64,000 bases of DNA, from NCBI RefSeq assembly GCF_900112285.1, contig NZ_FOKZ01000007.1:116322-180321 (forward strand), read 5' to 3'. The notes below the pieces were generated by a model. The model searched no databases. It was not told the origin of the DNA and was given only the letters and a program-made list of their open reading frames with translations. Position numbers and translations under genes: made by a program. Shown piece by piece: positions 1 to 64,000 of this stretch; position 1 is the first letter of the stretch; each line of letters opens with the position of its first letter. This DNA comes from Polaromonas sp. OV174. Lineage in GTDB: Bacteria > Pseudomonadota > Gammaproteobacteria > Burkholderiales > Burkholderiaceae_C.

Positions 1-431
1 GCTTGGTTGGCGGGCAGCTCCAGCACATGGGGCGCGCTTTCCTGGCCTTCGACCCGCAGGCACAGGCTGGTGCCGTTGAAAAAGCCGCGCTGGGCGTCCA
101 GCCAGGCGCTGCGCACCGAGTTGTCATGGGCATAGACCTGATAGCTCAGCACCAGCGGCTTGGCGGGCGAGCAGCGGACTTGCCAGCTGCATTTGTCCAA
201 CTGCTGCACCGGCAAGGCGCTGCGCGTGCCCTGGTGGGCCTGCAGGCCTTGCAGGTGTTTGGAAAACTCGCGAACCAAATAGCTGCCGGGAATCCAGACC
301 GGCAAAGACACTCGTTGAAGTTCCGCCGGTTTGGCAATCGTCAGGGTGACTTGAAACAGATGGGCGTGCAGTTCGCCGATGTCGACGCGGTAGTGAATCG
401 GGCTGGCGGTGTTTCGGCTGGCAGTGGGCAT
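1..431 (-). CDS. Peptidase M61 family protein, N-terminal part (cut by window edge)
   Basis: Reading the minus strand from an ATG at 431 gives about 143 codons that stay open to the window edge. The start is inside the window and the C-terminal part is missing. The opening (IHYRVDIGELHAH, then LPVWIPGSYLVREFSKH) matches the N-terminal beta domain of M61 glycyl aminopeptidases. The zinc-binding HExxH domain and PDZ domain usual in this family would lie outside. No signal peptide is visible. It lies downstream of dsbC on the same strand, with 159 bases between them that carry a dispersed repeat, so co-transcription is uncertain. The family call rests on the N-terminal motif only. Confidence 0.8.
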   Translation of the reverse strand, partial: MPTASRNTASPIHYRVDIGELHAHLFQVTLTIAKPAELQRVSLPVWIPGSYLVREFSKHLQGLQAHQGTRSALPVQQLDKCSWQVRCSPAKPLVLSYQVYAHDNSVRSAWLDAQRGFFNGTSLCLRVEGQESAPHVLELPANQ

Positions 432-509
432 CTTGATCCAAGAGTGTTCCAGGCCTGCCGTAGCTATGGCCAGGCCCTGGCCATAAATACCGCAACAGCA
501 CGCTGGAGT

Positions 510-566
510 TTGCTATTAAAAGAGAAGCTTGTATCGCCCGTAGTATATGGGCTACAGGCCTTTTTT
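510..566 (+). repeat. Dispersed intergenic repeat, copy A
   Basis: One of four related short elements in the window; the others are near 4678, 21853 and 28257. The shared core is TTGCTATT, then a GCGC or GCCC arm, then GGGCTACAGGCC. In this copy the last part is followed by TTTTTT, so it could act as a terminator. The AATAGC half of the first stem is degraded here. It lies between dsbC and the M61 gene. Confidence 0.6.
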
Positions 567-590
567 ATTTAAAAACCAGGCGGGCGCGGC

Positions 591-1310
591 TTATTGGGCA
601 CCGCCGCTGCTGAGCAGTTTTTCGACCTGTTGTGAGCTGATGGCACCGGGCACGCGTGAGCCGTCGGCAAAAAAGATCGTGGGCGTGCCGGTGATCTTGT
701 ATTTCCGGCTGAAAGCCAGGTTGCGCTCCAGCGCGGCGGTGTCGCAGCTGGCCTTGGCGGGGGTCTGATCGCGCACCATCCAGTCGGTCCAGGCCTTGTT
801 CTTGTCTTTGGCGCACCAGATGTTCTTGGATTTTTCGGTCGAGTCCGGGCTCAGGATGGGAATCAGGAAGGTGTGTATCGTCACATCGGTCACCTTGAGC
901 ACATCACGTTCAAAGCGCTTGCAATAGCCGCAGTTGGGGTCGGCAAACACCGCCATCTTGCGCTTGCCGTTGCCGCGCACTTCGACAAAAGCGTCTTTCA
1001 GGGGCAGGGCGCTGAAGTCGATGGCGCTGAGTTTTTCCATCCGCTCCTCGGTCAGGTTGCGCTTGGCCTTGGTGTCGATCAGCTGGCCTTGCAGCAGGAA
1101 GTTGCCCTCGGCATCGGTGTAGAAAATGTCGTTGTCGTTGACGCGAATCTCAAACAGGCCGTTCATGGGCGTTTTGCTGACTTCATCAATCTTGGACAGC
1201 GCCGGCAGCCTTTCCGCCAGGTTTTTGCGTATGGTGGCTTCCTGCGCAAAGGCAGCGCTCAGGCTACAGGCCAGCAGGCTTAGCGCGGCGATTGATTTCA
1301 TGGTGTTCAT
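591..1310 (-). CDS. dsbC: Thiol:disulfide interchange protein DsbC
   Basis: Periplasmic disulfide isomerase that corrects wrong disulfide bonds as a V-shaped homodimer kept reduced by DsbD. A signal peptide (residues 1 to about 23, ending AFAQ) is followed by an N-terminal dimerisation domain and a thioredoxin fold. The active site CGYC is at residues 127-130 and a cis-proline TGTP loop lies near residue 205. The length (239 aa) is normal. The ATG at 1310 has AGGA six bases upstream; ATGs at 1316 and 1301 are alternatives, and AGGA directly abuts the one at 1316. It follows the UbiH-type gene by 26 bases on the same strand, so the two may be co-transcribed. Confidence 0.93.
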   Translation of the reverse strand: MNTMKSIAALSLLACSLSAAFAQEATIRKNLAERLPALSKIDEVSKTPMNGLFEIRVNDNDIFYTDAEGNFLLQGQLIDTKAKRNLTEERMEKLSAIDFSALPLKDAFVEVRGNGKRKMAVFADPNCGYCKRFERDVLKVTDVTIHTFLIPILSPDSTEKSKNIWCAKDKNKAWTDWMVRDQTPAKASCDTAALERNLAFSRKYKITGTPTIFFADGSRVPGAISSQQVEKLLSSGGAQ

Positions 1311-1336
1311 CTTCATTCCTAGTTATTCCAAAATTC

Positions 1337-2455
1337 TTATAAACCAGCCGCCTGGCGCGCCACCCAGCGTTTGAGCAGGGCGCTGCGCGCAAATCCCTTC
1401 ATGCCCCAGTTGCGCAAGGCCTGCCAGCGGCCGTCGGGTTGCGCAAACAGGCCGTGCAAGCCATCGGTCACCGCGCCCATGGCACTGACATCGGCCTGGC
1501 GCGCCCTTTCGTAGCGGCGCAGCAGTTTTTCATCACCCAGCTCGCGCCAGTATTCACGCTGTGCCAGCACGCTGGCCAGACAGGCCGCATCGGCCAGACC
1601 CAGGTTCAGGCCCTGGCCCGACAAGGGGTGCACGGTGTGCGCCGCATCGCCGGCCAAGGCCCAGCCCGGGCCTACCCAATGATCGGCCCTGGACAGCGCC
1701 AGCGGCCAACTGGCCCGCTCGCTGGTCAAACGCAAGCTGCCCACTTCCTCACCGCAGACGGCTTGCAGAGCCGCACAAAATTCTTCCGGCGCCAGCTTCT
1801 CCAGCGCAGCGGCGCGCTCTACAGAGACAGACCAGACCAAGGCCACAGAGTTCCCGGCCGCGCCCGATAAAGGCAGGAGCGCCAAAATGTCGCCGCCCGA
1901 AAACCACTGCCGCGCCACGCCGCCATGGGGGGCGTCTGCTTCGAGCCGGGCGGCAATGGCTTTTTGCGGATAGGGCTTGACGGTCCAGTGAGCGCCGAAT
2001 TCATCGCGGCTGCGGCTTTGCCGGCCTTCGCAGATGACGGTGAGAGCGGCCTTGACCGGCGCCTGCACGGTCTCGATTTGCGGCTGGTAGCGCACCGCCT
2101 GAATCAGCTGCTGCTCCAGCGCGGGCACATCGACGATCCAGGCCAGGGCCTCTTGCGCCACGCTGTCGGCGCTGAAGTCGAGCCGGCCGCCGTCGTCGCC
2201 CCAGACGCGCATTTCCCGCACCGGGGTGGCAAAAGGCGCTTCTGGCCAGACCCGCAAGGACTCCAGCACTTGCCGCGAGGCGCTGTTCAGGGCGTAGGCA
2301 CGCACGTCGGTGCGGGCCTGGCCGGGCTGGTCGGCGCTTGCGCTGTCTGGCCTGGTGACCAGCGCCACGCGCAAACGCTCGCGCGCCAGCAACAGGGCCA
2401 AGCTGCGGCCGACCACGCCGTCGCCGCGAATACAAACATCAAAGGACTTGGACAT
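1337..2455 (-). CDS. UbiH/UbiF-family FAD-dependent hydroxylase
   Basis: Flavin monooxygenase of the ubiquinone-biosynthesis group, which hydroxylates the octaprenyl-phenol ring at the inner membrane. A dinucleotide-binding motif in the variant form GDGVVGRSLA lies at residues 11-20. The second FAD motif is clear: GWALAGDAAHTVHPLSGQG, near residue 285. The length of 372 aa is slightly short for UbiH/UbiF (about 390-400). Which ring position it hydroxylates cannot be told from sequence alone. GAGGG directly abuts the ATG. It is divergent from the MOSC gene at 2540, with an 84-base shared upstream region. Confidence 0.8.
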   Translation of the reverse strand: MSKSFDVCIRGDGVVGRSLALLLARERLRVALVTRPDSASADQPGQARTDVRAYALNSASRQVLESLRVWPEAPFATPVREMRVWGDDGGRLDFSADSVAQEALAWIVDVPALEQQLIQAVRYQPQIETVQAPVKAALTVICEGRQSRSRDEFGAHWTVKPYPQKAIAARLEADAPHGGVARQWFSGGDILALLPLSGAAGNSVALVWSVSVERAAALEKLAPEEFCAALQAVCGEEVGSLRLTSERASWPLALSRADHWVGPGWALAGDAAHTVHPLSGQGLNLGLADAACLASVLAQREYWRELGDEKLLRRYERARQADVSAMGAVTDGLHGLFAQPDGRWQALRNWGMKGFARSALLKRWVARQAAGL

Positions 2456-2539
2456 CCCTCATTTTAGAAGGCAGTGCAGAATGGCTGTTTTTGACGCTTG
2501 GCTTGGCCTTGGGCCGGCATTGACAAGGACTGAATCAAA

Positions 2540-3469
2540 GTGAGTGATGCATCCAATGACAGCTTGAAGACCGCCGTCGCCGAAGCGGAGTGCGACTTGG
2601 TGGCGGTGATTTCGCGGCTCTATGTCTATCCGGTGAAGTCCTGCGCCGGCGTGCAGGTGCAAGAGGCGATACTGACCGAGACCGGGCTGGAATTTGACCG
2701 CGCCTGGATGGTGGTCGACGGCGCGGGGCGCTTTCTGACGCAGCGCGAGCTGCCGCGCATGGCGCTGATCAAGCCGCAGCTCAAACAGTATGAGATGGTG
2801 TTGCGCGCTCCCGGCATGCTGGCCTTGCACATCGCGCTGGACCAGGTCGAGGCGCCAACCCGTGTCAGCGTCTGGGACGACGAGCTGCCGGCTTACGACA
2901 TGGGGCCCATCGCCGCCCAGTGGTTTAGCGATTTTCTGGGCACCACGGCCCGCCTGGTGCGCTTTGACCCCGAGCAGCAGCGCGTCTGCAGCCGGAAATG
3001 GACCGATGAGCACGAGGCGCTCAACCAGTTCAGCGATGGCTATTCGCTCTTGCTCAGCAGCGAAGCCTCGCTGGACCAGCTCAACAGCAAGCTGGGCGCC
3101 GCCGGTGTCGCGGCGGTGGGCATGGAGCGGTTTCGGCCCAACATCGTGCTTGGCCATGCGGCCGGCGGGGAGGCGCTGGCGCCGCATGACGAAGACCGGC
3201 TGGAGTGGCTGCAGATCGCCACGGCGCCGGGCGCGCCAGGCTTGGTGGAACTCAAGCCGGTCAAGCCCTGCCCGCGCTGCCCCATCCCGAATATCGACCC
3301 GGCGACCGCCATCAGCAGCCCGGAAGTCGGCGACATGCTGCAAAGCTACCGCCAGGATGCGCGCGTCAATGGCGCGGTGACTTTTGGCATGAATGCCATC
3401 GTGATTAGCGGCGTGGATCAGTTGCTCAAGGTGGGGCAAAGCGTTGCCGCCAACTACCGCTTTGACTAG
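2540..3469 (+). CDS. MOSC domain-containing protein
   Basis: The protein has an N-terminal MOSC beta-barrel domain (RLYVYPVKSCAGVQVQEA, residues about 28-45) and a C-terminal MOSC domain with the conserved cysteine segment KPCPRCPIPNIDP near residue 252. MOSC proteins bind sulfur-molybdenum or related cofactors; bacterial YcbX/YiiM relatives reduce N-hydroxylated compounds. The start is GTG at 2540 with CAAGGAC upstream; no in-frame ATG precedes the domain. The length (309 aa) is typical. The substrate is unknown. It runs towards ychF on the same strand, with a 69-base gap. Confidence 0.82.
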   Translation: MSDASNDSLKTAVAEAECDLVAVISRLYVYPVKSCAGVQVQEAILTETGLEFDRAWMVVDGAGRFLTQRELPRMALIKPQLKQYEMVLRAPGMLALHIALDQVEAPTRVSVWDDELPAYDMGPIAAQWFSDFLGTTARLVRFDPEQQRVCSRKWTDEHEALNQFSDGYSLLLSSEASLDQLNSKLGAAGVAAVGMERFRPNIVLGHAAGGEALAPHDEDRLEWLQIATAPGAPGLVELKPVKPCPRCPIPNIDPATAISSPEVGDMLQSYRQDARVNGAVTFGMNAIVISGVDQLLKVGQSVAANYRFD

Positions 3470-3538
3470 CAGAGCCCTTAAATCGCGGCCTGCGGGCGGT
3501 ATCGAATACACTTCTCACCCTGTTTTTGAAGGTTTGTC

Positions 3539-4630
3539 ATGAGTTTGAAGTGCGGTATCGTAGGCTTGCCTAACGTCGGAAAATCAACCCTGTTTAATGC
3601 CTTGACCAAGGCGGGCATTGCGGCGGAAAACTACCCGTTTTGCACCATCGAGCCCAATGTGGGCGTGGTGGAGGTGCCTGATCCCCGGCTGGCGCAGCTG
3701 TCCGAGATCGTCAAGCCCGAGCGCGTAGTGCCGGCGATTGTCGAGTTTGTCGATATTGCCGGCCTGGTGGCCGGTGCCAGCACCGGCGAAGGCCTGGGCA
3801 ACAAGTTCCTGGCTCATATCCGCGAGACCGATGCCATCGTCAACGTGGTGCGCTGTTTTGAAGACGAGAACGTGATTCACGTCGCCGGCAAGGTCGATCC
3901 GATTTCCGACATCGAGGTGATTCAGACCGAACTCTGTCTGGCCGATCTGGGTGCGGTGGAAAAAGCCCTGCACCGCGTGACCAAGCTGGCGCGCTCGGGC
4001 GACAAGGAGTCCGTCAAGCTGGTGGCCATCCTGGAGAAATGCCAGGCCGCTTTGAATGAAGCCAAACCGGTGCGCACGCTGGAGTTCAGCAAGGAAGAAA
4101 AGCCGCTGCTGCAGCAGTTTTTCCTGATCACCGCCAAGCCCGCGATGTTTGTCGCCAATGTGGCCGAAGACGGTTTCGAGAACAACCCTTTCCTGGATCG
4201 CCTGAAGGTCTTTGCCGAGTCGCAAAACGCACCCGTGGTGGCCATCAGCGCCAAGCTGGAAGCCGAAATGTCCGAGATGAGCGACGAAGACCGCCAGATG
4301 TTCCTGGAGGAGCTGGGCCAGACCGAGCCCGGCCTGAGCCGGCTGATTCGCTCGGCCTACAAGCTGCTGGGCTTGCAAACCTATTTCACCGCTGGCGTGA
4401 AAGAAGTGCGCGCCTGGACCATTCATGTGGGCGACACCGGCCCGCAGGCCGCCGGCGTGATTCACACCGATTTCGAGAAGGGCTATATCCGCGCCCAGAC
4501 CATCGCGTTTGAAGACTTCATCGCCTACAAGGGCGAGCAGGGCGCCAAGGATGCCGGCAAGATGCGCGCCGAAGGCAAGGACTATGTCGTCAAGGATGGC
4601 GACGTGATGAACTTCCTGTTCAGTTCCTGA
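3539..4630 (+). CDS. ychF: Redox-regulated ATPase YchF (Obg-like GTPase fold)
   Basis: Universally conserved TRAFAC-class ATPase that binds ribosomes and takes part in stress responses. The P-loop GLPNVGKST lies at residues 8-16, the G3-like DIAGLV follows near residue 70, and the G4 position reads NVAE rather than NKxD, which explains ATP over GTP preference in this family. A coiled-coil insert is followed by a C-terminal TGS-like domain ending in DGDVMNFLF. It is 363 aa, the family's usual length. GAAGG lies 6-7 bases before the ATG. Confidence 0.96.
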
Positions 4631-4677
4631 GCGGGGTAGGCCGGCTTGCTGCTGGCCTTGATTTTTAAGTGATTTAT

Positions 4678-4725
4678 GCCTGTAGCCCAATAAACATGGG
4701 CGCAGCCAGCTATTAATTAAGTAGC
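4678..4725 (-). repeat. Dispersed intergenic repeat, copy B
   Basis: In reverse orientation this reads TTAATAGCTGGCTGCGCCC and then TTGGGCTACAGGC, the same core as copies A, C and D. The GCCC/GGGC arms can pair around an AT-rich loop. It occupies the gap between ychF and the S4-domain gene and is the most recognisable object in those 139 bases. Confidence 0.6.
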
Positions 4726-4769
4726 GAACAAATTTTCCATTGCAACCGGACTCAACAGGACATGCGGCC

Positions 4770-5516
4770 ATGAATGAACCGGTACGACTCGCCAAACGCC
4801 TGGCCGAGATGCTCTCCTGCTCGCGCCGCGAGGCCGAGCAATACATAGAGGGTGGCTGGGTCACAGTTGATGGCGTGGTGGTGGAAGAGCCGCAATTTCG
4901 CGTGCTGAACCAGACCATTGCGCTGGACCCGGACGCCAGTCTGCTGGCGCTCACGCCAGTCACCTTGCTGCTGCACAAGCCGGTCGGCTATGAGGCGGGC
5001 CTGGGTGCGGCTGGAGGCCAGGCGCTGCCTGCGGCCCAGTTGCTGTCGGCGGCCAGCTTGTGGCCCGAGGACCGCTCACGCATACGGCCGTTGAAAAAAC
5101 ACTTTTCCGCTTCTGAATTGGTCACGCCGTTGGCCACGCCGGCCAGTGGCCTGGTGGTGTTTACCAGTGACTGGCGCGTGACGCGCAAGCTGCGCGAGGA
5201 CGCCAGGTTGCTGGAGCATGAGGTGCTGGTGGAGGTTGGCGGCGAGATCAAGCCCGGCGGCCTGGAGCGCTTGAATCGCATTGATCACGGCTTTACCTAT
5301 AGGGGCGCTTTGTTGCCGCCGGCCAAGGTGAGCTGGCAGAGCGAGGCGCGGCTGCGCTTTGCGCTCAAGGGCGAGTTGCCCGGGCAGATCGCCTATATGT
5401 GCGAAAGCGTGGGGCTTAGGGTAGAGGCCATGAAACGCCTGCGCGTGGGCCGGATTCCCATGAGCCACTTGCCGCCCGGTCAGTGGCGCTATTTGCTGCC
5501 GCACGAGCGCTTTTAA
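4770..5516 (+). CDS. S4-domain protein related to RluB/RluF pseudouridine synthases, catalytic Asp missing
   Basis: An N-terminal S4 RNA-binding domain (RLAKRLAEMLSCSRREAEQY through VTVDGVVV, residues about 6-40) precedes a small-subunit-type pseudouridine synthase fold. Family members carry GRLDxxTxGL, whose Asp attacks the target uridine. Here the aligned segment reads TPLATPASGLVVFTSD, so Ala122 replaces the Asp while the rest (SGL, FTSD) is kept. It may be an RNA-binding protein without isomerase activity. The ATG at 4770 is preferred; an in-frame TTG at 4740 would add ten poorly conserved residues. Its stop codon overlaps the end of the convergent YqaA gene by four bases. Confidence 0.8.
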   Translation: MNEPVRLAKRLAEMLSCSRREAEQYIEGGWVTVDGVVVEEPQFRVLNQTIALDPDASLLALTPVTLLLHKPVGYEAGLGAAGGQALPAAQLLSAASLWPEDRSRIRPLKKHFSASELVTPLATPASGLVVFTSDWRVTRKLREDARLLEHEVLVEVGGEIKPGGLERLNRIDHGFTYRGALLPPAKVSWQSEARLRFALKGELPGQIAYMCESVGLRVEAMKRLRVGRIPMSHLPPGQWRYLLPHERF

Positions 5517-5995
5517 GTACCGAAGACGCCAGGAAATGCCCAGATCAGGCTTCCGGTCAGCAAAAAATAACGCGCGAACTTGCCTATGGCCATATAGGCC
5601 AAGCAGGGCCAGAAGGGGAATTTGAGCCAGCCGGCCACGGCGCAAAGCGGGTCGCCCACGCCCGGCAGCCAGGCCAGCAGGCAGGCTTTGGGGCCCAGCT
5701 TTTCCAGCCATCGCACCGCCCGGCCATGGTGCGAGGAATGCTTGTACTTGTCGACCACCTTGTGCGCGCCGTAGCCCAGCCACCAGTCCAGCGCACCGCC
5801 CAGCGTGTTGCCGGCAGTGGCGACCAGGACGGCCGGCCAGAACAGCTCGGGGTTGAGCTTGACCAGACCAAACACCACGGGCTCAGAGCCCAGCGGCAGC
5901 AGCGTTGCCGAGATGAAGGACACCACAAACACCGTGCTCAGGCCAAATTCGGGCAAGGCCAGCAGCGTGATCAGTTGTTGTATCCATTCTTCCAT
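5513..5995 (-). CDS. YqaA family inner-membrane protein (DedA/SNARE-associated superfamily)
   Basis: A 160-residue multi-span membrane protein. Hydrophobic segments lie at about residues 8-32, 45-65, 100-122 and 130-155, with the family signature TAGNTLGGALDWWLGY near residue 60 and a second glycine/proline motif LPGVGDPLCAVAG near 110. YqaA proteins are small relatives of DedA, a group tied to membrane lipid handling; the exact role is unknown. It is convergent with the S4-domain gene, overlapping it by four bases. The next gene upstream, dusB, is divergent. Confidence 0.82.
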   Translation of the reverse strand: MEEWIQQLITLLALPEFGLSTVFVVSFISATLLPLGSEPVVFGLVKLNPELFWPAVLVATAGNTLGGALDWWLGYGAHKVVDKYKHSSHHGRAVRWLEKLGPKACLLAWLPGVGDPLCAVAGWLKFPFWPCLAYMAIGKFARYFLLTGSLIWAFPGVFGT

Positions 5996-6068
5996 AGGGC
6001 CTAGAGTTTATAGGCAGGGGTGCATGGGCCAGAACAGGACGGATGGGCGGCTTGGCCGAATAGATGCA

Positions 6069-6104
6069 AAAATTTCAATTGCTGAAATTTTAGGCAGTTA
6101 CAAT
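6069..6104 (+). promoter_or_regulatory. Putative dusB-fis promoter with palindrome and Fis-like site
   Basis: A perfect inverted repeat, AAAATTTCA (6069-6077) and TGAAATTTT (6083-6091), sits just before a -10-like TACAAT (6099-6104), about 40 bases upstream of dusB. The bases 6081-6095, GCTGAAATTTTAGGC, fit the degenerate Fis core G-N3-A-W5-T-N3-C. Fis represses its own dusB-fis promoter in Escherichia coli, so autoregulation is plausible. No convincing -35 box was found at normal spacing. Confidence 0.4.
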
Positions 6105-6144
6105 CACCGCTCCCTTTTCGACCCGTCCCACGCTCCCACTTCTC

Positions 6145-7215
6145 ATGAACATCGGCTCTTATGCTTTGGCAAACAACCTGTTTGTCGCGCCCATGGCTGG
6201 CGTGACGGACCGGCCGTTTCGCCAGCTCTGCAAAAAGCTGGGAGCCGGCTATGCGGTGAGCGAAATGGTGACCTCGCGGCGCGATTTGTGGAATACGCTG
6301 AAGACCTCGCGCCGCGCCAATCATGAGGGCGAGCCGGGCCCGATTGCGGTGCAGATTGCCGGCACCGACGCGCAGATGATGGCCGAGGCGGCCGCCTACA
6401 ACGTGGACCGGGGCGCGCAAATCATTGACATCAACATGGGTTGTCCGGCCAAAAAAGTCTGTAACAAGTGGGCCGGTTCGGCCCTGATGCAGGATGAAAA
6501 GCTGGCGCTGCAAATCATCGAGGCGGTGGTCGCGGCCTGCGCCCCGCACCGGGTTCCGGTGACGCTGAAAATGCGCACCGGCTGGGCCCAGGGCCACAAA
6601 AATGCCCTGGCGATTGCCTGCGCCGCCGAAAGCGCCGGCGTGCAGATGGTCACCGTGCATGGACGCACGCGTGAGCAGGGTTACAAAGGCTTTGCCGAAT
6701 ACGACACCATCGCCGCGGTGAAGGCGGCACTGCGCATTCCGGTGGTGGCCAATGGCGACATCAACAGCCCGGAAAAAGCCAGGGATGTGCTGGCCTATAC
6801 CGGCGCCGACGCCGTGATGCTGGGTCGCGTGGCCCAGGGCCGGCCCTGGATTTTCCGTGAGGTGGCGCATTTCCTGGCCACCGGCACGCAGCTGGCGCCG
6901 CCGCTGGTGAGTGAGGTCAAGCGCCTGCTGCTAGACCATTTGCCGGACCACTACGCCTTGTATGGGGACTTCAGCGGCGTGCGCACGGCGCGCAAGCATA
7001 TCGGCTGGTATGTGAAAAGCTTGCCGGGCGGCGAAGCGTTTCGGGCGCAGATGAATTTACTGGAAGACTGCCAAGCGCAGCTCCAGGCGGTCGCTCATTT
7101 TTTTGACGACCTGGGTGAACGGATGGACAGAATTCCGTTGCCCACAGAGAGTGAGAACGACCCGGTATGGGTCGGGATGAACAAAGATAAAAATCAGGAG
7201 GAAGCTGCTGCATGA
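6145..7215 (+). CDS. dusB: tRNA-dihydrouridine synthase DusB
   Basis: FMN-dependent enzyme that reduces specific uridines in the tRNA D-loop. The TIM barrel starts with VAPMAGVTDRPFRQLC (residues about 14-29), followed by EMVTSR, and the conserved INMGCPAKKVC cysteine motif near residue 95 with the downstream AGSALM. Phosphate-binding GADAVMLGRVAQGRPW follows near residue 220. The 356 aa is slightly longer than the usual 320-350 because of a charged tail. The stop overlaps the fis start by four bases (ATGA), the classic dusB-fis arrangement, which implies translational coupling. Confidence 0.95.
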   Translation: MNIGSYALANNLFVAPMAGVTDRPFRQLCKKLGAGYAVSEMVTSRRDLWNTLKTSRRANHEGEPGPIAVQIAGTDAQMMAEAAAYNVDRGAQIIDINMGCPAKKVCNKWAGSALMQDEKLALQIIEAVVAACAPHRVPVTLKMRTGWAQGHKNALAIACAAESAGVQMVTVHGRTREQGYKGFAEYDTIAAVKAALRIPVVANGDINSPEKARDVLAYTGADAVMLGRVAQGRPWIFREVAHFLATGTQLAPPLVSEVKRLLLDHLPDHYALYGDFSGVRTARKHIGWYVKSLPGGEAFRAQMNLLEDCQAQLQAVAHFFDDLGERMDRIPLPTESENDPVWVGMNKDKNQEEAAA

Positions 7216-7448
7216 GCAAAAATCACATCGAAGAGTGCGTACGCACCAGTCTGGAAGGCTATTTCAAGGACCTGGACGGCACCAACCCCGACGGCATGTA
7301 CGACATGATGGTCAGGGTGGTTGAAAAGCCCCTGCTGGAAGTCGTTATGCACCACGCCGAACAAAACCAGTCGCGCGCCGCCGAATGGCTGGGTCTGAAC
7401 CGCAATACCTTGCGTAAAAAGCTACTCGAGCACAAGCTCATTAAATAA
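7212..7448 (+). CDS. fis: DNA-binding protein Fis
   Basis: Nucleoid-associated DNA-bending protein that activates rRNA promoters and shapes chromosome structure in fast growth. The 78-residue protein has the N-terminal dimerisation helices and a C-terminal helix-turn-helix, NQSRAAEWLGLNRNTLRKKL, at about residues 51-70, as in Fis and the NtrC C-terminus. Its ATG lies inside the last codons of dusB, so expression should depend on dusB translation. A strong hairpin follows at 7460-7488. Confidence 0.94.
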   Translation: MSKNHIEECVRTSLEGYFKDLDGTNPDGMYDMMVRVVEKPLLEVVMHHAEQNQSRAAEWLGLNRNTLRKKLLEHKLIK

Positions 7449-7459
7449 TCCACCCCCTC

Positions 7460-7488
7460 CATCAGGGCCGGTTTGACCGGCCCTGATG
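7460..7488 (+). terminator. Perfect 13-bp hairpin between fis and purH
   Basis: CATCAGGGCCGGT (7460-7472) pairs completely with ACCGGCCCTGATG (7476-7488) across a three-base TTG loop. No T-run follows, so it is not a standard intrinsic terminator. It may end the dusB-fis transcript with a helper factor, or protect its 3' end from exonucleases. purH starts 20 bases further on. Confidence 0.6.
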
Positions 7489-7507
7489 ACTTGCACAGAA
7501 GAAAACC

Positions 7508-9079
<1,572 letters not shown>

Positions 9080-9083
9080 GTTG

Positions 9084-9446
9084 GTGTCCTTGGGCTCAAG
9101 CTCCCGGGGCTTGGCAGGGCTGCGCTGCATGGCAGCGGCCCTGCTGCTGGTCTGCAGTCTGACGGCTGTGGCCCAGCCGCCATCGCTGCAGGCGCAGGAT
9201 TTGGCCCGAAAAAACGGCTGCCTGTCCTGCCACGGCATGGTCCGCAAGCAAGTCGGACCGGGCTTCGCCCAGATCGCGGCGCGTTACCGCGGCGACCCCG
9301 AGGCGCCGCTACGTCTGGCGGGAAAAATTCAAGCAGGCAGTGTTGGCACCTGGGGCCGCGTCATCATGCCCCGGCAAGCGCTGGTGACGCCGGCCGATGC
9401 GCAGGTGCTGGCAGACTGGGTGCTGTCCCAGCCGCCGCTCCCGTAA
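9084..9446 (+). CDS. Small periplasmic class I cytochrome c
   Basis: The protein has one haem-binding motif, CLSCH, then KQVGPGF, and a later MPRQ whose Met is the likely axial ligand, as in c551/c552-type electron carriers. A hydrophobic signal sequence ending LTAVAQ precedes the mature part. The start is uncertain: GTG 9084 or TTG 9090 just after the purH stop give a basic N-region (SSSRGLAGLR), ATG 9129 gives a short MAAALLLVC signal, and GTG 9054 would lie inside purH. It is convergent with hemL, 13 bases apart. The redox partner is unknown. Confidence 0.75.
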   Translation: MSLGSSSRGLAGLRCMAAALLLVCSLTAVAQPPSLQAQDLARKNGCLSCHGMVRKQVGPGFAQIAARYRGDPEAPLRLAGKIQAGSVGTWGRVIMPRQALVTPADAQVLADWVLSQPPLP

Positions 9447-9459
9447 CCGGCTGACGCTC

Positions 9460-10794
9460 TTATTTCGAAGCGAGTGAACTGAAGAAGTCGCGCGCCGCAG
9501 CAATCGTGGTTTCTATGTCGTCGGCCGTGTGCGCCGCGCTGACAAAGCCCGCCTCATAAAGCGCCGGGGCGTAATACACGCCGCTGTCCAGCATGGCGTG
9601 ATAGAAGCGGTTGAAGGCCGGGCTGTCCGTCTTCATGACCTGTGGATAGTTTTGCGGCAATTGAGACAGCAGGAAAAAGCCGAACATGCCGCCTTCGCTG
9701 TCGCTGCAAAATGGCACGCCGGCCTTGGTGGCGGCTTGCGTCAAGCCCTCAACCAGGCTGCGCGTACGGGCGCCCAGTGCATCGTAAAAACCAGGTTTCT
9801 GGATTTCGCGCAGCGTTGCCAGGCCACAGGCGGTAGCGACCGGATTGCCAGACAGCGTGCCGGCCTGGTAGACCGAGCCTATAGGCGCCAGGTGCTCCAT
9901 CACAGCGCGGCTGCCGCCAAAGGCCGCCATCGGCATGCCACCACCTATCACCTTGCCCAGCGCCGTCATGTCGGGCTTGAAACCGGGAATGCTCTTGGCG
10001 TAGACGCTTTGCGCGCCGCCCAGCGCCACGCGAAAACCGGTCATGACTTCGTCAAACACCAGCAGTGCGCCGTATTCGGTGCAAAGTTCGCGGCAGCGCT
10101 TGATGAAGGGAACGCTGGCGCGCACGAAATTCATGTTGCCGGCAATCGGCTCGATCATCAGGCAGGCGATGTCTTTGCCGTGCAGTGAAAAAGCTTCTTC
10201 GAGCTGGACGATATGGTTGTATTCGAGCACCAGCGTGTGTTGCACCACCTCGGGCGGCACGCCGGCGCTGGTGGGACTGCCGAAAGTCGCCAGGCCCGAG
10301 CCGGCCTTGACCAGCAGCGCATCGGAGTGGCCGTGATAGCAGCCTTCGAACTTGATGATCTTGCTGCGCCTGGTGGCGCCACGCGCCAGCCGGATTACGC
10401 TCATGGTCGCCTCGGTGCCCGAGCTGACCAGTCGCACCATCTCCAGGGAGGGCACCAGCTTGACGATTTCCTCGGCCAACTCCACTTCGCGTTCAGTCGG
10501 CGCGCCATAGGAAAAGCCTTCGAGCACGGCGGCCTGTACGGCTTCGACCACCGCTGGATGGCCGTGGCCCAGAATCATGGGTCCCCAGGAGCCGATGTAG
10601 TCGATATAGCGCTTGCCGTCGGCGTCCCAGAAGTAGGCACCTTGGGCGCGCTGTATAAAGCGCGGCGTTCCGCCGACGGCCTTGAAGGCTCGGACTGGGG
10701 AATTGACGCCACCAGGGATCAGCTTTTTGGCGCGCTCAAACAGGGCGGTGTTGCGGGATGGGGAGGTCAGGGAGTTAATGCTTGAGTGTTCCAT
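9460..10794 (-). CDS. hemL: Glutamate-1-semialdehyde 2,1-aminomutase HemL
   Basis: PLP enzyme that makes 5-aminolevulinate for haem in the C5 pathway. The N-terminus [18 protein letters not shown] is diagnostic. The PLP-phosphate loop [16 protein letters not shown] is near residue 125, [10 protein letters not shown] near 245, and the Schiff-base lysine is in [12 protein letters not shown] near 270. ATG 10794 gives 444 aa, close to the family size; a TTG at 10809 is the longer option. The start overlaps the end of the upstream ThiD-like gene by 20 bases, so the two are likely one operon. No clear ribosome binding site is visible. Confidence 0.95.
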
Positions 10795-11686
10795 TGGGGG
10801 GCAGGTCAAAAGGAGGCTTGGAAGTCAGGGGTGAGTCAGCGGCTGCATCGTCTGCTTCGGCGTCGGCCTCAGAAGCCTCGGCGTCGTCATCGCTTTGCGC
10901 CCAGAACAGGCGATCCGGCACGATGTGACCCATGCCGGGGTGAAAGCCGGCATCCAGGCTGTGATCCAGATAGGTCAAGGCTTCGGCGGTGGCCGCCTGC
11001 AGGTCATGGCCGTTGGCCAGCAAGGCGCAGAGGGCTGCCGAGAGGGTTTCGCCGGCGCCGGCAAACACGGCCTCGAAGCGCTCGAACTTCTCGCTGTAAA
11101 GAATGGCTTGTGGCGTGGCCAGGACGTTGTCTATGAACTGGTCGGGCAAGGGAATGCCGGTGACCAGTGTGTAAGGCACGCCCAGATCGGAGGCCGCCTT
11201 GGCAATATCGCGGGCCGAGGGGCTGCGCTCGGCCGGCCAATCGGGCAGCAGCCAGCGCCACAGGCTGCTGTGGTTGCCTATCAGCACCGTGGTCTGCGGC
11301 AGCAGCAATTCGCGAAAGGCGTCTAGGTAGTTGTCAATTTCGCTTTCCTCCCACCAGGACAGGCTGGGCATGTAGGCGACCAACGGAATTTCAGAATAGT
11401 CCGAGGCGATCTCGGCAATCGTGCTGATGTTCTCCGGGCTGCCGACAAAGCCCACCTTGATGGCAGAGACTGGCATGTCTTCCAGCGCGGATCGCGCTTG
11501 CTCCGCGACGGCCTCTTCGTCAAAAGCAAAGTGATCGAAAATTTCGGCGGTGTCGCGCACATAGGCGCCGGTCACGACGGCCAGTGGATGAGCCCCGGCA
11601 GATGAGATGGCGGCTATGTCGGCGGTCAGGCCGGCAGCGCCGCTCGGATCATTGGCATTGAAGCTCATGACGCACGTCGGCGACAT
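10775..11686 (-). CDS. ThiD-like kinase (hydroxymethylpyrimidine kinase family) with altered active site
   Basis: A ribokinase-superfamily protein with the ThiD-type N-terminus [19 protein letters not shown] (residues 6-24). Authentic ThiD ends with a GTGC loop whose Cys213 is catalytic. Here the loop reads [13 protein letters not shown] with Glu213, and the usual KGGH motif is VTGIPL. It may phosphorylate another substrate. The last 35 or so residues form an acidic Asp/Glu/Ala tail and a proline-rich end. The start at 11686 has GAGGA at good spacing and fits the family; ATG 11746 would add 20 polar residues. It overlaps hemL and is divergent from rubredoxin. Confidence 0.7.
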
Positions 11687-11828
11687 GTCGCTGTCCTCGG
11701 CTTGTGTTTGTTGGCTGTCTAGCAAAGGGGAAGTGGGGTTTGCCATAGGCCTAGATTTTGCCCTGTGAGCGAATAAGCAACACGGGCTGGATACAATTGT
11801 TGCATTCTATTTGAAGGCAACTTAAGCT

Positions 11829-12002
11829 GTGACTGACTCAATGACTTGGATGTGTTTGATTTGTGGGTGGATATACGACGAAGCTACAGGTTCGCCTGAG
11901 CATGGTATTGCCGCCGGGACGCCGTGGGCTCAAGTGCCCATGAACTGGACTTGCCCTGAATGCGGGGCGCGTAAAGAGGACTTTGAAATGGTCGCGATGT
12001 AA
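11829..12002 (+). CDS. Rubredoxin
   Basis: A 57-residue iron protein with the two Cys pairs that hold one Fe(Cys)4 centre: CLICG at residues 9-13 and CPECG at 42-46. The typical WIYDEATGSPEHGI and GTPWAQVPMNWTCP segments lie between and around them. It transfers electrons in the cytoplasm. The start can be GTG 11829 or ATG 11841. It is divergent from the ThiD-like gene and 78 bases upstream of pilG. The partner enzyme is not evident here. Confidence 0.93.
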   Translation: MTDSMTWMCLICGWIYDEATGSPEHGIAAGTPWAQVPMNWTCPECGARKEDFEMVAM

Positions 12003-12080
12003 ATCTGCAAGCGCTGGTTTGAATAATGGCAATCCGGCGTACCGATCACTTCGGAGCCCGCAAAAAGAGGAGTAGAGGCA

Positions 12081-12479
12081 GTGAGCATTCCTAGTTCCGG
12101 ACTGAAGGTGTTAGTTATCGATGACAGCAACACCATCAGGCGTAGCGCCGAGATATTCTTGAAGCAGGGTGGGCATGAAGTGTTGTTGGCCGAGGACGGC
12201 TTTGATGCCTTGTCCAAGGTGAACGACTATGAGCCCAACCTTATTTTTTGCGACATCCTGATGCCGCGTCTGGATGGTTATCAAACCTGCGCCATCATCA
12301 AGCGTAATGCGAGGTTTTCGGATGTTCCCATTGTGATGCTGTCCTCCAAGGACGGCGTCTTCGATAAGGCGCGCGGTCGCATGGTGGGTTCGCAAGACTA
12401 CCTGACCAAACCCTTTACAAAAGATCAGTTGCTGCAAACCGTGCAGGACTTGGGCAGTGTTAAAGAAGGCGTATTGTGA
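12081..12479 (+). CDS. pilG: Twitching motility response regulator PilG
   Basis: Single-domain CheY-like receiver of the Pil-Chp system, which controls pilus extension. VLVIDDSNTIRRSAE at residues 9-23 holds the acidic pocket, the phospho-acceptor Asp is in CDILMPRLDG near residue 58, and the switch Ser and Lys lie in MLSSKDG and YLTKPF. It is 132 aa, with a short N-terminal extension like that of PilG. It is the first gene of the five-gene cluster; the stop overlaps the pilH start by one base. Confidence 0.9.
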   Translation: MSIPSSGLKVLVIDDSNTIRRSAEIFLKQGGHEVLLAEDGFDALSKVNDYEPNLIFCDILMPRLDGYQTCAIIKRNARFSDVPIVMLSSKDGVFDKARGRMVGSQDYLTKPFTKDQLLQTVQDLGSVKEGVL

Positions 12480-12844
12480 TGGCAATCAAAAAAATATTGA
12501 TCGTTGACGACTCTAAAACCGAATTGATGTTTTTGACCGATCTATTGGTTAAAAATGGTTTTATGGTCAAGACGGCAGAAAACGCGGAAGACGCTTTTCG
12601 TCGTCTGGCTGAAGACAAGCCGGAGTTGATTTTGATGGACGTAGTCATGCCGGGACAAAACGGCTTCCAGTTGACCCGAGCCATTGCGCGTGACCCGCTT
12701 TACTCCGACATCCCCATCATGATGTGTACCAGCAAAAACCAGGAAACCGACCGGGTCTGGGGTATGCGCCAAGGCGCGCGTGACTACATCACCAAGCCGG
12801 TGGTGGCCGATGAGCTGATGGCCAAAATCAAAGCCCTCGGCTGA
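12479..12844 (+). CDS. pilH: Twitching motility response regulator PilH
   Basis: Second CheY-like receiver of the Pil-Chp pathway; in Pseudomonas PilH counteracts pilus extension signalling and supports retraction. ILIVDDSKTELMFL at residues 6-19, the phospho-Asp in LMDVVMPGQNG near residue 51, MCTSKNQ and YITKPV complete the receiver fold. ATG 12479 shares one base with the pilG stop (TGATG), giving translational coupling; an in-frame GTG sits just before it. The length is 121 aa. Confidence 0.9.
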   Translation: MAIKKILIVDDSKTELMFLTDLLVKNGFMVKTAENAEDAFRRLAEDKPELILMDVVMPGQNGFQLTRAIARDPLYSDIPIMMCTSKNQETDRVWGMRQGARDYITKPVVADELMAKIKALG

Positions 12845-12865
12845 GTCACGGCCTAAGCCCCAAGC

Positions 12866-13396
12866 ATGGCGAACAGACAGGCCCTCAGAGAGCTACAAAC
12901 CCGGCTGGCCGACCGGTTACAAATTGCCCGAACCCAAGGTGTTTCGGCTTCCTGGTTGGCGGTGGAGGCCGGGGGCAAGAAATACTTGTTCCCACTGAGT
13001 CAATCCGGTGAAATTTTCCCCTGGGTCAGCATGCAGTCGGTTCCTTATACCCAAGCCTGGTTTGCCGGCGTTGCCAATTTGCGCGGCGGCCTGTTCGGGG
13101 TTGTGGACTTGGCCAGCTATGTGAGCGGTCAGCCACCGCTACTGAAAAATGAGCTCGCACGCACGGATTCGAGGCTGGTTTCACTCAATAGCGCATTGGA
13201 AGTGAATTGCGTCTTGCTGGTGGACAAGCTGGCCGGCTTGCGCAAGCAGGATGCCTTCATCGATTTTTCTGAAAAGGCGCCCGATGCGCCGGATTTTTTT
13301 GGAAACCAGTACGTTGATCTCGGCGGCACAACCTGGCAGGAAATCAACCTTCAGCTACTTGCCCAGCAAGCTCATTTTTTGACCATAGGGGCGTAA
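12866..13396 (+). CDS. pilI: CheW-like adaptor PilI
   Basis: A CheW-domain coupling protein that links the PilJ receptor to the ChpA kinase. The domain begins near residue 28 (SWLAVEAGGKKYLFPLSQSGEIFPW), continues with WFAGVANLRGGLFGVVDLASY around residues 68-88, and LLVDKLAGLRK near 115. The length (176 aa) fits PilI. It starts 21 bases after pilH and ends 36 bases before pilJ, so all belong to one operon. Confidence 0.88.
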   Translation: MANRQALRELQTRLADRLQIARTQGVSASWLAVEAGGKKYLFPLSQSGEIFPWVSMQSVPYTQAWFAGVANLRGGLFGVVDLASYVSGQPPLLKNELARTDSRLVSLNSALEVNCVLLVDKLAGLRKQDAFIDFSEKAPDAPDFFGNQYVDLGGTTWQEINLQLLAQQAHFLTIGA

Positions 13397-13432
13397 CGCG
13401 CCTTGTTCCCTGTTTCTCCCGGAAGGCTTCTC

Positions 13433-15727
13433 ATGTCTGTTATTGAAAACATCCAGAAACTATTCAAACCAAAGTCTACCCAGCCTGAAGACAGCATGGA
13501 TATGGCCTCCTTGAGCATGCCGGCCGATCCTCTGGCTGTCACGGTTGCGAATGAAGCTTCGTTTGATGATGCCCCTCCGGCTTCCATGGCTAGCCCCGAG
13601 GAGTCCTTTGTGTCCAATCGCATGGCAATGGCCGAAGAGGATGCTCCGGTTGAAGCCGCTGATCTGCTGAGTCTTCCCTTGCTTGGCCGCCGTACCATCA
13701 GTCAACACCAGAAGATTTTGGTAGGCACGTTGGCGGTGGCGGTGGCGGTGCTCGGTGTGGTGACATTTTTGGCGTTGAGCCAGGCAAATCGTGTGGCTCA
13801 GCAGGTGGCTGCAACCGGGCAGTCATTGATGCAGTCGCAGCGGCTGGCGAAATCGGTGTCGCAGGCGCTGGTGGGTAGTGCTCAGGCTTTTCCCGATGTG
13901 CGCGAAAGCTCTGACGTGCTGGCCAGAACCGTGCGTGGCTTGAAATCTGGTGAAGACAGTCTGCGTTTGGCTCCGGTGAAAAGTGACTTGCAGCCCGATG
14001 TGGAAAAGGTCACTCCTCTTATGGAGCGGGCCGAGAAAAACGCAAAAATTGTGCTGGGTCAGCAAAATATCTTGACCCAAGTGGGCAATGCTTTGCGCAC
14101 CATTAACCGTCAGTCTTCGGATTTGCTGGAAATTGCCGAAACCGTGTCCTCGCTCAAGTTGCAGCAAAATGCGGCGCCAGCAGAAATTTCAGCCTCTGGT
14201 CAACTGGTGATGTTGACCCAGCGGATTGGTAAATCAGCCAATGAATTCCTGACCATGGAGGGCGTGAGTCCCGAGGCAGTGTTCTTGCTGGGCAAGGATT
14301 TGAATTCATTCAAGGAAATTGCCCAAGGTCTGCAGGAGGGCAGCCCTGAGCTGCGTTTGACCGGCGCCAAGGACCCGCAAACGCGTGAGCGGCTGGATGC
14401 CTTGATGGCGCTCTATGAGCAGACACGGGTGCAGGCCGGTGCCATTTTGGGTAACTTGCAGGGACTGGTCTCGGCCCGTGAAGCCCAGGCATCGATCATT
14501 GCTGACAGCGAGCCTTTGCGCCGTGACCTCGAGAGTCTGCAGGGCAAACTGTCGTCCGAGACCGGCTTGGGAGCTGCCGCACTGGCCACCTTGGTGGCTG
14601 CTGCCGCTGTGGCCTTGCTTTGTGCGGCAGGGCTGGCTCGTTTGCAGGTGAAGGACAGTCAGCAGCGCCAGGCTGTTGCCGAGAGTCAACGGCAAGACGC
14701 AAAAAGTCAGGAGCAGGATGCCAAGCGCGTCAACGATGCCAATCAGGCCGCGATTTTGCGTTTGATGAATGAATTGCAGACCGTGGCGGAGGGTGATCTG
14801 ACGCAGGAAGCCACTGTGACCGAAGACATTACTGGCGCTATCGCCGACTCGGTGAACTACACGGTTGAAGAGTTGCGACAGCTGGTGGGTAACGTACAGA
14901 ACACGGCGACCCGCGTTGCACAGACGACGGCGCAGGTGGAAAGTACATCGACAGAACTGCTGGCAGCTTCTACCGAGCAGCTGCGCGAAATTCGTGAAAC
15001 CGGTCAGTCGGTGCTCGACATGGCATCCCGAATCAACGAAGTGTCAACCCAGGCGCAAGAGTCATCTCAAGTGGCGCGCCAGTCGCTGACGGCTGCCGAA
15101 TCCGGCTTGCAGGCGGTGCAGAACGCCATCGGCGGTATGAACTCCATCCGTGACCAGATCCAGGAAACGTCCAAGCGGATTAAACGACTCGGTGAATCAT
15201 CACAAGAGATTGGTGAAATTACCGAGCTGATTTCCGACATTACCGAACAAACCAACGTGCTGGCGCTGAACGCCGCCATTCAAGCAGCGTCAGCCGGTGA
15301 AGCCGGGCGAGGCTTCTCCGTTGTGGCCGAGGAGGTGCAGCGACTGGCTGAACGTTCCGCCGATGCGACGCGCCAGATTTCTGCACTGGTCAAAGCCATT
15401 CAGACTGATACCCAGGATGCCGTGGCTGCTATGGAGCGCTCCACCCAGGGTGTGGTTGAAGGTGCAAAACTGTCGGATAACGCTGGTACGGCACTGTCAG
15501 AAATTGACCAGGTGTCACGTCGTCTGGCGGATTTGATTGAGCAGATTTCCAACTCGGCGTCCAGGGAAGCCGCATCGGCCAACGTGGTGGCTGGAAATAT
15601 CCAGCACATTTTTGCGGTGACCGAACAGACCGGTGAAGGTACCCGTTCCACGGCGCAGCAGGTGCGTGAACTCTCTCGTATGGCAGAAGAGCTGCGTCAG
15701 TCGGTGTCACGATTCAAGATTGCGTGA
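13433..15727 (+). CDS. pilJ: Methyl-accepting chemotaxis protein PilJ
   Basis: Membrane receptor of the Pil-Chp system, 764 aa. An unusually long N-terminal cytoplasmic stretch of about 90 residues, rich in Ala, Pro and Asp, precedes TM1 ([17 protein letters not shown]). Two PilJ-type periplasmic helical modules follow, then TM2 ([20 protein letters not shown]), a HAMP-like linker, and the signalling tip [23 protein letters not shown] near residue 615. The start at ATG 13433 has GGAAGG upstream; an in-frame TTG at 13403 would lengthen it. It lies between pilI and chpA. Confidence 0.9.
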
Positions 15728-15783
15728 TGTCCATCCGTTGTGCGCTGTTTGCAAATTCCGATTTTTGAACCGGTCTGTTATCT

Positions 15784-21849
<6,066 letters not shown>

Positions 21850-21852
21850 ATT

Positions 21853-21903
21853 GGCTTCTAGCCCAGACGGGATGAGCGCGGTCAGCTATTGAACTAATAG
21901 CTA
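21853..21903 (-). repeat. Dispersed intergenic repeat, copy D
   Basis: In reverse orientation: TAGCTATTAGTTCAATAGCT, then CGCGCTCATCCCG, then TGGGCTAGAAGCC. GCTATT and AATAGC form the first stem. It fills the gap between the convergent chpA and phrB genes, ending at the phrB stop, where a bidirectional terminator would be useful. Confidence 0.6.
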
Positions 21904-21904
21904 A

Positions 21905-23386
21905 TCAGGGCTGCGACGGTTTCACCACGGCGTAGCGTTGCAGTGTCAGCGCACGCGCCTCATCGTGCTGCACGATGGGCCGGGGGTAGTTTTTTCCCAG
22001 CTCCACGCCTGCGGCCATGAGCTCCAGCGGTGAGGCCAGCCAGGGGCTGTGCAAAACCGAAGTCGGCAGCTTCTCCAGCACCGGCAGGTATTTGCGAATG
22101 AATTTGCCTTGTGCATCAAATTTTTCGCTCTGGCTGACGGGGTTGAAGATGCGGAAATAGGGCTGGGCATCGCAACCGGTGCTGGCTGCCCACTGCCAGC
22201 CGCCATTGTTGGATGCCAACTCAAAATCATTGAGGTGAGTGGCAAAAAAGCGCTCCCCCCAGCGCCAATCCAGCCCCAGGTCTTTCACCAAAAAGCTGGC
22301 GCTCACCATGCGCAGGCGGTTGTGCATATAGCCGGTCTGCCGGATTTGTGCCATGGCGGCATCGACCAACGGGTAGCCGGTCCGGCCCTCGCACCAGGCC
22401 TGGAACAGTGCCTGAGCTTTATCGCCGCTTTCCCAGGCAATGGCGTCATAGTTTGGCTTGAATGCGCTGCGGGCAGCATGGGGAAAATGACTTAGGATCT
22501 GGGCGTAAAAATCCCGCCAGATCAACTCGCTCAGCCAGCAGGCAGCTCCCTCGTCGCCCAATTGCTGTTGCGCCAGTGCGCAGGCCACCAGCTTTCTGAT
22601 CGACAGCGTGCCAAAGCGCAGGTGCATGCCTAGATAACTGGGGCCTTTGACGGCCGGGAAGTCGCGACTCACGTGGTAGTGCGACATGCGCCCAAGGAAG
22701 TCGGCCAACAGAGCGGCACCGCCCTGGCTACCGGTGGGAATCTTCAGGGCCGATAGATTGGTTTTTTCAAAACCCAGAGCAGCCAGCGTGGGCAGGGCTT
22801 GCCGCTCATTAATAGGCCTTGCCGCCAGTGCCGTGGCATAACGTTCCAGCGCATAGGGTTTGAGATCGTGGGGCTGGAGCTTCTTCAACCAGGCGGTTTT
22901 GTAGGGCGTGAACACGCTATAGGGTTTGCCGGCCTGGGTCAGCAGCTCGGTGCGTTCAAAAATGAGGTGATCCTTGAAGCTGTGAAAAGCCACCTTTTGC
23001 CGCTCCAGCAGGGCTTGCACTGCGGCGTCACGTGCCAGTGAAGCGGGTTCGTCATCATGGTTGCAAAACACAGCATCGGCCGCCAGTCTGGCGGCAAGCG
23101 CTGGCAGGGTCTGATCGGCCTTGCCGTGCCGCCACAGCAGGCCGGCTTGCGTGCCGCCGTTTTCTAGGCCTAGCCGCTGCAATTGCTGGTCGAGCTCAAG
23201 CAGTGATTCCCGGATGAACTCGACGCGGCGGTCATAGCGGGGCAAGGCGTCCAGAATGTTGCGGTCAAAGACGAACACGCAAAATACCTGGCGACAGGAT
23301 TTCAGGGCGTGGTAGAGCGCGGCATTGTCGTCGGCCCGTAAATCGCGCCTGAACCACATCAGACCGGTCTGGTAAATCTTTTGCAT
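21905..23386 (-). CDS. phrB: Deoxyribodipyrimidine photolyase PhrB
   Basis: Light-driven repair of cyclobutane pyrimidine dimers. The N-terminal antenna domain begins LMWFRRDLRADDNAALYHAL (residues 9-28). The C-terminal FAD domain holds WLSELIWRDFYAQILSHFP near residue 290, TGYPLVDAAMAQIRQTGYMHNRLRM near 340 and the tryptophan-rich WQWAASTGCDAQPYFRIFNP near 398. The length is 493 aa (E. coli 472). The three electron-transfer tryptophans appear kept, but this was judged by eye. It is convergent with chpA and divergent from yqgE. Confidence 0.95.
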   Translation of the reverse strand: MQKIYQTGLMWFRRDLRADDNAALYHALKSCRQVFCVFVFDRNILDALPRYDRRVEFIRESLLELDQQLQRLGLENGGTQAGLLWRHGKADQTLPALAARLAADAVFCNHDDEPASLARDAAVQALLERQKVAFHSFKDHLIFERTELLTQAGKPYSVFTPYKTAWLKKLQPHDLKPYALERYATALAARPINERQALPTLAALGFEKTNLSALKIPTGSQGGAALLADFLGRMSHYHVSRDFPAVKGPSYLGMHLRFGTLSIRKLVACALAQQQLGDEGAACWLSELIWRDFYAQILSHFPHAARSAFKPNYDAIAWESGDKAQALFQAWCEGRTGYPLVDAAMAQIRQTGYMHNRLRMVSASFLVKDLGLDWRWGERFFATHLNDFELASNNGGWQWAASTGCDAQPYFRIFNPVSQSEKFDAQGKFIRKYLPVLEKLPTSVLHSPWLASPLELMAAGVELGKNYPRPIVQHDEARALTLQRYAVVKPSQP

Positions 23387-23472
23387 TGCCGCATGTTAGT
23401 GAAAAGTCCCGGCCCTGCCTGAGGAGCGTTGCGGCGCCGGGCCAGGCCGGCCAGTGCGCGTAAAATCGAGGG

Positions 23473-24060
23473 ATGGCCATGGACTCCGCACCGATCAACT
23501 TGACGCACCACTTTCTCATCGCCATGCCGGGGCTGGAGGACGAAGCCTTTGCCAAAAGCGTGGTGTATATGTGCGAGCACAGCGATCGTGGTGCCCTGGG
23601 CCTGGTCATCAACAAGCCCAGCGACATCAATGTCAAGGGCCTGTTTGACAAGGTCGAGTTGCCGCTGCGGCGCGACGATCTCACTGACAACCCGGTTTTC
23701 CAGGGCGGACCGGTACAAACCGAGCGCGGTTTTGTGCTGCATGAGTCCATGATGCCGGGTCACGAATCGGTCTACGCCTCCACCATGTCGATTCCTGGTG
23801 GCCTGGAAATGACCACCTCCAAGGACGTGCTGGAAGCCTTGTCCACCGGCGCCGGGCCGCGCAAGGTGTTTGTCTCGCTAGGCTACTCCGCCTGGGGCGA
23901 AGGTCAGCTGGAGTCCGAGCTGCTGGACAACAGCTGGCTCACCGTGCCGGCCGACCTGGCGGTGATTTTTGACACGCCGGTGGAGCAACGCTACGACAAG
24001 GCCCTCATGCTGTTGGGCCTGCAGAGCTGGATGCTGTCGCCGGTGGCGGGTCACGCATGA
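23473..24060 (+). CDS. yqgE: YqgE/AlgH family protein
   Basis: Conserved protein of unknown biochemical function; in Pseudomonas the relative AlgH affects alginate synthesis. The signature NLTHHFLIAMPGLED (residues 9-23) and GALGLVINKPSDI near 45 are clear, with VFQGGPVQTERGFVLH near residue 75 and LGYSAWGEGQLESEL near 140. The length (195 aa) is normal. Its stop overlaps the ruvX start by four bases (ATGA), the usual yqgE-yqgF pair. It heads an apparent operon with ruvX, pyrR, pyrB and pyrX. Confidence 0.93.
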   Translation: MAMDSAPINLTHHFLIAMPGLEDEAFAKSVVYMCEHSDRGALGLVINKPSDINVKGLFDKVELPLRRDDLTDNPVFQGGPVQTERGFVLHESMMPGHESVYASTMSIPGGLEMTTSKDVLEALSTGAGPRKVFVSLGYSAWGEGQLESELLDNSWLTVPADLAVIFDTPVEQRYDKALMLLGLQSWMLSPVAGHA

Positions 24061-24479
24061 GCCTGGCGGCCATGCCTCCCTTGCACGCGGGTCTGCAAAC
24101 CTTTCTGGCTTTCGATTTCGGTCTCAAACGCACGGGTGTGGCCAGCGGCAATAAGCTGACCCGCAGCGCCACGCCGCAGGCCACCATTGTCGCGGAAGGG
24201 GCGGCCCGTTTCCCGCTGATTGCCGCCCGCATCAAGGAGTGGCAACCCGATGCGCTGGTGGTCGGCGTGCCCTTTCACCCCGATGGCGCGAGCCATGAAA
24301 ATACCCTGAGGGCGCAAAAGTTCGCCCGCCAGCTGCGCGGCCGTTTTGGTTTGCAGGTGTTCGAGGTTGACGAGCGCTACAGCACCACCGAAGCCCTGGC
24401 CGGCGGCGCCAAGGATGCCGATGCGGCGTCGGCCTGCATCATTCTTGAGCAGTTTCTAAGGAGTCTTCCCAATGAGTAG
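24057..24479 (+). CDS. ruvX: RuvX/YqgF family putative Holliday junction resolvase / pre-16S rRNA nuclease
   Basis: RNase H-fold nuclease; in E. coli YqgF matures the 5' end of 16S rRNA. The conserved Asp and Lys sit in LAFDFGLKRTGVASG near residue 20, then VVGVPFHPDG near 64, the DERYSTTEA motif near 106, and the final acidic DADAASACIILEQFL near 122. The length is 140 aa. It overlaps yqgE by four bases and pyrR by eight, so translation is coupled on both sides. Confidence 0.92.
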   Translation: MSLAAMPPLHAGLQTFLAFDFGLKRTGVASGNKLTRSATPQATIVAEGAARFPLIAARIKEWQPDALVVGVPFHPDGASHENTLRAQKFARQLRGRFGLQVFEVDERYSTTEALAGGAKDADAASACIILEQFLRSLPNE

Positions 24480-24978
24480 TCTGGTTCTGGACGCCGAGGC
24501 CCTGTACAGCGATCTGCTGCGCGGCATGCGGCTGCAACTGGCCTCTTACGCCCAGCCGCCGCTGCTGGTGGGCGTTGCCTCCGGTGGTGCCTGGCTGGCT
24601 GAGCGCCTGCAAAAAGACCTGGGCCTGGCGGGCGACATCGGCGTGCTGTCTTCCTCCATGCACCGCGACGATTTTTCCCAGCGTGGCCTGGCCTCCAGCG
24701 GGCCAACCTTGCTGCCCTTTGACGTCAATGGCGCTCACCTGGTGGTGCTCGACGATGTGCTCTACACCGGGCGCACGATACGGGCGGTACTCAACGAGCT
24801 GTTTGACTATGGCAGGCCCGCCAGCGTCAAGCTGGTGGTGCTGGTGGACCGGGGCGGACGCGAGTTGCCGGTCCAGCCCGACCTGGCCGTGGCGCGGGTG
24901 GCCTTGCCGGCCGCCCAGACGCTGGAACTGGCGCGCGCCGAAGACGGCCGCTTCAGCTTCCAGCTGCAGGATCGATAG
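24472..24978 (+). CDS. pyrR: PyrR bifunctional pyrimidine regulator / uracil phosphoribosyltransferase
   Basis: PRT-fold protein. The PRPP-binding motif VVLDDVLYTGRTIRAVLNEL lies near residues 88-107, with an N-terminal PLLVGVASGGAWLAE and a flexible loop SSMHRDDF near 61. In Gram-positive bacteria PyrR binds RNA to attenuate pyr operons; in proteobacteria this role is less clear, and it may act as a salvage uracil PRTase. TAAGGAG precedes the ATG. It sits 62 bases before pyrB in the same direction. No attenuator hairpin with a T-run was seen in that gap. Confidence 0.9.
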   Translation: MSSLVLDAEALYSDLLRGMRLQLASYAQPPLLVGVASGGAWLAERLQKDLGLAGDIGVLSSSMHRDDFSQRGLASSGPTLLPFDVNGAHLVVLDDVLYTGRTIRAVLNELFDYGRPASVKLVVLVDRGGRELPVQPDLAVARVALPAAQTLELARAEDGRFSFQLQDR

Positions 24979-25040
24979 GCCCAAGCGGCCATTAACAGCA
25001 TAAGAGCGTAAGCGCGACAAGCGCAAGAGGAGAGCCCAAG

Positions 25041-26003
25041 GTGTTGTATCGACGAAATCCACAACTCAATAAAAACGGCGAGCTGATTCATTTGCTGTCG
25101 ACCGAAGGCTTGCCCAAGGCGACCCTGACGCAAATTCTCGATACCGCCGCCAACTTTGTCTCGGTCAGCAGCCGCGAGGTTAAAAAAGTCCCGCTGCTGC
25201 GCGGCAAAAGTGTTTTCAACCTGTTTTTTGAAAATTCCACGCGCACCCGCACCACCTTTGAGATTGCCGCCACCCGTTTGTCGGCCGACGTTATCAATCT
25301 GGACATCGCGCGTTCCTCGGCCTCCAAGGGCGAGTCGCTGCTGGACACCATCGCCAACCTGAGTGCCATGGCCGCCGACCTCTTCGTGGTGCGCCACAGC
25401 GAGTCCGGCGCACCCTACCTGATCGCCCAGCATGTGGCGCCGCATGTGCACGTGATCAATGCCGGCGACGGACGCCATGCCCACCCAACGCAGGGCCTGC
25501 TGGACATGTACACGATCCGGCACTACAAAAAAGATTTCAGCAACCTGACGGTGGCCATCGTCGGCGATGTGCTGCACTCGCGGGTGGCGCGCTCCGACAT
25601 CCATGCCCTGACCACCCTGGGTTGCCCCGAAGTCCGGGTGGTCGGCCCCAAGACGCTGGTGCCCTCAGACATGGCGCAGATGGGCGTGCGGGTCTGCAAC
25701 ACGCTGGAAGAAGGCATCAAGGATGCCGACGTGATCATCATGTTGAGGCTGCAAAACGAGCGCATGAGCGGCGCGCTGCTGCCCAGCAGCCAGGAGTTTT
25801 TCAAGAGCTTTGGCCTGACCCCCGAAAAGCTGCAGCTGGCCAAGCCCGATGCCATCGTCATGCACCCCGGCCCCATCAACCGCGGCGTCGAGATTGATTC
25901 GGCGGTGGTCGATGGCGCGCAGAGTGTCATCTTGCCGCAGGTCACCTTCGGCATTGCCGTACGCATGGCCGTCATGAGCATAGTTGCCGGGAATGAAGCG
26001 TGA
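25041..26003 (+). CDS. pyrB: Aspartate carbamoyltransferase catalytic subunit PyrB
   Basis: Condenses carbamoyl phosphate with aspartate in pyrimidine synthesis. The carbamoyl-phosphate loop [15 protein letters not shown] lies near residues 63-77; [19 protein letters not shown] near 142 and [13 protein letters not shown] near 272 are canonical. The start is GTG (GTGTTGTAT) at 25041 with AGAGGAGAG upstream. The length (320 aa) matches the class that associates with a dihydroorotase-like partner instead of PyrI. That partner, pyrX, follows after an unusual repeat-bearing gap of 142 bases. Confidence 0.95.
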
Positions 26004-26009
26004 ACGTTG

Positions 26010-26123
26010 CCCCCACGCTTGCCACTTCGTGTGCTGCGCTGCCCCCCGAGGGGGCTGTCCCGCCTAAGGGCGGCCTGTCGGCGGGACTGGCTCCCACGCT
26101 TTCCATTTGGTCTGCTGCGCGGC
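26010..26123 (+). repeat. Intergenic direct-repeat and hairpin module between pyrB and pyrX
   Basis: Two imperfect direct copies, CCCCCACGCTTGCCACTTCG (26010) and CTCCCACGCTTTCCATTTGG (26091), each continue with TGCTGCGC. Between them are two hairpins: GCCCCC/GGGGGC (26041-26055) and CCGCC/GGCGG (about 26061-26073). Similar modules are common between genes in Comamonadaceae, from general knowledge. It interrupts an otherwise compact operon. Confidence 0.6.
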
Positions 26124-26145
26124 AGCTTTTTTCCGGACAAATCAA

Positions 26146-27441
26146 ATGAAAATTCTTATCAAGAACGGCCGGGTGATTGATCCTGCCACCGGATTCGATC
26201 AAATCGGTGACGTGGCGATTGCGGCCGGCCGCATCGTGGCCATCCACGGCACGCTGGCCGATTTCGTGCCCAACAAGGTGATTGATGCCAGCGGCTGCAT
26301 CGTCGCGCCCGGCCTGATCGATCTGGCGGCGCGGCTGCGCGAGCCTGGCTACGAGCATGAGGGCATGTTGGAAAGCGAGCTGGCCGCCGCGGTGGCCGGC
26401 GGCGTCACCAGCCTGGTCTGCCCGCCCGATACCGACCCGGTGCTGGATGAACCCGGCCTGGTGGAGATGCTCAAGTTTCGCGCCGAAAAAATGCACCAGT
26501 CGCGCGTCTTTCCGCTGGGCGCCCTGACGCGCGCGCTCAAGGGCGAGGCGCTGACCGAGATGGTCGAGCTGACCGAGGCCGGCTGCGTGGCTTTCAGCCA
26601 GGCCGAAGTGCCCATGGCCAACACCCAGGTGCTGATGCGTGCGCTGCAGTATGCGGCCACTTTCGGCTACACCGTCTGGCTGCGGCCGCAGGAGATGCAT
26701 TTGGGCCGGGGCGTGGCGGCCAGCGGCGCGCTGGCCACGCGGCTGGGCCTGGGCGGCGTGCCGGTGGCGGCGGAGACCATTGCGCTGCACACGATTTTTG
26801 AGCTGGTGCGTGCCACCGGCGCGCGCGTTCACCTGTGCCGCCTCAGCAGCGCCGCCGGGGTGGCGCTGGTGGCCAAGGCCAAGGCCGAGGGCCTGGACGT
26901 GAGCTGCGACGTCAGCATCAACAGCCTGCACCTGACCGATGTGGACATCGGCTATTTCGACAGCCGCATGCGGCTGGACCCGCCGCTGCGCCAGCAGCGC
27001 GATCGCGACGCCATTCGCCAGGGCCTGGCGGACGGCACCATTGATGCGCTGGTATCAGACCACACGCCGGTCGATGAAGATGCCAAAACCCTGCCGTTTG
27101 CCGAAGCCGAGCCCGGCGCCACCGGCCTGGAGCTGCTGCTGAGCATGGCCTGCAAATGGGGTCAGGATGACGCGGTGGGCCTGCAGCGCGCGCTCGCCGT
27201 GCTGACGAGCGAGCCGGCCCGCGTGCTGGGCAATGCGCTGGGCACCCTGCAGGCCAGCGCCGGCCGCCTGGTCAAGGGCGGGGTCGCCGATATCTGCGTG
27301 TTCGATCCGAATCGCGCCTGGACGGTGGAGCCGGCCGCGCTGCGCAGCCAGGGTAAGCACACGCCGTTTTCCGGCTACGAGTTGTCGGGCTGCGTGCGCT
27401 ACACCCTGGTGGGTGGTCAAGTGGCGTTCGAGCGTGCCTGA
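26146..27441 (+). CDS. pyrX: Dihydroorotase-like protein PyrX (PyrC'), metal ligands missing
   Basis: Amidohydrolase-fold protein adjacent to pyrB, 431 aa. Active class I dihydroorotases have DxHxHxR; here residues 59-65 read DLAARLR, so both zinc-binding His are gone (Ala61, Arg63), and later motifs are changed too (HLCRLS, SDHTPVDE). Pseudomonas has the same kind of inactive partner, PyrC', needed for aspartate carbamoyltransferase assembly. A structural role is therefore likely, and an active dihydroorotase should exist elsewhere. ATG 26146 starts at MKILIKNGRVIDP, matching the family; the upstream in-frame extension from 26107 is repeat-derived. Confidence 0.85.
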   Translation: MKILIKNGRVIDPATGFDQIGDVAIAAGRIVAIHGTLADFVPNKVIDASGCIVAPGLIDLAARLREPGYEHEGMLESELAAAVAGGVTSLVCPPDTDPVLDEPGLVEMLKFRAEKMHQSRVFPLGALTRALKGEALTEMVELTEAGCVAFSQAEVPMANTQVLMRALQYAATFGYTVWLRPQEMHLGRGVAASGALATRLGLGGVPVAAETIALHTIFELVRATGARVHLCRLSSAAGVALVAKAKAEGLDVSCDVSINSLHLTDVDIGYFDSRMRLDPPLRQQRDRDAIRQGLADGTIDALVSDHTPVDEDAKTLPFAEAEPGATGLELLLSMACKWGQDDAVGLQRALAVLTSEPARVLGNALGTLQASAGRLVKGGVADICVFDPNRAWTVEPAALRSQGKHTPFSGYELSGCVRYTLVGGQVAFERA

Positions 27442-27510
27442 CGCCGTGCCTGTCGCTATGGTCGGCATGAGTCGTTCGCTGCTGGTGCGCCGCCGTATGA
27501 AGGGCCTGGC

Positions 27511-28248
27511 ATGAGTCGTCTGCGCGCCTGCTGGCGCTTGCTGCGGCTGCTGGGCCATATCCTGGCCGGCCTGGGGGTGGTGGCGCTGCGCTTTCCGCGT
27601 CTGTCGCCAGCCCAGCAACATGCCCGCGTGCAGGCCTGGGCGCTGCAGATGCTGGGCCATGTCGGCATCACGCTGCAAGTGCGCGGCCAGCCACCCGTCA
27701 CCGGGCCGGTGCTGCTGGTGGCCAATCACATCTCCTGGCTGGATATTCCGGTCATGCATGCCGCGCGCCACTGCCGCTTTGTCTCCAAATCCGATATCAA
27801 AGGCTGGCCGCTGGTCAATCAGCTGGCTGAGGCGGCGGGTACGTTTTACATAGAGCGCAGCTCCCGGCGCGATGCCTTGCGCATGGTGCACCAGATGGCG
27901 GAGGCGTTGCGCACCGACCAGGTACTGGCGGTGTTCCCCGAGGGCACCACGGGCGATGGCCGCACCATGCTGCCTTTTCATGCCAACTTGCTGCAGGCGG
28001 CGGTGTCTGCCGATGCGCCCGTGCAGCCGGTGGGCCTGCGTTTCATGGACCAGGCCAGTGGTGAAACCAGCTACGCGCCCAGCTATGTTGGCGACGAAAC
28101 CCTGCTCGGTTCGATCTGGCGCACCTTGTGCGCGCCGCCGATTGTGGCGCTGGTGTGTTTCGGCGAGCCAGAGCATGCCCAGGGGCGCGACCGTCGTGCC
28201 TGGAGCCAGCAGCTGCGCGACACGGTGGACGGTTTGCGCAACAGCTAA
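27511..28248 (+). CDS. plsC: 1-acyl-sn-glycerol-3-phosphate acyltransferase (PlsC family)
   Basis: Transfers an acyl chain to lysophosphatidic acid in phospholipid synthesis. An N-terminal membrane helix (LLRLLGHILAGLGVVAL) precedes the acyltransferase domain with the catalytic NHxxxxD motif as NHISWLDIP near residue 72, SKSDIKGWP near 91 and the substrate motif FPEGTTGDG near 145. The length is 245 aa. It follows pyrX by 69 bases and is the last gene of the run. A dispersed repeat with a T-run follows, likely ending transcription. Confidence 0.9.
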   Translation: MSRLRACWRLLRLLGHILAGLGVVALRFPRLSPAQQHARVQAWALQMLGHVGITLQVRGQPPVTGPVLLVANHISWLDIPVMHAARHCRFVSKSDIKGWPLVNQLAEAAGTFYIERSSRRDALRMVHQMAEALRTDQVLAVFPEGTTGDGRTMLPFHANLLQAAVSADAPVQPVGLRFMDQASGETSYAPSYVGDETLLGSIWRTLCAPPIVALVCFGEPEHAQGRDRRAWSQQLRDTVDGLRNS

Positions 28249-28256
28249 AGCCTGAG

Positions 28257-28320
28257 CTTGCTATTGAATAAATAGCTGCTTGCGCTTATTGGACGGGCGC
28301 TTCAGGCCTTTTTTATATAA
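28257..28320 (+). repeat. Dispersed intergenic repeat, copy C
   Basis: The best preserved copy: CTTGCTATTGAATAAATAGC, then TGCTTGCGCTTATTGGACGG, then GCGCTTCAGGCCTTTTTT. GCTATT pairs with AATAGC, and GCGC pairs with GCGC further on. The closing T-run sits between the convergent plsC and ABC-transporter genes, consistent with a terminator function. Confidence 0.65.
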
Positions 28321-28325
28321 ATTTG

Positions 28326-29393
28326 TCAGGCTTCGCGGGCGAAGGTCACGACATGGTCGACCTGTGCCCGTATGCCTATCCACTCGCCAACGGCATGGTT
28401 GTGGTGGCTGGGCACATGCGCCAACATGCTCTGGCCGCTGGCCAGGCGCAGGGTGTAGAGAAACTCGGAGCCGCGAAAGGCCTTGCGCATGATTTGCGCC
28501 TGCACCGGCGCCGCGTCGTCATGCACGATGTCATCGGCGCGCAGCAAGACGTCGCATTCCCCGCCGGGGTAGCTGGAGGGTAGCGGGCATTCGTCCAGAT
28601 CACTCAGGTCGCCGAGCGGCGTGCAAGCCACCACGCCGCCGTCCTGGTGGCGCAGCGTGGCCGGCACAAACACGCCATGGCCAATGAAGTCGGCGACAAA
28701 GCGGGTTTCCGGCCGGTGATACAGCGCGTAGGCGTCGTCCCACTGGTGCAAGCGCCCCTCATTCATCACGCCAATGCGGTCGCCAATGGCAAAGGCTTCG
28801 AGCTGGTCGTGGGTCACAAACAGGGCGGTGGCGCCGGCCGCCTTGAGAATGCCGCGCACCTCGTGCGCCAGCCGCTCACGCAAATCCACGTCAAGATTGG
28901 AAAAAGGCTCGTCAAGCAGCAGCAGGCGCGGCTGTGGCGCCAGCGCCCGAGCCAGCGCGACACGCTGCTGCTGTCCGCCGGAGAGTTCGTGCGGAAAGCG
29001 CTTGTGGACATTGCCCAGGCCGACCAGCTCCAACACCTCGCTGACGCGTTGCTCACGCTGGTGGCGGCTCAGGTGGGTGAGGCCGAAAGCCACGTTGTGC
29101 GCCGCATCCAGATGCGGAAACAGCGCGTAATCCTGGAACACCATGCCGATGCGGCGCGACTCCGCCGGCACTTGCACCTGCGGGCTGCTGACGATTTGCT
29201 GGGCCAGCCTGATGGTGCCGGCCTGCGCCCGCTCCAGCCCGGCAACGGCGCGCAGCAAGGTGGTCTTGCCGCAGCCCGAGGGGCCTATCAGCACCCCGAT
29301 CTCGCCCGCCTGCAGGCTGAAAGACGCGCCGTCAACGGCAGGCTGTGGGCGGCCCGCATAGTGAACACCCAGCTGGGAGACATCCAAAAACAT
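28326..29393 (-). CDS. ABC transporter ATP-binding protein, Fe3+ (FbpC) type
   Basis: ATPase of an import system of the iron(III)/putrescine/sulfate class. Walker A GPSGCGKTTLL lies near residue 37, the signature LSGGQQQRVALARAL near 137, Walker B LLLLDEPFSNLD near 157, then the switch His in FVTHDQLEA and a C-terminal TOBE-like domain. The start at ATG 29393 (MFLDVSQLGVHYAG) fits the family; the longer frame from 29456 is unlikely. The length is 355 aa. It is divergent from its probable permease at 29485; no solute-binding gene is nearby. Confidence 0.88.
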   Translation of the reverse strand: MFLDVSQLGVHYAGRPQPAVDGASFSLQAGEIGVLIGPSGCGKTTLLRAVAGLERAQAGTIRLAQQIVSSPQVQVPAESRRIGMVFQDYALFPHLDAAHNVAFGLTHLSRHQREQRVSEVLELVGLGNVHKRFPHELSGGQQQRVALARALAPQPRLLLLDEPFSNLDVDLRERLAHEVRGILKAAGATALFVTHDQLEAFAIGDRIGVMNEGRLHQWDDAYALYHRPETRFVADFIGHGVFVPATLRHQDGGVVACTPLGDLSDLDECPLPSSYPGGECDVLLRADDIVHDDAAPVQAQIMRKAFRGSEFLYTLRLASGQSMLAHVPSHHNHAVGEWIGIRAQVDHVVTFAREA

Positions 29394-29484
29394 GGATGGA
29401 TTGTAGATGCTTACAATTCTCATTTGCAGTGACTGACTGCAGACACTACGGCGCACGCCGGCTGGGGCACGGCCCGCGCCGGCG

Positions 29485-31128
29485 ATGGCCTTTTTTCAGG
29501 CCTACATGCTGCGTCGTATTTTTGTTCGTTTTGTCCCCACCACCTTGTTGCTGTTGCTGGTCGGCCTGCTGACGCTGCCGGTGCTGGCCGTGGCACTGTC
29601 CTGGTTGCAGTTCAACGGCGAGGCGCGCGCCATCCTGCTGGAAATGCTGCAGACGGTGTTGCCCGACTACACCTGGACCTCTTTGTGGCTGTGTCTGCTG
29701 GTGGGCGCTGGCGTGGCCGCCGTCGGCATGGCGACGGCCAGCGCCGTCACGCTGTTCGAGTTTCCGGGCCGGCGCGTGTTTGAGTGGGCCTTGCTGCTGC
29801 CGCTGGCCATGCCGGCCTATGTGATGGCTTATGCCTATACCGACTTTCTGCAATACGGCGGGCCGCTGCAGAGCTGGCTGCGGGCCAGTTTCGGGCTGCA
29901 GGGGCGCTTGCTGCCCGAGGTCCGCAGCCTGGGCGGCGCCGTGCTGGTGTTCACGGTGGCGCTTTACCCATATGTCTATCTGCTGGCACGCACCGCCTTG
30001 TCCGAGCGCGCCGTGCATCTGATGGAAGCGGCCCGCCTGCTGGGCGCGCCGCTGTCGCGCCGCATTCGCGCGGTGGCCTTGCCGCTGGCGCGACCGGCGG
30101 TGGCCGCCGGCGTGGCACTGGCGCTGATGGAAACGCTGGCCGATTTCGGCGTTTCCAGCTATTTCGGCATACAGACCTTTACCGCCGGTATTTACAAGGC
30201 CTGGCTGTCCATGGACAACCGCATGGCCGCCGCGCAACTGGCCACCGTGCTGCTTATCGTGGTGGCGCTGTTGCTGCGCATGGAGCACAGCGCGCAAAAG
30301 CGCATGCGCTTTGCCGCTGGCCGGGGCGCGCGCGCTGGCGCCGCCGATGCCGCGCCGGTCCAGTTGCGGGGTGGGCGTGCGGCCCTGGCCTGGCTGGTCT
30401 GCGCCGCGCCGATTGCGCTGGGCTTTGTGCTGCCGGTGCTGTTCATGCTGCGCCCGCTGGTGCTGGGCTGGGAGAACCTGCTCTGGGACCAGTTTTTCAA
30501 CTGGACCATGAACAGTCTGTGGCTGGCCGGTTTGAGTGCCGTGCTGGCCACCGCGCTGGCCCTGAGCCTGGCCTTTGCGGTGCGCAGCCAGCCGCATGCG
30601 CTGAACCGCTGGGCCGCCCATCTGGCCAGCCTGGGCTATGCCGTTCCGGGCGCCGTGATTGTGGTCGGCTTGCTGCTGCCGGTGGGCTGGCTGCAGGCGG
30701 CCGCGCCGCAATCGGGCGCCGGTTACTGGGTCACGGCCACGGTGCTGGGCGTGGTCTGGGCTTATCTGGTGCGCTTTAGCGCGGTGGCCTTGCAAAGCAT
30801 TCAGAGCGGCTACTCCCGGATTCCGGTCAGCTTTGATGACAGCGCGCGCATGCTGGGCATCACCGGGGCCGGTCTGCTGGCCCGGGTGCACTGGCCCTTG
30901 CTGAAACGCTCGGTGGCCGTGGCCGGCCTGCTGGTGTTTGTGGATGTGATGAAAGAGCTGCCGGCCACCCTGGTGCTGCGCCCCTTCAACAGCGACACCC
31001 TGGCCGTGGTCACCTACCAGCTGGCCCGCGACGAGCGCCTGGGCGAGGCCGCCTTGCCCGCGCTGGTGCTGGTGCTGGTCGGCTTGTTGCCCGTGGTTCT
31101 GTTGAGCCGCACCTTGCGCGCCCGCTAG
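29485..31128 (+). CDS. ABC transporter permease, Fe3+ (FbpB) type
   Basis: A fused double-permease of 547 residues with about twelve membrane helices and two binding-protein-dependent transport modules. The coupling loops that contact the ATPase read MEAARLLGAPLSRRIRAVALPLARPAV near residue 180 and DSARMLGITGAGLLARVHWPLL near 452. This layout is typical of FbpB/ThiP/SfuB importers. It pairs with the divergent ATPase at 28326-29393. The substrate is not shown by sequence; ferric iron is the usual annotation for this type. Confidence 0.88.
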   Translation: MAFFQAYMLRRIFVRFVPTTLLLLLVGLLTLPVLAVALSWLQFNGEARAILLEMLQTVLPDYTWTSLWLCLLVGAGVAAVGMATASAVTLFEFPGRRVFEWALLLPLAMPAYVMAYAYTDFLQYGGPLQSWLRASFGLQGRLLPEVRSLGGAVLVFTVALYPYVYLLARTALSERAVHLMEAARLLGAPLSRRIRAVALPLARPAVAAGVALALMETLADFGVSSYFGIQTFTAGIYKAWLSMDNRMAAAQLATVLLIVVALLLRMEHSAQKRMRFAAGRGARAGAADAAPVQLRGGRAALAWLVCAAPIALGFVLPVLFMLRPLVLGWENLLWDQFFNWTMNSLWLAGLSAVLATALALSLAFAVRSQPHALNRWAAHLASLGYAVPGAVIVVGLLLPVGWLQAAAPQSGAGYWVTATVLGVVWAYLVRFSAVALQSIQSGYSRIPVSFDDSARMLGITGAGLLARVHWPLLKRSVAVAGLLVFVDVMKELPATLVLRPFNSDTLAVVTYQLARDERLGEAALPALVLVLVGLLPVVLLSRTLRAR

Positions 31129-31339
31129 CGCGCGGTGTTCGCACGCCGACCGGTTCGGCGCGGGTGCATATGTCCTGCAAGCCGTGTAGTCATGAGACTA
31201 CGCCCGTCAAATCTGTGGACCTACCGGCGCCGGACCGCTGCGCGCCTACGATTTCTCCATCTGCAAACGCTTGGTGACACCGACGAAAAACGTCAACCGG
31301 CCAGAGCAGAGTTTTCAATCATCACCCCAGGAGAAATCT

Positions 31340-31561
31340 ATGAACCAAGATCGTATCGAAGGTAACTGGCTTCAGTTCAAGGGCAAGGTCAAGGAGCAGT
31401 GGGGCAAGCTGACAGATGATGATCTGGACGTGATTGCCGGCAAGCGTGACCAGTTGCTGGGCAAGCTCCAGGAGCGCCACGGCCTGACCCTGGAAGAGGC
31501 CGAAACCCAAGTCACCCAATGGCGTGAGCGCAATCCGACGAATTTCTTTGAGCGCTATTGA
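31340..31561 (+). CDS. CsbD family stress-response protein
   Basis: A small hydrophilic 73-residue protein beginning MNQDRIEGNWLQFKGKVKEQ, the standard CsbD opening, followed by WGKLTDDDLDVIAGKRDQLLG. CsbD-like proteins are induced by general or osmotic stress; their molecular role is unknown. ATG 31340 has AGGAGA at ideal spacing. The 211 bases before it hold no gene. It is 53 bases upstream of the Cys-repeat periplasmic protein in the same direction, suggesting joint stress control. Confidence 0.9.
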   Translation: MNQDRIEGNWLQFKGKVKEQWGKLTDDDLDVIAGKRDQLLGKLQERHGLTLEEAETQVTQWRERNPTNFFERY

Positions 31562-31614
31562 GCCCCAGGGCTGCACGCCATATTTCCCATTCAATGTTTA
31601 GCCAAGGATTAACG

Positions 31615-32187
31615 ATGAAAATCAAACTGATCATGCTGACGGTCGCCATGTCTTGTGCCTTTGCTGGCAATGTCATGGCCATGACCAAAGCAGAATACAA
31701 AACCCAGGAAGCGCAGATTTCGGCCGACTACAAGGCCAGCCGTGAAAAATGCGAGGTCATGAAGGGCAACGCCAAGGACATCTGCAAGGCCGAAGCCAAG
31801 GGCACGGAGAAAGTCGCCAAGGCCGAACTGACTGCCCAGTATCAGCCTGGTGCCAAAAATACCGAGAAGGTCGCCCTGGCCAAGGCGGACGCCGCCTATG
31901 ACACGGCCAAGGAAAAGTGCGATGACCTGGCGGGCAACGCCAAGGATGTCTGCGTCAAGGACGCCAAGGCTGCCTATGTGAAAGCCAAGGAAGACGCCAA
32001 GGTGGCCAAGGTCACCGCTGATAGCAGCAAGGAAAAGACGACAGCCGTGAATGACGCGAAGAAAACCGCCAGCACGGAGACCCGCGAAGCCGACTACAAG
32101 GCAGCCAAGGAGCGCTGCGACAGCCTGGCAGGTGTGGCCAAAGACACTTGCCAAAACGATGCCAAAGCCAAATACGACATGAAGTAA
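31615..32187 (+). CDS. Secreted Lys/Ala-rich protein with three Cys-X10-Cys repeats
   Basis: A 190-residue protein of unknown function. A signal peptide (residues 1 to about 22, ending GNVMA) leads to a helical, Lys/Ala/Asp-rich mature part. Three copies of a module place cysteines exactly eleven apart: C46/C57, C102/C113 and C168/C179, each with the frame K-x-C-x5-G-x-AKD-x-C. Paired cysteines in a periplasmic helix pair suggest disulfides. ATG 31615 has AAGGA upstream. It is followed by a terminator at 32210. It may be a stress-related envelope protein, as it sits with CsbD. Confidence 0.75.
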   Translation: MKIKLIMLTVAMSCAFAGNVMAMTKAEYKTQEAQISADYKASREKCEVMKGNAKDICKAEAKGTEKVAKAELTAQYQPGAKNTEKVALAKADAAYDTAKEKCDDLAGNAKDVCVKDAKAAYVKAKEDAKVAKVTADSSKEKTTAVNDAKKTASTETREADYKAAKERCDSLAGVAKDTCQNDAKAKYDMK

Positions 32188-32209
32188 GAGGCTCGCTGGC
32201 ATCGCACTA

Positions 32210-32234
32210 AGCCGCGCTCTAAGCGCGGCTTTTT
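32210..32234 (+). terminator. Intrinsic terminator after the Cys-repeat protein
   Basis: AGCCGCGCT (32210-32218) pairs perfectly with AGCGCGGCT (32222-32230) across a three-base loop, followed by a T-run to 32234. It closes the csbD/Cys-repeat transcript just before a new promoter-like TATAAT. Confidence 0.85.
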
Positions 32235-32244
32235 CACATTCCGG

Positions 32245-32438
32245 TATAATCCATACTTCCCGATGAGCCACAGGCACTCGGGACTGCCTGGCCAGGCAAG
32301 CCGAATCTCACACCGGCGCGTCGATCAAGAACTCACCAGACGAAAAAAATAATCTGAGTTCCTGCATGTGAATTGCCGTAACGTGGGTCGCGTAAGAGCC
32401 CACGTCCATTATCCAGCCCGCTTTCAGTGGGCTTTTTT
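32245..32438 (+). ncRNA. Candidate structured small RNA of about 180 nt with its own -10 box and terminator
   Basis: A consensus TATAAT lies at 32245-32250. Downstream are four consecutive stems: TCCCGA/TCGGGA (32258-32283), the palindrome TGCCTGGCCAGGCA (32285-32298), GAACTCA/TGAGTTC (32329-32361) and ACGTGGG/CCCACGT (32381-32405). An intrinsic terminator AGCCC/GGGCT with a T-run (32415-32438) closes the unit. No open frame with a ribosome binding site fits. No good -35 box is seen, and it was not recognised as 6S, SRP, tmRNA or RNase P RNA. The 5' end is presumed near 32256. Confidence 0.6.
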
Positions 32439-32517
32439 ACGCCTGTTGTTTGCCGCTCGTCTTCACCCCTAGATGCATACCACCGCCATCGGTCTGCTTG
32501 TCCCCTGTTTTGAGACC

Positions 32518-32554
32518 ATAAAAAACCCGCCATGCCATTAAACATGCGGGTTTT
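32518..32554 (-). terminator. Intrinsic terminator downstream of tRNA-Arg
   Basis: On the minus strand AAAACCCGC pairs with GCGGGTTTT across a 15-base loop and runs into TTTTTTAT. It lies about 33 bases past the 3' end of the tRNA and probably ends its transcript. It faces the end of the small-RNA unit coming from the other side. Confidence 0.75.
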
Positions 32555-32586
32555 GAGGGGTTATGAGACTGTTTGATTCGATCGTC

Positions 32587-32661
32587 TGGTACCACCAACA
32601 GGAATCGAACCTGTATCTAGCGCTTAGGAGGCACTCGTTCTATCCATTGAACTATGGCGGC
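32587..32661 (-). tRNA. tRNA-Arg (anticodon CCU)
   Basis: The minus strand reads GCCGCCA at the 5' end, a D-arm containing AGTTCAATGGATAGAAC, anticodon loop CTCCTAA (anticodon CCT), the T-arm GGTTCGATTCC, and an encoded CCA end. The acceptor stem pairs GCCGCCA with TGGTGGT (two G-U pairs) and discriminator A. It has 75 bases including CCA. It decodes AGG arginine codons. No integrase or phage gene is adjacent. Confidence 0.95.
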
Positions 32662-32712
32662 ACATCTTGGCAAGTTGCGAAGAAGACGAATTGTATGCGC
32701 TGGCAGGAGCGC

Positions 32713-35700
32713 TTAATCGTAGGGGATGGTGAAGATCAGATCCACGGCACTTTGATTGCCGGCCTGGGCGCGGATGGTGAAGCGCCGTGACAAGTCATAA
32801 AACACATACAGCGTGCCCAGGGCGCCGGAAATGCTGCGTTCGTAAGCGGCGTAGAAATTGCGCGAGAAGCGCTTGCCCAGGGTGACTGCGCTTTCGGTGG
32901 TGGTGCCATCGGCCTTGCTGGAGGCGCCGCGAAACGACAGCTCGTCTAGGCCCAGCGAGGCGGCCAGGCCGCCCGACATGCCGCCGCTCTTGCTGCCCAG
33001 CAGGGCCAGGGCGGCCTGCTGCAGCAGCGCGGCTTCGGCGCCGCCGTCGGCCGAGGCGCGGCCCACCACCAGCCACGACAGCTTTTCGGCATCGGGCAGC
33101 TCGGGCTGGGCGTACAGGCGCACATAGGGCAGCAGGGCGGTGCCGGTGATCTGCACGCCGACGCGCTGTGTCAGGTTGGGGCGAATCGCCAGTATGTCCA
33201 GTGCCGGGTTGTTGATAGCGCCGGTGAAGCGCAGCACGCCTTGCTCCACATCCAGGCGCTGGCCATAGGCGCGGTATTGCCCGCCAGAGGTTCTGACCGT
33301 GCCGGTAAGCCGGGGCTCGCGCAGCGAGTCGCCGTTAAGGCTCAGGCTGCCGCGAACCCGGGTGTCCAGGCCCTTGCCCTGGATGCGGAAGTCTGGCCCC
33401 AGGTCGAGCTGGACCACCAGCTTGATGGGGCGGTTCTCCTGCGTGCCAGTCGGCGCGCTGGTTTCTGCCGGCGCCTTCTGGCCGGCGGCGACGCCACGGG
33501 CGGTGCGTACGATCACGTCATCGCCCAATTGCGGCGTGCCTTCGTCGGGCAGGATGATGCGGGCCTGGTCGACGGTGAGCTTGCCGGTGAGCTCGGCTTG
33601 CTGGTTCTTGAGGCTGGCTTGCACCTGGCCTGACAGGGTGATCTGCCGGTCGGTGCGAATGCTGGCACGCAGCCGCTCCAGCTTGGCATCCAGTTGCACC
33701 TGAGGCTTGCCGTCTATCCAGCCGGCCTCGCCCTGAGCCGTGAGGCTGCCGCCCGTGCCCTTGTCGCCAGCGCCCTGCAGGCTGAACTCGCTGATGCGCA
33801 TGCGGGTGCCGTCGAGCCGGGCGCGCAAGCGGCCGTTGCCAAACTCTATGCCATCGACGACCGAGCGCAGGGCCAGGTCATTGGCCTGCAGTTCGCCAGC
33901 CAGTGCGGGCGCCGTGCGCGTGCCGCTGATCGCCACGTCGGCGCCCAGCGAGCCGCGCAGCCGCCAACCCGGTGGTGCCAGCACCGACCAGACGCCGATG
34001 CGCGGCAGCTGCGCTCGCAGCTGGCCATTGAGCGGCGCATCCACAGGCCAATGCCAGTTCCCGCCCTCGGTGTTGGGCGTGCGCGCCAGGCGCGTCAACA
34101 GCCGGCCTTCGGCCGTACCGGCGCGCTCGCTCTCCCAGCGCAAGGCCAGGCTCAGCTCATTGCCTTCGCTGAGCAGCGAGAGCCGCGCCTGCTTCACGCC
34201 GGCCGCTACGCGCGCCGTCGTGCCCTGTGCGGTTTCTGCCTGCACCGTGATGTCGCCGCTGCTGCGCGCCAGGCTGGCCTTGAGCCGCAAGCTGTCTCCT
34301 AGCATGGCATCCCATTCGCCATCGAACAGCAGGTTGCCCCCCAGGCCTGCGCCCGCCATCTGCGGGCCGGCCAGCAACTCTATCCAGGCCATGGGCAGGC
34401 CGCTGAGCTTGCCGGCGGTGACGAGTTGGCCGGGCCGCCAGCGCACGGGTTGCCAGGACAGCCTGGCTTGGTTGGGCGTGGCTGCTGACAGCGCGCCGGA
34501 GGGGGCGCTCAAGACCGCTTCGCCAGCGCCGCTTTCAAAGGCCCCGCCCTTGTCGCCAGGTGTCCATTTGAGCGGCAGCGCGGTGCGTGTTGCCAGCCGC
34601 CAGGCGCCGCTGCCCAGGGCTGGATCTTCCATGCTCAGGCTGAGTTCTTTCAGCAGGCCTTGCCAGCTTGATGCGCTGAGGGACGCGCCCGGCTTGACGC
34701 GGCCGCCTTCGCCCGTCAGTTGCAGGCTGAAGCGCCGTTGGTCGATTTCAAGGCGGCCTTGCGTGCTGAGTTGGGCCTGGCTCAGGCGCCCCGAGAGCGT
34801 GGCTTGCAGCGCGCGGATTTTGAGCTCTCCCGGGCCGGCGGCGGCGGCGGCGGCGGTGGCGTTGGCGGACGCGGAGCCGGTCTGGCGCCAATCCAGCGTA
34901 GGCACGCTAAGCCTGGCCTGCAGTGACGGATCGCGCCAACCGCCTTGCCAGCTGGCTTGCAGCTCCGCATTCCCATTGGCCGAGGCTGATTGAAGGGCGG
35001 CCGGCAGGCCCGGAAGCTGTTGCAGCCAGCGCAGGGTTTTGGCCGCATCCTGGCCGTGCAGGCTTAGCTCGCCGGCGCCGCTGCCCGGCCGCAATTCGCC
35101 TTGCAGCTTGGCTTGCAGCCCGGGGGCCGTGAGTGTCAGCGTGGCCTTGCCGCCTTGCGCCGAGGGTTGGGCTTCGAGCTGACCTTGTAGTTCCGCTTCA
35201 TCGCTTCGCACGCGCAAGGCCGACAGCCGCAGCGTGCCGCCAGCCTGCTGGGAGTTCCAGCTGCCGGTAGCGCTGGCATCGCGCAGGTGCAACTGGCCTG
35301 CGGCCTGTCGCTTGAAGGGAGAGGATTTGCTGCCGTTGCCGGCCGCAAGGAGCTTGGTGTCAAAACTGATGGTCTGGCCCTGGCTGCTTACCTGGGCCTG
35401 ACCGTCAAGCGGCAGCGGAGCGAATTTGCCGTGCAGCAGCGCCGGGTTGACCTGTCGCAGCGTGGCCTGCAGCTTCCAGCTTGGCGTCGCCGCGCTTGAG
35501 GATTCTGTCCATTCGCCGCTGGCCAGCAGCTCGCCGCCGCCCAACTGGGCTTTCAGCGTGCGCACCATGGCCGCACCATTACGCCATTCGCCTTGGGCCT
35601 CGACTCGTTCCAGTGGCAGCCGGTGCTGATCCCAGGGGCCGGGCAGGCGATTGGCCACTTGCAGCTGCAGCGACCAGGCCGGCGTTGCGCTATTGCCCTG

Positions 35701-36654
35701 CGGGCGCACGCTGGCGCTGCCGTTGAGCAGGGTTTGCGGTGCGTCTGGCCACAGCGCGGCGATGTCCAGGTCACGAAAGCTGGCATCGGCTTGCGGCAGC
35801 GGCTGCGCGGCCCAGGGGGTGACGCGTGCCGTGGCGCTGGCCTGAGGTTGTGGCTGGGCAGGCCGGCCGGTGGCGGGCGGGGCCGTCATTTGCAGCTCGG
35901 CCTTGACCAGCAGTTCCGTGAGCGGGCCGCGCGCCGTGGCCTGGAAGGTCAGTGGCAGGGCGGTTTGGCTATTGGGCAGGGGCGCACTCAGAGCGCCGGA
36001 CAGGCTGGCGTCCAGCGTCAGCGGGCCGTGCGAAGACAAAGCGGCGCGGCCGCTGTAACGGCCACTGGCGACTTCGGCGCTGAGCAATTCCAGCTGGTGC
36101 GACAGGCCGTTGAAGGCATAGCGGGCGGAAATGCCGGAGGCGGCAAATGTCGTCGACCCGCTCAGTTTGAAGTGACCCACGGACAAAGCATCCAGCGCCA
36201 TCGGCAGCGGCAGATTGAGCGCTGTGGGCGGGGCAGCCGGGGTCGATGAGGGCGGGCGCTGGTCATCCACCAGCACGCTGGCGGCGGCCAGGCGGTCCAG
36301 CTTGAGCGTGCCATGCAGCAGCGACCAGGGCTGCCAGGCCAGACTGACATCGTGTGCCTCAACCCTCAGGCCGTCTTGCTGCCACAGCAACTGATCCAGG
36401 TGGCCGCCGGTGCGCAGCGAGCCGGTGGCGTGGGTAGCCGTCAGGGGCTGTGACTGCTCCAGCCAGCGCAGGGTGGTGGCCAGCGAGCCGTCGGTGCCGG
36501 CCCACCACCAGAGCGCAGCGGTGGCAGCCACGGCCATCGCCACCATGCCGCTGCCGGCCAGCGCGACCGTTTTCAGCATGCGCCGTGCTGGTTTGGCGGG
36601 CGTGGGTTGCGCAGCTGGCGCCGGCTGTGGGGTGGGAGTGTTGGCGCTAGTCAT
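32713..36654 (-). CDS. tamB: Translocation and assembly module protein TamB
   Basis: A 1313-residue inner-membrane-anchored AsmA-like protein that spans the periplasm and works with TamA in outer-membrane protein insertion or lipid transport. A short Pro/Ala-rich cytoplasmic tail is followed by one membrane helix (residues about 30-50), a very long beta-strand-rich groove region, and the conserved C-terminal DUF490/TamB domain (about residues 960-1313) ending DLIFTIPYD. The length is close to E. coli TamB (1259). Its ATG shares one base with the tamA stop, giving a coupled tamA-tamB operon. Confidence 0.92.
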   Translation of the reverse strand: MTSANTPTPQPAPAAQPTPAKPARRMLKTVALAGSGMVAMAVAATAALWWWAGTDGSLATTLRWLEQSQPLTATHATGSLRTGGHLDQLLWQQDGLRVEAHDVSLAWQPWSLLHGTLKLDRLAAASVLVDDQRPPSSTPAAPPTALNLPLPMALDALSVGHFKLSGSTTFAASGISARYAFNGLSHQLELLSAEVASGRYSGRAALSSHGPLTLDASLSGALSAPLPNSQTALPLTFQATARGPLTELLVKAELQMTAPPATGRPAQPQPQASATARVTPWAAQPLPQADASFRDLDIAALWPDAPQTLLNGSASVRPQGNSATPAWSLQLQVANRLPGPWDQHRLPLERVEAQGEWRNGAAMVRTLKAQLGGGELLASGEWTESSSAATPSWKLQATLRQVNPALLHGKFAPLPLDGQAQVSSQGQTISFDTKLLAAGNGSKSSPFKRQAAGQLHLRDASATGSWNSQQAGGTLRLSALRVRSDEAELQGQLEAQPSAQGGKATLTLTAPGLQAKLQGELRPGSGAGELSLHGQDAAKTLRWLQQLPGLPAALQSASANGNAELQASWQGGWRDPSLQARLSVPTLDWRQTGSASANATAAAAAAGPGELKIRALQATLSGRLSQAQLSTQGRLEIDQRRFSLQLTGEGGRVKPGASLSASSWQGLLKELSLSMEDPALGSGAWRLATRTALPLKWTPGDKGGAFESGAGEAVLSAPSGALSAATPNQARLSWQPVRWRPGQLVTAGKLSGLPMAWIELLAGPQMAGAGLGGNLLFDGEWDAMLGDSLRLKASLARSSGDITVQAETAQGTTARVAAGVKQARLSLLSEGNELSLALRWESERAGTAEGRLLTRLARTPNTEGGNWHWPVDAPLNGQLRAQLPRIGVWSVLAPPGWRLRGSLGADVAISGTRTAPALAGELQANDLALRSVVDGIEFGNGRLRARLDGTRMRISEFSLQGAGDKGTGGSLTAQGEAGWIDGKPQVQLDAKLERLRASIRTDRQITLSGQVQASLKNQQAELTGKLTVDQARIILPDEGTPQLGDDVIVRTARGVAAGQKAPAETSAPTGTQENRPIKLVVQLDLGPDFRIQGKGLDTRVRGSLSLNGDSLREPRLTGTVRTSGGQYRAYGQRLDVEQGVLRFTGAINNPALDILAIRPNLTQRVGVQITGTALLPYVRLYAQPELPDAEKLSWLVVGRASADGGAEAALLQQAALALLGSKSGGMSGGLAASLGLDELSFRGASSKADGTTTESAVTLGKRFSRNFYAAYERSISGALGTLYVFYDLSRRFTIRAQAGNQSAVDLIFTIPYD

Positions 36655-38657
36655 CAGAAAACAAAGCCCACGCTGACATGCAGCCGCAGGCGCTTGACCT
36701 TGACGCCATAGGCCAGGTCAATCTGCAAGGGGCCAATGGGGCTTTTCCAGCGAACGCCGGTGCCTATGCCGACGGAGGGGCGCATATCTTGCGGTTTCTC
36801 CGCCACGGCACCGGCATCCAGAAAAAAGGTGTTTTCCCATTCACTGGGCCGGCCGTCAACCATCATGGGGCGCTGCCATTCCACGCTGCCGACGGCCAGG
36901 TAGTGGCCCGGACCAATCACGCCGTTGGCCAGCGGGATGCCGATGTCGCGGTAGCCATAGCCGCGCACCGTGCTGTCGCCACCGGTGCGAAACAGCTGGG
37001 CGCTGGGGATGCGGGCCGAGTCATTGGCCAGCACGGCACCGCCTTCGGCGCGCATGGCAATACGCCCACGGCCCAGTGTTTGAATGCCCAGCCAGCGGCC
37101 CACCAGGCGGGTAAAGGGCTGGCGCTTGTCGCTCAGCGTGGTGCCGCCGCCCAGCTCGAAACCCAGGCCGTAGCCCTGGCTAGGGAAAGGCACGCTGTCG
37201 AAATAGCGGCCGGTCCAGACGTAGTTGGCGGTGATGGCCGAGCCGTCGCCGGTGTCGGCAGCGGTATTGCCCAGCAGGCCGGCACCCTGCACCGAGGCCC
37301 GGTCGTATTGCAGGTAGATGTTCCGGTCAATGCGCTCGCCGGATTGGGTGCGGCCAAAACGCAGGCGCTGGTCGCGGGTTATCAGTTGGTCGTCGTCTAT
37401 GCGCTCGGTGCGGCCCAGGGCAACCCAGCGCCAGCTGGCTTCGTCGGGCATGGAAGTCCACTCGGTTTGCGCGAACGGCGATTTTTTTTCCAGCTGCAGC
37501 TTGGTGACCGCGCGCCAGTCGGTGCCGGGCACGCGGTGGTGGGTGTGCTCCACCGATGCCCGTGGCCCGCTGTCGGTGGTGGCGCCCACGCCCAGAATGA
37601 TTTTTTGCAGCCTGGCTTCCCGCACCTGTACCTGTACCGGCGCGGCCTGCGGATCGCTTTCGGGATCGACAAAGATATAGGCCGAATTAAAGTAACCGCT
37701 GGAGGCCAGGCGTTGCTGGGCTTGCATCAGCTGGTTCTGATCGTAGACCGCACCGACGTTCAAACGGGCCAGCCGCGACACCAGCACCGGGTCGTAGCGC
37801 TGCACGCCGGTGATCTGCATAGGGCCCAGGCGATAAAGTGGGCCGGAATCAAGCTTGAGGCTCAGGCTGGCGGTTTGCTCCGGTGCGTCTACGTCGGCCA
37901 GGCTGTCGGCCAGCTTGCCGGCGGGGTAGCGGCGGGCGACCAGTTCGCGCAAGGCCTGTGTCTTTGCGCTGTCCCAGGCATCCTGTGTGAAACGCTGGCC
38001 GCTGGCCAGGCGCCAGTCCTTGCGGATGTCGTTGCGCTGGGCCACGGCATCCGGATCGGCTGAGTCGGCAATATCACCCTCGAAGTTGATGGCGACAGGG
38101 CCTATGCGCGTGGCTGCGCCTGGATCGACGGCCACCACGATGGTAGGGCGTTGATTGGGGCCGGTTTCATGCGTGATGCGTATGTCGGGGCTGAAGTAGC
38201 CCTGCGTGCCGACCAGGTTGCGCACATCGCGCTCGGCCAGCACGATCAGCCTGGCCAGTTCGGCCTCGTCCAGATCGGTGACGGCACGGTAGCGCTGCAG
38301 CTCGAGATGCTTTTCCAGCAACTCGCGCAATGCGGTCGGGGCGCGCACGCTAATGTCAAAAGCGCTGACTTCGGGCTCGGCATTGCCGGGACCAACCGAA
38401 CCTTGCGGTGTAGCGACGGGAGCCACGCTTTCAGGAGGCGGTGTGGGGGCCGGTGCGGTTTGCGTGACGCTGGAAGGCGGCGTGGAGACCATGCCGTCAG
38501 TCACTGCAGGCGTGGCGCTTTGTGCTCGGGCTGCAGGCATGAGAGCCATCGCAGACAGGGCGAGGAGGGCGGGGACAATGCGGGAGCGGCCGGCAAAGCG
38601 GGCCAAGACATGGCCGGCGGTGGCCGTCCAGGTGCAATAGATACTGGGATGGGTCAC
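36654..38657 (-). CDS. tamA: Outer membrane protein TamA (BamA/Omp85 family)
   Basis: An Omp85-family barrel partner of TamB, 667 aa (E. coli TamA 577); the excess is mostly an N-terminal Pro/Thr-rich stretch after the signal peptide (residues about 50-95). POTRA repeats follow (for example LGPMQITGVQRYDPVLVSRL near residue 280), then a 16-strand barrel with the Omp85 motifs RTGGDSTVRGYGYRDIG near residue 565 and a final strand ending in HVSVGFVF with C-terminal Phe. The start is GTG at 38657. It is followed directly by tamB. Confidence 0.9.
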   Translation of the reverse strand: MTHPSIYCTWTATAGHVLARFAGRSRIVPALLALSAMALMPAARAQSATPAVTDGMVSTPPSSVTQTAPAPTPPPESVAPVATPQGSVGPGNAEPEVSAFDISVRAPTALRELLEKHLELQRYRAVTDLDEAELARLIVLAERDVRNLVGTQGYFSPDIRITHETGPNQRPTIVVAVDPGAATRIGPVAINFEGDIADSADPDAVAQRNDIRKDWRLASGQRFTQDAWDSAKTQALRELVARRYPAGKLADSLADVDAPEQTASLSLKLDSGPLYRLGPMQITGVQRYDPVLVSRLARLNVGAVYDQNQLMQAQQRLASSGYFNSAYIFVDPESDPQAAPVQVQVREARLQKIILGVGATTDSGPRASVEHTHHRVPGTDWRAVTKLQLEKKSPFAQTEWTSMPDEASWRWVALGRTERIDDDQLITRDQRLRFGRTQSGERIDRNIYLQYDRASVQGAGLLGNTAADTGDGSAITANYVWTGRYFDSVPFPSQGYGLGFELGGGTTLSDKRQPFTRLVGRWLGIQTLGRGRIAMRAEGGAVLANDSARIPSAQLFRTGGDSTVRGYGYRDIGIPLANGVIGPGHYLAVGSVEWQRPMMVDGRPSEWENTFFLDAGAVAEKPQDMRPSVGIGTGVRWKSPIGPLQIDLAYGVKVKRLRLHVSVGFVF

Positions 38658-38678
38658 GGCACCCAGTTTACTTGGTGA

Positions 38679-39917
38679 TTATTTGGACAGCAGTCGCATC
38701 GCTTCTTCCAGGCCTTTGATGGTCAGCGGATACATGCGCTGACCCATCAGTTGCTGAATCACGCCGATGCTCTGGCGGTATTGCCAGACGCCTTGCGGCT
38801 CGGGGTTGATCCAGGCGAACTTGGGAAAGGTGTTGGTCAGGCGCTGCAGCCACTCGGCGCCGGCTTCCTCGTTGTTGTATTCCACGCTGCCGCCGGGCTG
38901 CAGGATTTCGTAGGGACTCATGGTGGCGTCGCCGACAAAGATCAGTTTGTAGTCCTTGTTGTACTTGCGAATGATGTCCCAGGTCGGAAACTTTTCGCTG
39001 AAGCGGCGGCGGTTGTTTTTCCACATGAAGTCGTAGACGCAGTTGTGGAAATAATAGAACTCCAGGTGCTTGAATTCGGCCTTAACGGCGGAGAACATTT
39101 CCTCGACGCGGTGAATGTGCTCGTCCATGGTGCCGCCCACGTCCATCAGCAGCAGCACCTTCACATTGTTGTGGCGCTCGGGCCGCATCTTGATGTCAAG
39201 CCAGCCGGCGTTGGCGGCGGTGGAGCGTATGGTGTCGTCCAGGTCCAGCTCTTCCACGTTGCCCTGACGGGCGAACTTGCGCAGGCGGCGCAGCGCGACC
39301 TTGATGTTGCGCGTGCCCAGCTCCTGCGTGTCGTCGTAATCCTTGTAGGCGCGCTGGTCCCAGACCTTGACGGCGCTGCGGTTACGGCTTTTTTCCTGGC
39401 CTATGCGTATGCCCTGCGGATTGAAACCGTTGGCGCCAAAGGGCGAGGTGCCGCCCGTGCCTATCCACTTGCTGCCGCCTTCGTGGCGCTCTTTTTGCTC
39501 TTCAAAGCGCTTCTTCAGCGTTTCCATGAGCTCGTCCCAGCCCATTTTTTCTATCTTGGCCTTGTCCTCGGGGCTGAGTTCGAGCTCCAGGTTTTTGCGC
39601 AGCCATTCGAGCGGAATGTCCTTGGTGAAGTCGGCGATCATCTCCACACCCTTGAAGTAGGCCGCGAAGGCGCGGTCAAACTTGTCGTAGTGCTTTTCAT
39701 CCTTCACCAGGACGGTGCGGCTGAGATAGTAGAAGTCGTCGATCTTCCAGGCGCCTTCGCCTGTATGTCCGTTCTCGCCTTCGCCGTCGTTGGCGTCATT
39801 TTTTTCACTGTTGGGGCCGACGACGCCGGCCTCCAGTGCTTCGAGCAGCATCAGGTATTCCTTGACGGATACCGGCAGTTTGGCCGAGCGCAGGGTGTAG
39901 AAAAAATCAATCAGCAT
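38679..39917 (-). CDS. VWA domain-containing CoxE-like protein
   Basis: A 412-residue cytosolic protein whose N-terminus, MLIDFFYTLRSAKLPVS, is typical of CoxE-like VWA partners of MoxR ATPases. The C-terminal von Willebrand A fold has a MIDAS-type metal site as LLLMDVGGTMDEH near residue 257, with Gly-Thr in place of the classical Ser-x-Ser. Such proteins act with MoxR as chaperones that load metal or assemble enzymes. It overlaps the GNAT gene by 11 bases and belongs to the minus-strand moxR cluster. The client is unknown. Confidence 0.85.
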   Translation of the reverse strand: MLIDFFYTLRSAKLPVSVKEYLMLLEALEAGVVGPNSEKNDANDGEGENGHTGEGAWKIDDFYYLSRTVLVKDEKHYDKFDRAFAAYFKGVEMIADFTKDIPLEWLRKNLELELSPEDKAKIEKMGWDELMETLKKRFEEQKERHEGGSKWIGTGGTSPFGANGFNPQGIRIGQEKSRNRSAVKVWDQRAYKDYDDTQELGTRNIKVALRRLRKFARQGNVEELDLDDTIRSTAANAGWLDIKMRPERHNNVKVLLLMDVGGTMDEHIHRVEEMFSAVKAEFKHLEFYYFHNCVYDFMWKNNRRRFSEKFPTWDIIRKYNKDYKLIFVGDATMSPYEILQPGGSVEYNNEEAGAEWLQRLTNTFPKFAWINPEPQGVWQYRQSIGVIQQLMGQRMYPLTIKGLEEAMRLLSK

Positions 39918-40500
39918 GGCGTGGCCTGTTGAGCAGGTAGAGCAGCTGCGCCTTGACCTCGGGCCATTCGCCGGCGCGCAGGCTGTACATCACGGTGTCG
40001 CGAATCGTGCCGTCACGGCGCAGCGCATGGCCGCGAATCACGCCGTCTTTTTTTGCGCCCAGCCGTTCAATGGCGCGCTGGCTGGCGAAGTTGAAGTTGT
40101 CGGTGCGCCAGCCCACCACATGGCAGGCCAGGGTTTCGAAGGCATGCGTGAGCAGCAGCAGCTTGGCCGTGGTGTTGACGTGGGTGCGCTGGCTGCTGGC
40201 GGCGTACCAGGTGTAGCCAATCTCGACGCGTTTGATCGCCGGCACGATGTCATGAAAGCTGGAGGTGCCCAGCACCTTGCCGCTGTCAGCATGGGTGACG
40301 GCAAAAGCCAGTCGGTTGCCGGTCTGCAGGGCGGTCTCTATATAGGCGCGCGTCTCGTGGGGTTCGGGCACCGAGGTGACGCGCAGTTTCCAGAGTTCGC
40401 CGTCGGCGGCGGCGGCTTTCAGGCCGGCTTCGTGCGCAAGTTCAAGCGGCAGCAGCCGCACGCCGCGTGCCTCCAGAGTCACGGGTTCAACAAAAGCCAT
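39907..40500 (-). CDS. GNAT family N-acetyltransferase (RimJ/RimL-like)
   Basis: A 197-residue acetyl-CoA-dependent transferase. The fold begins VTLEARGVRLLPLELAH, continues with LAFAVTHADSGKVLGTSSF near residue 69 and the acetyl-CoA region QRTHVNTTAKLLLLTHAFE near residue 109, ending with ASQRAIERLGAKKDGVIRGH near 145, the usual RimJ-like motif. The substrate is unknown. It lies inside the moxR-VWA operon, two bases from the small membrane protein and overlapping the VWA gene. Confidence 0.85.
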   Translation of the reverse strand: MAFVEPVTLEARGVRLLPLELAHEAGLKAAAADGELWKLRVTSVPEPHETRAYIETALQTGNRLAFAVTHADSGKVLGTSSFHDIVPAIKRVEIGYTWYAASSQRTHVNTTAKLLLLTHAFETLACHVVGWRTDNFNFASQRAIERLGAKKDGVIRGHALRRDGTIRDTVMYSLRAGEWPEVKAQLLYLLNRPRHAD

Positions 40501-40502
40501 GC

Positions 40503-40730
40503 TCAGCTCTCCTCCTTGGCTTTCTGGCGTTTTCTCCAGCGTCGCGCCAGCTGCAGGCCAAGCCCGCCGCCCAGCCCCACCAGCACAATGCCGCCTATGG
40601 CGCTGTTGCCATAGCCCTCGGCGAAAATATCCAGGCCCAAAAGACGACCTATCCAGTAGCCCAGCAGCGCGCCGCCCATGAAGCCAATGGCGTCCGACAG
40701 GCCCTCAAGCAGCAATGATTTTTGGTTCAT
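40503..40730 (-). CDS. Small glycine-rich membrane protein
   Basis: A 75-residue protein starting MNQKSLLLEGLSD at 40730 with two predicted helices: GFMGGALLGYWIGRLLG (residues about 14-30) and GIVLVGLGGGLGLQLA (about 43-58), and a basic Arg/Lys tail RRWRKRQKAKEES. The topology looks like a small two-helix inner membrane protein related in shape to AtpI/AtpZ-type proteins, but no family is firmly recognised. It sits between moxR and the GNAT gene, 16 bases and 2 bases away respectively. Confidence 0.7.
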   Translation of the reverse strand: MNQKSLLLEGLSDAIGFMGGALLGYWIGRLLGLDIFAEGYGNSAIGGIVLVGLGGGLGLQLARRWRKRQKAKEES

Positions 40731-40746
40731 GAGTAGGCCTTGTGAA

Positions 40747-41589
40747 TTAGCGGTTGTTGCGCTGCATGAACACCAGTTTTTCAAACAAGGTCACGTCCTG
40801 CTCGTTCTTGAGCAGCGCACCGACCAGCGGCGGTACGGCGATTTTCTGGTCACTGCTTTGCAGTGCTTCCAGTGGAATGTCCTCGGCCACCAGTAGCTTG
40901 AGCCAGTCCAGCAGCTCGCTGGTGGAGGGTTTCTTTTTCAGGCCGGGCAGGTTGCGCACCTCGTAAAAGGTTTTCAGGGCGGACGCCAGCAATTCCTTCT
41001 TGAGGTCGGGGAAGTGCACGTCGACGATCTGCTTCATGGTGTCGGCGTCGGGGAACTTGATGTAGTGGAAAAAGCAGCGGCGCAAAAAGGCGTCGGGCAG
41101 TTCTTTTTCGTTGTTGGAGGTGATGAACACCAGCGGCCTGTGCCTGGCGCGAATCAGTTCGCGGGTTTCGTAGCAGTAAAACTCCATGCGGTCGATTTCG
41201 CGCAGCAAGTCGTTGGGGAACTCGATGTCGGCCTTGTCGATTTCGTCAATCAGCAGCGCCACTGGTTGCTCTGCCGTGAAGGCCTGCCACAGCACGCCCT
41301 TGAGGATGTAGTTGTGAATGTCCTTGACCTTCGCGTCACCCAGCTGCGAGTCGCGCAGGCGCGACACCGCGTCGTATTCATACAGGCCTTGCTGCGCCTT
41401 GGTGGTCGATTTGATGTGCCACTGCAACAGCGGCAGGCCCAGCGTCTGTGCCACCTCCTCAGCCAGCATGGTTTTGCCGGTGCCGGGCTCACCCTTGACC
41501 AGCAGCGGCCGTTTCAGGGTGGAGGCGGCATTGACCGCCAGCATCAGGTCCGGGGTGGCGACGTAGTTCTTTGAGCCTTGGAATTTCAT
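40747..41589 (-). CDS. MoxR family AAA+ ATPase
   Basis: A 280-residue AAA+ ATPase. Walker A GEPGTGKTM is at residues about 35-43, Walker B VALLIDEIDKAD near 104, and sensor 1 LVFITSNNEKELPDAFLRRC near 148 with the arginine finger. MoxR ATPases work with VWA proteins to mature or activate metalloenzymes; that partner is encoded three genes downstream. The start at ATG 41589 (MKFQGSKNYVATPDLML) matches the family; the open frame upstream of it is not conserved in character. Confidence 0.9.
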   Translation of the reverse strand: MKFQGSKNYVATPDLMLAVNAASTLKRPLLVKGEPGTGKTMLAEEVAQTLGLPLLQWHIKSTTKAQQGLYEYDAVSRLRDSQLGDAKVKDIHNYILKGVLWQAFTAEQPVALLIDEIDKADIEFPNDLLREIDRMEFYCYETRELIRARHRPLVFITSNNEKELPDAFLRRCFFHYIKFPDADTMKQIVDVHFPDLKKELLASALKTFYEVRNLPGLKKKPSTSELLDWLKLLVAEDIPLEALQSSDQKIAVPPLVGALLKNEQDVTLFEKLVFMQRNNR

Positions 41590-41723
41590 GTTTGTGGAGG
41601 AGGCGTGGTGGAATTGAAAGGTCTTGGAGCAGCTTATTGACAGACGGCAGTTCGTTTGGGCCGGCACAGATATAATCGGCGGTTGTTTTATACGATGAAT
41701 TCTCACCTGATTGTGCGCGCAAA

Positions 41724-42389
41724 ATGAATAAGCTGTTGACCACGATATTCGCTCTAGCTGTCTCATGTGTGACGGCTTCAAGCCTTGCTCAGGACATCAA
41801 GGGCGACGCCAAAGCCGGCCAGACCAAGAATGCCATGTGCATCGGCTGCCACGGCATCAAGGGCTATCAGGCCTCTTTTCCAGAGGTCTATAAGGTTCCC
41901 ATGATTTCCGGTCAGGGCGCCAAGTACATCGAAGCGGCGCTTCATGAGTACAAAAAAGGTGAGCGCAAACATCCGACCATGCGCAACATTGCCGATTCCT
42001 TGACGGATCAGGATATCGCCGATCTGGCGGCTTACTACAGTGCCCATGGTGTGGTGGCTGGTGCCGAAGCTTCCGCCAAGCAGGTCAAGGCGCCAAGCGC
42101 CGAAGTGCAGGCTTTGCTCAACAAGGCCAATTGCGCGTCTTGCCATGGTGCCGATTTCAGCAGCCCCATAGATCCGGCTTATCCCAAGATTGGCGGCCAG
42201 CATGCGGACTACCTGTTCGTGGCGCTCAAGTCCTACAAAATCGAGAACAACCCCAAGGTTGGCCGCGGCAACGCCATCATGGGTGGCATGGTCAAGCAAT
42301 ACAGCAATGCCGAACTCAAGTTGCTGGCCGGCTACCTGTCATCGGTGCCTGGTTCGCTCAAGGTGGTTCCCCAGAGCGAATTCCGCTGA
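41724..42389 (+). CDS. Dihaem cytochrome c4
   Basis: A periplasmic electron carrier of 221 residues with signal peptide (to about residue 22, SSLAQ) and two haem domains: CIGCH at residues about 39-43 with the Met ligand in HPTMRNIA, and CASCH near 137 with the Met in NAIMGGMV. Cytochromes c4 shuttle electrons to terminal oxidases. A TATAAT hexamer at 41671 may be its -10 box. It is divergent from moxR and is followed by a strong terminator. Confidence 0.9.
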   Translation: MNKLLTTIFALAVSCVTASSLAQDIKGDAKAGQTKNAMCIGCHGIKGYQASFPEVYKVPMISGQGAKYIEAALHEYKKGERKHPTMRNIADSLTDQDIADLAAYYSAHGVVAGAEASAKQVKAPSAEVQALLNKANCASCHGADFSSPIDPAYPKIGGQHADYLFVALKSYKIENNPKVGRGNAIMGGMVKQYSNAELKLLAGYLSSVPGSLKVVPQSEFR

Positions 42390-42430
42390 AGCCGTCAAAG
42401 CCTGATTGAATAGTCGCTGTTTCAGCACAG

Positions 42431-42489
42431 CATTCAATTAATGCGTTGAATGTATGAGCCCCCTACTGAAGTTCAGTAGGGGGCTTTTT
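42431..42489 (+). terminator. Two hairpins ending in a T-run after cytochrome c4
   Basis: CATTCAA/TTGAATG (42431-42452) is followed by a very strong stem, AGCCCCCTACTGAA (42457-42470) against TTCAGTAGGGGGCT (42472-42485), and then TTTTTC. This is a classic intrinsic terminator. It also separates the core genome on the left from the accessory cluster on the right. Confidence 0.9.
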
Positions 42490-42564
42490 CGTTTCCAAAT
42501 CCCGTTTTATTTGGATTTCACACGTCCATGCATTGCAGCGTGAAGGTGGGGAGTCGTTAGTCGA

Positions 42565-43218
42565 TCATGGGTATGTCGTCTTGTAGTCTTCGGTCGAAAC
42601 ATACATCCAAGGCAGGCAAATTCGATCCTCGGCCTCAAAAGCCTCTATCTGCGTAGAGTGTTGCTGAAGCGTCCTGCCGATTGGATCTAATCCCGTCAAT
42701 AACTGGTCGCGCTCCTCTTCACCTAAATTTATGGAGTGCGATATTCCATTGGGACCAAGTAGTTCTCGTCGCATCAGATCTACGGTCAGCAAGTGTACTT
42801 GTGGGTCGGAAGACACGGAATTGGCTAGCGTTTTAACGTCCGACTCTGGCAAGACAACAGGCGCAATTCCATTGCGAATGCAATTCTCAAAAAAAATAGC
42901 CCCGAAACTTGGCGCGACAATAGCCCGAATCCCCCACTCGACCAGCGCCCAGACGGCATGTTCTCGCGAAGAACCGCATCCAAAATTTCGTCCGGTGAGC
43001 AGAATAGTGGTTCCGTGTTGTTGGGGCTGATTCAGTACGAAGTCTGGTTCTGGCTCGCGCGTCGCAACATCGCAATAACGCCAGTTTGCGAACAGCCCGT
43101 GCGCAAGTCCATCCTTCCCTACGGTTCTGATCTCACGTGAAGGGATGATTGCATCGGTATCGATGTTGTGATGTAGTAGAGCGGCTGCAATTCCTACATG
43201 CCGAACGAAGGGTGTCAT
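42565..43218 (-). CDS. LeuD-like small subunit of an aconitase-family hydratase
   Basis: A 217-residue swivel-domain subunit that pairs with the LeuC-like protein. The motif GRNFGCGSSREHAVWALVEW lies at residues about 68-87, then AIVAPSFGAIFFENC near 92, as in isopropylmalate isomerase small subunits. It overlaps the LeuC-like gene by four bases. No leuA or leuB is present; the neighbours are a CoA-transferase and a lyase, so a catabolic hydratase (maleate, citraconate or dimethylmaleate type) is more likely than leucine synthesis. It is the last gene of the operon. Confidence 0.85.
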   Translation of the reverse strand: MTPFVRHVGIAAALLHHNIDTDAIIPSREIRTVGKDGLAHGLFANWRYCDVATREPEPDFVLNQPQQHGTTILLTGRNFGCGSSREHAVWALVEWGIRAIVAPSFGAIFFENCIRNGIAPVVLPESDVKTLANSVSSDPQVHLLTVDLMRRELLGPNGISHSINLGEEERDQLLTGLDPIGRTLQQHSTQIEAFEAEDRICLPWMYVSTEDYKTTYP

Positions 43219-44648
43219 TGTGTTTTCTCAAAAAAAACTCTTGGATCGGCGATGCGACCAACCAGTGCCGAAGCGGCAACCGTCGCAGGACTCGCCAAAT
43301 GTGTTCTTGTCTGGGGGCCTTGGCGTCCTTCAAAGTTGCGGTTAGTCGTGCTTATGACCCGTTCAGATTCTCCGAAACTTTCACCCCCTGCAAAGAAACA
43401 CATCGAGCATCCGGCTTCCCTCCATTCAAAACCAGCGTCGATAAACACACGATGAAGACCCAAGGCCTCGGCTTCGCGCTTCACGCTGGTGGAGCCTGGT
43501 ACGCAAATCGCCCGAACGTTGGGAGCAACGCGCCGTCCACGCAGTATCGCGGCCGCAGTGACGAGGTCTGACAGACGGCTGTTCGTGCATGAACCGATGA
43601 AGGCGGCCTGGATCGGAAGATCGGCAAGTCTGTCGCCAGGCTTCAGGCCCATATATGCCAGTGCGCGAAATGCGGATTCTGCGGAGCGCGCCTCGACAGC
43701 CGCTTCTGGGTCTGGAACGAACTCATCGACCCCACACGCGTGTTGGGGGCTTGTTCCCCACGTCACCATGGGGGACAATGCAGAGGCATTCATCTGTAAC
43801 TCAGCATCGAAATCTGCATCGTCGTCGCTTCGAAGCGTGCGCCAAAATGCGACGGCCTGATCCCATTGGGAATCTTTTGGTGCGAATGAGCGTCCATACA
43901 GTGCATCAAACACCTGCTCGTCGGGCGCGATCAACGCTGTGAATGCCGAGAACTCTACCGCCATGTTACACAAGGTTTGACGCGCCTCGATGGACAGTTC
44001 GCGAACTGCAGGCCCGTCGAATTCGACGACACAGCGCTGGGCACCGTCTGAGCCGTACCGGGCGATGAGCGCCAAAGCCATGTCTTTCGCACTTACGCCC
44101 GCTGCCAAACGCCCGTTGAATAGAACCCGCATGGAACGAGGCTTTCTTACGCGCAAGGTCTGCGTTGCCAGCGCATGCTCAGCCTCGGACGAGCCGATTC
44201 CCCACGCGAGCGCACCGAACGCACCTTGCGTGCAGGTGTGGCTGTCAGGGCACACCAAAGTAATGCCTGGTAAAACAATTCCTTGCTCAGGTGAAATGAC
44301 GTGAACGATGCCCTGGCGCGGATCGTCGATATCGAAAAGGTGAATTCCTGCCTTGTGAGCCTCTTCCCGGGTTGCGCGTATGAAATTCGTCCCACTCGGC
44401 ATCAAGGTGATGTCCGTCCGCCCTGGTCTGGTATCGACGATATGGTCAATCGTGGCAAAGACTTGACTGGGCCTTCTTACCGGAAGCTTGCGCTCGGAAA
44501 GCGACCGCAAGGCAACGCCACCGGTTCGCTCGTGGAGCATCACCCGGTCGATGTGCACAAGCGCCAGACTACCATCGGCATCAAGGTCGGCGATGCGGCG
44601 CCGTGACCAGATTTTTTCAAACAGCGATTGAGGGGGCCTCTTGGTCAT
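43215..44648 (-). CDS. LeuC-like large subunit of an aconitase-family hydratase (maleate/citraconate type suspected)
   Basis: A 477-residue [4Fe-4S] dehydratase subunit. The cluster ligands are Cys354 (GSCTNSR), Cys414 and Cys417 (GCSMC), with the same spacing as LeuC. PDSHTCTQGAFGALAWGIG at 134-152 is canonical. The substrate regions differ from biosynthetic LeuC as I know it: HERTGGVALRSL replaces the usual HEVTSPQAF region and CFFAGGE replaces CLAMN. Known relatives outside leucine synthesis hydrate maleate, citraconate or dimethylmaleate. It is coupled by four-base overlaps to the CoA-transferase before it and the small subunit after it. Lower GC is apparent by eye. Confidence 0.85.
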   Translation of the reverse strand: MTKRPPQSLFEKIWSRRRIADLDADGSLALVHIDRVMLHERTGGVALRSLSERKLPVRRPSQVFATIDHIVDTRPGRTDITLMPSGTNFIRATREEAHKAGIHLFDIDDPRQGIVHVISPEQGIVLPGITLVCPDSHTCTQGAFGALAWGIGSSEAEHALATQTLRVRKPRSMRVLFNGRLAAGVSAKDMALALIARYGSDGAQRCVVEFDGPAVRELSIEARQTLCNMAVEFSAFTALIAPDEQVFDALYGRSFAPKDSQWDQAVAFWRTLRSDDDADFDAELQMNASALSPMVTWGTSPQHACGVDEFVPDPEAAVEARSAESAFRALAYMGLKPGDRLADLPIQAAFIGSCTNSRLSDLVTAAAILRGRRVAPNVRAICVPGSTSVKREAEALGLHRVFIDAGFEWREAGCSMCFFAGGESFGESERVISTTNRNFEGRQGPQTRTHLASPATVAASALVGRIADPRVFFEKTQ

Positions 44649-45838
44649 TGGTCTTCGATCCGCAATACACCCGCATCCTGCATCTTCTGCAATTGATCCG
44701 GTGAAATGCCGGCAGCAAGGAGTGCTTGAGCGCCCCCCGAACCAATGCTTGGCAAATCCCGGCGCACACCCATGCGGCGCGAGCCCATTTCTATTGGCAG
44801 TGCCGGCAATTTTGTGTTTTTACCCGAGGGAAGAGTGACTGTCAGCAGTCCGCCCGCATTAAGTTGCGAATCCTCAAACAAGTCCTCAGGCTTGGCCACC
44901 GGAGCAAAAGGCAGGCCGATTTCCTCCAGTTTTTGCATCAACTCAGCTTGCGTCAGCGAACCCAAACGCTCCCGAATGATCGGCATGATGCGCTCTCTTT
45001 GCCGGACACGATCATTGTTTTTGTGAAGTGAAGGATCAGCCGCCAGCTCATCCAGGGTGAAGGCTTTGCAAAAGCTGCGCCATTGCGTGTCACTGACAAC
45101 GGCAACAAAAACTTTGTTGTGGTCTTTGACCTCGAACACGTCGTAAACCGCCCAAGCTGACTGGCGTTGTGACATGGGCGGGGCAGCCTTTCCTGTCACG
45201 GCGAACTGAGCCATGTGCTGTCCAACCAGAAATGCCGTGGTTTCGTAGAGCGCCGTCGTCACCTTTTGCCCGTTTCCGTCACGATGGCGCTGTTCCAGGG
45301 CAGCCATGATCCCGATGACTCCGAACATCGCGCCCATCACATCAATGACAGAGGCACCCGCCCGCATGGGCCTATCCGGCGTACCGGTCATATAGGCCAG
45401 GCCTCCCATCATCTGGGCCACTTCGTCCAGCGCGGTGCGATGAGCGTAAGGTCCGCTCAGGAATCCTTTGCCTGAGCAATAAATGACTTTCGGGTTGCGA
45501 GCCGACACCGCTTCGAATCCCAAGCCGAGCGCATCCATGGCGCCTGGACGAAAATTCTCAATTACAACGTCTGCTGTATCTAGTAGTTGCAAAGTGGCAT
45601 CACGCCCGGCAGCGGACTTCACGTCTATGGCAAGACTGGCCTTGTTGCGGTTGTACATCGGGAAATAACCGGCGCCCGAGCCGGTCAGGCGGCGCGTATT
45701 GTCTCCCTCCAAGGGCTCTATCTTGATGACTTCTGCGCCGAGGTCGGCGAGGATCAGGCCCATGCTCGGGCCCATCACCATATGTGTGAACTCGACCACT
45801 AACAAGCCATGTAGGGGTAGGTCGGAAATCTGGTTCAT
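44645..45838 (-). CDS. CaiB/BaiF family CoA-transferase
   Basis: A class III CoA-transferase, 397 aa. The N-terminus PLHGLLVVEFTHMVMGPSMG and LADLGAEVIKIEPLEGD (residues 31-47) are diagnostic, and the catalytic Asp166 lies in ASVIDVMGAMFG. It would move CoA from a donor (often succinyl-CoA or acetyl-CoA) to a carboxylic acid. Overlaps of four bases on both sides tie it to the HMG-CoA-lyase-like gene upstream and the LeuC-like gene downstream, so its product is probably the substrate of that lyase. The acceptor (citramalate-like or hydroxymethylglutarate-like) is an inference. Confidence 0.9.
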   Translation of the reverse strand: MNQISDLPLHGLLVVEFTHMVMGPSMGLILADLGAEVIKIEPLEGDNTRRLTGSGAGYFPMYNRNKASLAIDVKSAAGRDATLQLLDTADVVIENFRPGAMDALGLGFEAVSARNPKVIYCSGKGFLSGPYAHRTALDEVAQMMGGLAYMTGTPDRPMRAGASVIDVMGAMFGVIGIMAALEQRHRDGNGQKVTTALYETTAFLVGQHMAQFAVTGKAAPPMSQRQSAWAVYDVFEVKDHNKVFVAVVSDTQWRSFCKAFTLDELAADPSLHKNNDRVRQRERIMPIIRERLGSLTQAELMQKLEEIGLPFAPVAKPEDLFEDSQLNAGGLLTVTLPSGKNTKLPALPIEMGSRRMGVRRDLPSIGSGGAQALLAAGISPDQLQKMQDAGVLRIEDQ

Positions 45839-46818
45839 GAAGATTTAAAATTTTTTGGCAGTCCCGCCAGTGGGACCATGCCGTAGAGAGGCTCGCCAGG
45901 AAGGGCATCGCTCAGCAGTTGACGGGCGGCCATCAATCGACCGTAGTCAATTCCGGTGGAGATGCCCATTGCTTCCAGCATGAATACAAGATCTTCCGTG
46001 ACGATGTTGCCGCTGGCGCCAGGCGCAAATGGGCAACCGCCCAACCCGCCTTGAGAGGCGTCTATGGTGGTCAATCCCTCATCAATTGCGGTAACCGCGT
46101 TTGCCAGGCCAAGCCCCCTGGTGTTGTGCAAATGAATGCCGGTGAGTTTGTCGGCTCCGACGCGTTCGTGAACTTTCCTTATCAAGCGTCGGACTTGCGC
46201 TGGATTTGCGTAGCCAGTCGTATCAGAAAGACCCACTTCGTCGCACCCTGCCTTGATAAGAATCTCCGCAAAATCAACCACTCTTGACTCGGGAACGTCG
46301 CCCTCCAGCGTGCAGCCAAATGCAGTCGACAAGCCCCCTTCAAAGTGAGGACGAGTTTGCTTCGGCAACGATTGCAGATAGTCACCGACTGCATGTATCT
46401 CACGAATCATTTGTTCATGCGTACGCCTGACGTTCTTGAGGCTATGGGTTTCGCTGCAGGAAAAAGGAATTGTGATTTTGTTTGCGCCGGCCAGGACGGC
46501 TGCTTCCGCACCTTTCAGATTCGGCACCAATACCGCAACGGCAAGTCCTGGCAGTCTGCTCGCATACTCGACAAGTTCCGAAGTGTCGGCCATCTGGGGA
46601 AGTACCTTGGCGGGAACAAAAGATCCCACCTCGATTTCCCGTAATCCAGCGTTATACAGCGCATGAATCCAGGCTTTCTTGTCCGCGGTTCTCATGAGTT
46701 GCGAAATACTTTGTAGCCCATCACGTGGGCCCACTTCGCTTACTGTTACTTGCGTACTCGTGCTACTAGCCCGTGCACGCTCTGATGCAGATGATTGATT
46801 CGCCCGTTGATCTTGCAT
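45835..46818 (-). CDS. HMG-CoA-lyase-like acyl-CoA lyase
   Basis: A DRE-type TIM-barrel lyase of 327 residues. Metal and catalytic residues are present: Arg32-Asp33 in EVGPRDGLQ, His229 and His231 in HLHN, and the catalytic Cys262 in GGLGGCPFAPGASGN. The family cleaves 3-hydroxy-3-methyl acyl-CoA esters to acetyl-CoA and a ketone; HMG-CoA gives acetoacetate, citramalyl-CoA would give pyruvate. The residue pattern IPFSCSETHSLKNV differs from the classic mitochondrial-type lyase. It is translationally coupled to the CoA-transferase, and seven bases from the porin gene. Confidence 0.85.
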   Translation of the reverse strand: MQDQRANQSSASERARASSTSTQVTVSEVGPRDGLQSISQLMRTADKKAWIHALYNAGLREIEVGSFVPAKVLPQMADTSELVEYASRLPGLAVAVLVPNLKGAEAAVLAGANKITIPFSCSETHSLKNVRRTHEQMIREIHAVGDYLQSLPKQTRPHFEGGLSTAFGCTLEGDVPESRVVDFAEILIKAGCDEVGLSDTTGYANPAQVRRLIRKVHERVGADKLTGIHLHNTRGLGLANAVTAIDEGLTTIDASQGGLGGCPFAPGASGNIVTEDLVFMLEAMGISTGIDYGRLMAARQLLSDALPGEPLYGMVPLAGLPKNFKSS

Positions 46819-46825
46819 TGCTGAA

Positions 46826-47890
46826 TCAAAAGTTGTGCACGATGCCCAGCGTCATCGCAGTCGCCTTGTCCTTGAACCCGGCGCCTTGGTAACCGCTTCG
46901 CCAGTCCGTATGATCCAGCTCCGCATACAGCTTGGATCGCTTGGACAACGAGTATTCAAGAAATGCGATTGCGCGACCTAATCCGTCATTACTCAGCTTG
47001 GTCCTGCTTCGCTTCATATCGTAGTAAGACAACGTGAGCTCAAGGCTTGGCGACAGCTTGGAGCTGTAGCCCACGCCGACAGTTCGATGTCCGGTTGAGG
47101 AGGTGGCAGTCAGATCGGCGTCATTATGGGCGTAGCTCAGCTTGAAATGGCCTAGATCAGTGCGCAGTGCCCCGCCCGCAATGTAGGCATTGAGCTTCTG
47201 GGCCCCCGTTCCTTTTAATGTCATATAGGCGATCTGGGCTTCAAAGGCTCCAGCTTTATAGCCGGCTCCGACGCCGCTGCTGCTTCGGTCACCTCCGCTT
47301 GCTTCGCCCGGTCCGGCCATGGCTTTCAAGGTCACCGCTCCCAGATTGACTGCGTACTTGAGCGAGTTGTCCATGCGGTATGAACCGGTTGTAGAACCGC
47401 CGGTTGATCCGAACTCGGATCCCAGGCCATGTGCAGAGAGCGCACCAAACTGGACATTGGGGTTGAACCCGGCAAATCGAATTGCGAGCGGGTCAATGAC
47501 GCCAAGTGTGTCTGCCAGAAGGTTGGTGTGTCGGCCCAGGGTAACGGTGCCCCAAGGCGTCTGTAGCCCGACGTAGCTCATCCGATCCCAGAACTTGTTC
47601 GTGTCAGCGTTGGCGCCTGTGTCCAGGGCCAGGCCCGACTCGACGTTGAAGATCGCGTAATTTCCGCCGCCGAGGTCCTCCCGGCCACGAAAGCCAAATC
47701 GGGAGGTGCGGTTCACGCCACTGGAAATGCCCAGTACAGTCCCCGTGCCCGGCCGATTTGCCGTGCTCAGGCCTGACGCGTAGCGAACGCCGCTATCCGC
47801 AATTCCATACAGGGTCAGTCCGGTTTGCGCTGCTGCGGCTTGCAGCATGCAGAGCAAAGTCGCTCCTGTCGCAAAAGGCCTTAATTTCAT
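46826..47890 (-). CDS. Gram-negative porin (Burkholderiales type)
   Basis: An outer-membrane trimeric porin of 354 residues. A signal peptide (to about residue 21, ending QAAAAQ) precedes the first strand TGLTLYGIADSGVRY. SSRFGFRGREDLG-like text (here TSRFGFRGREDLGGG) near residue 61 and TVTLGRHTNLLADTL near 115 are typical, and the protein ends in GIVHNF with C-terminal Phe. GAGGAGA precedes the ATG. Its place inside the operon suggests it admits the acid that the pathway uses. Confidence 0.9.
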   Translation of the reverse strand: MKLRPFATGATLLCMLQAAAAQTGLTLYGIADSGVRYASGLSTANRPGTGTVLGISSGVNRTSRFGFRGREDLGGGNYAIFNVESGLALDTGANADTNKFWDRMSYVGLQTPWGTVTLGRHTNLLADTLGVIDPLAIRFAGFNPNVQFGALSAHGLGSEFGSTGGSTTGSYRMDNSLKYAVNLGAVTLKAMAGPGEASGGDRSSSGVGAGYKAGAFEAQIAYMTLKGTGAQKLNAYIAGGALRTDLGHFKLSYAHNDADLTATSSTGHRTVGVGYSSKLSPSLELTLSYYDMKRSRTKLSNDGLGRAIAFLEYSLSKRSKLYAELDHTDWRSGYQGAGFKDKATAMTLGIVHNF

Positions 47891-47998
47891 TGCAGTTCTC
47901 CTCGATTTATCTTGGTTTTTAGAAAAGCCCGGCCGGCTCCCTCTAGCGAGAAAAGGCCGGAATGGAGGACGGGTGTCCGTATCTGTTGCGTATACTGC

Positions 47999-49213
47999 TC
48001 AGCGAATCGCCGTGGCCTCGCGAAGGCCGCTGATCATCGATGTCTCCAGCAGGTATTGAGTCGCTAATGCCTTGTCGGATGCTTTTTGCTGGAGATCTGT
48101 TAATGACCGCCTTCGCTTTTCTGTGTCCCGCTCCTGCATGCGCGCTCGGTTCCGGCCTGACTGCTCGAGTACGTGCTTCACAGCAATCGGTCGACGCTGT
48201 CGTTCGTACAGCTGGAGCAGTTCCGTGCTTTCTCCGGCATAAATTCGACTGAGTTTTTCAGCAAGGTTGAAGGCGTCATGAATGCCGCCATTCATGCCCA
48301 TACCACCACTCGGACTGTTGATGTGTGCGGCGTCTCCGACGAGCACCACTCGGTCGTGAACATACTGCTGCACAACGCGCTGGTGAATCCGGTAAGGCCT
48401 GATTTCAAGAACGTCATAGGGCTCCGCCTTCGGATGGATTTCCTGCAGCTTGGCTTGAATCGAGGCGGGCGCCACGGCTTCTTCATCCGATTCTCCGTCG
48501 CGGGGGTAGAGGCTCACCCTCCACAGATCGCGCAGACGCAGCAGGCTGAATGTGCCGCTTTCCTTCCAGCAGTAGTTGATGAAGGACAGGTCCGGAATAT
48601 GCTCGTGAAAACGAAAGCTGGTGGTCGCCAGCACCGTGGTTTCTGGAAAAGTATGTCCATCAAACGCCAGGGCCAGTTGTGACCGGACTATGCTTCTGGC
48701 ACCATCCGCACCGATCAGGTAGGCGCCGGTGAACGACTGAAGTTCGCCATCCGGACCTTGCGCCACCACATCGACGCTATCGGCGTGCTGCAAAAATTTT
48801 TGCACGCGATGGCCGTTCAACACCTCAATTCCAGGCAGCCTGTCCCGAATGTGCTCCAGTAGATACTCGGCCAACTTCCATTGCTCGCATTGGAGGCGAT
48901 AGGGGTGGGCAGTGTGGTCTTTCAGGATTGAGAGATCGAATTCCGCAAACTCGCCGGTGGTGTGCCACCGCACTTGCCAGGTCGGCGCCACCAAACCGGC
49001 CTCTATCAGCCGCGACGTGATGCCGAAATCTTCGAGCATGTCGAGTGTCGGAGGATGAAACGTGGAAGCGCGCAGATCATGAGGCACTTCGGCGGCGGCT
49101 TCCAGAACCAGGCATTCGATTCCGTAGTGTCCTAGAAGCATGGCAGTAGTGAGGCCGACAGGCCCGGCGCCGACAATGATCACACGTTGATCGGCCAGTT
49201 TTCGCGTATTCAT
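47999..49213 (-). CDS. Class A FAD-dependent aromatic-type monooxygenase
   Basis: A 404-residue flavoprotein hydroxylase. The FAD motif VIIVGAGPVGLTTAMLL lies at 11-27, the GADGARSIVR motif near residue 163, and GDAAHINSPSGGMGMNGGIHD near 278. The family uses NAD(P)H and O2 to hydroxylate rings such as phenols, hydroxybenzoates or hydroxypyridines. No separate reductase is needed. It is separated from the porin gene by 108 bases and from the isomerase gene by 126 bases on the same strand. The substrate is unknown; no ring-cleavage dioxygenase is present nearby. Confidence 0.85.
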   Translation of the reverse strand: MNTRKLADQRVIIVGAGPVGLTTAMLLGHYGIECLVLEAAAEVPHDLRASTFHPPTLDMLEDFGITSRLIEAGLVAPTWQVRWHTTGEFAEFDLSILKDHTAHPYRLQCEQWKLAEYLLEHIRDRLPGIEVLNGHRVQKFLQHADSVDVVAQGPDGELQSFTGAYLIGADGARSIVRSQLALAFDGHTFPETTVLATTSFRFHEHIPDLSFINYCWKESGTFSLLRLRDLWRVSLYPRDGESDEEAVAPASIQAKLQEIHPKAEPYDVLEIRPYRIHQRVVQQYVHDRVVLVGDAAHINSPSGGMGMNGGIHDAFNLAEKLSRIYAGESTELLQLYERQRRPIAVKHVLEQSGRNRARMQERDTEKRRRSLTDLQQKASDKALATQYLLETSMISGLREATAIR

Positions 49214-49339
49214 ATTAGGTGCAGGAAAGTTGAGTGGAGGGAGGCAACTTGAGTGAGCAGTTCGCCATGAACTGTTCGTTGCTTAATATTTCTACAATAG
49301 GACAATTGATTCGGATGAGCGCCGCATCAGGTAGCCGTC

Positions 49340-50104
49340 TTAGTGTTTTAGAGCCTCTAGGCGAGGAGCCCAGTGCTCACCCACGAGCCAGCTTTGGATT
49401 GAATGACCGCCCGGATTCACAAGCTCTACAGCTTTCCAGGCAAGACACAACATGCATGACAGGACGGGGACACCTTTCGCCTCCCTGTTTGCCTGCAGCA
49501 AGGGTTCCAGCGTGGGCATACCCGTTCCAAGCATGACCAGAGCATCCACACCGGCCAGGGAGCCCAGTTCGCCAAGAACACTGTTGGCTTGCGCGGCGCT
49601 TAGGGAATAGATGGGATGAAAGTTGGTTGAATTGAAGGCGGCCGAAGCTTCCTTGACAACCGTCAGTCCGTGCGATTCCCAGTACTTCACGCTCTTTTGT
49701 GTCAACCCTTCGGGATAAGGTGTTGCCAAGGCGATGCGTCGCGCGCCCATTTGAGCCAGGCAATCCACAAGTGCGGTCGCCGCCGTGAAGGCCGTGATGC
49801 CTCTCCTTGCGCCCAACTGTTCCAGCAAGCTCTCCTCTTGCTCGCGCCCTGCCAGATACGATGCGCCCGTACACCCAAGAGCGAGCGCCTCAATTGGAGC
49901 GTTGGCAAATTGGTCTGCCGTCTGATCGGCAATGCGAAGGTAATCTAGCAAGCGCCCTTCAATGGTCTCTTTTTTGCTCACAAGCCTGGCGTTGATGTGT
50001 GCATAGCCTGGTGGCAGCAGTACTGAGAACTCGGGCTCGACGGTTGTGTTGGCTTGTGGCGTCAGCAGCCCAATCAAGCCTTTTGAGGCATATTCGACTT
50101 TCAT
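49340..50104 (-). CDS. Asp/Glu racemase superfamily protein (maleate isomerase / arylmalonate decarboxylase type)
   Basis: A 254-residue protein with two-domain racemase fold. ATG 50104 (MKVEYASKGLIGLLTPQANTT) gives the standard maleate-isomerase-like opening. Cys78 in ALGCTGASY and Cys217 or Cys220 in VLSCMLCLAW are the expected pair of active-site cysteines; decarboxylases of this group need only one, so an isomerase is favoured. NicE of nicotinate breakdown is a relative. It lies 22 bases after the Bug gene. The longer open frame from 50215 has no family support. Confidence 0.78.
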   Translation of the reverse strand: MKVEYASKGLIGLLTPQANTTVEPEFSVLLPPGYAHINARLVSKKETIEGRLLDYLRIADQTADQFANAPIEALALGCTGASYLAGREQEESLLEQLGARRGITAFTAATALVDCLAQMGARRIALATPYPEGLTQKSVKYWESHGLTVVKEASAAFNSTNFHPIYSLSAAQANSVLGELGSLAGVDALVMLGTGMPTLEPLLQANREAKGVPVLSCMLCLAWKAVELVNPGGHSIQSWLVGEHWAPRLEALKH

Positions 50105-50126
50105 GGAAGCAGCTCCTTTTTCGCGC

Positions 50127-51122
50127 TTATTCGATAGTGATCTTGGCGGCTTTGAGGATAGGAGCCCACTTTGCGGTTTCTTGCCGGAGGAAGTTGTCGA
50201 ATTCCCGGGGGCCAAGACCCATGGGGTTTATTCCAGCCTGTTGAAGCTGCGCGCGGAGCAAGGGACTCTGGGTGACTTTTTCGAGTTCGGCGCGAATCCT
50301 CTCGATCACGGGACGCGGTGTTTTTGCTGGCACCGATACTCCGAACCACGCGTCACCGATGGCGCCAGGAATGGTTTCATTCATGGTCGGAACGTCAGGG
50401 TAATCGCGCAATCGCATAGCGCTGCTTACTGCCAGCGCCCGAAGTTTTCCGGAACTGATTTGAGAAGCTGCGACTGCCGGGCTTGTCAGCATGGCGCCTA
50501 TGGAGCCGCCGACCAGGTCCGTGACGGCGGGGCCCGTTCCCTTGTATGGCACATGCACCATGCTGATCTTTGCCAGTTGCTGAAGAAGCTCCCCCGCCAG
50601 GAATCCGGCGGACCCTACGCCAGCTGAGCCCCAGCTGACGCCCTTTGGGTCTTTGCTCGAAATTTCCAGAAATTGCTTTAGTGTCTTTGCAGGATGGTCG
50701 GCGCGGACCACCAGCATGTTGGGGAAGCTTCCGATCAAAAACACGTGAACGAAGTCATCAATCGGTTTGTAGGGCAGCTTCTGCCCGATCAATGGGCCGG
50801 TTGTAATGGCGGCCCCATTGGTGATGGTCAACGTATAGCCGTCTGGCGCCGCCTTGGCTCCTGCGTCGGTTCCGATGAGGGACCCGGCCCCTCCGCGATT
50901 TTCAATGACGACGCTTTGGCCAAACCCTTCTCCCAACTTGTGGCCAATCAACCGGGCAACGATGTCTCCGGTACCGCCGGGAGCAAAGGGAACAATCAGT
51001 TTGACTGGTTTGTTCGGATACGCATCCTGCGCCATCGCGTTGCTGCCCAGCGCTAGAGCGAGGGCAGTTAAGAGCATGGTACGGCGTTGCAGAAAAACCT
51101 TGAGGCACAGTGAAGAGATCAT
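50127..51122 (-). CDS. Tripartite tricarboxylate transporter substrate-binding protein (Bug/TctC family)
   Basis: A periplasmic solute-binding protein of 331 residues. A signal peptide (MISSLCLKVFLQRRTML then ALALALGSNAMAQ) is followed by the standard YPNKPVKLIVPFAPGGTGDIVARL and GQSVVIENRGGAGSLIGTDAGAKAAPDG. Bug proteins bind carboxylates or amides; Burkholderiales have many, often without adjacent membrane subunits, as here. It is the first gene of the minus-strand operon, divergent from the GntR regulator, and probably binds the substrate or a precursor of the pathway. Confidence 0.9.
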   Translation of the reverse strand: MISSLCLKVFLQRRTMLLTALALALGSNAMAQDAYPNKPVKLIVPFAPGGTGDIVARLIGHKLGEGFGQSVVIENRGGAGSLIGTDAGAKAAPDGYTLTITNGAAITTGPLIGQKLPYKPIDDFVHVFLIGSFPNMLVVRADHPAKTLKQFLEISSKDPKGVSWGSAGVGSAGFLAGELLQQLAKISMVHVPYKGTGPAVTDLVGGSIGAMLTSPAVAASQISSGKLRALAVSSAMRLRDYPDVPTMNETIPGAIGDAWFGVSVPAKTPRPVIERIRAELEKVTQSPLLRAQLQQAGINPMGLGPREFDNFLRQETAKWAPILKAAKITIE

Positions 51123-51226
51123 GAATCGTTTACCCTGTCGACGTTGAATCCGTATTGACAGATGAGCGTCCTTAAATTCCGCCCATGTGCCGAAGACAAT
51201 CAAGAGTGTCCGTGTTTATTGTTCCA

Positions 51227-51246
51227 TTGTACCTATAATCATACAA
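51227..51246 (+). promoter_or_regulatory. Putative operator of the GntR regulator overlapping its -10 box
   Basis: The inverted repeat TTGTA-N10-TACAA (51227-51246) encloses a consensus TATAAT (51234-51239), 14 bases before the gntR ATG and in the intergenic region shared with the Bug gene. A dimeric regulator bound here would block its own promoter. No convincing -35 element was found, so this is a prediction. Confidence 0.5.
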
Positions 51247-51260
51247 ATAAATTTTAATTT

Positions 51261-52046
51261 ATGCAACAGTCCATGCCTTTGCCGAAGTACCACCAGGTGT
51301 ACCTCGTCCTGAAAGAGCGACTTCTCGAGGGTTTTTACAACGAAAAATTTCCAGGCGAGCTTGAGTTAACTACCGAATTTGAAGTCTCAAGAGTCACCAT
51401 TCGGAAGGCTCTCAGCAATCTGGCGTCTGAAGGTCTCATCGAAAGAACCGCCGGGCGTGGAACCCGACGGGTAGATGCAAGCGGTGCTTCAGCCGGGAGC
51501 GGAGCAGGATCTGTCCGCCCCCATCTGCTGGATAAGCTTGTTGCCATCAATCAGCACACCACGGTTAAAGTTCTTGAGCACGAGCGTATCTCTGCGACGG
51601 AGTCAGTGGCGGCCGCACTGCAGGTAGATGTGGGTGCTGAAGTTTTACGTGTGGTGAGGCTCCGCAGTACAAGCGACGGGCCTGTCTCTTATATTGTCGC
51701 GTGGCTGCCTGCCATCAGTTCTCGTGGGCTGACCAAGAGTCAACTCGAACGCAAGCCCATCCTCACGCTGATTGAAGAGGCTGGAGTCCAGATCTCGAGC
51801 GCCACTCAAACCGTGTCGGCCAGGCAAGCCGACAGTCTGGTTGCCCGCCATCTCGCAGTGCCTGTTGGAACGGCCCTGCTTGCTGTCAGTCGAATTGTCT
51901 TTGATGGGGAGGCTAGGCCTGTTCAGTGGCTTCAAGGGCTGTACCGACCCGACAGATACGAGTACGAAATGAAATTGTCTCGTTCTGACGAAGCCGATAC
52001 CGCCAATGTGTGGATCAGCAAGGAGCTCACCACTCGCATTCAGTAA
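51261..52046 (+). CDS. GntR family transcriptional regulator, HutC subfamily (UTRA domain)
   Basis: A 261-residue regulator. The N-terminal winged helix includes PLPKYHQVYLVLKERLLEG and the recognition part EFEVSRVTIRKALSNL (residues about 39-54), then the wing with GLIERTAGRGTRR. The C-terminal UTRA ligand domain ends with QWLQGLYRPDRYEYEMKLS. It is divergent from the Bug-to-LeuD operon and very likely controls it in response to a pathway metabolite. Downstream lies a decayed copy of a similar C-terminus, so two such regulators were once present. Confidence 0.9.
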   Translation: MQQSMPLPKYHQVYLVLKERLLEGFYNEKFPGELELTTEFEVSRVTIRKALSNLASEGLIERTAGRGTRRVDASGASAGSGAGSVRPHLLDKLVAINQHTTVKVLEHERISATESVAAALQVDVGAEVLRVVRLRSTSDGPVSYIVAWLPAISSRGLTKSQLERKPILTLIEEAGVQISSATQTVSARQADSLVARHLAVPVGTALLAVSRIVFDGEARPVQWLQGLYRPDRYEYEMKLSRSDEADTANVWISKELTTRIQ

Positions 52047-52080
52047 TGCGCTGTTTGAGTGCGGGTTGGTGCACTCGGTG

Positions 52081-52271
52081 GCTGTGCGGCGAGTGGACAT
52101 CGAGGCCGCCGCACCATTGCTGTCGATGCGCAGGGAGTGCTAATGCAGCTGCTTGATGGTTTGTACCGTCCCGACAGCTACGAATACCGGCTGGCGCCAT
52201 CGCGAGTGGGTGTCGGGAGTGCCAATGTCTGGATGCCAGCCGAACGCTTCGCGGAGTCATCGTCCGACTGA
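52081..52271 (+). pseudogene. Remnant of a second GntR/UTRA regulator (C-terminal end only)
   Basis: A frame from about 52110 to 52271 encodes LMQLLDGLYRPDSYEYRLAP and ends SANVWMPAERFAES, clearly similar to the C-terminus of the intact regulator just upstream (LQGLYRPDRYEYEM, TANVWISKEL). Another frame from 52081 reads AVRRVDIEAAAPLLSMRRE, a UTRA-like segment that should precede it, so a frameshift near 52130 is likely. The winged-helix part is missing. It probably belonged to the adjacent hyu cluster. Confidence 0.7.
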
Positions 52272-52335
52272 AGGTGGCGAGCAACCAAGGGAGCATCCCA
52301 GAGCGGTCGTCTGCATGCAGGTCACTCCATGGCTG

Positions 52336-52950
52336 CTATTGCAGTGCCCGGATAAAAACCTCGGAATTCATTACCTCAGCGACGTTTCGCATATCGGCAA
52401 GTGAGGTTTGGTGGCGCTCCTCACCGAAGGCCGCACAGCCGTCGGCCAACACCACGACGCGGTAGTCGCGCATGTGGGCATCGCGCACGGTGCTGGCGAC
52501 GCCGCCGTTGGTCACGATACCGCACACCGCCACCGTGTCTATGCCAGCGCGGCGCAGCAACCAGTCGAGCTGGGTGTTGAAAAAGGCCGAGTAGGCAACC
52601 TTGCAGACCGTCACGTCGGCTAGGCTTGCTAGCGCATCGACGTTGGCCTGGCCCCAACTGCCGGGCGCGAAGTCACCCTTCCTCAGATAGGGACGCAGCG
52701 TCTTCAGGTGCGACGAGATCATAGGTTCACCTGCCGCGTCCGGCCACAGGGTGAACTGGCTCGTGGCGACCAGTCCGCCAACTGCCTTGAGCGCGCGCGC
52801 CACGGTGGCCACGCGATCCGGCAGCTGCAGCGCGGGCGGGTTGGTGTCGCCACCGCGCGCATAGGCGCCCTTGGCATCGAGAAAGTCGTTCTGCAGGTCG
52901 ATGATGACCAGCGCGGTTCTGGCCGCGGCGATGGCTTCGCCGTTGCTCAT
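52336..52950 (-). CDS. Isochorismatase-fold hydrolase lacking the nucleophilic Cys
   Basis: A 204-residue cysteine-hydrolase-family protein. Asp18 in ALVIIDLQNDF and Lys117 in CKVAYSAFFNT fit the catalytic triad, but the position of the nucleophile reads TNGGVAST, with Gly150 where amidases have Cys. True isochorismatases also have Gly there. N-carbamoylsarcosine amidases, common partners of HyuAB, need the Cys, so amidase activity is doubtful. Its start overlaps the hyuA stop by four bases, so it is the third gene of the hyuB-hyuA operon. Confidence 0.75.
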   Translation of the reverse strand: MSNGEAIAAARTALVIIDLQNDFLDAKGAYARGGDTNPPALQLPDRVATVARALKAVGGLVATSQFTLWPDAAGEPMISSHLKTLRPYLRKGDFAPGSWGQANVDALASLADVTVCKVAYSAFFNTQLDWLLRRAGIDTVAVCGIVTNGGVASTVRDAHMRDYRVVVLADGCAAFGEERHQTSLADMRNVAEVMNSEVFIRALQ

Positions 52951-55001
52951 GATGGCCTCACCAGCAGGTTGCCGTGCGCATCGACCTCGGCGTGAAAGCC
53001 GGGTTCAAGCCATACGGTGGTATCGACCTGTTCGAGGATCGCGGGGCCGTTGATGCGTGCGGCCACGGGCAGTTCTAGCCGCGCGTAGCGCACCGCGTCA
53101 TGCCATTGGCCCTGGTGGAAAACGCGCTGCGAGCCCAGCGACGCGGTGCTGCCCTTGCCTTCTGGTGCCAGCACGGCGAGGTCGAACTTGGGCCGCACGC
53201 CGATGCGCGCATAGCGCAGATTCATCACGCGGATGGCAATGCCGTCGAGCACGCGGCCGAAGGCGGCGGTGTAGGCAGCCTCGAAGGCGGCGCGGATGGA
53301 TGCGGCAGTGAGCGGCACCTTGCCCGCATCTGCGAGCACCACGGGCAGCGTGTGCGTCTGGCCCGCGTAGAGCATGTCGAGCGCGATCACCTCGCGCACT
53401 TCGTCGAAGCGAACGCCCGAGGAATCGAGGCGCTGCTGGCAGCTAGCAGCCAGTTCATCGATGCGGCGCTGCACGTCGCCCACGTCGAGTTCGGTCAGCG
53501 GCTTGTTGAGCGTCTGCACCGCGTCGTGACGCATGTCGGCAATCACGCAGCCGAGGGCGGAAGTCACACCGGGGTACCGCGGCACGATGCCTGTCGCCAC
53601 GCCCACCTCGCGCATCATCGCGCACACATGCAACGCGCCACCGCCGCCGAAGGGCATGTAGGCGAAGCGGCGCGGGTCGTGGCCGCGTTCGATGGAGACG
53701 AGGCGAATGGCGCCCGCCATGCGCGCATTGGCCACCGTGAGAATCGCCTCGGCCGCGGCATGCACGTCGAGGCCGAGTGGCCGGGCGACGTGTTCCTCGA
53801 TGACCTGGCGCGACTTCTCCGCATCCAGCGCCGCGAGCAGCCCGCCGCCCAATGGACGATCGGCAGCGATGCGCCCCAGCAGCACGTTCGCATCGGTCAC
53901 CGTCGGCCGCATGTTGCCGCGCCCGTAGCAAGCAGGCCCCGGCACGCTCCCGGCGGACTCTGGGCCGACCTGCAGCATCCCGCTCGCATCCACCGAGGCG
54001 ATCGAGCCGCCCCCTGCGCCGATGGTCTCGATCTGGATCATCGGCGAGCGGATCACCATGCCGAACTCGATGGCGGTCTGAGCGGCCAGTGCGGCCTCGC
54101 CGTTCGCCACCAGCGACACGTCGAACGAAGTGCCGCCCATGTCACCGGTGATCGCGTTGGGGAAGCCTGCCGCACGCGCAATGGCAGCACAGGCAATCAC
54201 GCCGGCCGCCGGGCCCGAGAGCGCGGTCCGCACCGGTAGGTCGCTTGCGGTCTGGCGCGACATCAGGCCGCCGTTGCTCTGCACCACCAGCAGTTCGCCC
54301 GCAAAGCCCTGGCCGCGCAGGTCGGATTCGAGCCGCTCGAGATAGCTACCCACCACGGGCTGCAGCGCCGCATTGAGCGTGGCGGTCGAGCAGCGCTCGA
54401 ACTCGCGGATCTCGGGCAGCACCTCGCTCGCCGAGGTGACGTGCGGGTTGGGCCAGAGCACGCGCACCGCAGCGACGGCGAGGCGCTCGTTCCCGGGGTT
54501 CGCGTAGGTGTTGATGAAGAACACGCACACCGCTTCGCAGCCGGCTTCGAGCAGCGAGCGTGCTTCGGCGCGCACCTGGTCCAAGTCGACCGCCGTGTGC
54601 AGCGTGCCGTCGGCCAGCACGCGCTCGTCCACCTCGCGGCGCAGGTCGCGTGGCACCACGGGTGTGAAGCTGCCACGCAGGCCCCAGGTCTCGGGCCGGT
54701 CGCGGCGGCGCATCTCCAGCACATCGCGAAAACCGCGCGTGGTGATGATGCCGGTGCGCGCCACCTTGCGTTCAAGCAGCGCATTCGTGCCGACCGTGGT
54801 GCCGTGCACGATGGTGGCGATGGCCGCGGCCGAGTCGGCCACGCGCGCCACGCCGTTCATGAAGCCGCGTGCTTCCTCGCCGCGCGTGGAAGGCACCTTG
54901 ACGATGCGTGCCGTGCCGTTGGCCTCGTCGAGCACGAAGAGGTCGGTGAAGGTGCCGCCGACATCGACGCCGACGACAAGGGATTTACCAGTGGAAGTCA
55001 T
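52947..55001 (-). CDS. hyuA: Hydantoinase/5-oxoprolinase family subunit A (HyuA)
   Basis: A 684-residue ATP-using subunit that, with HyuB, opens cyclic amides such as hydantoins, N-methylhydantoin or oxoproline; related enzymes carboxylate ketones. The actin-like N-terminal domain begins VVGVDVGGTFTDLFVLDEA (residues 9-27); ITGDMGGTSFDVSLV near residue 285 and GAGGGSIASVDASG near 330 mark the Hydantoinase_A domain. Four-base overlaps with hyuB upstream and the isochorismatase-fold gene downstream show one operon. The substrate cannot be told. Confidence 0.88.
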   Translation of the reverse strand: MTSTGKSLVVGVDVGGTFTDLFVLDEANGTARIVKVPSTRGEEARGFMNGVARVADSAAAIATIVHGTTVGTNALLERKVARTGIITTRGFRDVLEMRRRDRPETWGLRGSFTPVVPRDLRREVDERVLADGTLHTAVDLDQVRAEARSLLEAGCEAVCVFFINTYANPGNERLAVAAVRVLWPNPHVTSASEVLPEIREFERCSTATLNAALQPVVGSYLERLESDLRGQGFAGELLVVQSNGGLMSRQTASDLPVRTALSGPAAGVIACAAIARAAGFPNAITGDMGGTSFDVSLVANGEAALAAQTAIEFGMVIRSPMIQIETIGAGGGSIASVDASGMLQVGPESAGSVPGPACYGRGNMRPTVTDANVLLGRIAADRPLGGGLLAALDAEKSRQVIEEHVARPLGLDVHAAAEAILTVANARMAGAIRLVSIERGHDPRRFAYMPFGGGGALHVCAMMREVGVATGIVPRYPGVTSALGCVIADMRHDAVQTLNKPLTELDVGDVQRRIDELAASCQQRLDSSGVRFDEVREVIALDMLYAGQTHTLPVVLADAGKVPLTAASIRAAFEAAYTAAFGRVLDGIAIRVMNLRYARIGVRPKFDLAVLAPEGKGSTASLGSQRVFHQGQWHDAVRYARLELPVAARINGPAILEQVDTTVWLEPGFHAEVDAHGNLLVRPS

Positions 55002-56698
55002 TCGGAGGCTTTCTTGTCGCTGCTGCCGGTCGTCACATAACCCATTGCGCTGTCGGCTTCGCGCTGCGGTGCGGCCCGCTCGGCCGCATGGCCCCAGCCG
55101 CCGCCGCCGGGAGTTTCGAGCCGCACGCGCTCACCGCGCGCGAGCTGGATGCCGCGCATCTTCGACACCATGGGTGGCGTGTGCCACTCGCCCGCGTTCT
55201 CGTAGCTGAACACGTTGACCGCGCCTTCGCCGCCGCCCGCGATGCCCTTGGGCGGCGAGGTGCCGCGCTCGCCGAAGACGAACACTTCGGCGTCTTTCTC
55301 CAGTAGTTCGATTTCATACACGGCGCCGAGCCCGCCGCGGTGCCGGCCGTCGCCGCCCGAATCGGCCCGCAGCGACCACTCGGTGAAGCGCACCGGGTAC
55401 GCGGCTTCGAGAATCTCCAGCGGCGGAATCGTCGCGGTGGAGATCGGTGCATTGCCGTGCGAGAGCCCGTCGCCACCCGAGTGGCCGCCATGGCCGCCGC
55501 CGAAAAAGCTGAACATCACCCAACGCTGGCCTTCGCGGCCTTTGTCGCTGCGGTGGCCCGCGATCGACAGCGCATTGATCGTGCCGTAGGCCTGCGCCAC
55601 CGCACGCGTCGGGTCGGCCTGGGCGGCAGCGCTGAAGATCACGTCGATCATCCGCAGGATGGTTTCGGTGTAGCCGCCGACCGGACGCGGGCGCTCACAG
55701 CTAATCACCAGCTTGTCGGGGATGTTGAAGTCCACCGCATCGAGCACGCCGGCATTGGCGGGCACGTCGGGGAACAGGTGTTTGAGCGCGACGTAGCAGG
55801 CCGCCACTGCGGTGGCCCGCGAGATGTTCACAGGCCCCGCGCATTGCGGCGAGGTGCGCGAGAAGTCGAGCAGCAGCCGGTCGCCGGCTACCGTCATGTC
55901 GAGCGCGATGGTGAGCGGCTCGTTCACGATGCCGTCGTTGTCGAGCACGTCCTCGAAGCTGTAGCGACCGTCGGGCAGCGAAGCGATGTGCGAGCGCATG
56001 TGGCGCAGCGCACGGCTGCGCAGCTCGCCAAGCGCGTTCAATACCAAGTCGTCGCCATACTCGTCGAGCAAACCGTTCAGCCGCTTCTCGCCGAGCTCCA
56101 GCGCGGCGAGCTGGCCGTTCAGGTCACCCCAGAGGCTGTCGGGCAGGCGCGTGTTGGCCTGCAGGATCGCGAGCACGTCCGCATCGAGTACGCCGCCCTG
56201 CACGATGCGCACCGGCGGAATCTGCACCGCCTCCTGCCAGCACTCGGTGGCGGCCGGGTTGTAGTTGCCGGGCACCGCGCCGCCCACGTCGTGCCAGTGT
56301 GCGGCCGAGGCCATGTAGCAGTAGAGCTTGCCGTTGCGAAAGAAGGGCTTCACCAGCTTGAAGTCGTTGGCGTGGGTGCCGCCGTCGTAGGCGTCATTGC
56401 TGATCCAGATGTCGCCGTCCTTCATGCCGCCGCGCGGCTCTGCCGCCTTCGCGGTGGCGCGCACGGCGAAGGCCATGGCGCCGACGAACACCGGCAGGCC
56501 CGACTTGCCCTGCACCAGCGTGTCGCCGCTCGCTGCGTCGTACAGGCCGTGGCAGGCGTCGTGCGCCTCGGCAATGATGGGATTGAAGGCGCTGCGGTAG
56601 AGCGTGGCGTCCATTTCGTCGGCCACCTGTTCGAGGCGGCCGCGCAGGACGGCGAGCGTGACGGGATCCGTCGTCATACTGGAACGCAATTCAAACAT
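54998..56698 (-). CDS. hyuB: Hydantoinase/5-oxoprolinase family subunit B (HyuB)
   Basis: A 566-residue partner of HyuA. DPVTLAVLRGRLEQVADEMD opens the domain, followed by the family motif WISNDAYDGGTHANDFKLVKP (shown from residue about 108) and GGGHGGHSGGDGLSHGNAP near 420; the C-terminal GERVRLETPGGGGWG is diagnostic. The ATG at 56698 has GGAG seven bases upstream; ATG 56677 is a shorter option and an upstream in-frame start at 56752 lacks support. Together with HyuA it would act on a cyclic amide in an ATP-dependent way. Confidence 0.88.
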   Translation of the reverse strand: MFELRSSMTTDPVTLAVLRGRLEQVADEMDATLYRSAFNPIIAEAHDACHGLYDAASGDTLVQGKSGLPVFVGAMAFAVRATAKAAEPRGGMKDGDIWISNDAYDGGTHANDFKLVKPFFRNGKLYCYMASAAHWHDVGGAVPGNYNPAATECWQEAVQIPPVRIVQGGVLDADVLAILQANTRLPDSLWGDLNGQLAALELGEKRLNGLLDEYGDDLVLNALGELRSRALRHMRSHIASLPDGRYSFEDVLDNDGIVNEPLTIALDMTVAGDRLLLDFSRTSPQCAGPVNISRATAVAACYVALKHLFPDVPANAGVLDAVDFNIPDKLVISCERPRPVGGYTETILRMIDVIFSAAAQADPTRAVAQAYGTINALSIAGHRSDKGREGQRWVMFSFFGGGHGGHSGGDGLSHGNAPISTATIPPLEILEAAYPVRFTEWSLRADSGGDGRHRGGLGAVYEIELLEKDAEVFVFGERGTSPPKGIAGGGEGAVNVFSYENAGEWHTPPMVSKMRGIQLARGERVRLETPGGGGWGHAAERAAPQREADSAMGYVTTGSSDKKASE

Positions 56699-56894
56699 CG
56701 AAGAACTCCATGCCAGACTGCTGGCGCAACTGGTTGATAAAGCCGCCTGCACGGATCATTTCCATCTGGAGTGCCGACATCAACTCAGATGCTAGGTGCG
56801 CAGCGTCGGACGTGATGACAATGGAGAATGCGATTTCGATGGCGAAGAAGCCACCTTTGCCATCGGCACGGGTGTCGACTGTCATCGCAGCCAT
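56691..56894 (-). CDS. Small hypothetical protein or gene remnant upstream of hyuB
   Basis: A 67-codon frame, MAAMTVDTRADGKGGFF to QQSGMEFFDV, that ends by overlapping the start of hyuB by eight bases. Codon use looks like coding sequence and the overlap suggests coupling, but no ribosome binding site precedes the ATG, a stop lies six codons upstream, and no family is recognised. It may be the tail of a larger gene lost when the island boundary formed. Confidence 0.35.
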   Translation of the reverse strand: MAAMTVDTRADGKGGFFAIEIAFSIVITSDAAHLASELMSALQMEMIRAGGFINQLRQQSGMEFFDV

Positions 56895-57335
56895 TGACGG
56901 AGCGGTAGGTCATGGAGTTTTGATAAAGGCATTCGTAACATGCCCATCATGATTATTCAGTTCTATTGTCATGTCAATAGTACATTTAAATATGCAAAAA
57001 CAAGGCATTTAACACAGGCCGTTTTTTTCGACCATGACATCATGGATGGCTCTTGCATCCTGCGAAGGCTGCGGTCCGCCAAAACTGCTCTGATTCTAGT
57101 GACGCTTCACTCGATGCCGGTCATTTCCCAACTGGAGTTGGCGTAGCTTGATCAGCCGGTTAGTCGCAAGTTTTCGGGATCGTGTGCATCGAGTTTCACA
57201 CCGACTGGGCTGGTTTCACCCAGTGCATCAGGATCGAGGCATCTAGTTCTGCTCCCAGTCATTCAAGGTCTCGCTGCTTCAGCGACCTTTGGTGGCCGAA
57301 AAGCGTGGGTGCCAATGAGGTGTGTGGTGCCCGGA
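56895..57335. other. Gene-free gap, AT-rich on the left
   Basis: About 440 bases without a supported gene. The part from 56930 to 57020 is visibly AT-rich compared with both flanks. Short frames here overlap DUF1841 or lack ribosome sites. No inverted repeats or target duplications were found. It probably marks the right edge of the 42.5-57 kb accessory segment. Confidence 0.6.
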
Positions 57336-57770
57336 TCAGTCCCGAGTCGCATGCCGCTGCACGCAGTCGATATACGCAGCTCCATCGGGCGGGCGGCCGG
57401 CGCGCTGGCTTTCCCAAACCATTTGCCCCAGACAGTCCATCGCTTCGTGGTGCGCATCGTGCAGTGAGTTGCGTTTGGCAGTTAACAATTCCACCGCCTG
57501 GCGTATGCCCCTGGGCTGGTCGATGGAGCACTGCTCGCTGATCGACAGGTGCATGGACAGGTGTAGAAAGGGATTGGTTTTGCCGGCTTCCACGTCGTAC
57601 ATTTTTTCCAGTGCGGCATCGGCATCGGCAAAATCGGCGTGGTATTCCGGGTGTTCGTCCATCCACTGGCTTGCTATTGTTTCAATAGCTTCAAGTGGTT
57701 GACCAGAGCGGGCCTTGGCATAAACGGAGCAAAAAAAACGGCGGACGTCGGCTTGTGAGGGCGTAAACAT
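57336..57770 (-). CDS. DUF1841 family protein
   Basis: A 144-residue soluble protein of unknown function found widely in betaproteobacteria. The opening MFTPSQADVRRFFCSVYAKA, the ETIASQWMDEHPEYHADFAD segment (from residue about 30) and NPFLHLSMHLSISEQCSIDQP near residue 65 match the family as I know it. The conserved His-x3-His of HLSMHLS could bind metal, but this is a guess. It stands alone on the minus strand between the gap and a divergent small membrane protein. Confidence 0.85.
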   Translation of the reverse strand: MFTPSQADVRRFFCSVYAKARSGQPLEAIETIASQWMDEHPEYHADFADADAALEKMYDVEAGKTNPFLHLSMHLSISEQCSIDQPRGIRQAVELLTAKRNSLHDAHHEAMDCLGQMVWESQRAGRPPDGAAYIDCVQRHATRD

Positions 57771-57957
57771 GGGCGCAAGCGTATCACGCAGTCGATTTGC
57801 GCTTTGGCCGTAATGCTTTTACTTTGGAGCCATCTGCTTGGCAGGCCCAGGCCGCGTCCTACAGACAAGCCGGGAGCGGCTCGTTACATTACGCTCACGG
57901 TGGCGCGGTTCCTGGGCGTTCCATCCCCTGACTCATCAGCCCGGCGAGGAGATTTCA

Positions 57958-58179
57958 ATGAACGCAGCACGCATCGCAGGCATTATTTTGATTGTGGCTG
58001 GTCTGGCCGGATTTTTCACCGGCGGTTTCAGCTTCACCAAGGACACGACCGCCGCCAAAATCGGCCCCATCGAGTTGACGGTCAAGGAAAAAGAATCCGT
58101 CAACATTCCGCAGTGGCTTAGCCTGGGCGCCGTGGCTCTGGGTGCGCTGGTGCTGGCGCTTGGCTTCCGTAAATCCTGA
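57958..58179 (+). CDS. Small two-helix membrane protein
   Basis: A 73-residue protein, start ATG 57958 with GAGGAGA nine bases upstream. Two hydrophobic segments, IAGIILIVAGLAGFFTGGF (residues 6-24) and WLSLGAVALGALVLALGF (53-70), flank a short soluble loop KIGPIELTVKEKESV. The layout is that of small inner-membrane proteins of unknown function common in Burkholderiales. It is convergent with the IclR gene, 24 bases apart. Confidence 0.75.
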   Translation: MNAARIAGIILIVAGLAGFFTGGFSFTKDTTAAKIGPIELTVKEKESVNIPQWLSLGAVALGALVLALGFRKS

Positions 58180-58203
58180 ACGGCAAGGCACCCTTTATCG
58201 GCA

Positions 58204-59007
58204 TCAGCTGCGCTGCGCGCTCAGCAGGCGTGAGATCGTTTGCGCGGCCGCCAGCAGTTGCGGCAGCATGCTTTCTTGCATGAGCTTGGCGCTGCTGCGG
58301 TTGGCCTGGCCGCTGATGTTGAGTGCCGCCACCGTCTTGCCGGAGCGATCGGTAATCGGCGCGGCGATGGACACCAGGCCTTCTTCCAGTTCCTGATTGA
58401 TCAGCGCCCAGCCTTGTTTGCGTACCTGCGCAATCTTGGCTGCCAGCTCTTTCACGTCGGTCACCGTGTGCCGGGTGCGCTGAACCCGGTCCGAGTTTTC
58501 TAGCAACTGCAGGAGTTCGTCTGGCGGCAGGGCTGACAGCAGCATGCGGCCCAGCGCGGTGCAATAGGCCGGCAGCCGAGAACCCACGCTCAGGCTGATG
58601 CTCATGATCTTGTGCGTCGGCACGCGCAGCACGTAGACGATGTCCGTGCCATCCAGCACCGCCGCCGAGCACGACTCCTTGATCTGCTCGACCAGCGCCT
58701 CCATCACCGGCTCCGCCAGGTTCCAGATCGGCATGGAGGAGAGGTAGGCAAAGCCCAGATCGAGTATGCGCGGGGTCAGGCTGAAAAGCTTGCTCTCGTT
58801 GCGCACATAGCCCAGCGACTCCAGGGTGAGAAGGATGCGGCGCGCGCCGGCGCGGCTCAGGCCGCTGCGCCCGGCCACCTCGGTCAGGGTTTGCCGGGGT
58901 GCGCTGGCGCTGAAGGAGCGGATCACTTCCAGTCCGCGCGCGAACGACTGGACATAGCCGTCGCCGGGCTTGAGGTTGGCAACAAGGGTGGATGCGGCAT
59001 TTGCCAT
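58204..59007 (-). CDS. IclR family regulator (PcaR/PobR-like)
   Basis: A 267-residue regulator. The winged helix lies in the N-terminus: FARGLEVIRSFSASAPRQTL (residues about 23-42) and GRSGLSRAGARRILLTLESLGYV (46-68). The C-terminal effector domain contains SVGSRLPAYCTALGRMLLS near 145 and LEEGLVSIAAPITD near 207. Members of this PcaR/PcaU branch activate beta-ketoadipate genes when bound to protocatechuate or beta-ketoadipate. It is divergent from pcaI with 116 bases between, where a good operator candidate lies. Confidence 0.88.
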   Translation of the reverse strand: MANAASTLVANLKPGDGYVQSFARGLEVIRSFSASAPRQTLTEVAGRSGLSRAGARRILLTLESLGYVRNESKLFSLTPRILDLGFAYLSSMPIWNLAEPVMEALVEQIKESCSAAVLDGTDIVYVLRVPTHKIMSISLSVGSRLPAYCTALGRMLLSALPPDELLQLLENSDRVQRTRHTVTDVKELAAKIAQVRKQGWALINQELEEGLVSIAAPITDRSGKTVAALNISGQANRSSAKLMQESMLPQLLAAAQTISRLLSAQRS

Positions 59008-59044
59008 GGGGCTTGAAATCTCCTAGAATTCATTATACGAACTC

Positions 59045-59063
59045 TTGTTCTAATGTCGAACAA
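59045..59063 (+). promoter_or_regulatory. Putative IclR-type operator before pcaI
   Basis: A perfect inverted repeat, TTGTTC-N7-GAACAA, lies between the divergent iclR-type gene and pcaI; an extra GAAC half-site is just left of it (59038-59042). Spaced GAAC/GTTC arms resemble known PcaU/PcaR sites. Its location suits control of both genes. Confidence 0.5.
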
Positions 59064-59123
59064 ATTTCAACAGCCATTCCATTGAGCTGTGGCGGCGTAA
59101 GTTTTCCCCTTGGAGAGGATTGA

Positions 59124-59825
59124 ATGATCAACAAGATTGCCCCTTGCATTGCCGATGCACTGGCGGATGTGAAAGACGGCGCCACTGTGCTGATTGGTGG
59201 CTTTGGCACTGCCGGCATTCCCCTGGAGCTGATTGACGGCCTGATCGCGCAAGGCGCCAAGGACCTGACCGTGGTCAACAACAACGCGGGCAATGCCGAA
59301 GTCGGGCTGGCCGCCTTGCTCAAGGCCGGGCGGGTGCGCAAGATCATTTGCAGCTTTCCGCGTCAAGCCGACAGCCAGATTTTTGACGCCCTGTACCGCA
59401 GCGGCAAGCTGGAGCTGGAGCTGGTGCCGCAAGGCAATCTGGCCGAGCGCCTGCGCGCCGCCGGTGCCGGCATAGGCGCTTTCTTTTGCTCCACGGCCTA
59501 CGGCACCGAGCTGGCCAAGGGCAAGGAAACGCGCGAGATCAAGGGCAAGCACTATGTGCTCGAATACCCCATCCATGGCGACGTGGCGCTGATCAAGGCC
59601 GAGCAGGGTGACCGCTGGGGCAATCTGACCTATCGCATGTCGGCGCGCAATTTCGGCCCCGTCATGGCCACGGCGGCCAAGCACACGGTGGCCACGGTGC
59701 ACGAGATTGTTGAGCTGGGTGCGCTTGATCCCGAAAGCATAGTGACGCCCGGCATTCACGTCAGCAAGGTGGTGCGCATAGACCGCGTGGCGACCCAGGC
59801 CGGTGGCTTCAAGAAGGCCGCCTGA
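59124..59825 (+). CDS. pcaI: 3-oxoadipate CoA-transferase subunit A (PcaI)
   Basis: Alpha subunit of the class I CoA-transferase that moves CoA from succinyl-CoA to beta-ketoadipate. The glycine-rich GATVLIGGFGTAGIPLELIDG (taken from residues about 20-39) and LTVVNNNAG near 50 are family hallmarks; KIICSFPRQADSQIFDALYR follows near 73. It is 233 aa with GGAGAGGA before the ATG. It is followed by pcaJ after 27 bases, and both belong to the run pcaI-pcaJ-pcaF under the IclR-type regulator. Confidence 0.92.
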   Translation: MINKIAPCIADALADVKDGATVLIGGFGTAGIPLELIDGLIAQGAKDLTVVNNNAGNAEVGLAALLKAGRVRKIICSFPRQADSQIFDALYRSGKLELELVPQGNLAERLRAAGAGIGAFFCSTAYGTELAKGKETREIKGKHYVLEYPIHGDVALIKAEQGDRWGNLTYRMSARNFGPVMATAAKHTVATVHEIVELGALDPESIVTPGIHVSKVVRIDRVATQAGGFKKAA

Positions 59826-59852
59826 ACCGATTCGGGCCAACAAGGAACAAGT

Positions 59853-60497
59853 ATGAGTAGCTATCAAAAACGAAGCAAAGAAGAACTCGCCCAGCGCGTG
59901 GCGCAGGACATCCACGACGGTGCCTATGTGAATCTGGGCATAGGCATGCCGACGCTGGTGGCCAACCACATCCCGGCCGGGCGTGAGGTCATATTGCAAA
60001 GCGAAAACGGCATCCTCGGCATGGGTCCTGCGCCCGCAGCGGGTGAGGAAGACTACGACCTCATCAACGCCGGCAAGCAGCCCATCACGCTGCTGCCGGG
60101 CGGCGCCTATTTCCACCATGCCGACAGCTTTGCCATGATGCGCGGCGGCCACCTCGACATCTGCGTGCTGGGCGCCTTTCAGGTTTCCAGCACCGGTGAC
60201 CTGGCCAACTGGAGCACCGGCGAGCCCGGCGCCATTCCGGCCGTGGGCGGCGCCATGGACCTGGCCATAGGGGCCAAGCAGACCTGGGTCATGATGGATT
60301 TGCTGACGAAAAAGGGCGAAAGCAAGGTGGTTGAGCAGTGCAGCTATCCTTTGACCGGCATCGCCTGCGTCAAGCGGATTTACTCCGACCTGGCAACATT
60401 GGCATGCACGCCTTCAGGCCTGCAACTCATAGACAAGGTAGAGGGCCTGAGCCACGCCGAACTCGAGACCCTGCTGGGCCTGCCGGTCCAGGCCTGA
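59853..60497 (+). CDS. pcaJ: 3-oxoadipate CoA-transferase subunit B (PcaJ)
   Basis: Beta subunit with the catalytic Glu in the motif QSENGILGMGP near residue 51, after AYVNLGIGMPTLVANHIP at residues 29-46. MMRGGHLDICVLGAFQVS near residue 95 and GAMDLAIGAKQTWVMMD near 132 complete the fold. The length is 214 aa. AAGGAACA precedes the ATG. It forms the heteromeric enzyme with PcaI and makes beta-ketoadipyl-CoA for PcaF. Confidence 0.92.
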   Translation: MSSYQKRSKEELAQRVAQDIHDGAYVNLGIGMPTLVANHIPAGREVILQSENGILGMGPAPAAGEEDYDLINAGKQPITLLPGGAYFHHADSFAMMRGGHLDICVLGAFQVSSTGDLANWSTGEPGAIPAVGGAMDLAIGAKQTWVMMDLLTKKGESKVVEQCSYPLTGIACVKRIYSDLATLACTPSGLQLIDKVEGLSHAELETLLGLPVQA

Positions 60498-60542
60498 AGC
60501 GGTATTTCCATTTCCGTTATTCACAAAACCACGAGACACATC

Positions 60543-61745
60543 ATGAACCAAGCTTTTATCTGCGATGCCATCCGTACCCCCTTCGGCCGTTACGGCGGTG
60601 CCTTGAGCAGCGTGCGTACCGACGACCTGGGCGCCATTCCGATCAAGGCGCTGATGGAACGCAACCCGGGCGTGGACTGGGCGGCGGTGACTGATGTGAT
60701 CTACGGCTGCGCCAACCAGGCCGGTGAAGACAACCGCAACGTGGCGCACATGTCCAGCCTGCTGGCCGGCCTGCCTATCGACGTGCCGGGCGCTACCCTG
60801 AACCGTTTGTGCGGCTCGGGGCTGGACGCTGTGGGCACGGCAGCACGCGCCATCAAGTCCGGCGAAGCCGGCCTGATGATTGCCGGCGGCGTGGAAAGCA
60901 TGAGCCGTGCGCCCTTTGTTAGCCCGAAGGCCGACAGCGCCTTCAGCCGCAATAACGCGGTCTACGACACCACCATAGGCTGGCGCTTCATCAACAAGCT
61001 GATGAAGGCGCAGTACGGCGTGGATTCCATGCCCGAGACCGCCGAGAACGTGGCCGACGATTTCAAGATCGAGCGCGCCGCGCAAGACCGTATGGCGCTG
61101 GCCAGCCAGATCAATGCCGCCGCCGCGATCGCAGCCGGCCACCTGGCACGCGAAATCGTTCCGGTCAGCATCGCGCAGAAAAAGGGCGACGCCATCATCG
61201 TGAGCCAGGACGAGCACCCGCGTGCCACCACGCTGGAAGCGCTGGCCAAGCTCAAGGGCGTAGTGCGTCCCGATGGTTCGGTCACCGCGGGCAACGCCTC
61301 GGGCGTGAACGACGGCGCCTGTGCGCTGCTGCTGGCCGATGAAGCCAGCGCTGCCAAGTACAGCCTGACGCCGCGCGCCCGCGTGGTCGGCATGGCCACG
61401 GCCGGCGTGGCGCCGCGCATCATGGGCTTTGGCCCGACGCCCGCGACGCTCAAGGTGCTGGCGCAAACCGGCTTGAGCCTGGCGCAAATGGACGTGATCG
61501 AACTCAACGAAGCCTTTGCCGCGCAAGGCCTGGCCGTGCTGCGCGCACTGGGCCTGCAGGACGATGACGCCCGCGTCAACGCCTGGGGCGGCGCGATTGC
61601 CCTGGGCCACCCGCTGGGCGCCAGCGGCGCCCGTCTGGCCACCACGGCCGTGAACCGCCTGCACGCCACCGGCGGCAAGTACGCGCTGTGCACCATGTGC
61701 ATTGGCGTGGGCCAGGGCATTGCCGTGATTCTGGAACGGGTGTGA
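60543..61745 (+). CDS. pcaF: 3-oxoadipyl-CoA thiolase (PcaF)
   Basis: Thiolase that cleaves beta-ketoadipyl-CoA to succinyl-CoA and acetyl-CoA, 400 aa. The nucleophilic Cys is in LNRLCGSGLDAVG near residue 90; GGAIALGHPLGASGARL near 350 provides the His, and CTMCIGVGQGIAVI near 385 the second Cys. The opening AFICDAIRTPFGRYGGAL is typical of PcaF. Typical partners pcaB, pcaD, pcaC and pcaGH are absent from the window. It is separated from the SDR gene by five bases. Confidence 0.93.
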   Translation: MNQAFICDAIRTPFGRYGGALSSVRTDDLGAIPIKALMERNPGVDWAAVTDVIYGCANQAGEDNRNVAHMSSLLAGLPIDVPGATLNRLCGSGLDAVGTAARAIKSGEAGLMIAGGVESMSRAPFVSPKADSAFSRNNAVYDTTIGWRFINKLMKAQYGVDSMPETAENVADDFKIERAAQDRMALASQINAAAAIAAGHLAREIVPVSIAQKKGDAIIVSQDEHPRATTLEALAKLKGVVRPDGSVTAGNASGVNDGACALLLADEASAAKYSLTPRARVVGMATAGVAPRIMGFGPTPATLKVLAQTGLSLAQMDVIELNEAFAAQGLAVLRALGLQDDDARVNAWGGAIALGHPLGASGARLATTAVNRLHATGGKYALCTMCIGVGQGIAVILERV

Positions 61746-61750
61746 GTTCC

Positions 61751-62485
61751 ATGACTGCACAGACCCCTGAAGCAACCCTGGTCTCAGGCGCCAGCGCCGG
61801 CATTGGCCGGGCCATCGCCGAGGCGCTGCTGGCGCAGGGCCGCCATGTGGTCAACCTCGACTATGTGCTGCCCGACTGGAGCCACCCGCAGCTCAGCTCC
61901 TATCAGGCCGACCTGACGCAGGAAGCGGCGACGCGTGAACGTGCCGCCGAGATTGCGGCCAGGCACAACATCGTTGCCCTGGTCAACAACGCCGGTGCCA
62001 CCCGGCCCGGCACCATAGACACGGCCACCACGGCCACGCTGGATGATGTGGTGGGCCTGCACCTGCGCGCCCCCATGCTGCTGACGCAGGCCTTTTTGCC
62101 AACGCTGCGCGCTTGCGGCCACGGCCGCATCGTCAACATGTCCTCGCGCGCGGCGCTGGGCAAGGCCGATCGCATCGTCTATTCGGCCACCAAGGCCGGC
62201 ATGATAGGCATGACGCGCACCCTGGCCATGGAGCTGGGCCGCGACGGCATCACTGTCAACGCCATAGGCCCCGGGCCCATCGCCACCGAGCTGTTTCGCA
62301 AGAGCAACCCCGAGGGTGCGCCGCAGACGCAGCGCATCCTGGACAGCATTGCGGTGGGCCGCATGGGTACGGCCGAAGACGTGGCGCGCGCCGCGCTGTT
62401 TTTCCTCTCGCCCGACAACGGTTTTGTCACCGGCCAGGTGCTTTATGTGTGCGGTGGCACCACCCTGGGTGTGGCGCCTATTTGA
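61751..62485 (+). CDS. SDR family oxidoreductase
   Basis: A 244-residue short-chain dehydrogenase. The cofactor loop reads SGASAGIGRAIAEAL (residues 12-26) instead of the commoner TGxxxGIG, followed by NNAG near 81, the catalytic Ser in NMSSRA near 134 and YSATK near 147. An Asp-Tyr after the second strand (NLDYV) suggests NAD preference. ATG 61751 is five bases after the pcaF stop, so it is in the pca operon. It is not a known part of the beta-ketoadipate pathway; the substrate is unknown. Confidence 0.88.
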   Translation: MTAQTPEATLVSGASAGIGRAIAEALLAQGRHVVNLDYVLPDWSHPQLSSYQADLTQEAATRERAAEIAARHNIVALVNNAGATRPGTIDTATTATLDDVVGLHLRAPMLLTQAFLPTLRACGHGRIVNMSSRAALGKADRIVYSATKAGMIGMTRTLAMELGRDGITVNAIGPGPIATELFRKSNPEGAPQTQRILDSIAVGRMGTAEDVARAALFFLSPDNGFVTGQVLYVCGGTTLGVAPI

Positions 62486-62604
62486 GTTTTCCATAGCCCT
62501 GTTATCAGGGCTTTCCCCGTCCCGGTTTTGCCAGTGCGATCCACAAGATAGGCAGCTGCAGCGCGACCGGGGTTTTCTCTCTCGTTTCCTGGAAAGATGT
62601 CTCC

Positions 62605-63615
62605 ATGTCCCGCTTTGCTACTTCCGATCGTCGCCAATTCGCGCTGCGCAGCCTGACGGCCGCCCTGGTCCTGGGCTCCGGCCTGCTGGCCAGCGTGCCC
62701 GCCGCCGCACAAGCGGCTTACCCCAGCAAGCCCATCACCATGATCGTGCCTTTCTCTGCGGGCGGCACCACCGACATCCTGGCGCGCATCGTCGGCCAGG
62801 CGCTGACGACCGAGCTGGGCCAGTCGGTGATCATCGACAACCGCGCCGGCGCCGGCGGCAACATCGGCGGCCAGGCCGCTGCTCGCGCGCCTGCTGACGG
62901 CTACACCTTGTTCATGGGCACGGTCGGCACGCATGCCATCAATGCCGCGCTCTACAAGAAGATGCCTTTCGATCCGATCAAGGATTTCGCGCCCCTGACC
63001 CGCGTGGCCAATGTGCCCAATCTGCTGGTGGCCAACCCCAAGCAGCCCTTCAAGAACGTCAAGGAACTGATTGCCTACGCCAAGTCCCATCCGGGCCAGC
63101 TGAATTTCGGCTCCTCGGGCAACGGCAGCTCCATCCATTTGTCGGGCGAGCTGTTCAAGAGCATGGCCAAGGTGGACATGGTGCACGTGCCTTACAAGGG
63201 CAGCGCGCCGGCCGTGACCGACCTGCTGGGCAACCAGATCAGTGTCATGTTCGACAACATGCCATCGGCCATCCAGCATGTGCGCTCGGGCAAGCTGCGC
63301 GCCATCGCCGTGACGACCGCCAAACGCTCGCCGGAACTGCCTGATGTGCCGACCATCGCCGAAGCCGGCGTGCCTGGCTACGAGGCCACCTCGTGGTTCG
63401 GCCTGTTCGCGCCCGCCGCCACGCCGCCTGCCGTGGTCAGCCAGCTCAACGCCGCCATCGTCAAGGTGCTGGCCAATCCTGAGGTGAAGAAGAAGATCAA
63501 CGAACAGGGCGCCGAGGTTTACAGCGAAACCCCGGCACAGTTTGCCGCCTTCATCCAGAAGGAATCGGTGAAGTGGAGCAAGGTGGTTCGCGACTCCGGC
63601 GCCAGCACGGACTGA
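62605..63615 (+). CDS. Tripartite tricarboxylate transporter substrate-binding protein (Bug/TctC family)
   Basis: A periplasmic binding protein of 336 residues with a long Tat-like or Sec signal (SRFATSDRRQFALRSLTAAL then SVPAAAQA). YPSKPITMIVPFSAGGTTDIL, GQSVIIDNRAGAGGNIG and FGSSGNGSSIHLSGELF are canonical for Bug proteins. The RRQFALRS stretch at residues 9-16 has a twin arginine but not a full Tat motif. It follows the SDR by 119 bases in the same direction and may bring in an aromatic or keto acid for this operon. Confidence 0.9.
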   Translation: MSRFATSDRRQFALRSLTAALVLGSGLLASVPAAAQAAYPSKPITMIVPFSAGGTTDILARIVGQALTTELGQSVIIDNRAGAGGNIGGQAAARAPADGYTLFMGTVGTHAINAALYKKMPFDPIKDFAPLTRVANVPNLLVANPKQPFKNVKELIAYAKSHPGQLNFGSSGNGSSIHLSGELFKSMAKVDMVHVPYKGSAPAVTDLLGNQISVMFDNMPSAIQHVRSGKLRAIAVTTAKRSPELPDVPTIAEAGVPGYEATSWFGLFAPAATPPAVVSQLNAAIVKVLANPEVKKKINEQGAEVYSETPAQFAAFIQKESVKWSKVVRDSGASTD

Positions 63616-63629
63616 GGCTGATTCAATAT

Positions 63630-64000
63630 AGGGCCGCCTAGGAGTCTGCGCGGCAGAAGCCTGAAGTCATCGTTTGGTGAAGTCTGGACGTTAGAGCTTG
63701 ATGCCTGCCAGCTACCTACCCTACCTGCCGGACCAAGACATGCTGCTGCCGCACTCGATGCGCGAGTGGCTGCCCGAAGGGCATTTGGCGTATTTCATCA
63801 ACGACACAGTGGACAGTCTGAACCTGCAGGCGTTCCACGCGAGGTATTCGGCAGGCGGCTCACGCAACCAGCCCTTTCACCCCGCCATGATGGTCAAGGT
63901 GCTGATCTATGGTTACGCCACAGGCGTGTTCAGTTCACGCAAGCTTGCCCGCAAGCTGCACGAAGACGTGGCGTTTCGCCTGCTGGGGGCAGGCAACTTC
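63630..64000 (+). mobile_element. IS1182-like insertion sequence, left part only
   Basis: A transposase gene begins at 63701 and runs off the window. The element's left end is not fixed by sequence here; a plausible edge lies about 63630-63650, soon after the Bug stop at 63615, in GGGCCGCCTAGGAG. The terminal inverted repeat cannot be confirmed without the right end. The insertion sits directly behind the pca-SDR-Bug gene run. Confidence 0.6.
63701..64000 (+). CDS. IS1182-like transposase, N-terminal part (cut by window edge)
   Basis: One hundred codons are open to the window edge from ATG 63701. SYLPYLPDQDMLLPHSMREW, LPEGHLAYFINDTVDSLNL, HPAMMVKVLIYGYATGVFSS and RKLARKLHEDVAFRLLGAGN match the N-terminal DUF772/InsH domain of IS1182-type DDE transposases. 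No frameshift is seen in the visible part. The catalytic residues lie outside the window, so activity cannot be judged. Confidence 0.88.
   Translation, partial: MPASYLPYLPDQDMLLPHSMREWLPEGHLAYFINDTVDSLNLQAFHARYSAGGSRNQPFHPAMMVKVLIYGYATGVFSSRKLARKLHEDVAFRLLGAGNF

Follow-up and report, generated by a model that had tools for sequence, protein, structure and literature searches.

The window, the whole 64,000-nucleotide stretch of Polaromonas sp. OV174 that was analysed, contains an inserted block, probably an acquired catabolic island (Table 1). Its tail comprises an HMG-CoA-lyase-fold lyase (HMGL), a CaiB CoA-transferase and the hydratase subunits LeuC and LeuD, and its front end includes a FAD monooxygenase (FMO), an AMDase/maleate-isomerase-fold protein (AMD) and an isochorismatase-family hydrolase. 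We give about an even chance to the reading that the tail hydrates an alkylmaleate-type diacid, loads it with CoA and cleaves it, with the front end supplying the diacid from a nitrogen-containing precursor; the family-level gene identities, the conserved order, the occurrence of the tail behind two front ends, the exchange of lyase type, the insertion and the single-cysteine site are observed, and the island's substrates, reactions and regulation are all inferred. No published description of the gene set was found in the titles and abstract openings searched, a search with most subscription journals outside its coverage.

Extent and conservation of the block

When the window was compared with four congeners by blastn, the match broke off at 42,346-42,392 and restarted at 57,336-57,355, and the intervening block (42,391-57,336, ~15 kb) was missing at the same spot in all four. 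Profile searches recovered the eight minus-strand genes named in an earlier note on this DNA and, diverging from them on the plus strand, the GntR/UTRA regulator, although the extent given there (42,565-51,246) was too small, the block reaching ~57,336 and including the isochorismatase-family, HyuA and HyuB genes at 52,336-56,698. The HutC regulator starts just beyond the end of the region first described. The LeuD/LeuC, LeuC/CaiB and CaiB/HMGL junctions are 4-base ATGA overlaps. GC content falls into two classes (51-58% and 65-69%), suggesting that the halves of the block have different histories. A mobile element at the junctions was rejected, as the two junction regions compared had no common identical stretch of at least 10 bases and 56,700-57,400 gave no plasmid match.

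Table 1. Features of the inserted block, in window coordinates
Feature	Position	Strand	Evidence
Inserted block (island): nine-gene HutC operon, isochorismatase-family gene, HyuA, HyuB and ~0.6 kb without assigned gene	42391..57336		blastn against four congeners
LeuD-like small subunit of hydratase	42565..43218	-	Aconitase_C 96 bits; TIGR00171 185 bits (cut-off 116.25); loop IPSRE
LeuC-like large subunit of hydratase, PRK12466 subfamily	43215..44648	-	Aconitase 487 bits; NF009116 682 bits (cut-off 531)
CaiB/BaiF family III CoA-transferase	44645..45838	-	CoA_transf_3 368 bits
HMG-CoA-lyase-fold lyase (HMGL), predicted alkylmalyl-CoA lyase	45835..46818	-	HMGL-like 168 bits; NF004283 289 bits (cut-off 246); conserved motifs
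Outer-membrane porin	46826..47890	-	Porin_4 132 bits
FAD monooxygenase (FMO), nearest solved relatives PnpA and HspB	47999..49213	-	FAD_binding_3 227 bits; PDB search
AMDase/maleate-isomerase-fold protein (AMD), single active-site cysteine Cys78, Gly193	49340..50104	-	Amdase 68 bits; alignments; fold match
Bug-type periplasmic binding protein (TctC)	50127..51122	-	TctC 202 bits
Candidate HutC operator, palindrome TTGTA-N10-TACAA	51227..51246		sole strict match in 64 kb
GntR/HutC-family regulator	51261..52046	+	GntR and UTRA; relatives at conserved loci
Isochorismatase-family hydrolase, predicted amidase	52336..52950	-	RutB 80 bits, PRK11440 80 bits, both below cut-off; PDB relatives YecD, RutB
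HyuA-type subunit (caprolactamase/N-methylhydantoinase relatives)	52947..55001	-	CapA 518 bits (cut-off 1000); PDB N-methylhydantoinase
HyuB-type subunit	54998..56698	-	CapB 281 bits (cut-off 1000); start codon read

The same order, HutC beside Bug-AMD-FMO-(porin)-HMGL-CaiB-LeuC-LeuD, was found in three further Burkholderiales, Ottowia thiooxydans (L045), the Comamonadaceae MAG AER2_3 (L046) and Roseateles violae (L103), with 58-82% protein identity to the window's operon and a porin in the last of these only. This recurrence, which the earlier note had proposed looking for, indicates that the grouping is more than chance and bears out the view that the genes form one unit. The HMGL-CaiB-LeuC-LeuD tail also lies, with its order kept, behind an unrelated front end of an isochorismatase-family hydrolase and two allantoinase-like proteins in two further genomes (L171, L172), and occurs in rearranged form at L009, L010 and L044; it is a portable module, separable from the front end. 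On whether the genes belong to separate units elsewhere the evidence is thus mixed, front and tail being separable in other genomes but joined in one operon in four, including the window's own.

Across 80 AMD loci, FMO co-occurred at 61, HutC at 28 and isochorismatase at 24, whilst six control proteins were found at none and a seventh at one. LeuC was absent near 49 of the 80 (14 loci being shorter than 12 kb), suggesting that the AMD-FMO pair is used more widely. At the 31 AMD loci with LeuC nearby, an isocitrate lyase (ICL)-superfamily lyase was present in 22, HMGL plus CaiB in three and neither was in view in six.

The front end and its AMD protein

The AMD fold matches arylmalonate decarboxylase and maleate isomerase over nearly its full length, placing the protein within the maleate-isomerase fold. 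Cys78 aligns with the nucleophilic first cysteine of maleate isomerase (Cys76 in Nocardia), a position occupied by Cys in 115 of the 120 AMD homologues listed, but Gly193 stands at the site of the second (Cys194 in Nocardia). The earlier description as maleate-isomerase-like therefore holds for the fold and the nucleophilic cysteine and fails for the second, and the isomerisation step proposed with it is doubtful, because this catalytic cysteine is replaced by glycine. Judged by these residues, the protein is not a canonical maleate isomerase and is best called an AMDase/MaiA-fold protein. Compared with maleate isomerase and arylmalonate decarboxylase (PMC4996985), it shares the fold and the nucleophile-side cysteine of maleate isomerase, and differs in Gly193 and in sequence (20-26% identity in structural alignments).

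These features bear on the alternative in which an unsaturated methyl diacid such as mesaconate or citraconate enters the cell as the bare acid, the MaiA-like protein isomerises it, and hydration, activation and cleavage follow, with FMO, isochorismatase and HyuAB as bystanders. We consider this unlikely: the second-cysteine position is Gly in 118 of the 120 homologues listed and AMDases score within 1.5 Z among the fold matches; in 59 of 80 loci no more than 4 kb separates FMO from AMD, so that FMO is no bystander; and the alternative front end on the same tail consists of C-N hydrolases, with AMD absent in all six genomes or records searched. Gene context points to a precursor that contains nitrogen rather than to a bare acid. 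The idea of a full import-to-central-metabolism unit also lost ground, as uptake would rest on a lone binding protein and the porin, with no membrane transport subunit among the operon ORFs of at least 100 aa.

The Cys78/Gly193 arrangement is the mirror image of Gly74/Cys188 in arylmalonate decarboxylase. It is improbable that AMD is a decarboxylase, with FMO and its partners making an alkenyl- or aryl-malonate-type acid from which AMD, its stereochemistry reversed, removes CO2 ahead of the LeuCD step. AMD scores 61.6 bits against the AMDase NCBIfam equivalog (cut-off 225), a malonate-forming step is not evident, and none of the 58 AMDases catalogued in PMC4996985 carries Cys at 74, which puts the AMD family outside that set.

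In the preferred reading, FMO, AMD and the isochorismatase-family amidase would together convert a nitrogen-containing precursor, perhaps a small ring or amide, to the diacid, and HyuA/HyuB may act as ring opener in the window's genome. Neither the isochorismatase-family protein nor HyuAB reaches the cut-off of any named equivalog among those listed. The isochorismatase-family gene adjoins HutC in the window, L046 and L103, and lies ~7 kb off in L045. The three genomes that share the operon yielded no close HyuA, the best matches reaching 34-40%; this weakens HyuAB as an obligatory part and suggests that it may be optional or a mere neighbour. The predicted ligand of HutC is a compound of the pathway and its predicted target the TTGTA-N10-TACAA palindrome; similar sites occur in the same intergenic gap of all three operon relatives.

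Proposed hydration and cleavage by the tail

The island LeuC carries the GSCTNSR and GCSMC motifs. It scores 538.9 bits against the LeuC equivalog TIGR00170 (cut-off 560.25), whereas another leuC in the genome reaches 759, and by these scores it is not the genome's leucine enzyme; LeuD passes the equivalog-domain model TIGR00171 (185 against 116.25). Leucine metabolism was rejected as the role of LeuCD and HMGL, given the better-scoring second leuC and the lack of leucine families, including those of leucine catabolism, among the other island proteins in profile searches.

In a tree of 51 of the 56 LeuC proteins collected (length filter 350-600 aa; the L172 protein, with an open frame of 791 aa, was left out), LeuC partnered with HMGL/CaiB formed one clade of nine rows with support of 100/99, whose next neighbours include L174 and L176, both beside an ICL-type lyase. 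In the tree's labels the window and L173, whose contig ends shortly past LeuC, are marked 'other', and the HMGL+CaiB label also falls on second LeuC copies of L046, L010 and L044 outside the clade. The LeuD loop IPSRE is common to HMGL/CaiB-type and ICL-partnered loci. Because L137 and the ICL-partnered L174 and L176 have SRE too, this motif was dropped as a signature of CoA-dependent loci; it argues instead for one hydratase type common to both lyase partners. Because the tail recurs behind another front end and the LeuC clade borders ICL-partnered rows, hydration followed by alkylmalate cleavage, as first suggested in the earlier note, is a sound reading.

With 289 bits HMGL clears the 246-bit cut-off of the PRK05692 HMG-CoA-lyase subfamily, and its motifs align with 1ydo; CaiB passes none of the named NCBIfam equivalogs listed (best 235 bits against 750). 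CaiB adjoins HMGL in 21 of the 29 short loci L014-L042, and the window's genome holds three further such pairs (L006-L008); pairs without LeuCD are common, so that the substrate cannot be deduced from such a pair by itself. That CaiB activates a 3-methylglutaconate- or HMG-like acid to be cut to acetoacetate and acetyl-CoA, with LeuCD acting on another compound, would fit the HMGL score and the presence of human succinate-hydroxymethylglutarate CoA-transferase among CaiB's PDB relatives, but is very unlikely, as LeuCD is tied to CaiB and HMGL by the 4-base overlaps and conserved alongside them, and in sister loci the place of the pair is taken by a lyase of ICL type, a group with relatives that split 2-methylisocitrate or dimethylmalate.

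Under the hydration-and-cleavage reading, LeuC-LeuD would form an (R)-2-alkylmalate by adding water to an alkylmaleate-type diacid, CaiB would load this product with CoA and HMGL would split the alkylmalyl-CoA into an acyl-CoA and a 2-oxoacid, CaiB and HMGL together probably substituting for the CoA-free ICL-type lyase beside LeuCD in many sister clusters. In the simplest case, citraconate would pass through (R)-citramalate and (R)-citramalyl-CoA to acetyl-CoA and pyruvate. LeuCD enzymes yield (R)-citramalate. This acid would suit an HMGL-fold lyase, because these enzymes are (S)-HMG-CoA lyases and the counterpart of (R)-HMG-CoA is (S)-citramalyl-CoA (PMC6689899).

Related pathways and significance

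The island resembles operons combining LeuCD and an ICL-superfamily lyase with HyuAB and isochorismatase (L101, L195-L201, L206-L208) in its LeuCD-then-lyase logic, its isochorismatase and HyuAB relatives and its HutC (relatives at 50% in L206 and L207, 39% in L208). It differs in having CaiB and HMGL instead of the ICL-type lyase, FMO and AMD inside the operon, and a FAD dehydrogenase that was not found in the window's genome, in a search run without a positive control. At L101, isochorismatase, HyuA, HyuB, ICL lyase, LeuD, LeuC and FMO form a single gene run with AMD divergent, and in all seven congeners examined isochorismatase precedes a FAD dehydrogenase and an ICL lyase, which stand in place of the window's HutC operon. 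No ICL-superfamily lyase next to LeuCD was found among the island's families; a TIGR02317 search of the genome returned one PrpB (398 bits) and two weak stretches.

In the same vein, Eubacterium barkeri pairs dimethylmaleate hydratase with dimethylmalate lyase. Chloroflexus has an HMGL-fold (R)-citramalyl-CoA lyase working with a family III CoA-transferase within a CO2-fixation cycle; the island pair is of the same enzyme types and is predicted to catalyse that reaction, but it belongs, together with a LeuCD hydratase, to a catabolic operon under predicted HutC control. The lower pathway of nicotine and hydroxypyridine degradation employs HspB, maleamate amidase and the maleate isomerase Iso. 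With it the island has in common an HspB-related FMO, an isochorismatase-family hydrolase and an Iso-fold protein, but ends in LeuCD-CaiB-HMGL; a plain nicotinate/nicotine lower pathway was rejected, as neither ring-cleaving dioxygenase nor deformylase families occur among the island's twelve proteins. Itaconate/methylsuccinate degradation likewise takes a branched C5 acid through CoA transfer to acetyl-CoA and pyruvate, but via (S)-citramalyl-CoA and a CitE-type lyase, and the paper (PMC12290011) mentions neither isopropylmalate nor HMG-CoA lyase.

As a highly speculative extension, in which we place very little confidence, the island and its sister clusters might be how bacteria degrade maleimides and succinimides with methyl branches, which heme, chlorophyll and bilins leave behind as single rings. 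The imide would be opened by HyuAB or by the allantoinase-like pair and the diacid freed by isochorismatase; a flavin dehydrogenase, or FMO with AMD, would yield a 2-methyl-3-alkylmaleate for hydration by LeuCD, and a PrpB-like lyase or CaiB and HMGL would release pyruvate and a fatty acid or acyl-CoA. Each of these single rings bears a methyl beside another side chain, the substitution that a methylisocitrate-lyase-like or HMG-like lyase would require.

If the proposed pathway holds, one degradation logic would rely on a common type of Fe-S hydratase and then finish in either of two exchangeable ways, the branched malate being cut either as the free acid by an isocitrate-lyase fold or as the CoA thioester by an HMG-CoA-lyase fold, and many genes named after leucine biosynthesis or leucine catabolism would gain a role. 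The widespread AMDase/MaiA-fold family naturally bears its sole catalytic cysteine where protein engineers had to place one, and its position next to a flavin monooxygenase makes its function testable.

An acquired operon within a larger island

All eight minus-strand genes described in the earlier note are present in the window, encoding a Bug (TctC) binding protein, an AMDase/maleate-isomerase-fold protein (AMD), an FAD monooxygenase (FMO), a porin, an HMG-CoA-lyase-fold lyase (HMGL), a CaiB CoA-transferase and LeuC-like and LeuD-like hydratase subunits (LeuCD), together with the divergent GntR/HutC regulator, which starts just past the end the note had set. ATGA overlaps of 4 bases join CaiB to HMGL, LeuC to CaiB and LeuD to LeuC, a sequence pattern resembling that of a translationally coupled operon. 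The operon is an acquired, conserved and real catabolic unit, although larger than was described, being part of an island that also carries an isochorismatase-family gene, HyuA and HyuB.

This island was missing at the same site in all four other Polaromonas genomes (congeners) compared, where the flanks lie 85 bp (L202), 155 bp (L204), 158 bp (L205) and approximately 1.6 kb (L203) apart; a 0.8-kb piece to its right lies one way round in L202, L204 and the window and the other way in L205. The stretch running from LeuD through HutC has a GC content of 51-58%, whereas isochorismatase, HyuA and HyuB have 65-69%. The two classes meet at approximately 52.1-52.3 kb, and a 42-codon HutC-like remnant just downstream of the intact HutC marks the seam.

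Coordinates of features in the window and in related loci
Feature	Location	Position	Strand	Remark
Island	Window	42391-57336
HutC regulator	Window	51261-52046	+
HutC-like remnant, C-terminus of second regulator	Window	52143-52271	+	Closest to Pigmentiphaga HutC, 56-61% over 28-34 residues
Right end of island, ~0.6 kb	Window	56700-57336		Unassigned; no plasmid match
0.8-kb flanking piece	Window	57338-58180
UGSC-family protein (PF24696)	L045	3670-4251
Second CaiB-HMGL-LeuC-LeuD set	L046	3-4141
Luciferase-like monooxygenase directly before AMD	L057	7078-8957

A Variovorax plasmid encodes HyuB, HyuA and isochorismatase at 93%, 94% and 84% identity to the window, and within the same 24 kb an FAD dehydrogenase, an isocitrate-lyase-superfamily (ICL) lyase, a more distant LeuCD (35%, 29%) and a HutC relative (50%). 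A close isochorismatase was found in seven of 60 other congeners, all with the order HyuA-isochorismatase-FAD dehydrogenase-ICL lyase; LeuCD lies upstream in six, the contig ending in the seventh, and one (L198) has an FMO and an AMD relative in addition. The window's HutC operon occupies the place of the FAD dehydrogenase and ICL lyase in these congeners.

Recurrence of the operon and its tail

Scanning 84,980 species genomes with an AMD alignment yielded 210 stretches encoding a relative, the best 80 of which were kept (L045-L124). Three of these 80 carry the complete operon (L045, Ottowia thiooxydans; L046, a Comamonadaceae MAG; L103, Roseateles violae), ordered as divergent HutC, then Bug, AMD, FMO, porin (L103), HMGL, CaiB, LeuC and LeuD. 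The isochorismatase-family gene adjoins HutC in the window, L046 and L103, and lies ~7 kb off in L045. None of these three genomes has a close HyuA (best 34-40%); HyuAB may therefore serve as a ring opener that is optional, or may simply be a neighbour. Window-type LeuC is rare, occurring in 8 of 399 family genomes (E <= 1e-170) and 11 of 300 order genomes (E <= 1e-140), own genome counted in both; at the former threshold it was absent from the five congeners listed for the family. Close to the Ottowia operon lies a UGSC-family protein, weak relatives of which are found close to HMGL-CaiB pairs in L152 and L153. The L046 genome holds a second, diverged tail set upstream of isochorismatase (CaiB 32, HMGL 41, LeuC 46, LeuD 39% identity to the window), and may handle two alkylmaleates.

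Among the best 80 of 210 AMD loci, 14 of them under 12 kb, FMO is absent in 19 and LeuC in 49; AMD paired with FMO therefore has a wider use. Two AMD-family genes stand in tandem in L066, L074, L091 and L106, the second 30-35% identical to the window's and possibly differing in cysteine arrangement; in L057 a luciferase-like monooxygenase directly before AMD replaces FMO. HMGL-CaiB pairs are common: the two genes adjoin in 21 of 29 short loci (L014-L042), and the own genome has three further pairs (L006-L008). These counts, like the lack of a close HyuA in the three operon relatives, speak against the proposed reading of the island.

The HMGL-CaiB-LeuC-LeuD tail forms a portable module, kept in the window's order at 59-72% identity in L171 and L172 (from two other genomes of the family) behind a different front end, which consists of an isochorismatase-family protein and two polysaccharide deacetylase/allantoinase PuuE-related proteins; relatives of the latter at the plasmid locus L009 match PuuE at 119 and 95 bits against a cut-off of 424.6. 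L171 also encodes another FAD monooxygenase-like ORF upstream of isochorismatase, HyuA (35%) and HyuB (28%) relatives and a cytosine/purine/allantoin-family permease. Rearranged versions of this gene set, tail and front-end parts alike, are carried on plasmids from Acidiphilium, Sphingomonas JE1 and Sphingobium TomTYG65. The AMD family was found in none of the six such genomes or records searched (G587, G657, the 85% complete G380, and the plasmids of L009, L010 and L044). Over their full length, L010 and L044, sphingomonad plasmids that are conjugative or mobilizable, bring together two LeuCD sets, two allantoinase-like proteins and an ICL-type lyase in addition to HMGL/CaiB, which would fit the formation of two distinct diacids.

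Lyase exchange and proposed chemistry

LeuC lies close by in 31 of the best 80 AMD loci, accompanied by a lyase of the isocitrate-lyase/PEP-mutase superfamily in 22, by HMGL and CaiB in three and by neither in view in six. PDB relatives of the ICL lyase are 2-methylisocitrate and 2,3-dimethylmalate lyases. L101 presents this version in one gene run (isochorismatase, HyuA, HyuB, ICL lyase, LeuD, LeuC, FMO) with AMD divergent. In a tree of 51 of 56 LeuC proteins, HMGL/CaiB-partnered copies form one clade (9 rows, support 100/99), joined at 94/71 by L174 and L176, which have an ICL-type lyase, and L175, with HMGL and CaiB ~5 kb away. The LeuD loop IPSRE occurs in all ten HMGL/CaiB-type copies and in L174 and L176. 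We infer that cleavage of the hydrated alkylmaleate is one job performed by two unrelated enzymes.

Enzymes of the LeuCD type convert alkylmaleates by hydration into (R)-2-alkylmalates, and LeuCD here would form such a product, for example (R)-citramalate, onto which CaiB would load CoA before cleavage by the HMGL-fold lyase. According to PMC6689899, the (S)-citramalyl-CoA observed in a CitE-like lyase is the counterpart of the R form of HMG-CoA, and TIM-barrel HMGLs are (S)-HMG-CoA lyases; given these correspondences, (R)-citramalate from LeuCD would suit the operon's lyase. The sequence of hydration, CoA activation and cleavage proposed in the earlier note is well supported as logic; the isomerisation placed before it lacks such support.

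The role of the front end is less sure than that of the tail. The nearest solved relatives of FMO are PnpA and HspB, which act in nitrophenol and hydroxypyridine breakdown, and isochorismatase, HyuAB and the allantoinase-like proteins of other loci are predicted C-N hydrolases. As entry compound, a nitrogen-containing ring or amide is favoured.
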